A DNA stretch of 37,293 bases, from NCBI GenBank assembly GCA_947453545.1, contig CANGHE010000003.1, positions 1 through 37,293 on the forward strand. The letters are read 5' to 3'. Source of the stretch: Flavobacteriia bacterium (GTDB lineage: Bacteria > Bacteroidota > Bacteroidia > Flavobacteriales_D > Crocinitomicaceae). Under the pieces are notes generated by a model that did not search any database, was not told the DNA's origin, and was given only the letters and a program-made list of their open reading frames with translations. The translations under genes were made by a program, and so were the position numbers. Shown piece after piece: positions 1 through 37,293 of this stretch. The first letter of the stretch is position 1, and each line of letters starts with the position of its first letter.

Positions 1-1
1 A

Positions 2-577
2 TTAAAAGCTGCTTTAGAGGCATATGTAAACGCAGGGAACACAGCACATATATTAGTAAATAACACAGGTGGACCAAAAGGTGGACCGATTCGTGAGGCT
101 GCAATCGAAGAATTTTATGACACTTTTACACAACATTTGATTTGTAATCACGTGTTAGTACAAGCATTGTATCCGTTGATGAAAGACAATGGTTACGGTA
201 GAATCATCAATATCATCTCTACAAGTGTGAAACAACCACTTCCAAATTTAGGGGTATCTAATACGATCCGTGGTGCTGTTGCAAATTGGAGTAAAACATT
301 GGCTACTGAGTTAGCACCTTTCAATATTACTGTAAACAATGTATTGCCAGGAGCAACGAATACTATTCGTTTACAAGGAATTGCAGAAGCAAAATCGGCT
401 AAAACGAATGAAACTATCGCTGACATTTTCGCTGATATGGCTTCTGAATCACCAATGAGACGTATCGCTGAACCAGAAGAAGTAGCAAATGCAATTGCGT
501 TTTTAGCTTCACCTGCTGCAAGTTACATCAACGGAATCAACGTGCCTGTTGATGGTGGTAGAACGAAATCATTGTAA
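2..577 (+). CDS. SDR-family oxidoreductase (FabG-like, atypical), 5' end outside the window
   Basis: The frame stays open from base 2 (LKAALEAYVNAGNTAHILVNNTGGPKGGP...) into the listed ORF at 137. NNTGG motif, LATELAPFNITVNNVLPG and C-terminal PVDGGRTKSL are typical of SDRs. Confidence 0.85.
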   Translation, partial: LKAALEAYVNAGNTAHILVNNTGGPKGGPIREAAIEEFYDTFTQHLICNHVLVQALYPLMKDNGYGRIINIISTSVKQPLPNLGVSNTIRGAVANWSKTLATELAPFNITVNNVLPGATNTIRLQGIAEAKSAKTNETIADIFADMASESPMRRIAEPEEVANAIAFLASPAASYINGINVPVDGGRTKSL

Positions 578-598
578 GAAATACACTTTTATAATACG

Positions 599-629
599 AA
601 GGGATAGTCGAAAGGCTATCCCTTTTTTT
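599..629 (+). terminator. Rho-independent terminator after the SDR gene
   Basis: aagggatag-tcgaaagg-ctatccctt followed by a T run. Confidence 0.8.
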
Positions 630-690
630 ATACTCCCAATTTTTTAAAACTTCTAACTACCCAAGTACTCTTAAAATCAGAGGATAATAA

Positions 691-800
691 ATATATTTTT
701 CAATAAAATTTTTATTTATAATCGTGTTGCGGTGAATAAAGTGTATTTTTACCGCATATTTTGCGGTGGAAAAATGTATATACACGAAAGAGAAAATTGG
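691..800 (+). repeat. Upstream copy of a ~100 bp direct repeat flanking the Fic gene (promoter region plus first codons)
   Basis: tatttttcaataaaatttttatttataatcgtgttgcggtgaataaag...accgcatattttgcggt aligns closely with 1982-2085. Confidence 0.85.
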
Positions 801-1910
801 ACAAACTTTAATTGGGATAATGCTAAATTGTCACCAATCCTATCTTCTGTAAGGCATTTACAAGGGCGTTTATTGGGGCGTATGGAAAGTTTAGGATTTG
901 AAGTTATTGAACGATCAACGTTGGAATCACTTATATTAGAAGTTGTTGACACTTCTAGAATTGAAGGAGAATTTCTAAATCCAGAATTAGTGCGTTCATC
1001 AATTGCGCATAAATTAGGAATTGAAAATGCTGATTTTGTAAAATCACCGCGAAACATTGAAGGTATTGTCGATGTGGTTTTAGATGCTACACAAAATTTT
1101 GATGGAGTATTATCAAAAGATAGACTTTTAGGGTGGCACAATTCACTTTTTCAGACAGGTTATAGTGGTTATCAGCAGATTGATGTTGCAAAATATCGTT
1201 CTGGTGGTATGAAAGTTGTTTCTGGAAATTTTGGCAAAGAAAAAATACATTTTGAAGCACCATCAGCTGAACGTGTTCCTTATGAAATGGAACAATTTTT
1301 AAATTGGCTTAACGATGAAAACAGCATAGATTTAGTAGTAAAATCAATAATAGCACATTTTTGGTTTGTAACAATTCACCCTTTTGATGATGGTAATGGA
1401 AGAATTGCTAGGGCTATATTAGATATGTTTTTAGCTAAAAGTGATAGGAGTAAAATTCGTTTTTACAGTTTGTCTAATCAAATTTTTAAAGAGCATAAAC
1501 AGTATAACACTATTCTTGAAAAAACACAAAAAGGTAGCCAGGATATTACCTCGTATTTAGAATGGTTTTTAGGTTGCTTTGAAAGGGCATTATTAGCGAG
1601 TGAACAAAATTTAGAAATCATTTTGGATAAAGCACATTTTTGGGAGAAACATAAATCAACAACGATTAATGAGAGGCAACGATTTGTAATTAATTATATG
1701 TATGATAATTATGATAAAGAAGTTGGTTTTTTACGTACATCGGTATATGCTATACTTAACCATTGTTCAACCGATACGGCTTTGCGAGATTTACAAGATT
1801 TAGTTTCAAAAGAGATACTTTCTGCCGAAGATACAGGGAAGAAAACAAATTATGTAATTATAAGTCCCAAAGGAATAAGAATTCCCAAAATCTCAAACGA
1901 AACTTGGTAG
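774..1910 (+). CDS. Fic family protein with DUF4172-type N-terminus and C-terminal winged-helix-like region
   Basis: HPFDDGNGRIARA Fic motif; inhibitory-helix-like TSRIEG; start MYIHERENWTNFNWD. The listed GTG start at 732 lies inside the promoter-like repeat, so ATG 774 is preferred. Confidence 0.9.
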   Translation: MYIHERENWTNFNWDNAKLSPILSSVRHLQGRLLGRMESLGFEVIERSTLESLILEVVDTSRIEGEFLNPELVRSSIAHKLGIENADFVKSPRNIEGIVDVVLDATQNFDGVLSKDRLLGWHNSLFQTGYSGYQQIDVAKYRSGGMKVVSGNFGKEKIHFEAPSAERVPYEMEQFLNWLNDENSIDLVVKSIIAHFWFVTIHPFDDGNGRIARAILDMFLAKSDRSKIRFYSLSNQIFKEHKQYNTILEKTQKGSQDITSYLEWFLGCFERALLASEQNLEIILDKAHFWEKHKSTTINERQRFVINYMYDNYDKEVGFLRTSVYAILNHCSTDTALRDLQDLVSKEILSAEDTGKKTNYVIISPKGIRIPKISNETW

Positions 1911-1981
1911 AATTTATGAGATTCACATTCCATTTTTGTTTTAATCTTTCCAATATCCTTAATATCAGTTCGTAGCAAAAA

Positions 1982-2085
1982 GTATTTTTAAATAAAATTT
2001 CTATTTATAATCGTTTTGCGGTGAATAAAGTTAATTTTCACCGCATATTTTGCGGTTAAAATTGGTATCCACGAATAAGAAAATC
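1982..2085 (+). repeat. Downstream copy of the direct repeat flanking the Fic gene
   Basis: tatttttaaataaaatttctatttataatcgttttgcggtgaataaagttaattttcaccgcatattttgcggt; clearly homologous to 691-800. Confidence 0.85.
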
Positions 2086-2248
2086 ATCTAACATATTATT
2101 CTATTCAATTTCTATCAGTCTAATGTCTATCAGTCTAATGTCTAATAATTATTTAAATTAAATCTAAATTAACATTCCAACAATATAATGACAATACTAT
2201 GACAAAGTTCCTCTCTAAAAACATCACTTTTGCATAACAAAGTTAAAG

Positions 2249-3478
2249 ATGATGTTAGAGCACTTTCATATACTTGCATTTACTCATAAAAAGATGGATG
2301 TTACCGAAGTCGGTAAATTACACATCGAGCCTGATAGACAAGAAGTTGTCTTGAAAGAATTCAAAGAAAAAATGCAAATTGATGAATTGATGTTTCTATC
2401 AACGTGTAACAGGGTAGAATTTTTGTTTTGTACACAAGAACAAGTCGATATTCAATTCATCGAAGCTTTTTTCCAAACATTGTACCCACACCATCAACCA
2501 CAACAAATTCAACAATTCATGGATGCCGTAGAAAATTATTCAGGCATACATGCAATCGAACATATTTTACAAGTAGCTTCTTCTATTGATTCAATGATTG
2601 TAGGAGAAAGAGAAATCATTACCCAAGTTCGTAATGCATTTGATGCGTCTAAAGCGATGGGCTTAACAGGTGATTTTATTCGTGTTGTTATGCGTCATAC
2701 GGTGGAAACTGCTAAACGCGTTTATACGGAAACAAGTATTGCTAACAAGCCAGTGTCTGTAGTTGCATTAGCATACCACACACTAAGAGATATGAATATT
2801 TCGTTGGATGCACGTGTTTTAATGATTGGAGCTGGGATGACTAATTCCAATATGGCTAAATTTTTGAGAAAACACGGTTTCAAAAATTTTACAGTATTCA
2901 ATCGTACGCTTTCAAAAGCAGAAACATTAGCAGCTGATTTAAAAGGGGTGGCTTTTCCATTGGAATCCTTAACGACATTTGATAAAGGATTTGATATCAT
3001 CATTACGTGTACAGGTTCAGAACAAGCAATAATTACACCTGCTATTTATACGAATTTATTACAAGGCGAAACAACACGCAAAGTTGTGATTGATATCGCT
3101 ATACCGCACGATTTGGATGCAGAAATAGTTAGTTCAAATAATGTTACACATATTTCAATTGACTATCTTCAAAAAATTTCAGATAAAAACCTACAAGAAC
3201 GTTCGAAAGAAATCGTACATGTAGAACAAATTCTTTCTGAGGCAATTGAAACATTTTTACACATTCACAAAATGCGTAAGGTGGAAATTGCGATGCGTGA
3301 AGTTCCAAACATGGTAAAAGACATTCGTTCTGCTGCGGTAAACGAAGTTTTTAAGAGAGAAATACAGTCCTTGGATGAAGAATCACGCGAGGTACTTGAA
3401 AAAATAATCGGTTACATGGAGAAGAAATACATGAGTATGCCCATGAAACTAGCAAAAGAAATTATGCTTAATTCCTAA
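2249..3478 (+). CDS. hemA: Glutamyl-tRNA reductase
   Basis: FLSTCNRVEF, VASSIDSMIVGEREIITQVRNAF, MIGAGMTNSNMAKFL; followed by hemC and hemD. Confidence 0.97.
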   Translation: MMLEHFHILAFTHKKMDVTEVGKLHIEPDRQEVVLKEFKEKMQIDELMFLSTCNRVEFLFCTQEQVDIQFIEAFFQTLYPHHQPQQIQQFMDAVENYSGIHAIEHILQVASSIDSMIVGEREIITQVRNAFDASKAMGLTGDFIRVVMRHTVETAKRVYTETSIANKPVSVVALAYHTLRDMNISLDARVLMIGAGMTNSNMAKFLRKHGFKNFTVFNRTLSKAETLAADLKGVAFPLESLTTFDKGFDIIITCTGSEQAIITPAIYTNLLQGETTRKVVIDIAIPHDLDAEIVSSNNVTHISIDYLQKISDKNLQERSKEIVHVEQILSEAIETFLHIHKMRKVEIAMREVPNMVKDIRSAAVNEVFKREIQSLDEESREVLEKIIGYMEKKYMSMPMKLAKEIMLNS

Positions 3479-3484
3479 ATAATT

Positions 3485-4378
3485 ATGAAGAAGGTAATCA
3501 TTGGATCAAGAGGAAGTGACTTGGCGTTATGGCAAGCAAATCACGTGAAAAGACAATTGGAAAATTTAGGCCACGAAGTTGAAATCAAAGTGATTATTAC
3601 TCAAGGTGATGCTATTCAGAATTTGAGCTTCGACAAATTAGAAGGAAAAGGATTTTTTACCAAAGAAATTGAAGTTGCTCTATTAGAAAAAAGCATCGAT
3701 CTTGCTGTGCATTCTCATAAAGATTTGGAAACAAATCCACCAGCTGGCTTGATGATTGCTGCTGTTTCTGAACGTGAAGATCCATCTGAATTGTTGTTGA
3801 TTAACAAAAGTAAAGTAGATACAAATCAAAAGTGGAATTTAGCACAAGAAGCGATTATAGGGACTTCTTCTGCACGAAGAAAATCTCAGGTGCTTCTTTA
3901 TAGAAACGATTTAACTATCAATGATTTAAGAGGTAACGTTCCAACACGTATTCAAAAGTTACGCGATGGAAATTACGATGCTATTTTACTAGCAAAAGCA
4001 GGGGTAGATCGTTTACAATTAGATTTATCTGATTTTCATGTAGAGGTATTGAATCCTACTGAATTTGTTCCTGCGCCTGCACAAGGTGTATTAGGATTAC
4101 AAATTCGTGAAGATGATCAGGAGATGTTTACCATCATGCAACAAATGAATCACACAGATGTGGCACGTAAAATTGGTGTTGAGCGTAAAATCTTAAATTT
4201 AATGGAAGGTGGATGTCAATTGCCTTTAGGTGTTTATTGTCCAAATGAAAAACAATTGTTTGTTTCCCATTCTGTTTCAAGTACTCTTCCTGCACAAACC
4301 TATTATTTTGAGCCTGAAAATTTAGAAGAAATTGCACATACAGTGGTAGCTAAATTGAAAGAAGTAGCGGTTAATTAA
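3485..4378 (+). CDS. hemC: Hydroxymethylbilane synthase
   Basis: IGSRGSDLALWQANHVK, GKGFFTKEIEVALL, LAVHSHKDLET, MEGGCQLPLGVYC. Confidence 0.97.
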   Translation: MKKVIIGSRGSDLALWQANHVKRQLENLGHEVEIKVIITQGDAIQNLSFDKLEGKGFFTKEIEVALLEKSIDLAVHSHKDLETNPPAGLMIAAVSEREDPSELLLINKSKVDTNQKWNLAQEAIIGTSSARRKSQVLLYRNDLTINDLRGNVPTRIQKLRDGNYDAILLAKAGVDRLQLDLSDFHVEVLNPTEFVPAPAQGVLGLQIREDDQEMFTIMQQMNHTDVARKIGVERKILNLMEGGCQLPLGVYCPNEKQLFVSHSVSSTLPAQTYYFEPENLEEIAHTVVAKLKEVAVN

Positions 4379-4398
4379 TTTGTTATTGTATTATCATT

Positions 4399-5067
4399 TT
4401 GATAGATACATTATTCATATCTAAAGAGCTAGAAAAATCAAGTGTTCTCAAAGCGTTTTGTGAAGAGCATTCAATAACGATTCTTACACATTCTTTTTTG
4501 TCCTTTGAACCCGTAGCGATTCAGCAAGAAATTACTTCTGAAGTCTTGTTTTTTACAAGCAAACGTGCTGTGACTTATTTTTTTAAGCAAGTTCCCTTAC
4601 CTGCAAATACACTGATTGCCTGTGTTGGAAATGCAACTGCGGATTCACTTCATAATCTAGGTATTAAAGTAGATTTTAGTGCGGTTAATTCTGGAAATCC
4701 AAGAGAGGTTGCAACTGAATTAACATCGTGGCTTGGGAAGAAATCAATCACTTTTGTAACAGCAAAACGAAGCTCTAATTCGATTTTGGATCTATTACCA
4801 GTTTCACAGGTGGAACAAGTTTGTGTTTACGAAACGATAATCAACGCGATATCCATTCCAACTATTTTTGATACCTATGTATTCACCAGTCCTTCGAATT
4901 TAGAGGGATTTTTAAAGCTGAATACCATCCCTGAAACTGCTCGTTTGATTGCTTGGGGAGAGACAACAGCCACAGCGATGTGTGACCTTGGACTTGAACC
5001 GACATCTACCTTAAGAACATCTTCTGAAAAAGAATTAGTTCAATGTCTTACTATTTTTTTTATTTAA
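4399..5067 (+). CDS. hemD: Uroporphyrinogen-III synthase (TTG start)
   Basis: VLFFTSKRAVTYFF, YVFTSPSNLEGFL, ARLIAWGETTATAM; position after hemC. Confidence 0.9.
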   Translation: MIDTLFISKELEKSSVLKAFCEEHSITILTHSFLSFEPVAIQQEITSEVLFFTSKRAVTYFFKQVPLPANTLIACVGNATADSLHNLGIKVDFSAVNSGNPREVATELTSWLGKKSITFVTAKRSSNSILDLLPVSQVEQVCVYETIINAISIPTIFDTYVFTSPSNLEGFLKLNTIPETARLIAWGETTATAMCDLGLEPTSTLRTSSEKELVQCLTIFFI

Positions 5068-5455
5068 GTGGCAAAAAGTATACTAATAGTTTCTTGATTA
5101 AAATCCAAAGAAACAAACCTAAACCTATTCCAAAACAATTAGCAAAAAAATCAAAAACACTAAAAGTTCTGTATGGTAAAAATAGATGAATACTTTCACA
5201 GAACGCTCCAAATCCTATAGCGTAATACAGTTTGTTTTTTATGAGATATACATTGTTTTTTTGATAATAAATAACTCCAATAAATAGCATATAAGGTATA
5301 AATAATGTGGCATGAACAAAGTGATCACCTCTAACTCCTAAAATTGTTTTTGCTAATTTTATTTTCCCATCGGTGCGTATCATCATTAAAATGATTATCG
5401 TTAAAAGATAAAGTCTGAATAAAACATTAAGGTATCTATAATTTGCCATATACAA
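5060..5455 (-). CDS. VanZ-like membrane protein
   Basis: Small multi-TM protein with GDHFVHATLFIPYMLF and ESIHLFLPYRTFSVFDFFANCFG; convergent with hemD. Confidence 0.8.
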   Translation of the reverse strand: MYMANYRYLNVLFRLYLLTIIILMMIRTDGKIKLAKTILGVRGDHFVHATLFIPYMLFIGVIYYQKNNVYLIKNKLYYAIGFGAFCESIHLFLPYRTFSVFDFFANCFGIGLGLFLWILIKKLLVYFLPLK

Positions 5456-5603
5456 ATTTATGGTTTTTTGGTAAACAAATTATTTGCATTATCTGAATAT
5501 TAAGATGCTATTTGCTAATACTAATTACGTTAATTGACTTATTTCAGTGAATGAGTATTATACGTAATTTCGCTAAAAATAAATCTTTTTAAATTTAACT
5601 CAA

Positions 5604-6863
5604 ATGAAGTACATCAAACTTTTTTCGTCAGCCTTAGTGCTATTTTCATCGGTATTTACTTTTGCTCAAAAGGATACTATACAATATGTAAAAAAGGATA
5701 GCGTTAAAGAAAAATTTTCAATTAGTGGATATTTAGATAGTTATTACTTCACAAATTTAAATCGCCCAACATCTATGGATAATATGGGTAGATCTGGTGT
5801 GGGGAGAGGATTTGATAGAAAAGTAGACCAATTTAATTTAGGTATGGTTCAAACTCAATTTAAGTTTTCTAATGCAAAATCAGAAGCAATGGCTGATTTA
5901 GCTTTTGGACCAAGTGCTCAATATGGTAATTATGGTAATTTACCAAATACTGTTAGTCCTTCTACTGGTTACAAGATTGGCTATGATATTGTATCTGGTA
6001 TCGTTATTAAACAAGCGTACTTCAAATATAACTTTACGGATAAATTTAGCATGACTGCTGGTCAGTTTGGCACGCATATAGGTTATGAGTATATTGATGC
6101 CCCTCTTAATTTTCATTATTCAATCAATCATACATTCAACAGTGGAATCCCTTTTTATCATACTGGTATAAAAGCAAATTACACAATTAATAAAGCATGG
6201 TCTTTAATGGCTGGGGTAGTGAATGGTTTTGATCATTTAGACGATAATAACAGAGCTAAAGGTATTATTGGTCAGGTTGCTTTTACTCCAAAAGATGGGG
6301 TTGCATTATTCTTTAACTACATAACTACAAACGAGGCTAATGCTGACAGTTTAGGTAATACACCAAAAGCAAATTTTACTGTATATGACTTGAATGGTTC
6401 TTGGCAGGTAACAGATAAGTTTATGTTAGGATTTTGGGGTATGATAGGTTCTCAATATGGTGCTGTTGGTGCTCCTGGAGTTTGGACACCAATTGATGGT
6501 ATAACAACTAAAAAAGGCTACTGGGGAGGTGTGAATATTTATACGAACTGGAAATTTAATGATGTGTTTACCTTAGGACTTCGTTCTGAATATTTTGATA
6601 ATAAACAAGGAGTTAGGGGGATTAGAAACTTTGATGCCGTAGCTAACAAGACTATTGGAGCTGATGTGTATACATTTACTTTAACTGGTAATATCGCTTT
6701 GGCTGATGGACATATATTATTAAAACCGGAGGTACGTTTTGATCAATGGTCAAAAGTGAAAGGAATTGGTAATGAAAATAGCCAGCAGTTTTTAGATAAA
6801 GATGGAAAATATTCTAAATCTAACCAAACTACATTAGGTTTAGCTATGATTTATAAATGGTAA
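5604..6863 (+). CDS. Outer-membrane beta-barrel porin (OmpL/BBP2-like)
   Basis: Signal peptide; KFSISGYLDSYYFTNLNRP start; alternating beta-strand pattern; ends in aromatic/basic KW. Confidence 0.8.
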   Translation: MKYIKLFSSALVLFSSVFTFAQKDTIQYVKKDSVKEKFSISGYLDSYYFTNLNRPTSMDNMGRSGVGRGFDRKVDQFNLGMVQTQFKFSNAKSEAMADLAFGPSAQYGNYGNLPNTVSPSTGYKIGYDIVSGIVIKQAYFKYNFTDKFSMTAGQFGTHIGYEYIDAPLNFHYSINHTFNSGIPFYHTGIKANYTINKAWSLMAGVVNGFDHLDDNNRAKGIIGQVAFTPKDGVALFFNYITTNEANADSLGNTPKANFTVYDLNGSWQVTDKFMLGFWGMIGSQYGAVGAPGVWTPIDGITTKKGYWGGVNIYTNWKFNDVFTLGLRSEYFDNKQGVRGIRNFDAVANKTIGADVYTFTLTGNIALADGHILLKPEVRFDQWSKVKGIGNENSQQFLDKDGKYSKSNQTTLGLAMIYKW

Positions 6864-6979
6864 TTATCTGATTTAGAATTTTTTATAGAGAGATTCGAAA
6901 TAAAATAATTTTTGATGCATTTGGTAATAAGTATATTTTCGTATCTTAGTTGTATAAATAAGTAAATAAACATAGTGTT

Positions 6980-9376
6980 ATGAATAAATTATCACTTAAA
7001 AAGTTAAAATTAGCACAGCAGTTGTTGTACACATCCATTGTTATTATGGCTGCATTAACAGTGTTAATAATAGGATACATTACTGTATCATCATTGTCAA
7101 GCACCAATGATCAATATGCTATTCAAGCGAAAGCAAATGCTACTTCTGTAATTGAAAAAATTGACAGAAACTTTTACGAACGTTTTGGAGATGTTCAAGC
7201 TTTTGCTTACAATCGTTTAGCGGTTAAAACTGCTGTTTCGGACACTGTCTCCAATGATGCTCAGAATTTTATTAATACAATGGTAAGTTATTACGTATTG
7301 TATGATTTAATGATGATTACGGATATCAATGGAAGAGTGGTTGCTGCTAATACTGTTGATAAAACAGGAAAATTTGTGAATACACGTGATTTAATCGGAA
7401 AAAGCTTTGCTAACGAAGATTGGTTCCGTACGTGTATTTCTGGTTCAGGACCAGAAGGTGGGGCATGGTTCTCTGATTTTATGGTGAACAAAATATCTGC
7501 AACAGTTAACGGAAACAATGGTTGGGGTATGGCTTTTGCTGCTGCAATCAAAGATAATGATGGAAATGTAGTAGGAACATGGTACAACTTTGCAAACTGG
7601 GCAGAAGTTACTCAAGGCATTCGTAAAGAAACGCAAGAAGTATTGAATGAAAACCTTCCAGGAACATTTATGCTAGTAACAAACGCTTCTAATCAAACAA
7701 TTGATGCAGATGAAGATATGTTAGTTAATAATGGAGTTCAAATTTCTGAAGCTGATTTTAATAATGGCTCTAAATTTGATTATAAAGGAAAAACAATCAA
7801 CTCTGAAGATTATATTGTAGGGAAAGCAACTGGTAAAGGGGCTTACATATATAAAGGAAAAGATTGGAATACCTTGACTTTTATACCTAAAGCAAAATTT
7901 AACTTTGATTACTTTGTAAGTAATTTATTAGTATTGTTTGTAGCTGTAATTTTAATTACAATTTTTATATGCTACATTTTTTACCTTTTAGCAAAAAGAA
8001 TATCTGGAAACATCAATAAATTAAAAGCTGACCTAGAGGTACTAGCGTCGGGTAACTTAGTTGAAATAGACGAAGTAAATTCTGAAGATGAAGTTGGTCA
8101 AATGTCTGTTGCTTTGAAAGGTTTAGTGGATGGTTTGAAAGAAAAATCCGAATTTGCTGAAAAAATTGGTTCTGGTGAGTTACAAGCGAATTACCATGCA
8201 TTGAGCAATGAAGATGTATTAGGTTATTCTTTATTAAACATGCGTGAGAATTTAGTTCGTGTTGCTGAGGACGATAAAAAACGTAATTGGACTACAGAAG
8301 GTTTGGCGAAATTCGGAGATATTCTTCGTGGAAATAATGAAGGGATTGAAATTTTAGCAGATAATATTATCTCTGGTTTAGTGAAGTATTTAGATGCTAA
8401 TCAGGGGGCGTTGTTTGTTGTTAATGATGTTAATAAATCAGATGAATACTTAGAGTTAATAGCTTGTTATGCTTGGAATAAGAAAAAGTATTTACACATG
8501 CGTATTGATAAAGGAGAAGGTCTTGTAGGTCAAGCTTGGCAAGAATCAGATACTTTATATATCACGGATGTTCCTGAAGATTTCGTAAACATAACTTCAG
8601 GGTTAGGTGGCGCTACACCTAATGCTTTCTTGATAGTACCATTGACAGTGAATGATGAAACTTTTGGTGTGATTGAAATCGCTTCTTTTAATTTATTTGA
8701 GCAATACCATATTGATTTTGTAAACAAATTAGCAGAAAGTATTGCTTCTACTTTATCTACAGCGAAAACAAACGAGCGCACTAAAATCTTGTTAGAGCAG
8801 TCGCAGCAACAAACGGAAGAAATGCGTGCGCAAGAAGAAGAGATGCGTCAGAATATGGAAGAGATGCAAGCTACGCAAGAAGAGATGGAGCGTAAGGAAG
8901 CTGAAATGAGTCGTATGGTAGAGCAAATGCAGCAACAAGAAGAAGAGATTCGTCAGAATATGGAGGAGATGGTTGCAACGCAAGAAGAGATGGAAAAACA
9001 GACGATGATTAACGCGGAACAAATGGCTGAAATGAAAGGTGTTATGGCTGGAATTGATGCTACTATGGCAACAATCGAATTTAAACCAGATGGTACGATC
9101 ATTACTGCGAACGATAATTTCTTGTCTACAGTTAAGTATACCTTGCCTGAAATTCAAGGAAAACACCACCGCATCTTTGTTCCAGCGGATATTGTAAATT
9201 CATCTGAATATGCTGTTTTTTGGGATAACTTAGCTGCGGGGATACCAGCGCATGCTGAAATTAGACGTATTGATGCACTTGGTAATGAAATAAAATTAAA
9301 TGCAATTTATAGCCCTGTTAAAAATAGTTTTGGCGAAGTTGTAAAAGTTTTAAAATTAGCTACAATCATTGCTTAA
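6980..9376 (+). CDS. Chemoreceptor-like sensor: periplasmic Cache-like domain, HAMP (tandem), GAF, E/Q/M-rich coiled coil, PAS; no MCP signalling hairpin
   Basis: Two TM segments flank a ~300-aa extracytoplasmic domain; HAMP (NINKLKADLEVLASGNL); GAF (DKGEGLVGQAWQE); repeated EEMRQNMEEMQATQEEME; C-terminal Aer-like PAS (TIEFKPDGTIITANDNFLSTVKY...HHRIFV). Confidence 0.88.
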   Translation: MNKLSLKKLKLAQQLLYTSIVIMAALTVLIIGYITVSSLSSTNDQYAIQAKANATSVIEKIDRNFYERFGDVQAFAYNRLAVKTAVSDTVSNDAQNFINTMVSYYVLYDLMMITDINGRVVAANTVDKTGKFVNTRDLIGKSFANEDWFRTCISGSGPEGGAWFSDFMVNKISATVNGNNGWGMAFAAAIKDNDGNVVGTWYNFANWAEVTQGIRKETQEVLNENLPGTFMLVTNASNQTIDADEDMLVNNGVQISEADFNNGSKFDYKGKTINSEDYIVGKATGKGAYIYKGKDWNTLTFIPKAKFNFDYFVSNLLVLFVAVILITIFICYIFYLLAKRISGNINKLKADLEVLASGNLVEIDEVNSEDEVGQMSVALKGLVDGLKEKSEFAEKIGSGELQANYHALSNEDVLGYSLLNMRENLVRVAEDDKKRNWTTEGLAKFGDILRGNNEGIEILADNIISGLVKYLDANQGALFVVNDVNKSDEYLELIACYAWNKKKYLHMRIDKGEGLVGQAWQESDTLYITDVPEDFVNITSGLGGATPNAFLIVPLTVNDETFGVIEIASFNLFEQYHIDFVNKLAESIASTLSTAKTNERTKILLEQSQQQTEEMRAQEEEMRQNMEEMQATQEEMERKEAEMSRMVEQMQQQEEEIRQNMEEMVATQEEMEKQTMINAEQMAEMKGVMAGIDATMATIEFKPDGTIITANDNFLSTVKYTLPEIQGKHHRIFVPADIVNSSEYAVFWDNLAAGIPAHAEIRRIDALGNEIKLNAIYSPVKNSFGEVVKVLKLATIIA

Positions 9377-9395
9377 TTAGAAATGATTTATAGAT

Positions 9396-9425
9396 AGCCG
9401 TTCATACAAATGAACGGCTTTTTTT
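9396..9425 (+). terminator. Rho-independent terminator after the receptor gene
   Basis: agccgttcat-acaa-atgaacggct followed by a T run. Confidence 0.85.
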
Positions 9426-9604
9426 GTTGATTCTAATTTGAAAAAAATTATTCATTTTGCGTGCTTTTACTTAATCATTATTTATATTTTTGATAAAATA
9501 TTACTATACATAAATTCATTTAACTGATTGAGGTCATATATTTTTATTTATGCTATGAGTAATTTTGTTAAGATTGAGCACAATACATTATGCCTTAATA
9601 AACT

Positions 9605-10426
9605 ATGGAGATAGAAATTGATATTAAAGAAATTAGAACATTAGTAACTGCAATTAAAACAAACTACGGTTTTGATTTTGGAGAATATGCATTATCCTCT
9701 TTCAAAAGAAGACTTTCAAGAATTTTGGAAGTGTATAAATTTGAGAACATGCAGAAGTTAACTGATAGGGTGGCTACGGATAAACCTTTCTATGAATTGT
9801 TCTTAAAAGAGGTAACAGTAAACACAACCGAAATGTTTCGTGATCCTTCGTTTTGGAAAAAAATGAAAGAATCTGTTTTTCCTTTGGTTAAAGATTTTCC
9901 TGTTATTCGTATTTGGCACTCTGCTTGCTCTTCTGGTGAGGAGGTATATTCTATGGCTATAGCATTGAAGGAAGCAGGTTTGTATGATAAAGCTCGCATA
10001 TTTGCTAGTGATATTAATGAAGATGTGATAGCAAAAGCGTTAGAAGGAAAATATCCTGCACGTAATATGGAATTGAATGGCTTTAACTATGAGAAATATG
10101 AAGGTCCCAAAAAGTTGAATAATTATTTTAAAACAAATGGTGATTATGCATACATGGATCTTGATTTGTTGAAAAATGTAACATTCAAAAAATTTGACCT
10201 TGTACAAGGAGATCAATTTCAGCGATTTGATATTATATTATGTAGAAATGTATTAATTTATTTTAATTTACCATTACAAGATCAAGTCATAGCTAAGTTT
10301 GCTAAATGTATGTCATTAGGTGGTTTTTTAGCGGTCGGATCTAAAGAAACAATTGCGTGGTGTAAATCAGCAGAGAATTTCAGTACATTTTCTTTGGAAG
10401 AAAAAATTTATCAGAAAAAAATATAA
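9605..10426 (+). CDS. cheR: CheR-type protein-glutamate O-methyltransferase
   Basis: FLKEVTVNTTEMFRDPSFW, IRIWHSACSSGEEVYSMAI, FASDINEDVI, FDIILCRNVLIYF. Confidence 0.95.
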   Translation: MEIEIDIKEIRTLVTAIKTNYGFDFGEYALSSFKRRLSRILEVYKFENMQKLTDRVATDKPFYELFLKEVTVNTTEMFRDPSFWKKMKESVFPLVKDFPVIRIWHSACSSGEEVYSMAIALKEAGLYDKARIFASDINEDVIAKALEGKYPARNMELNGFNYEKYEGPKKLNNYFKTNGDYAYMDLDLLKNVTFKKFDLVQGDQFQRFDIILCRNVLIYFNLPLQDQVIAKFAKCMSLGGFLAVGSKETIAWCKSAENFSTFSLEEKIYQKKI

Positions 10427-10429
10427 TAA

Positions 10430-11002
10430 GTGAGTATGAATAACTTCAAAGCGGTTGTAATTGGTGGGTCGGCAGGAAGTTTTCCTTTAGTTGTTAAGAT
10501 ATTATCTTCATTACCAAAAGATTATCCATTTCCTGTGTTTTTGGCACTACATAGATTAAAGCATATTCGTAATGGTTTCGTTGAAGCGTTGAGTATTAAA
10601 TCGAATATTCCAGTGATTGAGCCACATGATAAACAACAAATAAAACCTGGAATTGCTTATTTGGCTCCATCTAATTACCATATGTATGTTGAATTGGGAA
10701 ACACTATTGCCTTATCTACTGAAGAGATGGTGAAGTATTCACGTCCTTCAATAGATTTGACATTTGATACAGCTTCCTACGTTTATAAAGACAAAATGGT
10801 TGGTGTAATAGTTTCTGGAGCAAATACTGATGGCGCTGATGGAATTCGTAAATCGAAAGAAAGAGGTGCTTATACAATTGCACAAAATCCTGACGAAGCA
10901 ACGATAAAAACTATGCCCGATGCAGCGATTAAAGCTGCTCAGATGGATCATATTTTAACAATTGATGAAATTTGTAAGTTCCTAGTTTCTATTAAACCTT
11001 GA
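10430..11002 (+). CDS. cheB: CheB-type methylesterase catalytic domain without receiver domain
   Basis: Catalytic motifs IGGSAGS, ALHRLKH and VSGANTDGADGI; only 190 aa, with no N-terminal REC domain. Confidence 0.92.
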   Translation: MSMNNFKAVVIGGSAGSFPLVVKILSSLPKDYPFPVFLALHRLKHIRNGFVEALSIKSNIPVIEPHDKQQIKPGIAYLAPSNYHMYVELGNTIALSTEEMVKYSRPSIDLTFDTASYVYKDKMVGVIVSGANTDGADGIRKSKERGAYTIAQNPDEATIKTMPDAAIKAAQMDHILTIDEICKFLVSIKP

Positions 11003-11007
11003 TTTAA

Positions 11008-11982
11008 ATGAATCAGGAAACTACATATACAATCGATGAATTAGCGCAACGTGATGGAAGAACACTTCCTAATATTTGGGTTGGTTACAAAGGATTGATT
11101 TATGATGTTACTTCTTCAGAATTGTTTAAGGATGGAAAGCATTATTTTCATGATGCTGGTAAAGATTTAACACTTGAAATGCAAGATGCTCCGCACATGG
11201 ATGATGTAATGAATCGTTTTCAAGTGGTAGGCAGATTACTTCAAAGGTCTTCTAATGTCGATTTACAAGTTAAAACTATAGTTGAAAAGTCGAATAAACT
11301 AGTTTTCATAGAGAAACATCAAGTATCATCTACTTGTTACCGATTTTTCTTTGAATGCTCTCGTGAAAGTCTTAATATTGAATATGTTGGTCAATATATT
11401 TCATTATTGATTACGGTGAAAGGAGTTGAATATAAACGTTCGTATTCAATTGCTTCTATACAAGGTAATATTATCGAATTTTTGATTCAGTTGAAGCCAA
11501 ATGGAGTTGTTTCTAATTACCTAATCTATAGCTTGTCCAAAAAGGATGTGATTGAATTTAAAGGTCCATTCGGAGGTGTGCCTAAATCAGTTTTACTTAA
11601 TAAAAATGTGAAATTAATTTGTACTGACGTAGGGATTGCTCCAATAAGACATATAATTCATCATCAGATTGAGCAGGATAATAACGCGAGACATATTGAA
11701 TTAATTTATGGTGCTCATAATTATTCAGAATTAATTTACCACGACGAATGGTCATTATTGAATAAAATGAAATCCAATTTCAATTATTCTCCTTACGTTA
11801 CAAAAGAGGAAAATCTATTTTGTAGTAGTGGTTATTTCACAAATGATAGTAATTTTATTTCTTCTGCCTCAGAAATATTTTATGTAATAGTTGGATGGGA
11901 AAGAATGGTGACTAAAACGAAAGAAATATTAAAACATAAGGGAATTGATAAGTCGTACATATACGTACAAATGTATAACTAG
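11008..11982 (+). CDS. Cytochrome-b5-like heme/steroid-binding domain fused to ferredoxin-NAD(P)+ reductase-like domain
   Basis: N-term YTIDELAQRDGRTLPNIWVGYKGLIYDVTSSELFKDGKHYFHDAGKDLT; C-term YKRSYSIAS, VIEFKGPFGG, LICTDVGIAPIRHII. Confidence 0.8.
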   Translation: MNQETTYTIDELAQRDGRTLPNIWVGYKGLIYDVTSSELFKDGKHYFHDAGKDLTLEMQDAPHMDDVMNRFQVVGRLLQRSSNVDLQVKTIVEKSNKLVFIEKHQVSSTCYRFFFECSRESLNIEYVGQYISLLITVKGVEYKRSYSIASIQGNIIEFLIQLKPNGVVSNYLIYSLSKKDVIEFKGPFGGVPKSVLLNKNVKLICTDVGIAPIRHIIHHQIEQDNNARHIELIYGAHNYSELIYHDEWSLLNKMKSNFNYSPYVTKEENLFCSSGYFTNDSNFISSASEIFYVIVGWERMVTKTKEILKHKGIDKSYIYVQMYN

Positions 11983-12058
11983 TATTATTAAAAAATATTT
12001 AAAAAAATAATGCCATTTGCGTACTATTGCGTAAATTAGGTCTAAAATTCGGAAAGAT

Positions 12059-12541
12059 ATGAATTCGCAAAGGATTGAAAATATTTTAGAAAAGATTAAA
12101 TCAGCAACTTCTATTAAAGATTTAGCGAAAGATTTTTTATGGTCTGTTGCTAAGGAATTAGATGCATCACAAGGTGCGTTTTTTATTGCCAAAGAAAGAG
12201 AGAATATTCACTATCTTCAGTTTATAGCTGGTTATGCATATCATTTACCTGAATCTGAGATAATTGAATTTGAATTTGGAGAAGGCTTGTCAGGACAAGT
12301 TGCGAAAGAGAATAAACTTATCAATATACAAACGGTGCCTGATGGGTACATCAAAATATTATCAGGATTAGGTAACGCTAGTCCTACAGCTATGATTATT
12401 TTTCCAGTGAAGAATAATAATCAAGTAGTTGGAGTAGTCGAATTGGCTTCTTTTAAAAAATTCACAGAAGAAGATGAACAATTCATCAAAGAACTTTCTA
12501 TTAAATTAGAAGATGCTTTGGCGCAACAAATAACAAATTAA
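12059..12541 (+). CDS. Stand-alone GAF domain protein
   Basis: SQGAFFIAKE...FGEGLSGQVAKENKLINIQTVPDGYIKILSGLGNASPTAMIIFPV...VVGVVELASFKKF; closely resembles the GAF domains of the 6980 and 12553 ORFs. Confidence 0.9.
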   Translation: MNSQRIENILEKIKSATSIKDLAKDFLWSVAKELDASQGAFFIAKERENIHYLQFIAGYAYHLPESEIIEFEFGEGLSGQVAKENKLINIQTVPDGYIKILSGLGNASPTAMIIFPVKNNNQVVGVVELASFKKFTEEDEQFIKELSIKLEDALAQQITN

Positions 12542-12552
12542 TAAAGTATTGT

Positions 12553-15186
12553 ATGACATCTGCAAGAAATAAACACAAACAAATAGTATTGATGAAATAT
12601 TTCTTAAAATCCTTTTTTATAGGACTTGGAATATTGATTGCTATTTGGATTTTATTATTGATTAATTCAAAACAATCTGTATCGATCGATGGTTTGTCAA
12701 AATTACATCAAGAGGACGGATATTTGTATTTCATTGATTTAGTTCCATTTATTTTGGGAATATATTCATTGGTAATAGGCTTGAAGTTTTATAGAAAAAT
12801 TTCAATTTTAGATCAGACAGTAAAAGTTCAAACAGAAACGATACAAAAAACAGCTTTGTTTGCTGAAGAAATCGGTAAGGGTGAATTTAATTCTGAATTT
12901 GAACCAAATGGTGAAAAAGATATCCTTGGAAAGGCATTACTTGAAATGCGCAAGAGTCTGCTTGAAGCTAACAAAAATGAAGTTGAACGAAATTGGATTA
13001 TTTCTGGAGTTGCTGAAGTTTCTGAAATTTTAAGAAGAAATACTGAACTTATCCAATTGAGTGAGGAAGTTGTTGCTTATTTAACACGAAAAATAGGTGC
13101 AATTCAAGGTGCATTTTACATAGTAAATGATGATAACGAAGACGATGTTTACATCGAGATGGTTGGCAGTTACGCATATAATAAAAAGAAGTATTTAAGT
13201 GCTAAATTTCGTTTTGGTCAAGGTTTAGTAGGGCAGGCAGCTATTGAACGCGATACCGTATTTAGAACTGAAATTCCTGATGAATATGTGACTATCACTT
13301 CGGGATTATTAGGAGATAAAAAACCTTCATGTATATTAATTGTTCCGTTAATTACGAACGAAGCAGTTTATGGTGCTGTTGAATTAGCTGGTTTTGATAA
13401 ATTCACTGAATTACAAGTTCGTTTTATTCAAGAGTTAAGTGATATTGTTGCTCGTACGATTTTCAATGTGAAAGTAAATGAGAAGACTGTTCGTTTGTTG
13501 AATGAATCTCAAAAAATGAGTTCCGAGTTGAGTGAACAATCAGAACAATTGATGGAGAATGCGCGCCAGATGCAGGAAAATCAAGAAATGATTGAGCGTA
13601 CAAACAAGGAATTGGAGGTTCAAATACAAGAGGTTAACAAACAACAGGAACGTACTCAGGTACTTTTAGAGAATGCGTCAGAGATTATCAATATCTATGA
13701 TGAAGATGGTGCTGTAAAATATGCTAGTCCTTCTATTAATAACATTTTAGGTTATAATCCGTCAGAACTTATTGGTAGTATGGAGACTGACCGTGTACAT
13801 CCAAAAGGAAAAGAAACGGTTCGTAAATTGTTTGAGGATTTAAAATATAATCCTGGAAATGTATATACAGCTCAATATACTTACCTTAAGCCAGATGGGA
13901 GCCGTACATGGGTAGAAACAACAGGTAGAAACTTAGTTGACAACCCATCAATAAATGGGATTTTGTTTAATATCCGCGATATTACAGAACGTAAAAAAGC
14001 TGAGAAAGAACAACGAGAGAGAGCGAAAATGCAAGCCTTGTCTGAAAACTCGTTAGATATTATCTTGCGTTTTGACTTACAAGGATTAATTAGCTATGTC
14101 AATCCAGCGATTGAAAAATATACAGGTACTTCATCTGATCAGTTTAGAGCTGCTCATATTGACGCTTTACCATTAGACGAAATGATTGTTTCTCGTTGGA
14201 AAGAAATTATTGAAGAATTAAAGGAAAAAGGGAGTCATATTAGTACTGAAATGGAATTCATTGATTTGAATGGTGCTAAATTATTCATGGAAGTCAACGC
14301 ATTACCTGAATCTGGTGAAGATGGTGAACTTGAGTCTATTCTGATGATTTTACATGATATTTCAGAAGCGAAAGAAGCTGAACATAAAATCAAAGAAGCG
14401 AATCAAAAAGTACAGGATAGTATTAATTACGCGAAACGTATTCAGAATTCAATATTACCAAAGGAAATAGTATTAAATGATGTTTTCCCAAATTCATTTA
14501 TGATGTTTAGACCAAAAGACATCGTAAGTGGGGATTTTCCATTTATTGTTCAAAAGGAAGGATTCATTTACTTTGCTGCTGCAGATTGCACTGGACATGG
14601 TGTCCCAGGAGCATTACTTTCGGTAATTGGATCGTTAATTTTAAATGAAATCATTACCTACGAAACACCAACACCTTCTGTAATGTTGGATAAGTTACAT
14701 AGTTCTATGGTTAAAACGTTACGTCAAGGTCAAGAAGGAGGGGAGAACGAACGTGATGGTATGGATGTTGGTATGTGTCGTTTAAATTTGGAGACGGGTG
14801 AATTCTGTTTCTCTGGTGCGCATAGACCTTTGTATATTGTTCGACATGACCAAAAAGCAGATGAAGAATTAGAAGAATTAAAAGGCGATAAATATCCTAT
14901 CGGAGGTGTTCAATACAGAGGTAGAGATGTGTTTACAAATTTTGAAACTGTTTTACAAAAAGGGGATAGAGTATATGTTTGTTCTGATGGATTCCCAGAT
15001 CAATTTGGTGGACCAAATGCGGATGATTTGAAGAAATTTGGACCAAAGCGCATACGTCAAATTTTAGTAGAAAATAAAGATAAGTCTATTGCAGATGTAA
15101 ATGTAGCCTTACAGGAGGCGTTTGACGCATGGCAAGGACCACACAAACAAATGGATGACGTATTGTTTATTGGGATAGAATACTAA
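12553..15186 (+). CDS. Membrane-anchored GAF-PAS-PAS-SpoIIE (PP2C-type) serine/threonine phosphatase, SiaA-like role
   Basis: Two TM segments; GAF (FRFGQGLVGQAA); two PAS domains; PPM motifs FRPKDIVSGDFPF, AAADCTGHGVPGALLSVIG, YVCSDGFPDQFGG, MDDVLFIGIEY. Confidence 0.93.
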   Translation: MTSARNKHKQIVLMKYFLKSFFIGLGILIAIWILLLINSKQSVSIDGLSKLHQEDGYLYFIDLVPFILGIYSLVIGLKFYRKISILDQTVKVQTETIQKTALFAEEIGKGEFNSEFEPNGEKDILGKALLEMRKSLLEANKNEVERNWIISGVAEVSEILRRNTELIQLSEEVVAYLTRKIGAIQGAFYIVNDDNEDDVYIEMVGSYAYNKKKYLSAKFRFGQGLVGQAAIERDTVFRTEIPDEYVTITSGLLGDKKPSCILIVPLITNEAVYGAVELAGFDKFTELQVRFIQELSDIVARTIFNVKVNEKTVRLLNESQKMSSELSEQSEQLMENARQMQENQEMIERTNKELEVQIQEVNKQQERTQVLLENASEIINIYDEDGAVKYASPSINNILGYNPSELIGSMETDRVHPKGKETVRKLFEDLKYNPGNVYTAQYTYLKPDGSRTWVETTGRNLVDNPSINGILFNIRDITERKKAEKEQRERAKMQALSENSLDIILRFDLQGLISYVNPAIEKYTGTSSDQFRAAHIDALPLDEMIVSRWKEIIEELKEKGSHISTEMEFIDLNGAKLFMEVNALPESGEDGELESILMILHDISEAKEAEHKIKEANQKVQDSINYAKRIQNSILPKEIVLNDVFPNSFMMFRPKDIVSGDFPFIVQKEGFIYFAAADCTGHGVPGALLSVIGSLILNEIITYETPTPSVMLDKLHSSMVKTLRQGQEGGENERDGMDVGMCRLNLETGEFCFSGAHRPLYIVRHDQKADEELEELKGDKYPIGGVQYRGRDVFTNFETVLQKGDRVYVCSDGFPDQFGGPNADDLKKFGPKRIRQILVENKDKSIADVNVALQEAFDAWQGPHKQMDDVLFIGIEY

Positions 15187-15254
15187 CATTTCATTTCTAA
15201 TAAATAGTATAATTATATAGTAAATAATAATCAACAAATAAGTAGCTTTAACGT

Positions 15255-15872
15255 ATGGAAGAGTTAAAAGGAGCAGGACTTGAAAATAAGTCTGATTATA
15301 TGAAATTCGTAGTGAATTTTCATAGAATGATGGTAGATAAAAAACTTACCCTAGCCTATGAAGGTGAAGTAACTCAAGAGATTACTAAAGCTTTTACATC
15401 TATGACAGAGAAAAATCTGGAGAAAGTAGAAGAGGATGGTAAAATCAAAAAGAAAGTTTATCACGTAATGGTAGAATGTTTACAAAACATTGCTAAACAT
15501 GCGGATGATGATACAGCTACTGCATCGGATAACCTAGAAGATGGACTTGCTAAAACAGGTATTTTCTTAATTGGTAGCGATGAAAAAGAATATTTCATTA
15601 CTTCTGGTAATGGTATTGCAAATGAAAACATTGCTGCATTGAAAGAAATGATTGATAATATCAATTCTTTGGATAAGGATGGTTTGAAAGAACTACACAA
15701 ATTCAAAATGCGTGAAACAGCAATTTCTGAAAAAGGGGGTGCTGGTTTAGGTTTCATAGACATTGCTCGTAAAACGGGTAACCCATTGGAATATCATTTT
15801 GAGCCAATCGATGCTGATAACTCTTTTTTCTTATTGAAATCAAGAGTAAGTAGAGTATCAGGTGAAGAATAA
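15255..15872 (+). CDS. SiaB-family GHKL-type protein kinase (DUF6272-like)
   Basis: N-box VYHVMVECLQNIAKHA; G-box EKGGAGLGFIDIARKTG; between the phosphatase and the DUF1987 gene. Confidence 0.9.
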   Translation: MEELKGAGLENKSDYMKFVVNFHRMMVDKKLTLAYEGEVTQEITKAFTSMTEKNLEKVEEDGKIKKKVYHVMVECLQNIAKHADDDTATASDNLEDGLAKTGIFLIGSDEKEYFITSGNGIANENIAALKEMIDNINSLDKDGLKELHKFKMRETAISEKGGAGLGFIDIARKTGNPLEYHFEPIDADNSFFLLKSRVSRVSGEE

Positions 15873-15914
15873 AAAGTAACAGTTTAAAATCATAATATTA
15901 ATTTGTAGTTAGGT

Positions 15915-16289
15915 ATGGAACCATTAATTATTAATAAAACAGACGATACACCTGCAATTCATTTAGATAAAGCGGCAGGTAAATTTGAATTTTCAGGAAA
16001 ATCATTACCTGAAGACGTATCAACATTCTATGCACCAGTTTTTGCTTGGATTGCTGAATATGGTGATAATGCTAATGATGCTGCTACGTTTGTTTTTAAA
16101 ATGACGTATTTTAATACAGCTTCTTCAAAAATAATTTTGGATATATTAATGCGTTTAGAAGAATTGCATGAGGATGGAAAAAACATTACTGTTGAATGGC
16201 ATTACGAAGAAGATGATGAAGATATGCAAGAAGCAGGAGAAGAATATTCTGAAATAGTTGAAGTACCATTCAAGTTTATTGAAGATTAA
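15915..16289 (+). CDS. SiaC-family (DUF1987) regulatory phosphoprotein
   Basis: 124 aa; LIINKTDDTPAIHLDKAAGKFEFSGKSLPED; MTYFNTASSKIILDIL with Thr at position 68; acidic C-terminus. Confidence 0.92.
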   Translation: MEPLIINKTDDTPAIHLDKAAGKFEFSGKSLPEDVSTFYAPVFAWIAEYGDNANDAATFVFKMTYFNTASSKIILDILMRLEELHEDGKNITVEWHYEEDDEDMQEAGEEYSEIVEVPFKFIED

Positions 16290-16312
16290 TAATAAGTTGT
16301 TGATTATTAAAG

Positions 16313-16350
16313 TGCTAGACAAAGATTTATTCCTTGTCTAGCATTTTGCT
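16313..16350 (+). terminator. Candidate terminator or attenuator hairpin between the SiaC-like and ABC genes
   Basis: tgctagacaa-agatttattcc-ttgtctagca (perfect 10-bp stem) followed by ttttgctttct. Confidence 0.65.
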
Positions 16351-16382
16351 TTCTATTGTACTAACAGTTTAAATTTCAAAAA

Positions 16383-19300
16383 ATGTCTGAGGAAATATTA
16401 AAAGCCCTGATGCAATTGTTCGCTATTATCGCTAAACAAGATGATGGTGCTTCGCAAAGCGAACGAAAATTTGTGGAAGAGTTCTTGTTTTTTCAATTAA
16501 GCGAAGACTTGGTTAAAGAGTATATGGCTCTTTATGATGAATTTGTTGGTCCAGTAGAATTAGATGAAGAAGGGAATCCAGTTAAAAAACTTACCTCTGT
16601 AAAGGATTCGGTTAGAACATTGGGTATCTGTAAGAAAATTAATAAAACACTTACTCAGAAACAAAAAGTAATTGTACTTGTCAGATTATTAGAGTTGATA
16701 GCAGCTGATCGTTCTTTCTCGGAACAACGAATGGCTATTATCCACACAGTATCTGAAGTATTTAAATTTGAGGAGAGAGAATTTCAAGCAATAGTTGACT
16801 TCTGTGTTAAAGAGACGGAAGAATTGCGTGAAGTGCCTGAAATTATGGTTATTAATAGTGAAGAGGAAGAGTGGAATTATTCTTGTAAACATATTGCCTC
16901 TCATTTAGATGGAAGTATAGTCATTTTGAAAGTCGTTTCTGAAGACTTATATTTCTTGAAATATACGGGGAAAAGTGATATTTTCTTAAATGGCTTACCT
17001 GTCAATCCTAATCGTATGTACTTGTTTGCTACAGGGAGTACAATCAAAGTACCTGGAGGTAAACCAGTTTATTATAGCGACGTTGTAGCGAACTTTATGG
17101 CTGATGGTGATGGTGTAAAATTATCATTCCATGCAGATAATATTAGTTTCCAGTTCCCTAATGGAGCGATGGGATTACAAGATATCAATATTTCAGAAGG
17201 CTCAGGAAAATTGATAGGGTTAATGGGAGCAAGTGGTGCTGGTAAGACAACTCTGTTGAATGCACTATCGGGTATTGAAGAGGTAACAAGTGGAGAAGTA
17301 TTAATTAATGGTATTAATATTAACACTGAAAAAGATAAAGTAAAAGGTCTAATTGGTTACATTCCTCAAGATGATTTGTTAATTGAGGAATTAACAGTAT
17401 TTGAAAACCTTTACTATAATGCTAAACTTTGTTTTAAAGATTTGACAGATGAAGAGCTAACAGAGTTAGTTATGAAAGTGTTGAATAACCTTGGATTGGC
17501 TGAGCGTAAAGATTTAAAAGTTGGTAACCCATTAGCAAAAACAATATCTGGTGGTCAACGTAAACGGTTGAACATTGGTTTAGAGTTGATTCGTGAACCA
17601 GCTGTACTTTTTGTTGATGAACCAACCTCTGGTTTATCATCTAGAGACTCTGAGAATGTAATGGATTTATTACGTGAGTTGACTTTGAAAGGAAAGTTAA
17701 TTTTCGTAGTGATTCACCAACCTTCATCGGATATATATAAAATGTTCGATAAGATTATTTTCTTGGATGTCGGCGGTTATCAGATCTATTATGGTAATCC
17801 AGTAGAGGCTGTAGTTTATTTTAAACAAGCAGATAAACAAGCTAATGCGGAACAAGGGCAATGTCTAGTCTGTGGTAATGTAAATCCAGAATTGATATTC
17901 AATATTATTGAGGCTAAAATTGTCGATGATTATGGTAATTACACCAAAAACAGAAAAGTTTCACCATTACAATGGAGACAGTTATATGAAAAAACGAATT
18001 CATACGAACGTTCTGAAGATGTAAAGGAAGTACCACAATTTTCGTTAAGCATTCCTTCTTGGTTTAAACAATCTAAAATATTTGCTACACGAGATTTATT
18101 TTCAAAGTTGAGTAACAAACAATATTTGTGGATCAATCTATTAGAAGCTCCTGTATTAGCCTTCGTATTATCATACATAATTCGTTATGTAGAAATACCA
18201 GGAGCTGATTATATTTTTAGAGATAATGAGAATATTCCCGCATTTATTTTTATGAGCATTATTGTTATGTTGTTCATTGGATTAACCGTAAGTGCTGAAG
18301 AAATATTTAGAGATCAAAAAATTCTGAAACGTGAAAAATTTCTAAACTTAAGTAAGTCAAGTTATTTAGTTTCTAAAATGACTATTTTATTTACACTTTC
18401 TGCAATTCAATCTTTACTATTTGTTGTAATTGGAAATAGCATAGTTGGTATTCATGGCATGTATTGGGATTATTGGTGGATGCTATTTTCCGTTTCGTGT
18501 TTTGCTAACTTGTTAGGTTTGAATATTTCGGCAAGTTTCAATTCAGCGGTAACTATTTATATTTTGATTCCACTTATTGTTATTCCACAAATGATTTTAG
18601 GTGGTGCAATGTTTAGTTTTGATAAACTAAATCGTTCTATAGGAGGAGGTGAAGATGTTCCTGCAATTGCTGAAGTAATGGTCTCTCGTTGGGCATTTGA
18701 AGGTTTGATGGTAAATCAGTTTATGAACAATCCATTTGAAAAAGAAATCTTTGATCTTGAGAAAAAAGAGAGTATGGCTTCTTTTAAACAAGCTTATTAC
18801 ATTCCTAAATTACAAGAGTTAGTAGATGAAACGATAGAGTTACAATCTCAAAAAGGCGATTCAATTAAATTCTTGATTGAAGACAAACTGAAAACAATTT
18901 CTAATGAATTAGTATTGGAGAAAGGAAGAGTTAAAATGGTATCATTTGAAGGAATAGAGAACTTAACTCCATCCAAATTTAATGATAATGTTGCTGAAAA
19001 TACTAAGACTATTTTAACAAATCTATTAGATCATTATTCAGAAATCTTTAATGCTATCAATGGTAAGAAATTATTGATTTTACAAAAGATGCAAGATACG
19101 CCTGAAAAAGCAAATGCATATATTGAGGCTAAAGAAGATTATTTGAATGATTATTTAAATGAGTTGGTTACTAAATCAGTTGAGAAAAATAAAATCATCA
19201 TAAAAGACAATTATTTAATTCAGAAAAAAGATCCAATTTTTATGGATGCTGATACAGAAGGTGGATTTAGAACTCATTTCTTTTCTCCGAATAAAAGTTT

Positions 19301-19439
19301 CTTTGGCAGTTTGTATAGTACTTATGGATTTAACATTTCGGTGATTTGGATTTTTTCTATCTTGTTATATATCTCATTATACTACGATGGATTTAAAAAA
19401 GTGATGGACTTTGTTACGAGTTTGAAAAAAAAGAAGTAA
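16383..19439 (+). CDS. ABCG/White-type ABC transporter (ATPase plus ABC-2 permease) with N-terminal TerB-like and FHA-like regions
   Basis: Walker A GASGAGKTT; signature SGGQRKRLNIGLELI; Walker B VLFVDEPTSGL; C-terminal TM region; acidic helical N-terminus (AIIAKQDDGASQSERKFVEEF; ELIAADRSFSEQ); beta-rich linker (SDIFLNGLPVNPNRMYLFATGSTIKVPGGKPVYYSD). Confidence 0.88.
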   Translation: MSEEILKALMQLFAIIAKQDDGASQSERKFVEEFLFFQLSEDLVKEYMALYDEFVGPVELDEEGNPVKKLTSVKDSVRTLGICKKINKTLTQKQKVIVLVRLLELIAADRSFSEQRMAIIHTVSEVFKFEEREFQAIVDFCVKETEELREVPEIMVINSEEEEWNYSCKHIASHLDGSIVILKVVSEDLYFLKYTGKSDIFLNGLPVNPNRMYLFATGSTIKVPGGKPVYYSDVVANFMADGDGVKLSFHADNISFQFPNGAMGLQDINISEGSGKLIGLMGASGAGKTTLLNALSGIEEVTSGEVLINGININTEKDKVKGLIGYIPQDDLLIEELTVFENLYYNAKLCFKDLTDEELTELVMKVLNNLGLAERKDLKVGNPLAKTISGGQRKRLNIGLELIREPAVLFVDEPTSGLSSRDSENVMDLLRELTLKGKLIFVVIHQPSSDIYKMFDKIIFLDVGGYQIYYGNPVEAVVYFKQADKQANAEQGQCLVCGNVNPELIFNIIEAKIVDDYGNYTKNRKVSPLQWRQLYEKTNSYERSEDVKEVPQFSLSIPSWFKQSKIFATRDLFSKLSNKQYLWINLLEAPVLAFVLSYIIRYVEIPGADYIFRDNENIPAFIFMSIIVMLFIGLTVSAEEIFRDQKILKREKFLNLSKSSYLVSKMTILFTLSAIQSLLFVVIGNSIVGIHGMYWDYWWMLFSVSCFANLLGLNISASFNSAVTIYILIPLIVIPQMILGGAMFSFDKLNRSIGGGEDVPAIAEVMVSRWAFEGLMVNQFMNNPFEKEIFDLEKKESMASFKQAYYIPKLQELVDETIELQSQKGDSIKFLIEDKLKTISNELVLEKGRVKMVSFEGIENLTPSKFNDNVAENTKTILTNLLDHYSEIFNAINGKKLLILQKMQDTPEKANAYIEAKEDYLNDYLNELVTKSVEKNKIIIKDNYLIQKKDPIFMDADTEGGFRTHFFSPNKSFFGSLYSTYGFNISVIWIFSILLYISLYYDGFKKVMDFVTSLKKKK

Positions 19440-19457
19440 ATTTTAAATAAATAGGAG

Positions 19458-22400
19458 ATGAAATATAGTATTTCAATAGGTAAGGTTTTGTCAAGCAAAA
19501 AGTTATTTGTTGGAATGTTATTATTGTTTTTTCTTCAATTCAATAATTTATTCGGACAGTGTATACCTACAATTGAGTTTAATACCACTACAGGAACACT
19601 TAAAGGATGTGCACCATTTTCGGTTTTATTTATAGATCCAAATCCTTCCGTTTCTAGAACTTGGGATTTTGGTGATGGTAAGCCAACGTCAACATCAACG
19701 ACACCATTTCATATTTTTGATAGTGGAGTACTTGGTGATACAACCTATACGGTTACAATGACGAAGAATTGTAACGGTGGTGCAGCAACGCAAGTAGTTG
19801 TAACTGTTTATGCGAGACCTAAAGTAAATTTTAAAGTAGATACTTCTTCTGTATGTGCTATAAATGATCAAGCAAAGTTCACAAACCTTTCACAATCGGG
19901 TACATATAATTGGGACTTTGGTGACAACACATCATCAATTCAAAAAAATCCAATTAAAACGTATAGTGTTGGTGGTGTCTATGATGTCCAATTGACTGTA
20001 ACTAATACGAAAGGGTGTGAGGAATCTAAAACAATGAGTAAATTAATGACTGTGAATTCACTTCCAAGTCCTGATTTTGTTTTAGATAATTATTCTGGAT
20101 GCGCCCCTCTACCTGTTACGATTACTAATACTACTGATGTTTCAGCAGTAAATATAAAAAAATGGGAATGGTCATTAGATAATGCTACAGCAATTGATAC
20201 TACGATTACTCCTGCTACAATTCAATATATTGTGCCAGGAACTAAACAAATATCACTTACGGTTACTAGTATTTTAGGGTGTAAAAGTACCACGTCCAAT
20301 ATTGTTAATGTAATAACGTCACCGAGTTCAGATTTTTTAATCAATCCTTTGATAATTTGCACAAGTGATTCTGCGCTGGTATCATATAATGGTGCTGCTG
20401 GTACAAATGCAACATATAATTGGAATTTTAATGGGGGTGTATCTAAATCGAATAGTACAAAAGGGCCACATTGGGTAAATTGGGATAAAGGAGGTATAAA
20501 GACAATTGATTTAACCATCACGGATAGTACATGTTTATCAAATACTTCAAAGCAAATCACAGTAATGGTGAGTCCAATTATAACACTCGCTTCAACTTTT
20601 GATACCATTTGTACTGGTGAAGAGATTACTTTTACTACGACTCCTGAATCTTTAGTAGATTATAAATATTATAAAAACGGTAGTCTTATACAATCGGGCA
20701 CTGATAATTTGTACACATCGAGTTTAATTAACGATGGTGATGTATTTTATGTTGTTGGTTATGATGTAAAAGGATGTTCATCGAAAAAAAGTGATAATAA
20801 ACCTATCAAGGTGAAAGTAAAGCCAACTGTTTCGCTTTTATATGATCAATTAGATACGATAATTTGTAAGAATGACCCCGTCGTTTTTACTGGTAATCCC
20901 TCTAACTATAAGCAATATACCTTTTTTAATTTTAGTGAATCACTTCAAAGTGGATTATCTTCTACTTTATTAACATCTTCATTAGAAGATGGAGATTCTA
21001 TTTTTGTTGAAGCGACTAATTTGAATGGATGTAGAAAAACTTCGAGTAATGCATATGTAATGCATGTAATTCCTAAGTTACCAAAACCTGTTGTGAACTG
21101 TTCAAATTCAACAACAAGTCAAATTGCTTTTGCTTGGGATACCATTCCAGGAGCAATCGGATATGAAGTCAGTATTAATGGTGGGATATTTCAATCTCCC
21201 TCTAATGGAAGTTTAAGTTATAAACATATTTTGAGTGGTGTCAATTCAGGTGATACAGCTAAAATAGTTGTCCGAGCTATTGGTGAGTCAGGTTGTGGTA
21301 CTAGTTTGGTTTCTGATGAAAAGGCATGTAGTGCTGTATTTTGTAATCCAATAAAATTTAATTATAAAGGTTATGATACAATTTGTAAAGGAAAATCTGT
21401 ATTATTAAATTTAAGTAATTTAAATTCTTCAAGTTATTCAGTTGCTTGGAATGGAGGTATCGCTAATTTGGATACAACATACAGAATTTCACCTACAAAC
21501 GATATTGATGTACATGCAATTTTAATTGACTCTTTAACTTTAGCGACTTGCCCACCACAAGATGTAGTATTTAAGATTAAAGTAAATCAAATACCTACAG
21601 TGACTTTAACTTCTAGTCAGCCTACTACAAGCTGTGATGGAGTTGGTACTATTCTTACTGCGCTTCCTTCTAGTTATGAGAAATATACATTTTATAATGG
21701 GAACGCTATAATTCAGAATAATTGGAAGAACAGTGTTAGTTTAAAGAAGATAAAAAATGCAATTCCTTTAAAAGTTGTTGCCACAGAGAAAGGTTGTACT
21801 TCTACGTCTAATATTATTGTGAATAATGTAATAAAACCGTTAGAACAGCCTGTAGTTAATTGTGGTACTTCTAGTACATCTTCAATCGAATTTAAGTGGG
21901 ATCAGGTTGCAGGTGCAATTGGTTATCAAGTAAGTATTGATGGTGGAGCATGGATAACCCCAACATCAGGAAATTCAGGATTAAAACATGTGTTAAATGG
22001 TTTAAATCCGGGGACTGCTGCATACATATCAGTTAAAGCTTTAGGATCAACAATATGCGGTAATTCTCAAATTTCACTTCAATCAAGTTGTTTTACTTCT
22101 CCATGTACTGCGATATCATTTAATACTCAAAATAATTTAAGCATTTGTGAGGGGGCTAGTGTTGATGTGAATATTTCATCTATATCTATTCCAAATTATT
22201 TAGCTTCATTCAATAGGGTTAATTATAGTAAGACACTTGTAAAAACAATCAAACCTACAAAAGATACTGTGGTTATCGTAACTGTAAAGAATCAAAGTGA
22301 ATTGAATTGTCCTTTTAGTTCAAAATTTGTTAGAATTGAAGTGATTAAACAACCGAATGTAACATTGTCTATAGTTCCAAACATTAATTGTTCTAATGAT

Positions 22401-25400
22401 TCTATTAATTTAATTGCTTCACCAGTTGATTATGATTTATATAAATTTTATAATGGTTCCGCTTTAATAAGTTCAGGTTACCAAAATTTTTATAAATCCA
22501 ATAATATTCGTAATGGGTCATTATTAAAAGTTGTTGCCCGTAATGGAAATTGTATAGATACTTCAAATGTTGTTGCTATTAGTATTGATGATCCTTTAGA
22601 ACGACCAATTATTAATTCTGGAAATATAACTGATTCAACCATTGAATTTGTTTGGGATTCTGTTCCGAAAGCAACAGGATATATGATAAGTATTGATGGC
22701 AGTCCTTATATAACACCTTCTAGCGGTATAACTGGTAGATCTCATGTTATAACTGGATTATTAATGAATGAAATTAAAATAGCAAAAGTAATAGCGCTTG
22801 GAAATGGCGCATGTGGTAATAGTTTAGAGTCTGATACAATACATAGGCATACAACAGATAATATTGATTCTGTTTGTACTGCTGTAAAATATGACGTTAC
22901 ATATCATACGTCAATTTGTGATGGAAATAATATTCAATTAAGAGTCACCAATATAAACAATTCAACTAGTGTTATCTCTTGGGATAATCAAGTTGAAGAT
23001 ACTGTTACATCTTATATACTAACTCCATCATTTACTGATACAGTAGTTGTGAAAATTCGTAGAACAGATGAACCATTTTGTCCTGCAGTTAAAAAATTGA
23101 TTAGGGTAGTAGTAAATCCAAAACCATTTGCAACTATTTCAAGTTCAATAAATAACGATAGTATTTGTGAACAAGATGCTGTTACCTTTACGGTATTACC
23201 AACAGGTTTTTCTAACTATTTATTTAAGAATGGTTCTAACATATTACAAACATCAAATAGTAATGAATATGTAATTAATCATATAAATCAATCTGTTCAG
23301 TTAGAAGTAGTTGTTACTGATGATATAGGTTGTACTGGTAATAGTGCTATTTTTCCTTTGGTAATGGTTCCAAAACCAGTTGTGACAATTACAAGTAATG
23401 CGGTTAATTCAGGTATATGTGCTGGTTCTGATTTACAAATAAATGCAACACCAACTAATTTTGCAACTTATAAGTTTTATGACAATGGTATTGAAGTTCA
23501 GAGTGGTTCTAATAAACAATATGTTCAATCAGCGATATCAAAACCATACTTAATAACAGCTAATGCAATTCATTCTTTCGGATGTATTGGTAATATTACT
23601 TCACCACTTAATATAAAATTATTTTCATTACCAGTTGTTACGTTAGTAACTTCCGATGCTGATAATAGTATATGTGATGGAGATAATATTACGTTTACAG
23701 CTTCACCTGCAAAAATGGCAAGTTATAATTTTTATGAAGGCGCTATAAGTGTTCAAAATACAAATTCACAAAACAAAATTTATGTAGGATTAAACATACC
23801 AAAAACACTTTATGTGATTGCAACTGATACAAATACTTGTGTAAGTGTTGCTTCTAATAGTGTCTCGGTTGTAGTTAATCCAATCCCTTCTATGTCAAGT
23901 TCATCCATACAAATTATTTGTGGAGGGAATGAAGTAAATATACCACTTACATCTGTAGTAAAATCAAACTATAATTGGATAGCAAATGATAATCCTAAAA
24001 TTATTGGTGAATCAACCAATCTTCAAAATAGCAATCTATTAAAAGACTCTTTAAAAAGCACCTCTATTTTACAGGAATTAGTAAATTATTTAGTGACCCC
24101 TACTTCATTAGCAGGTTGTGTAGGTCCTTCGCAAAATGTTCAAGTAAAAGTTAATCCAGTTCCACAAATAAATAATAAAGTTGATACTATATGTAGTGGA
24201 AGTGCCTTTAATTTCACACCAATTAACAATCAGTTAAATAATATTATTCCTAACGGAACTAAATATACTTGGACTAATCCAACAGAATCTTTACCAGGTA
24301 TATTGTCAGGTATGTCAGCACAAGCAAATTTGCAAGCTACAATTTCTCAAACTATAAATAATTCGAATAATAGATCAGGCCAACTGATTTATACCGTGAC
24401 TCCTAAATCAGGAACCTCGGGTACGTGCACGGGAAAATCATTTTTTTATACTGTAAATGTTGATGCAGTGCCAACTATTCCAGATTTTATTACTGACTCA
24501 TTATGTAGTGGAGAACATTTTCTTAAAACACCTATAAATGGTGTTCCGAACTCTTCAACAATTGTTCCAACTGGTACAGTTTATACTTGGTCAACTCCAA
24601 CAAGTATTCCTAATGGTGCTATAACAGGTGCAAATAATGAACTTGTTGGAAAAAATTCCGTTTCCGATACATTATACAATGTAACAACTAATTTGGCACA
24701 AACATTTTACTTGGTGACTCCACGTTCTACGATATGTAATGGTGCATCATTTAAAATTCCAATTGTTGTAAAGCCAAGACCAGTGGTTAATTCTGTTTTA
24801 ATAAAGAGTCAGTGTAGTAATTTAGATGTATTAACAAAAATTGAGAGTAATATAAATGCAACTTATGAATGGCATGCTATTGATAATAGTTTTGTATCAG
24901 GAGAATCAACTCAAATACAGCGTATGGATAGTGTAAATGATATTTTGATAAATCATTCTAATGTTGTACAGCAAGTTATTTATTCGATCATTCCAACATC
25001 AGCTTATGGTTGTGTAGGTAATGATACTTTATTAACAGTTAATGTCAATCCTGTTCCAACGATTGCTAATATTCATAAGATTTTGTGCGATCAAGATTCT
25101 TTGATTGTCAATCCTAGTGTTAGTGATATAGTACCATTGAATACTAAGTATACATGGAATGTGCCAATAGTAAATCCTAAAGATTCTATATTGGGCTATA
25201 TTGCACAAAGTATACCAGGTAATTTAATAAGACAAAAATTATCTACTAAGACTATTTCAGGTACTTTAAAATATACAGTAACACCTATTTCTGGGGATAT
25301 TGGATTTTGTAGTGGATTACCTTTTGATGTCAATGTTGATATTCATCCAATACCTAATCCAACGATAAAATCTGATGTTTTAGGTTTATGTAAGGGAGAG

Positions 25401-26099
25401 AAGGCGACTATTGAAACTTCTTTTGACGACACATATTATCCAAATTCAGTTTATCAATGGAGTTCAGGACAAAAAACCAAGAATATAGAGGTAAATCCAT
25501 CCTCTACAACGACCTATAAATTAACAGTTACAAGTAACAGTTGCTCAAGTACTCAAGACTCAGTAACAATTATGGTTGATACTAATTTCCCTAAAGCGAA
25601 CGCAGGAGGAGATGTTACAATCTGTAGAGGAGATAGTGTAAGTTTTGATGCAACTGGAGGTAAGGCCTATCAATGGGATTCAATAAAAGGAATAGACCTT
25701 AATCGCTTAACTAGTGCATCACCTAAAGCAGCTCCTTATATCACTACAACTTATAAAGTTACTGTTAAGAATGATTATTGTTATGATACTGATGAAATTA
25801 AAGTGTTGATTGATAGGTGCTTAAAAGAGCTTCCATCGAAAATTCCTCAAATTTATAGTCCGAATGGTGATGAGGCTAATGAGGTGTGGGAATTAACGGA
25901 TATTGATTATTTTACGAAAAGTAAATTATTGGTTTTTAATAGGTGGGGAAGCATAGTATACGAAATTGGTCCGTATTTAAATACATGGAATGGTAAGAAC
26001 AACAGTGGAGATGATTTGCCTGATGGAACTTATTATTATGTTTTAGATTTAGGAAATGGTCATGAATTATATAAAGGATTTGTTGTAATTACAAGATGA
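19458..26099 (+). CDS. Giant secreted PKD/Ig/FN3-like repeat adhesin with T9SS type-B (gliding-associated) C-terminal sorting domain
   Basis: Signal peptide; PKD motifs TWDFGDG and NWDFGDN; many CxG-type Ig repeats; C-term IPQIYSPNGDEANEVWELTDIDYFTKSKLLVFNRWGSIVYE...WNGKNNSGDDLPDGTYYYVLDLGNG...YKGFVVITR. Confidence 0.95.
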   Translation: MKYSISIGKVLSSKKLFVGMLLLFFLQFNNLFGQCIPTIEFNTTTGTLKGCAPFSVLFIDPNPSVSRTWDFGDGKPTSTSTTPFHIFDSGVLGDTTYTVTMTKNCNGGAATQVVVTVYARPKVNFKVDTSSVCAINDQAKFTNLSQSGTYNWDFGDNTSSIQKNPIKTYSVGGVYDVQLTVTNTKGCEESKTMSKLMTVNSLPSPDFVLDNYSGCAPLPVTITNTTDVSAVNIKKWEWSLDNATAIDTTITPATIQYIVPGTKQISLTVTSILGCKSTTSNIVNVITSPSSDFLINPLIICTSDSALVSYNGAAGTNATYNWNFNGGVSKSNSTKGPHWVNWDKGGIKTIDLTITDSTCLSNTSKQITVMVSPIITLASTFDTICTGEEITFTTTPESLVDYKYYKNGSLIQSGTDNLYTSSLINDGDVFYVVGYDVKGCSSKKSDNKPIKVKVKPTVSLLYDQLDTIICKNDPVVFTGNPSNYKQYTFFNFSESLQSGLSSTLLTSSLEDGDSIFVEATNLNGCRKTSSNAYVMHVIPKLPKPVVNCSNSTTSQIAFAWDTIPGAIGYEVSINGGIFQSPSNGSLSYKHILSGVNSGDTAKIVVRAIGESGCGTSLVSDEKACSAVFCNPIKFNYKGYDTICKGKSVLLNLSNLNSSSYSVAWNGGIANLDTTYRISPTNDIDVHAILIDSLTLATCPPQDVVFKIKVNQIPTVTLTSSQPTTSCDGVGTILTALPSSYEKYTFYNGNAIIQNNWKNSVSLKKIKNAIPLKVVATEKGCTSTSNIIVNNVIKPLEQPVVNCGTSSTSSIEFKWDQVAGAIGYQVSIDGGAWITPTSGNSGLKHVLNGLNPGTAAYISVKALGSTICGNSQISLQSSCFTSPCTAISFNTQNNLSICEGASVDVNISSISIPNYLASFNRVNYSKTLVKTIKPTKDTVVIVTVKNQSELNCPFSSKFVRIEVIKQPNVTLSIVPNINCSNDSINLIASPVDYDLYKFYNGSALISSGYQNFYKSNNIRNGSLLKVVARNGNCIDTSNVVAISIDDPLERPIINSGNITDSTIEFVWDSVPKATGYMISIDGSPYITPSSGITGRSHVITGLLMNEIKIAKVIALGNGACGNSLESDTIHRHTTDNIDSVCTAVKYDVTYHTSICDGNNIQLRVTNINNSTSVISWDNQVEDTVTSYILTPSFTDTVVVKIRRTDEPFCPAVKKLIRVVVNPKPFATISSSINNDSICEQDAVTFTVLPTGFSNYLFKNGSNILQTSNSNEYVINHINQSVQLEVVVTDDIGCTGNSAIFPLVMVPKPVVTITSNAVNSGICAGSDLQINATPTNFATYKFYDNGIEVQSGSNKQYVQSAISKPYLITANAIHSFGCIGNITSPLNIKLFSLPVVTLVTSDADNSICDGDNITFTASPAKMASYNFYEGAISVQNTNSQNKIYVGLNIPKTLYVIATDTNTCVSVASNSVSVVVNPIPSMSSSSIQIICGGNEVNIPLTSVVKSNYNWIANDNPKIIGESTNLQNSNLLKDSLKSTSILQELVNYLVTPTSLAGCVGPSQNVQVKVNPVPQINNKVDTICSGSAFNFTPINNQLNNIIPNGTKYTWTNPTESLPGILSGMSAQANLQATISQTINNSNNRSGQLIYTVTPKSGTSGTCTGKSFFYTVNVDAVPTIPDFITDSLCSGEHFLKTPINGVPNSSTIVPTGTVYTWSTPTSIPNGAITGANNELVGKNSVSDTLYNVTTNLAQTFYLVTPRSTICNGASFKIPIVVKPRPVVNSVLIKSQCSNLDVLTKIESNINATYEWHAIDNSFVSGESTQIQRMDSVNDILINHSNVVQQVIYSIIPTSAYGCVGNDTLLTVNVNPVPTIANIHKILCDQDSLIVNPSVSDIVPLNTKYTWNVPIVNPKDSILGYIAQSIPGNLIRQKLSTKTISGTLKYTVTPISGDIGFCSGLPFDVNVDIHPIPNPTIKSDVLGLCKGEKATIETSFDDTYYPNSVYQWSSGQKTKNIEVNPSSTTTYKLTVTSNSCSSTQDSVTIMVDTNFPKANAGGDVTICRGDSVSFDATGGKAYQWDSIKGIDLNRLTSASPKAAPYITTTYKVTVKNDYCYDTDEIKVLIDRCLKELPSKIPQIYSPNGDEANEVWELTDIDYFTKSKLLVFNRWGSIVYEIGPYLNTWNGKNNSGDDLPDGTYYYVLDLGNGHELYKGFVVITR

Positions 26100-27052
26100 T
26101 GGCGAAAAAGCATATGAATATTATTATGTATGTGTTATACGCATTGTTACCAATGTGGTGTGCTTTTTCTTCTTATGCTCAACAGGAGCCTATGTATACT
26201 CAAAATAATTTTGATAGATTGGTATTTAATCCTGCTTATGCTGGTAGTTCTGGTTGGATAGTTACATCTTTAAAACATAGGAGTCAATTTATTGGTATTG
26301 ATGGCGCTCCTTCTACACAAATGGTTACTATACACGCTCCCTGGCAAATTAAATCCATGGGCTTTGGTGGTAAAATAATTAATGATCATCTTGGGGCAAC
26401 AGGACAATTTAATGCCACAGCAATTTATGCCTATCATTTAGGGTTAGGAAAGGGAAAGTTATCAGTTGGTATTGAAGGAGGGATTTTTAGTCAAACCATT
26501 GATTTTTCAACCTTGTATAAAATAGATCCAATTGATAAAGCTATTCCTACCGGAAAATCATCTGTGATTAAACCAGATGCGTCTTTTGGTTTACAATTTC
26601 AAGCCAGGGATTATTTTGTTGGATTTTCAATCGTTCATTTATTTTCCGATAATTTAAATTTTACAAATACAGATAGATCTATTGTTGGACAACTCAATAA
26701 ACATTATTTCTTATCCGGTGGATATGTTTATGATTTAAAAAATGAGATTTCAGTACAACCGTGTTTTTTACTTAAAAAAGTCGCAGGTGCTCCTATGCAA
26801 GTTGACTTGTACACAAATGTTATTTATAAAGATAAATACACTTTAGGTATTGGCTATAGGACTGGTGATGCATTGACTTTTGTTGCGAAGGTAAATATAA
26901 CTGATGCAATAAGAGTTTCGTATTCTTATGACTTCAGAATTTCTAGTGTTGCTAATTATTCATCTTCTGCCCAAGAGTTTATGATTCGATATGGAATAAA
27001 GCTTTTACCTCCTCAACAGATTAAAGAAATTAATCCGAGATACTATTTTTAA
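26096..27052 (+). CDS. PorP/SprF family type IX secretion-associated outer-membrane protein
   Basis: QQEPMYTQNNFDRLVFNPAYAGSSG; overlaps the adhesin stop by 4 nt. Confidence 0.94.
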   Translation: MMAKKHMNIIMYVLYALLPMWCAFSSYAQQEPMYTQNNFDRLVFNPAYAGSSGWIVTSLKHRSQFIGIDGAPSTQMVTIHAPWQIKSMGFGGKIINDHLGATGQFNATAIYAYHLGLGKGKLSVGIEGGIFSQTIDFSTLYKIDPIDKAIPTGKSSVIKPDASFGLQFQARDYFVGFSIVHLFSDNLNFTNTDRSIVGQLNKHYFLSGGYVYDLKNEISVQPCFLLKKVAGAPMQVDLYTNVIYKDKYTLGIGYRTGDALTFVAKVNITDAIRVSYSYDFRISSVANYSSSAQEFMIRYGIKLLPPQQIKEINPRYYF

Positions 27053-27054
27053 TT

Positions 27055-29865
27055 TTGACAATGCAGAAAGTATATCAGTATATGACGAGGTTGGTGGTAT
27101 TAGTATTAATGCTTGCTTCTTCTACTGTACTTTTTTCTCAGAAAAATGATATGTCAAAAGGGGATAGATATTTTGACTTAAATATGTTCTCGGATGCAAT
27201 TCCATTCTATATTTTGGCTTCCAAACAAGGCAAACCAGTAGAAAAAGAGAAGGCATTACTTCAACTTGCCAATTGTTATAGAATTACAGGAGAATTTGAA
27301 TTAGCTGAAAAGACTTTCCAAAAAATACTAAAAAATAAGAAAACTCCTGCATCTAGTTATTTTGATTACGGATTAGCGTTGAAAGCAAGTTCTAAATATC
27401 TTGAGGCAATTAGTTCTTTTGAGAAATACAAACAGAAGAATGTTCCTGATAGTGCGAATGCTAATCGTATGATTAAGTCTTGTTTGATGGCTCAACAATG
27501 GTTGGATGAACCTATTGAATATGATATTAAGTTGATAGATAAAGTCAATGGTATAGCTCCTGATTTTGCAGCAAATTACTATAAAAATGGAATTTTCTTT
27601 TGTTCTTCTAGAGAAGGAAGTAAAAAGCCGCTTTTAAATTTTAATGGTGGTAATACCGCTCCAGCTTTAGATTATTATTTTTTAGATATTTCAGTGCCTT
27701 TTGATTCAATAAAAGAGCCTGTTCCATTTCCTGGTGGTATTAATTCAAATGATCACGAAGGTCCAGGAACATTCACAAAAGATTTTAGTACCTTATATAT
27801 CACTAAAACTGTAATTAGTGAAAAATCGAAGGAGTCAAAGCGATTAAAAACACTACAGATCTTTATGTCAAAAAAAGATTCTGCTGGCAACTGGAAGACT
27901 CCCTATAGTGCTGTACCATTTAATAGTTTTAATTATTCAACAGGGCACCCTGCGATTACCTTAGATGGAAAGCGTCTTTATTTTATGTCTGACATGCCTG
28001 GTGGTATTGGTGGTACTGATATATATTATTCTGATATGCAAGGAAATGGTACCTGGGGCAAACCAATCAATCTTGGTAAACCTGTAAATACTATTGGGAA
28101 TGAATTATTTCCATTTATTGATACTGATTCAACGTTGTATTTTAGTTCGAATATGCATCCTGGTATGGGAAAACTAGATATTTTCGCTTCGAAGCTTAAT
28201 CCAGATGGTACATGGTCTGAACCTCATAATATGAGACCTCCGATTAATACAATTGGTGATGATTTTGCTTATGTGAAGGATAGAATAGGTAATAGAGGTG
28301 TATTAAGTTCAGATAGATTTAATGGTAAAGGAGCAGATGATGTATATAGTTTTAGCCATGTAGATCCTTTTGTAATACGTGTTGAAGGAACTGATATGAA
28401 AATATTAGACCAAACATTTTATGATGGCGTTGTGTACAAATTAGTGAATGATTCAACTAAAGCTGAAACAATTTTTACTTCAGAAAACGGGATATATTCT
28501 GCTTATGTAGAGCCTAATGTGAGTTACACATTGGTTGCTAGAAAAGATGGTTTTAGATATGCAAAAGTAGGTGTAACTAGATTTACACCTGAAGAAAAAC
28601 ACAATTTGTATTTTCAATTAAGGCCTTTAGATAAAACAATCAAAGTAGCGGGAACATTATATCATTTAGATTCAACGCAAACAAAGAACATTGCTAAAGT
28701 GAAAAAATCATTTGTAAGTTTATTAGAGAATGATGCCGAATTGGCAACACAGCCTATAGATGAAAAATCACAATATTTTTTCGATTATGAATTAACTTCT
28801 GGAAACACATACGTATTGAAGGATAGTCAAGATGATAATGAATATAAAAAGGAAGATTTAATCCCGCTAACAAAAGATTCTGCTGTAGCTGTTTTAGATA
28901 CATTGCCAAAGTCAATTGATACGCTAGCGTTGAGGTTAACAAATCTTGATACATTGAAGGTTACTGATTCCCTTAAAATTCCTGAAAACATATTTTTCAA
29001 AGGTTTAATTGTTAATCAGGAAGGAAGTAAGCTGAGTAATGTTTCGTTGAAATTGTATGAAAAAGATTCCCTTCAATCGACTGCTAAATCAAATGGTATG
29101 GGAATGTTTAACTTTAATTTAAATCCGAAAATTCCTGAGTACATTCTGTTTGCATCTAAACCAGGTTATGAAAGTCGGGAAATACATATTAATACGAAAG
29201 AATTTTGGGAACCTTCAGCAAGTTATTATCGCATAGAAATGATTGAGAAGGAACGTATTGATGTTCAAGGAACGGTTAAGGATAAAGATTCTGTTATTGC
29301 AAATGCACAGCTAGATTTATATTCAAATATTGAAGCGACTAAAACACATATGACAGATAATCAAGGGGAATTTAGGTTTACGGTAAACCCTGATGGAGAA
29401 TACAGTATGATGGTAAATAAGAAAGGATATTTGCCGACTAAAGTTGATATATCTTTAGATAATGTTAATGAAAATGGGGACTTAGATTTAAGTATTGAAA
29501 TGGATACTTTGAAAGTGGATAAAATATTTAGAATGAATATTTATTATGAGTTTGATAAATCTGATATTAAGCAATCATCCGAATTAGAGTTAGATAGATT
29601 TATTTCTTTTATGAGAATAAATCCAAGTGTGAGTATTGAAATTAGTGCACATACAGATGAGAAAGGAACTGATTTGTATAATTTGAATTTATCTAAAGAA
29701 AGGGCTAGAAAAGTGATGAATTATCTAATCGTTGAAGGACGAATTGATAAAAAACGAATTATCAGTAATGGATATGGGGAAACTCAGCTGATTGTTAAAA
29801 ATGCTAAAACAGAGGAAGAAAATCAATTAAACAGAAGAACGGAAATTAGGATACTCGGCTTTTAA
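27055..29865 (+). CDS. OmpA-family protein with TPR, WD40-like PD40 repeats, carboxypeptidase-regulatory-like domains and C-terminal OmpA domain
   Basis: TPR-like N-terminus; GHPAITLDGKRLYFMSDMPGGIGGTDIYYSD; C-term IYYEFDKSDIKQSSELELDRF...SAHTDEKGTDLYNLNLSKERARKVMNYL...RRTEIRILGF. Confidence 0.94.
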   Translation: MTMQKVYQYMTRLVVLVLMLASSTVLFSQKNDMSKGDRYFDLNMFSDAIPFYILASKQGKPVEKEKALLQLANCYRITGEFELAEKTFQKILKNKKTPASSYFDYGLALKASSKYLEAISSFEKYKQKNVPDSANANRMIKSCLMAQQWLDEPIEYDIKLIDKVNGIAPDFAANYYKNGIFFCSSREGSKKPLLNFNGGNTAPALDYYFLDISVPFDSIKEPVPFPGGINSNDHEGPGTFTKDFSTLYITKTVISEKSKESKRLKTLQIFMSKKDSAGNWKTPYSAVPFNSFNYSTGHPAITLDGKRLYFMSDMPGGIGGTDIYYSDMQGNGTWGKPINLGKPVNTIGNELFPFIDTDSTLYFSSNMHPGMGKLDIFASKLNPDGTWSEPHNMRPPINTIGDDFAYVKDRIGNRGVLSSDRFNGKGADDVYSFSHVDPFVIRVEGTDMKILDQTFYDGVVYKLVNDSTKAETIFTSENGIYSAYVEPNVSYTLVARKDGFRYAKVGVTRFTPEEKHNLYFQLRPLDKTIKVAGTLYHLDSTQTKNIAKVKKSFVSLLENDAELATQPIDEKSQYFFDYELTSGNTYVLKDSQDDNEYKKEDLIPLTKDSAVAVLDTLPKSIDTLALRLTNLDTLKVTDSLKIPENIFFKGLIVNQEGSKLSNVSLKLYEKDSLQSTAKSNGMGMFNFNLNPKIPEYILFASKPGYESREIHINTKEFWEPSASYYRIEMIEKERIDVQGTVKDKDSVIANAQLDLYSNIEATKTHMTDNQGEFRFTVNPDGEYSMMVNKKGYLPTKVDISLDNVNENGDLDLSIEMDTLKVDKIFRMNIYYEFDKSDIKQSSELELDRFISFMRINPSVSIEISAHTDEKGTDLYNLNLSKERARKVMNYLIVEGRIDKKRIISNGYGETQLIVKNAKTEEENQLNRRTEIRILGF

Positions 29866-29948
29866 GTGATTTTGCTTATTATTTAGTAAAATCATTTGTT
29901 ATTAAAAATAGAAGAATTAATTTAGCTACCAATAAATAGAATTTTTAT

Positions 29949-30410
29949 ATGAATAGTAAAATGAGAAAAATTACCTCAATTTTAAATTTTCGAAAACAAT
30001 TACTTGGTTTAGGTTTTGTTTTAGTGGCTGGAATTGCAAATGCTCAATGTAGTTCAGATGCGTTTATGGACAATTGTTCAAGTGCATTAGATGATTTTAA
30101 TTTTATTAAATCATTTGAATATGCTAATCCTAAAGGAGGTGCTAAAAATGAGTATAGTTACGTTTTTTCAAAGGGATCAACTTATAGAATTGTTGTATGT
30201 GATGAGAATATTGCAGGTAACAAAATGGTGATTTCTTTATATGATCGTAATCACAAGTTGATTGCTTCAAATTTTGACAAAGCTTCTAAAAAAGTATTCC
30301 CAGCATTAACGTATCCTTGTTCTGCTACAGGAGTTTATTACATTGAATATTCTTTTCAAGGGGATAAAGCTAAATGTGGTATTAACATCTTAGGTTTTAC
30401 AAAAAATTAA
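29949..30410 (+). CDS. Small secreted hypothetical protein with several Cys residues
   Basis: N-terminal signal peptide (LLGLGFVLVAGIANAQ|CSS); good codon pattern; plus-strand gene directly after the OmpA gene. Confidence 0.75.
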   Translation: MNSKMRKITSILNFRKQLLGLGFVLVAGIANAQCSSDAFMDNCSSALDDFNFIKSFEYANPKGGAKNEYSYVFSKGSTYRIVVCDENIAGNKMVISLYDRNHKLIASNFDKASKKVFPALTYPCSATGVYYIEYSFQGDKAKCGINILGFTKN

Positions 30411-30428
30411 TTTAGTCAATTAGTAACG

Positions 30429-31331
30429 ATGAAAAATATATTTAAAATTTATTTGCCTGCTTTTGCATTGGTTATGTCATTAGTAGCGTGTGGAGGTGAA
30501 AAATCAACTTCATTAGAGGACGAATTAGGTGATCCAAGTTTGATGGTTAATTCAAAGAAACAAGCTAAAATGTTGGATGAATTAATTCAATCTATACCAT
30601 CTCCTGTGGAAATGAATACAGTAATTAAATCTACTGGCGCAGCTTTTAATGCAAATATTATGCATAAAACTTCTCAAGTAGATAAATATACTACCAATTA
30701 TGATCAAGCGTTAAATGTAGGTGTTTATACTGCTGATATGGGATATATCAACGTGTATGATAAAACTATGTATTCGTTGGCTTGTATAAGTGCGATTAAA
30801 AAACTTTCTGATGCAATTCAAGTTGGACAGTTTTTTGATTTTGAAGCGTTACAACGTCTTTCAAAAAACAGTAATAATGTTGACTCATTGCAATACATAA
30901 GTATAAATAGTTTTAATAAAATGGATGCTTATTTACGTTCTCAAAATAGAGGAGAATTAAGTGTATTAATTGTTTCAGGTGCTTGGTTGGAAGGTTTGCA
31001 TGTTGCTACTCAAACGATGAAAGCTAAATCAAATGATGAGTTACGTGAGAAAATTGGTGAACAGAAAATTGTTCTTGAAAGTCTAATGAAAATTTTGAAT
31101 ATGTGTGATCAAATTCCATATTTCAAAAAAATCATTGCTGGGTATGCTAAATTAAATGATGTTTTCAAGAAAGTGGAAATTAAATATGTACAAGGTGAGC
31201 CTGTAACGAAAATTGTAGATGGCCAAATGGTAATTGAAGATAGTTCAACTTCTGAAATTATTATGTCTGATGCTCAATTGAAAGAAATCACTGATTTAAC
31301 AGAGTCTGTAAGAAAAGAGATACTTAATTAA
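30429..31331 (+). CDS. Hypothetical lipoprotein
   Basis: Lipobox LVMSLVAC|GGEKSTS; 300 aa; 18 nt after the preceding gene. Confidence 0.8.
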   Translation: MKNIFKIYLPAFALVMSLVACGGEKSTSLEDELGDPSLMVNSKKQAKMLDELIQSIPSPVEMNTVIKSTGAAFNANIMHKTSQVDKYTTNYDQALNVGVYTADMGYINVYDKTMYSLACISAIKKLSDAIQVGQFFDFEALQRLSKNSNNVDSLQYISINSFNKMDAYLRSQNRGELSVLIVSGAWLEGLHVATQTMKAKSNDELREKIGEQKIVLESLMKILNMCDQIPYFKKIIAGYAKLNDVFKKVEIKYVQGEPVTKIVDGQMVIEDSSTSEIIMSDAQLKEITDLTESVRKEILN

Positions 31332-31350
31332 TTTTTAATTACTTAATATT

Positions 31351-31380
31351 AAAAAGGGATGTCATTGACATCCCTTTTTT
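31351..31380 (+). terminator. Strong Rho-independent terminator closing the adhesin/OmpA gene run
   Basis: aaaaagggatgtca-t-tgacatccctttttt, near-perfect inverted repeat ending in T6. Confidence 0.88.
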
Positions 31381-31446
31381 GTTTTATTGATATTACTCAT
31401 TCAAGATATTGTTGTTTTTTTGTTCTAGAAGTATGAGATATAGTTT

Positions 31447-31574
31447 CTTAATGTTTTGCGGCTATGCGTCTGCGGGCTAATAGGTTCTGGTTGTTTCGCC
31501 CATTGGCGATAAACACTTGATAGTTGATGCCGATTTCGGGCGTAACCTACCAAAGCCATCTGGTAGTGTTCATC
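31447..31574 (-). repeat. Structured intergenic element (element A), possibly a divergent relative of elements B and C
   Basis: Starts cttaatgttttgcggc (compare cattaacgttttgcgcc in C), shares attggcgata with B, and contains a CTACCA...TGGTAG hairpin at 31547-31566. Lies just past the 3' end of the DoxX-like ORF. Confidence 0.4.
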
Positions 31575-31603
31575 TATTTTTTTAGCAAATATTTTGAAAA
31601 TAT

Positions 31604-32209
31604 TTAATTAAATATGGATTTTGTTAGTTCACTTATTGATTTAATAGTTTCACTTGGATTTACTATTAGCTCGACTAAAAATCTGGGAATAGCACCAAAA
31701 ATTTCGAGTCCTATTGCCATAATTGGTAAAATTAAATATGCCCAAATTGGATATTTGAATTTAGTACTGATACCTAAAAAGATACTTTTAAACGCTAAAT
31801 ACATCCTATCTCTATAATGCCACAGAATTAAAAAGTCTAATATTAAATAATAACTTAATCTCCAGTAGAAACCAGTCATTTTAATATATGTAATGTCAAT
31901 TATTAAAATATTTAAAAGTATAGGAATTGAAATTAATGCTCCTAAAATTAAAGTCCTATTATAAACTAAAAGTAAACTTGTAATAATTTGCGAAATACCT
32001 ATAAAAGATTTAAATGGCTCTTGGTTAAATAAATACCAAGAAAGTTTAAAAAGCCCAAGTTCATTTACAGGTTTCTCCATTTCTTTTGCTGTAACTCCAA
32101 ATTGTCCATCTGTTAGTTTAGCCCAACCATAGATAAATAATATCAAAGCCAATAAAACTCTAGCGCAGAGAATACAATAGTCCCAAAGTTTTTGTTTTTT
32201 TTCAGTCAT
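31604..32209 (-). CDS. DoxX-like membrane protein
   Basis: 201 aa multi-TM; ARVLLALILFIYGWAKLTDGQFG near the N-terminus resembles DoxX families. Confidence 0.6.
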   Translation of the reverse strand: MTEKKQKLWDYCILCARVLLALILFIYGWAKLTDGQFGVTAKEMEKPVNELGLFKLSWYLFNQEPFKSFIGISQIITSLLLVYNRTLILGALISIPILLNILIIDITYIKMTGFYWRLSYYLILDFLILWHYRDRMYLAFKSIFLGISTKFKYPIWAYLILPIMAIGLEIFGAIPRFLVELIVNPSETIKSISELTKSIFN

Positions 32210-32324
32210 TAAGTTGTATTTATTATTAAAAAGTATTTGTAATTTTTATGACTTCATAAACGAAGATATTGAAAACAACATTATCGATTTTCCCCAAGCC
32301 CGAAAAGAGAACTCAAGCGGTTTC

Positions 32325-32461
32325 TACTAACGTTCCGCGCCTTTAGCGATTGGCGATACCGAGGCAAAACACCCAAAACCCGAAGCGAGATTTATTTTCA
32401 AAAGTAGTAAATATTTATTCGAAGTGAAGTTTAAGAGCCTAGTGCTAAAGCGCTGTTAGTG
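32325..32461 (-). repeat. attC-like element B (137 bp)
   Basis: Imperfect inverted ends: ACTAAC-gttcc-GCGC-c-TTTAGC ... GCTAAA-GCGC-t-GTTAGT. Same length as and highly similar to 33893-34029. Contains the stop codon of the S41 ORF. Confidence 0.65.
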
Positions 32462-33871
32462 TTTCGGCATTTCTTTTCGATTATCATTTACCTCTTGTTT
32501 AATTATGTAATCTAAAAGGAAATCCAAAGTATTAGATGTATTGTTTTTTACAGAACAGTCCTCATCAAAATTTATAATAGGAGATACTCCATCACATTGA
32601 TAATTAGTATTGACTGTATTTGTGCCTTTTATGTTAGGGATTCTGATCAAAATTTTAGAATTTGGAAGTTTTAAGATAACACCACCAGAATTCCATAATT
32701 TATAACCACCGCCAGATTCTTCACCAACAATTTTTGCGTTAGCAAATTCTTTTAAAGTTGAAGCCAAATTCGAAGCTGCGGAAACTGTATATCCATTTAT
32801 TATAACATAAACTTTACCAACGAACTGTTCTTTAGGTTCTAGAGTTTTTTCTGGATGGTTATTTACAAAGCGTCCGATTAAGGATGATACTAAATATTGC
32901 AACCTAAGTTTTTTCGTAAAGTGCTTTTTATATTTAGTCTTATGAATTTGTCGATATTCTATGGTGCTATAAGTGATAGGTTCTTTTATAAGATGTTCTA
33001 ATAAACGCGTTTGGTCTCTACCTCCAAGATTGTCTCTTAAATCAATTACTAATGTTTCAATATTTAAAGAATTTATTTTTAATATAAAATTTGTGAGTTC
33101 TTTTTCGTATTTCTTATTATTTGGCAAAGGTTTTGGCAATGTTAGAATAGCTGTATTTCTATCTGTGTTAATTGTATATGAAAGTTTATCTTGATTTTTT
33201 TGGCTTTTAGTTGACTTGACTTTGTAGCTTAGCTTTTCTAAATTAAGGGTTGACTGTAGCGTATCATTTTTATGAGTATATTTTAATTTTATAGTAGTCT
33301 CATCGGGTGCGTAAAGGGAATAGAATTTGAAAAAATTATTTTTCAATCTCTTCTCTTTAAATGTTAGGTTATTTCCATCTGAAGAAATAAAATTGAAAAG
33401 AGAATCTTTTATTTTTAAAATTGGTTCATCATTTATTTCCAATAATTTGTCGTTTTCTTCTAGCTTTAAGTTTTCGCTCGAATAACTATTCTTGGAGAAA
33501 AGTTGATTATCACAATATTGAAATAACTCATTTAATTTATCATAATCTTTAATCATTTTTATAAATTGCTTGTGTCCAATTTGTGTATGAATACACTTTA
33601 TATTTGAAATAAAATCAGAATAATGGGCAAAAAGTTCAATAGGAGATAGCGCCCTTTCATTTATATTATTTTCTAATTTTTTAAATAATAAATTAATTGA
33701 CGTCGTGTCATTATAATTATATAAACCTATATGACATTCTTTTAAAGTTGCTTTAAAAATGTTAAAATCTTCACGTTGCTTTACAATTCTTTTGTTTGTA
33801 TGTATATTTTCTTGTGAATAGGTTAGAAAAAATAAGTGATAAAAAATTAGTGTTAAAATATTTCTATACAT
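32456..33871 (-). CDS. S41-family (C-terminal processing/tail-specific type) peptidase, likely secreted
   Basis: VIDLRDNLGGRDQTRLL, VIINGYTVSAASNLAS, GEESGGGYKLWNSGG. The internal start MYRNILTLIFYHLFFLTYSQ gives a signal peptide; the listed start at 33895 overlaps element C. Confidence 0.85.
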   Translation of the reverse strand: MYRNILTLIFYHLFFLTYSQENIHTNKRIVKQREDFNIFKATLKECHIGLYNYNDTTSINLLFKKLENNINERALSPIELFAHYSDFISNIKCIHTQIGHKQFIKMIKDYDKLNELFQYCDNQLFSKNSYSSENLKLEENDKLLEINDEPILKIKDSLFNFISSDGNNLTFKEKRLKNNFFKFYSLYAPDETTIKLKYTHKNDTLQSTLNLEKLSYKVKSTKSQKNQDKLSYTINTDRNTAILTLPKPLPNNKKYEKELTNFILKINSLNIETLVIDLRDNLGGRDQTRLLEHLIKEPITYSTIEYRQIHKTKYKKHFTKKLRLQYLVSSLIGRFVNNHPEKTLEPKEQFVGKVYVIINGYTVSAASNLASTLKEFANAKIVGEESGGGYKLWNSGGVILKLPNSKILIRIPNIKGTNTVNTNYQCDGVSPIINFDEDCSVKNNTSNTLDFLLDYIIKQEVNDNRKEMPKH

Positions 33872-33892
33872 TACTGTTTTTTTTATGCTGAA

Positions 33893-34029
33893 CATTAACG
33901 TTTTGCGCCTTTAGCGATGGGCGATACCGAGGCAAAACACCCAAAACCCGAAGCGAGATTTATTTCAAATGTAGTAAATATTTATTCGAAGTGGGGGTAT
34001 AAGAGCCTATAGCTAAGGCGCTGTTAGTA
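33893..34029 (-). repeat. attC-like element C (137 bp)
   Basis: Inverted ends TTAAC-gttttt-like spacer-GCGCC-TTTAGC ... GCTAA-GGCGC-t-GTTAG with one unpaired base in the inner stem; near-identical to element B. Confidence 0.65.
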
Positions 34030-34035
34030 GCTGGG

Positions 34036-35076
34036 TTAAATTATTGTATAACTCACATTACGTCCTGCTCCTTGTTTTTCAATAATCCCTTTATTTATTA
34101 ATTCCGACAATATACGTTTCACTGTAGGTAATGGTATTGCTAATTTTTCTGAAATTTCTCCCGATTGAATATTTGGTCGATTTTGTATAATTGTAAAAAT
34201 TGATTTTTCTTTTGGCGAAAGTTGTTTTTCTAAACTATTCGTATTCAATTTCGTCATAAGTTGTTTTTGGATATTTGACAAACAACTTAAAAAGAAAATC
34301 ATCCAAACAGTTATGTCTTCATCAGGTCGTTGTGCTTGACAACTCCTAAGAACTTGATAATATTCGCTTTTTCGATTTTCTATTTCGTGTTCAAAACTCA
34401 CATATTCTATCCATTTATATCCATTTTTGAGTAGTAAGAGTGTTGAAATTAACCTACTAAGTCTTCCGTTTCCGTCTTGAAATGGATGAACACTTAAAAA
34501 GTCATAAACAAATGATGCAATTTTGATTAAAGGATGAACTTCTTCTTCTAAATTATACCAATCGATCAAAAGTCTTATTGCATCATCTGTAGCAAATCCT
34601 GCTTCAGTTGTTTGAAAAATAATTTGGCGCGTACCATCTGCAAATGAGGCTTCAACTGCATTGCTGTGAGTTTTGAAATTCCCTTTATGCCATTTATCCT
34701 TAGCACTATATTTCATCAAACTATTATGTAAACTTTTTATGTTGTTTTCGGTAAGATTGATTTTTTCGTAGGTCTCTGAAATCAAATCTAAAACTTCAAA
34801 ATATCCGACTACTTCTTGTGAATCCCTGTCAGTAAGATTTGTGATATCAATTTTTTGAAGTAGTACATCAACCTCTTCATCACTCATTTTGTTTCCTTCA
34901 ATACGATTTGAAGCCCCTACACTTTTTACAGTCGCTATATTTTTTAATTCCTTTAAACTTTGACCTTCTTTTCTTTCGATAGCTGTCCAATTAGCGTCAA
35001 ATCGGTCAATCTCACTTAGTAAATTTATAAGTTTCCAGTCAATACTAAGGTCGAAATTATATACTTTATTCTTCAT
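34036..35076 (-). CDS. Fic family protein with C-terminal winged-helix DNA-binding domain
   Basis: HPFQDGNGRLSRLI Fic motif; SNRIEGN inhibitory-helix motif; C-term IQSGEISEKLAIPLPTVKRILSELINKGIIEKQG wHTH. Confidence 0.92.
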   Translation of the reverse strand: MKNKVYNFDLSIDWKLINLLSEIDRFDANWTAIERKEGQSLKELKNIATVKSVGASNRIEGNKMSDEEVDVLLQKIDITNLTDRDSQEVVGYFEVLDLISETYEKINLTENNIKSLHNSLMKYSAKDKWHKGNFKTHSNAVEASFADGTRQIIFQTTEAGFATDDAIRLLIDWYNLEEEVHPLIKIASFVYDFLSVHPFQDGNGRLSRLISTLLLLKNGYKWIEYVSFEHEIENRKSEYYQVLRSCQAQRPDEDITVWMIFFLSCLSNIQKQLMTKLNTNSLEKQLSPKEKSIFTIIQNRPNIQSGEISEKLAIPLPTVKRILSELINKGIIEKQGAGRNVSYTII

Positions 35077-35079
35077 TTT

Positions 35080-35170
35080 GATACGATTTGATACGTAAAT
35101 ATACGATTTTGATTTGAAAAAACAAGGTAGAATGATACGGTTTGATACGTTTATAGTTGATTTTGATACG
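35080..35170 (-). promoter_or_regulatory. Cluster of GATACG/CGTATC half-sites upstream of the Fic gene, candidate operator
   Basis: gatacg at 35080, 35090, 35134, 35144 and 35165, plus a degenerate tatacg at 35100; two pairs have exact 10-bp spacing. Confidence 0.55.
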
Positions 35171-35340
35171 AATGAACTTATTGATTAAGTTGTGAGTTAT
35201 CTTGAATCGGATTCGTCGTACCTTGCTGCTAACTTATGTATATGCATAATATCATCAGGCTAATACATCCATTCTGGGTGCGTTGGCGCTATAACATCAC
35301 ACATTCACAAAATTAATATTTTAAGTAAAATAACATTCAT

Positions 35341-35371
35341 AAAAAAAAGCCCTACACGGAGGTAGAGCTTT
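35341..35371 (-). terminator. Terminator of fabF
   Basis: Minus strand aaagctctac-ctccgt-gtagggctttttttt; one mismatch in the stem. Confidence 0.75.
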
Positions 35372-35395
35372 CAGTATGTTCGTGTTATACTTGTT

Positions 35396-36634
35396 TTACA
35401 CTTTCTTAAAGATTACCGAAGCGATATGTCCACCAAATCCAAACGTATTGCTCATAGCGTAGGTCATTTTTTTAGCTTCTCCTTTGTGTAAAGGGAAGTG
35501 AAACAAAGATGCGTATTCAGGTTCGATATTTTCTGTATTGATAGTCGGCGGTACAATTTGTTCTTGCAATGCTTTTACACAAGCAATTGCCTCTATGGCA
35601 CCTGCTGCACCTAGTAAGTGTCCGGTCATAGATTTAGTTCCAGAAATACTCAATGCTTTGTTTTCTCCAAACACTCTTTTAGCAGCGATTAACTCACTTA
35701 CATCACCTTGTGGGGTAGAAGTGGCGTGCATATTAATATAATCGATGTCAGAGGCTTTAATTTCAGCTTCTTCAATAGCCAATTCCATTCCTAGTACAGC
35801 TCCTTCTCCTTCTGGGTGTGTTCCTGTAAGGTGGTAAGCATCTGCTGCCATTCCTCCTCCAACAATTTCTCCTAAGATAGTTGCTCCTCGTTTTACTGCG
35901 TGTTCGTATTCTTCTAAGATCAACGCTCCTGCACCTTCACCCATAACAAATCCGTCTCTATCCACATCAAATGGTCTAGAAGCAGTTGCTGGGTCACTGT
36001 TACGTTTGGATAAGGCTTGTGCCGCTGAGAATCCACCAATGGCTGCTTGGTTAATTGCAGCTTCCGAACCACCAGAAATGATGATGTCTGCTTTGTTCCA
36101 ACGAATGTAGTTAAATGCATCAATCAAGGCAGTATTGGAAGTAGCACACGCAGAAACAGGGCAATAGTTTACTCCTCTCAATCCGTATTTAATAGAGATA
36201 ATCCCAGAGGCAATATCAACTAAGATACGCGGAATGAAAAATGGAGTAAAGCGTGGCGTTCCATCACCTTGGCAAAATTCCATCATTTGGTCTTGGAAGG
36301 TTTGTATACCACCATTTCCAGATCCCCAAATTACCCCAATACGGTTGCAGTTTAAATTGCTAAAATCCAATCCTGCTTGTTGTACCGCTTCTTCCACAGC
36401 TACCAACGCATATTGTGTAAATCGGTCGTATTTTCTAATTTCCTTTACGTCAAAATGATTTTTAGGCTCAAAATCTTTCAATTCGCACGCAAACGTAGTT
36501 TTAAATTTTTCAGTGTCAAATTTGGTAATAGGACCAGCACCGCTAACCCCATTTTTCATGTTCGTCCAGTATTCCTCTACCGAATTCCCAATAGGTGTCA
36601 ATGCACCCATTCCAGTTATAACAACTCTTCTCAT
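35396..36634 (-). CDS. fabF: Beta-ketoacyl-ACP synthase II
   Basis: MRRVVITGMGALTPIGNSVEEYW, CPVSACATSNTALIDAF, NMHATSTPQGD, GTKSMTGHLLGAAGAIEA, NTFGFGGHIASVIFKK. Confidence 0.96.
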   Translation of the reverse strand: MRRVVITGMGALTPIGNSVEEYWTNMKNGVSGAGPITKFDTEKFKTTFACELKDFEPKNHFDVKEIRKYDRFTQYALVAVEEAVQQAGLDFSNLNCNRIGVIWGSGNGGIQTFQDQMMEFCQGDGTPRFTPFFIPRILVDIASGIISIKYGLRGVNYCPVSACATSNTALIDAFNYIRWNKADIIISGGSEAAINQAAIGGFSAAQALSKRNSDPATASRPFDVDRDGFVMGEGAGALILEEYEHAVKRGATILGEIVGGGMAADAYHLTGTHPEGEGAVLGMELAIEEAEIKASDIDYINMHATSTPQGDVSELIAAKRVFGENKALSISGTKSMTGHLLGAAGAIEAIACVKALQEQIVPPTINTENIEPEYASLFHFPLHKGEAKKMTYAMSNTFGFGGHIASVIFKKV

Positions 36635-36644
36635 TATTTGTAAT

Positions 36645-36780
36645 GTATTAAAGTCATACTTTGTGTAATCTCTTCTATTTTAAAGTCGTACTGACCGTAG
36701 TTATAATATACTAATGTCAGACTGAGTGTAATAATAATGTGTTAAAGTCATACTGAGCGAAGTCGAAGTAGACTTTGTTT
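36645..36780. repeat. Cluster of about four degenerate GTCATACTGAGCGAAGTCGAAGTA-type intergenic repeats
   Basis: ttaaagtcatactttgtgtaatc, ttaaagtcgtactgaccgtag, atgtcagactgagtgtaa, ttaaagtcatactgagcgaagtcgaagtagact. Confidence 0.6.
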
Positions 36781-36787
36781 ATTAATC

Positions 36788-37093
36788 TTACAAAAACCCT
36801 AATTCTAATTTCGCCTCCTCACTCATCATATCCTTATCCCAAGTAGGTTCGAATACAATATTTACCTTGCACGAAATCACTCCTTCCACAGCAGCAACTT
36901 TTTCTTCAACTTCTTTTGGCATCGTTTCCGCTACCGGACAATTTGGTGAAGTTAAGGTCATATCAATCTCTACCGCTTTTTCATTAGAAATTTTAACTTC
37001 ATAAATCAACCCAAGTTCATAGATATCAACTGGTATTTCTGGATCATAGATTGATTTTAATACTTCTACAATTTTATTTTCTAACTCTACCAT
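36788..37093 (-). CDS. DUF59/MIP18 family iron-sulfur assembly protein (SufT-like)
   Basis: VLKSIYDPEIPVDIYELGLIYEV, MTLTSPNCPVAETMP, VEPTWDKDMMSEEAKLELGFL (central part read as VFEPTWDKDMM). ATG at 37093 (MVELENKI) preferred over the listed TTG at 37114, which would overlap sufE. Confidence 0.9.
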   Translation of the reverse strand: MVELENKIVEVLKSIYDPEIPVDIYELGLIYEVKISNEKAVEIDMTLTSPNCPVAETMPKEVEEKVAAVEGVISCKVNIVFEPTWDKDMMSEEAKLELGFL

Positions 37094-37097
37094 AACC

Positions 37098-37293
37098 TTA
37101 ATTTTTTGTTCCAATTGCTGAAATAGATGCCATTTTCATCTTTTTAACCATACTTGCTAATCCATTTGAACGCGTAGGGGATAAGTGCTCGTGCAAGCCA
37201 ATTTCATTAATAAAAAACAACTCGTTTTTAACAATATCTTCGGGTGTTTCATTGTTTAACACACGAATTAAAAGAGCAATGATTCCCTTCGTG
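37098..37293 (-). CDS. sufE: SufE family protein, 5' end outside the window
   Basis: Reverse complement reads ...KGIIALLIRVLNNETPEDIVKNELFFINEIGLHEHLSPTRSNGLASMVKKMKMASISAIGTKN*. Confidence 0.85.
   Translation of the reverse strand, partial: TKGIIALLIRVLNNETPEDIVKNELFFINEIGLHEHLSPTRSNGLASMVKKMKMASISAIGTKN

Follow-up and report, generated by a model that had tools for sequence, protein, structure and literature searches.

A possible CheA-independent methylation-adaptation module joining CheR and CheB to a SiaABC-type partner switch in Bacteroidota

What do CheR and CheB modify when the receptor-like protein encoded beside them has no MCP signalling domain? The question is raised by a locus of a Flavobacteriia bacterium (Crocinitomicaceae), contained in a 37,293-nucleotide stretch of contig CANGHE010000003.1 (assembly GCA_947453545.1), hereafter the window. 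A preliminary description of its receptor-like gene, made from the letters alone, had pictured a chemoreceptor-like protein in which a GAF/coiled-coil/PAS tail replaces the MCP domain, and had argued that both the CheR/CheB substrate and the output partner would be non-canonical.

A receptor without an MCP signalling domain

The sensor half of the protein is MCP-like, as had been described, on the combined evidence of Pfam (weak in the window, clearer in orthologs and relatives), hydropathy, AlphaFold2 and Foldseek. Membrane segments are indicated by hydropathy at about residues 18-36 and 312-338. The AlphaFold2 model runs from a transmembrane helix through a periplasmic domain, a second transmembrane segment, HAMP helices and GAF to a helix at about 575-695 and a PAS at 697-796; at pLDDT 80 and pTM 0.44 the model can be trusted for the single domains but not for how they are arranged. 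HAMP (residues 336-387) falls under the Pfam cut-off in the window receptor (E 6.6e-4) and passes it in a 79% identical ortholog (E 4.2e-6). No Cache domain was detected in the window receptor at default Pfam thresholds; laxer thresholds returned matches in relatives only, where dCache_1 is weak (E 2.5e-4 in the same ortholog, E 8e-6 in a Cache-HAMP-histidine-kinase relative). By Foldseek the sensor domain resembles those of KinD, PctA and DctB, and the GAF is also matched.

The terminal domain is the Aer-type PAS of the preliminary description. PAS_3 covers residues 707-792 (E 2e-6, above cut-off), Foldseek pairs the domain with PAS folds of NifL (a flavin PAS) and E. coli Aer, and within the genus it is most similar to the PAS of true MCPs. 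The window PAS (9000-9370) reads KLNAIY at a point where both orthologs read VWLNAIY, so that a tryptophan is lost; the C-terminal DIT motif is altered too, and these changes might affect cofactor binding or signalling. Between sensor and PAS the MCP signalling domain is missing: a Pfam search of the receptor for MCPsignal (PF00015), predicted to be negative, gave zero matches, as did a regular expression for the hairpin tip.

The tail that stands in its place is not unique. At least 12 proteins of the same genome (G000) share the GAF-coil, and full-length orthologs of 79% identity and the same architecture occur in two genomes of the genus (G005 and G009). Nor does a one-off domain replacement describe it. 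In G010, a genome of the genus, a relative (L076) joins a Cache-HAMP of 41% identity to PAS and a true MCP domain, and at L075:5967-7982 the same sensor is mounted on a histidine kinase (HisKA), its third output in the genus; the sensor has thus been shuffled among outputs. Ahead of the Cache receptor lies a BBP2 porin gene, in the window (5604-6863, receptor of GAF-coil type) as in G010 (L076:4557-5768, receptor of true MCP type), which suggests that porin and sensor form a conserved pair. On contig C14 of G000 (L066 and L067) several coil-PAS proteins are clustered with another cheR, and there is a TAG in frame within one of the matched stretches.

Table 1. Features of the receptor gene and the following operon (positions in the window)
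Feature	Position	Strand	Details
Receptor-like protein	6980..9376	+	798 aa, ATG start; TM - dCache-like - TM - HAMP(s) - GAF - coiled coil - PAS
GAF domain	8345..8755	+	aa 456-592; Pfam GAF_2 E 1.5e-13, AlphaFold2
Signalling-helix-like coiled coil	8756..9022	+	aa 593-681; NERT motif aa 598-601
Putative CheR/CheB site 1	8858..8875	+	E627-E628-M-Q-A-T; heptad b/c
Putative CheR/CheB site 2	8963..8980	+	E662-E663-M-V-A-T; heptad b/c
C-terminal PAS domain	9068..9370	+	aa 697-797; Pfam, AlphaFold2, Foldseek
Intrinsic terminator	9396..9425	+	10-bp stem and T run, 3' of the receptor gene and ahead of cheR
CheR methyltransferase	9605..10426	+	273 aa; PF01739 E 2e-40
CheB methylesterase domain, no receiver	10430..11002	+	PF01339 E 1e-46
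Cytochrome b5/ferredoxin-reductase-like protein	11008..11982	+	Pfam; outside conserved operon elsewhere
Stand-alone GAF protein	12059..12541	+	operon member
SiaA-like protein	12553..15186	+	membrane segment - HAMP2-like - GAF - coil - PAS - PAS - SpoIIE/PP2C phosphatase; coil motif lost
SiaB-family protein kinase (DUF6272)	15255..15872	+	NF038262 170.8 bits, over cut-off
SiaC-family phosphoprotein	15915..16289	+	PF09345 E 8e-42; T68 conserved
TerB-ABC ATPase-ABC2 permease	16383..19439	+	conserved operon end

The EExxAT motif of the post-GAF coil

The helix after the GAF had been taken for a mere coiled coil; it holds the sequence EExxAT. A unit of the form EEExRQNMEEMxATQEEM occurs in it twice, QEEEMRQNMEEMQATQEEMER being followed 35 residues (five heptads) later by QEEEIRQNMEEMVATQEEMEK, and in the best register the EE pairs occupy heptad positions b and c. 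In the published consensus for MCP methylation the methyl group is usually placed on the second glutamate of the pair (PMC1079850), and the window coil fits this consensus with two exact copies of EExxAT. A true MCP of a sister genome (L076) carries SSMEEMTANIQQN in its signalling domain, in the same MEEM frame as the receptor coil. A pair of small residues, which precedes EE in some versions of the MCP consensus, is absent from the window coil. The position of the helix between GAF and PAS and its NERT motif agree with the S-helix, a coil with an ERT signature between two signalling domains (PMC1592074); across the wider family, as represented by a 73-coil alignment, ERT is only partly retained.

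Is the motif more than a by-product of composition? In a coil so rich in glutamate EE pairs alone come cheaply, and an A-T with free x does not. An alignment of 18 GAF-coil proteins places the EExxAT stretch among the most conserved parts. More than 550 relatives came out of a search of GTDB genomes, and those in Cytophagales, Bacteroidales and Flavobacteriales ranked highest. In a non-redundant set of 73 coils, less than 75% identical to one another and aligned at the adjoining QEEExRQN, 65 keep EExxA[ST]: both glutamates are invariant (100%), the third position is L or M, the fourth is free (most commonly Q, 53%), and A and T follow in 95% and 93%, with drift at positions past +21. The strict DNA pattern QN[MIL]EEMxAT matched G000 only among 396 genomes of the phylum, because it excludes EEL; a relaxed pattern added three genomes, all CheR-positive and too few for a separate test.

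The cheR-cheB-siaABC operon and its distribution

Downstream of the receptor lie cheR and cheB, as had been noted, and an intrinsic terminator precedes cheR. Equivalent terminators stand at both orthologous loci (L062 and L061). The terminator makes it probable that the receptor gene is transcribed as a unit of its own, and it may be expressed apart from cheR. The window CheR aligns over most of its length with the solved CheR 5ftw, and CheB, whose gene starts after a gap of 3 bp, retains the catalytic Ser/His/Asp in an alignment to the CheB structure 3sft. The cytochrome b5/ferredoxin-reductase fusion that lies between cheB and the GAF gene in the window is reduced to a cytochrome b5-like ORF of 80 aa in G005 and G009, and in operons of other lineages this place is empty. 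The SiaABC set is complete in the window, with a PP2C-type SiaA, a SiaB kinase and a SiaC, the SiaB family model scoring above its cut-off and the NCBIfam matches of SiaA and SiaC below their equivalog cut-offs; SiaC, when aligned to 6kko, a solved structure of its family, keeps the threonine equivalent to P. aeruginosa T68, and by eye the PP2C and kinase motifs appear complete. No GGDEF domain (SiaD-type diguanylate cyclase) was matched among the window proteins scanned. Directly 3' of TerB/ABC follow, at 19458-31331, a 2213-aa protein and then PorP/SprF and an OmpA-type protein, surroundings of the type IX secretion kind.

CheR was found in all 50 coil-bearing genomes searched, as against 251 of 396 in a phylum-wide draw (Fisher 9e-10, kinship uncorrected), the 50 having been chosen through a pattern beside the motif and being phylogenetically non-independent. 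Seventeen of these 50 have no CheW, and MCPsignal is missing from the very same genomes, whereas five CheW-positive controls possess it. Marivirga atlantica SM1354 and Fulvivirga sp. M361 are cultured species of this kind, with neither MCP nor CheW. In every one of the 17 a stand-alone CheR is encoded within an operon of the order cheR - cheB (no receiver) - GAF - SiaA-like PP2C - SiaB-like kinase - SiaC, usually with TerB/ABC next; operon and coil thus occur independently of MCPs and CheW. In a tree the operon CheRs form a clade separate from the CheRs of the che operon of the genus and from CheB-CheR fusions (support 100/99), with the CheR of G015 (L042), a genome that has its own CheW/MCP system, at the base on a long branch. 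Across 22 distinct operons, the window and other loci together, EEMxAT is carried by the SiaA-like phosphatase in 15, by the neighbouring receptor alone in five (window, L062, L099, L100 and L160) and by neither in two (L187 and L189). EExxA[ST] is absent from related HAMP proteins of same-order genomes without a clear stand-alone CheR; most of these proteins are visibly fused to a SpoIIE phosphatase, some of the loci being incomplete.

CheW is likewise absent from G000, a 74%-complete MAG, where absence proves nothing: its close relatives G004, G005 and G009 carry a canonical che operon with CheW and MCP genes, and in the genus of the window the target of CheR and CheB could be shared with that system. 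The forecast of a non-canonical substrate survives in part. The carrier protein is very probably unusual, given that operon and coil occur together in 17 genomes that have no CheW or MCP, but the methyl-accepting sequence itself, EExxAT, looks canonical. The output partner, for its part, is very probably non-canonical, the neighbours in these genomes being a SiaA/SiaB/SiaC partner switch.

A possible methylation-adaptation module

Based on these comparisons, we think it rather probable that the locus encodes a CheA-independent methylation-adaptation module in which CheR and CheB reversibly methylate a signalling helix and so tune SiaABC partner switching. A signal perceived by the dCache sensor would pass through TM2, HAMP and GAF into a parallel coiled coil. 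Within each EExxAT the second glutamate (E628 and E663) would be methylated by the dedicated CheR, as in MCP methylation helices, and demethylated by the receiver-less CheB, which would tune the coil's signalling state. From the receptor coil the output would pass to the homologous HAMP-GAF-coil of the SiaA-type PP2C phosphatase, which itself carries the putative methyl-accepting motif in most lineages. In P. aeruginosa SiaA and SiaB set the phosphorylation of SiaC at T68 (PMC7647112), and here they would do likewise, in a partner switch that would control a downstream effector. The sequences themselves show the domain make-up, the motif and its conservation, the operon, the regular company of CheR and the independence from MCPs and CheW; we infer methylation of the motif, an interaction of receptor and SiaA and the identity of the effector; direct receptor-SiaA contact is our guess, as is the effector, possibly the TerB/ABC transporter or a surface behaviour.

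Could the receptor be a chemoreceptor after all, working through CheA and CheW in arrays with true MCPs, or a decaying one that has shed its MCP domain? In Cache-HAMP and PAS it closely resembles the true MCPs of the genus, yet either form of this explanation is highly improbable. We rejected membership of a CheA array on the absence of the hairpin tip, and a degenerate MCP on the architecture kept by the orthologs in two species and the 12 or more paralogs; the design is moreover conserved across orders, MCP-less genomes included. Improbable, in our judgement, is the proposal that the coil serves as an ordinary signalling helix of constitutive kind, whose EExxAT arises from structural needs, CheR and CheB acting elsewhere, on canonical MCPs where these are present. 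The retention of CheR, CheB and motif in 17 genomes without MCP or CheW, the separate clade of the operon CheR and the absence of the motif from related proteins where no stand-alone CheR exists all speak against it, for all that the heptads are Glu-rich and the sister genomes possess canonical MCPs and CheW.

A different view accepts that the coil is methylated by CheR and CheB and assigns the receptors other outputs (a second messenger, a histidine kinase, the gliding apparatus), SiaABC being a parallel target of the same enzymes. This we consider unlikely. In its favour, 12 or more proteins of G000 have the motif while a single siaA-type operon was seen there, many coil proteins are encoded far from SiaA, and the terminator separates receptor and cheR. 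However, a receptor adjoins cheR-siaABC in the window, L062, L099, L100, L139, L152, L157, L160, L174, L180 and L182, the HAMP-GAF-coil is common to receptor and SiaA at about 37% identity, and the receptor keeps the motif where SiaA has lost its own.

For a module acting through SiaABC, which we prefer, the closest precedent is RsbK-RsbM-RsbY of Bacillus cereus, compared here by description. There the S-helix behind the RsbK GAF domain is methylated by RsbM, which represses a partner switch driven by a PP2C phosphatase (PMC4574943); a signalling helix of this sort controlled by methylation is therefore established. Both systems combine a methyltransferase acting, here putatively, on a post-HAMP-GAF helix with a non-MCP membrane sensor and a PP2C partner-switch output. 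RsbK, however, belongs to the CHASE3 hybrid histidine kinases and has the RsbY REC as its target, whereas the window receptor has a PAS and no kinase domain; RsbM lacks a cognate methylesterase, whereas the window has a linked cheB; and the output there is RsbVW/SigB, here SiaABC, with a phosphatase that often carries the site itself. SiaABCD of Pseudomonas aeruginosa (PMC7647112) shares the PP2C phosphatase, the kinase and a SiaC with T68, but the SiaA described here has GAF, coil and PAS before the phosphatase and CheR and CheB in its operon. With MCPs the window receptor shares the Cache-TM-HAMP sensor, EExxA[ST] sites and cheR/cheB neighbours; unlike them, it has no hairpin or CheW/CheA contact site, and its sites lie in a post-GAF coil. 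There are also CheB-CheR fusions that continue through a PAS into a histidine kinase. Theirs is a single large protein, with a CheR outside the operon-CheR clade and, beside the CheR domain, a coil with repeats such as NEELQATNEELLAANEELQST. Heptad repeats of this kind were seen in the fusions of L039, L040, L049 and L050, and may be built-in methylation substrates.

The individual pieces are thus known. Their combination, CheR and CheB with an EExxAT signalling helix and SiaABC, independent of CheA, was not found in the open-licence papers searched, nor was a CheR/CheB-SiaABC link in Bacteroidota (CheR with PP2C, SiaC or partner switching).

What would such a module mean? That Bacteroidota possess a complete methylation-adaptation system free of CheA, CheW and MCPs, in which dedicated CheR and CheB write and erase methyl esters on EExxAT signalling helices, found both in a large receptor family and in SiaA itself, and so provide adaptation of a Ser/Thr partner switch, is a wider claim that could equally prove right or wrong. 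The comparison of related genomes suggests that many Bacteroidota tune a non-chemotaxis pathway by chemotaxis-style methylation. CheR/CheB adaptation is usually regarded as a property of chemoreceptor arrays. If the model is true, glutamate-methylation adaptation would be a portable module, with CheR and CheB kept where CheW and MCPs are missing and the site housed in other receptors and in a phosphatase, which would suggest a role for the stand-alone cheR and cheB genes of such Bacteroidota.

Follow-up and report, generated by a model that had tools for sequence, protein, structure and literature searches.

A widespread, integron-like kind of cassette array in Bacteroidota, with a recombinase predicted to lack the extra helix of IntI

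A cassette array behind a fabF-like gene

The DNA considered here, called the window below, is a whole stretch of 37,293 nucleotides from a Flavobacteriia bacterium. Within it, a fabF-like gene is followed on the minus strand by an attI-like site and by three putative cassettes, two of which end in a palindromic, attC-like element:

35396..36634, minus strand: fabF-like gene for a 3-oxoacyl-ACP synthase II (named from its sequence, without a family search); borders the array on the chromosomal side
about 35231..35328, minus strand: attI-like site, ending TATACATAA^GTT with the G at 35233; directly precedes the Fic cassette
33900..35233, minus strand: cassette 1, 1334 bp; Fic ORF with its own attC (element C)
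34036..35076, minus strand: Fic protein, 346 aa, SoFic-like with a winged-helix C-terminus (Pfam PF02661; PADLOC SoFic, E=8e-44)
33889..34033, minus strand: attC-like element C, of a homologous family; R'' C-AGCTACT-AAC; crossover GTT with the G at 33899
32332..33899, minus strand: cassette 2, a GTT-to-GTT unit; S41 peptidase ORF with its own attC (element B)
32456..33895, minus strand: peptidase S41-family protein, 479 aa (Pfam PF03572); its stop codon overlaps the R'' box of element B
32321..32465, minus strand: attC-like element B, 91% identical to C; crossover GTT with the G at 32331
31440..32331, minus strand: cassette 3, probably truncated; DoxX ORF at 31604-32209 (Pfam DoxX); no element match, no intact attC, 3' boundary unresolved

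An earlier note, made from the letters alone, had read this region as an integron-like array. Elements B and C were located where it had placed them, and the architecture it described (AAC/GTT outer boxes, spacers of 1 versus 5 nt, an inner stem with one extra base) can be seen in the sequence. The two are similar copies, as it held, but its figure of 85% was too low: we measured 91% identity over 133 bp, and the repeat finder gave 96% for the best 70 bp. The families it had named for the cargo, DoxX, S41 peptidase and Fic, were all matched in Pfam. Its last boundary, at about 31440-31560, needs correction; no clear copy of the element lies there, and the array is probably truncated near this point. 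The lipoprotein gene that neighbors cassette 3 (30429-31331) has a different gene context in 8 relatives. On the other flank, a terminator-like hairpin lies 3' of the stop codon of the fabF-like gene, and such a gene adjoins an array or an attI-like site in genomes G001, G055, G067 and G110 as well. The window elements gave no match in Rfam. Direct repeats elsewhere in the window (689-794 and 1978-2083) were considered as cassette sites and rejected, being a remnant start of the other Fic gene.

Cassette boundaries and folding of the attC-like elements

A comparison of strains for the gain of a cassette at exactly G^TT, the check that the earlier note had proposed, gave a positive outcome for the Fic cassette. 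In the window the first base of this cassette is the G at 35233, and the cassette stops just short of the GTT at 33899. Its homologue in G067 (locus L050) measures 1333 bp and shares 1239 identical positions with it (93%). Local alignment of the two sets in at the 5' GTT (offset 0) and breaks off at position +3 of the 3' GTT. To either side the flanks are unrelated, and over 500 bp they align no better than shuffled letters do. Upstream of the cassette lies an attC in both G067 and G055 and a different, attI-like sequence in the window. Cassette exchange at G^TT, as expected of an integron, is thus met by the Fic cassette when the window is set against these two genomes.

The elements belong to a family that extends well beyond the window. 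Its own genome holds five further element places, on contigs 12, 61 and 135, and iterating a profile that started from B and C recovered 55 copies in the stretches covered. The family is present in 7 of the 13 genomes of the genus and also, strongly, in a single genome from a different genus within the same taxonomic family. Arrays are co-oriented, with usually one or two ORFs separating neighboring elements; clear examples are those of G055 (contig 4, nine elements) and G067 (contig 82, seven elements). The layout of an integron array, with cassettes in one orientation, each made of one or two ORFs and a 3' attC-like palindrome, is found at loci L054 (nine elements) and L049 (seven), in G004 and in Rufibacter, Algibacter and Seonamhaeicola. 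Among the genes of neighboring arrays we observed a HigBA-like Gp49/HTH pair that recurs and, as read from sequence, an apparent type III restriction-modification set.

Cassette attC sites are palindromic, range from 90 to 190 bp and have the outer boxes C-N7-AAC and GTT-N7-A, a rule that element C fits; element B lacks the C. Within arrays, the 5' arm of an attC (C-N7-AAC) and the GTT-N7-A that opens the same cassette are complementary. Such complementarity between R'' and R' within a cassette is what one would expect if cassettes were circles, in which the 5' end pairs with the outer arm of the cassette's own attC. The search set yielded 19 complete (7/7) matches behind ACGTT, and shuffled sequence yielded none; most of the 19 lie in G004 and the rest in other genera.

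The fixed C/A position gives a mismatch in the top strand and a G.T wobble in the bottom strand. When the sites of G004 were folded with DNA parameters and the cassette's own 5' end restored, the bottom strand folded better in all 21 (mean −34.3 versus −28.8 kcal/mol for the top strand). The same bias is seen in the window, for C (−21.8 versus −14.4 kcal/mol) and for B (−15.4 versus −12.1 kcal/mol). The inner (L) arms covary, with 0 of 10,000 shuffles as good; none of these counts is independent, however, because the sites are related to each other. The elements thus have what is expected of attC sites in L''/L' pairing, unpaired R-L spacers and a better-folding bottom strand. They do not have the canonical RYYYAAC and GTTRRRY boxes, each of which fits only 4 of 22 sites in G004, with the AAC/GTT cores kept; the earlier note had already remarked on the imperfect match in the window.

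Recombinases and attI-like sites in relatives

A complete arrangement is found on the single contig of the relative G004. It comprises, in order, the gene of a 380-aa tyrosine recombinase, a site with GTTAGCATTA 50 bp past its stop codon, and the cassettes. The attC of the first cassette begins TAATGCTAAC, the exact complement of the GTTAGCATTA site. The element profile matches 39 times over 30 kb, always on the plus strand and with a median spacing of 742 bp; merging neighboring matches leaves 35 elements. Over 21 adjacent pairs, an element's tail agrees with the head of its successor at 7.6 of 9 positions, compared with 4.2 in shuffled sequence (0 of 20,000 shuffles as good). The same test gave 0 of 2,000 shuffles as good in Rufibacter sp. 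SYSU D00344 and likewise in Algibacter onchidii, and 6 of 2,000 in Seonamhaeicola aphaedonensis. For the arrays of the genus it was weak (9 pairs; 8-51 of 5000 shuffles as good), a result attributable to many degenerate heads or to missed intervening elements, so that the test rests on G004 and the cultured genomes.

The recombinase falls short of the cut-offs of two models, scoring 218 bits with the integron-integrase model (cut-off 265) and 217 bits with the XerA model NF040815 (cut-off 220). In an alignment to IntI4 (2a3v), the interval that forms the I2 helix counts 17 residues versus 59 in IntI4. Across the aligned set, it has 56 residues in all 33 IntI references and 0-27 in all 143 non-IntI recombinases. 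An AlphaFold model predicts no helix at 294-310 (mean pLDDT 79); its pTM of 0.46 leaves domain placement unsure. The best PDB match of the model is IntI4. In a quick tree the IntI proteins form one clade (SH-aLRT 99) with the Bacteroidia enzymes outside it; backbone support is modest, and the tree therefore leaves undecided whether the latter represent an independent origin or the ancestral state. The enzyme tied to the arrays in relatives is thus not a canonical IntI: an integron is expected to encode an IntI with the IntI-specific additional domain, the I2 helix, and here that insert is missing. The candidate is usually a single gene per genome. No match to it at E<=1e-60 was found in the window's own metagenome-assembled genome (74% complete), nor, at the same threshold, in the array carriers G025 (99% complete) and G067 (90%).

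In many genera a palindrome ending TATA..ATAA^GTT lies 30-130 bp past the stop codon of the recombinase gene. Of 72 distinct loci, 39 have a loose version of the attI motif in the first 200 bp past the stop, 1 has it in the next 200-bp bin and 0 in the bin after that. By a stricter measure, the GTT after the stop begins a cassette with a complementary attC arm at 19 of 89 recombinase loci, and at none of the 89 when the downstream sequence is shuffled; with so few loci passing, many of the homologues may do something else. No consensus attI was found behind the recombinase in G001, G086 and G110.

The window contains a single copy of the strict motif TATANATAAGTT (0.125 expected). This site lies where the Fic cassette begins and shares motif and position class with the attI sites behind the recombinase stop in other genera. 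An attI that adjoins the integrase gene and receives the first cassette, as in an integron, is present in relatives; the attI-like site of the window has no integrase beside it. The earlier note had suggested a CALIN-type cluster or a new cassette family. It was correct that the window holds no integrase, but the attI-like site suggests that the locus is not made up of attC sites alone. Similar sites lie behind fabF in G001, G055 and G067, which points to a second platform in the genus, one not located at the integrase gene.

A survey of 396 genomes of the class (Bacteroidia, judging by the named relatives) detected the recombinase in 198 at E<=1e-50 and a true IntI in one. The former count is an upper bound for integrons, since an array has not been shown for every homologue.

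An integron-like system and its alternatives

We consider it probable, at roughly 85%, that the small array in the window belongs to an integron-like system of the class Bacteroidia, whose activity is inferred. Gene cassettes, each consisting of one or two ORFs and a palindromic attC, would enter a palindromic attI in circular form and become joined tail to head at G^TT. Excision and insertion would be the work of the adjacent XerA/IntI-like tyrosine recombinase without an I2 helix, and attC might take part in recombination as a folded bottom strand. The array of the window could then be a second platform behind fabF, either served in trans or now orphaned. The arrays, their exact boundaries, the complementarity of the ends, the position of attI in relatives and the absence of the insert can be read directly in the sequences; in the absence of a recombination assay, attC x attI recombination catalyzed by the integrase, and with it the role of the recombinase as cassette mover, is inferred. 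Two of the outcomes that would have refuted the cassette reading of the earlier note, dispersed copies without alternation or MITE-type duplications, were not encountered, and that reading gains support from the GTT-to-GTT transfer and, in relatives, from alternation, attI and the complementarity of ends.

The system resembles the sedentary chromosomal integrons of IntI type, such as those of Vibrio, in having an integrase gene, an attI and co-oriented, mostly single-gene cassettes with palindromic attC sites, as well as G^TT junctions and a bias toward bottom-strand folding. It differs from them in that the recombinase branches outside IntI and is without the I2 insert (56 residues in IntI, 0-27 here), that the integrase gene is co-directional with the cassettes and has attI past its stop codon, and that the outer boxes are 10 nt long with the fixed C/A position. 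One could still envision an ordinary CALIN, that is, canonical cassettes whose IntI, complete with I2 helix, is elsewhere or has been lost. Attention to this possibility is invited by the attC-like sites and cassettes without a neighboring integrase in the window, and by how common true IntI is elsewhere in the phylum (over the cut-off in 110 of 399 genomes of a wider sample, nearly all from other classes). Yet no protein exceeds the IntI cut-off (TIGR02249) in the 13 genomes of the genus, IntI is nearly absent from the class survey, the same kind of array lies directly behind the I2-less recombinase, and few of the R boxes fit the canonical consensus, all of which leaves this explanation very little room. 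Even less can be said for dispersed palindromic repeats, MITE- or REP-like or terminators, lying by chance between accessory genes. Some copies are solitary or degenerate and copies do sit at the 3' ends of genes, but the boundaries already contradict such an origin: MITE or REP elements would be dispersed without regular gene alternation, whereas here ORFs and elements alternate on one strand, the transferred unit runs exactly from GTT to GTT across a whole cassette, and tails and heads of neighboring elements are complementary.

The remaining alternatives concern the enzyme. Xer-type exchange of double strands at short duplex GTT sites, as at pdif, with the long palindromes serving another role such as termination, is improbable, if the best of the rivals. 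The recombinase shares the domain layout and catalytic-domain length of XerA and XerC/D (NF040815, TIGR02224, TIGR02225) and has no I2. It differs in that its gene lies beside attI and cassette arrays, in often having an N-terminal region of about 100 aa and in its separation, in the tree, from the genus's own Xer proteins. Sites for dif are 28-bp duplexes. In Acinetobacter, pdif modules are likewise gene modules thought to be mobilized by Xer proteins, tyrosine recombinases without I2 (PMC7399989); in the Bacteroidia, in contrast, the system comes with its own recombinase gene and an attI, and its sites are folded, attC-like palindromes of 90-190 bp. The two arms lie 70-170 bp apart, their variable outer boxes covary cassette by cassette and their pairing favors one strand, which counts against a duplex site because such a site needs neither covarying arms nor one-strand pairing. 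Somewhat less plausible again is that the recombinase, perhaps of phage or IS91 type, neighbors the arrays by chance and that another protein is the true integrase. Each genome does have other tyrosine recombinases, and in G055 and G110 an IS91-type recombinase lies about 150 bp from an element. The latter was dropped as an integrase candidate, since it pairs with a Y2 transposase and forms a clade of its own. The favored candidate, by contrast, is generally present once per genome, has the attI motif close behind it at more than half of the distinct loci, and stands directly before the arrays in several families.

Returning to the integron-like system, to our knowledge the extra helix is thought essential in every known integron integrase. 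Acquisition of I2 is described as having permitted single-strand recombination, Xer proteins being without it (PMC7790495, PMC4792948), and the helix is held to make recombination of folded attC safe (PMC7790495); the mechanism proposed here would thus need another way around second-strand exchange. IntegronFinder 2.0, which recognizes IntI by the extra domain, names one complete integron in Bacteroidetes, that of Salinibacter ruber (PMC9024848). We found no published account of such a Bacteroidota system or of an integron integrase without I2 in the open-access literature, the only literature covered (subscription papers and preprints lay outside). With these reservations, we lean toward the view that the Bacteroidia possess an integron lineage of their own, in up to half of the species, that recombines folded attC sites without I2 and reflects either an independent origin or a state preceding I2.

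As far as sequence comparison can tell, this kind of cassette array turns out to be widespread in Bacteroidota and to be integron-like, but with a recombinase that lacks the extra helix. Since both the definition of integrons and the search for them rely on IntI and that helix, a system without it goes unseen. If active, it would constitute a large, unrecorded platform for gene exchange in Bacteroidota, with defense and toxin-antitoxin genes among its cargo. Both the need for I2 in single-strand cassette recombination and the origin of integrons would thereby become testable.

Array edge and second Fic gene

Between the array and the lipoprotein gene that adjoins it, synteny breaks at 31331-31604. 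In eight relatives this lipoprotein gene lies in another neighbourhood, which is conserved. The window holds a second Fic gene besides that of the first cassette:

732-1910, DUF4172-Fic gene

The start region of this gene (689-794) is repeated directly, at 81% identity, past its stop (1978-2083), and the latter copy is probably what is left of a second, tandem copy of the gene.

Neighbours of attC-like sites

In stretches from other genomes, a Gp49/HTH gene pair, toxin-antitoxin-like in character, recurs next to the elements at six loci, which come from three genomes (L054, L056, L058, L059, L060 and L062). Two genomes carry an IS91-type element that encodes a tyrosine recombinase of its own (L055, 5435-7730; L061, 1-712), and in both an attC-like element lies at a distance of about 150 bp from it.

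The recombinase and its range

The recombinase core is preceded by an N-terminal region of about 100 amino acids (residues 1-105 in L058), for which Pfam returned no match. This region is longer in genome G078 (L121), possibly through duplication. In L213, a locus of a Spirochaetota MAG, attI and the first cassette passed the complementarity test; the system may thus extend past Bacteroidota, or the MAG may be contaminated. The same recombinase type is encoded on a plasmid of Chryseobacterium sp. SNU WT5 (L249, 13005-20830), with an attI-like motif 3' of the gene and a 176-bp segment present in four near-identical copies within the same interval. It is possible that this plasmid locus represents a mobile version of the system.
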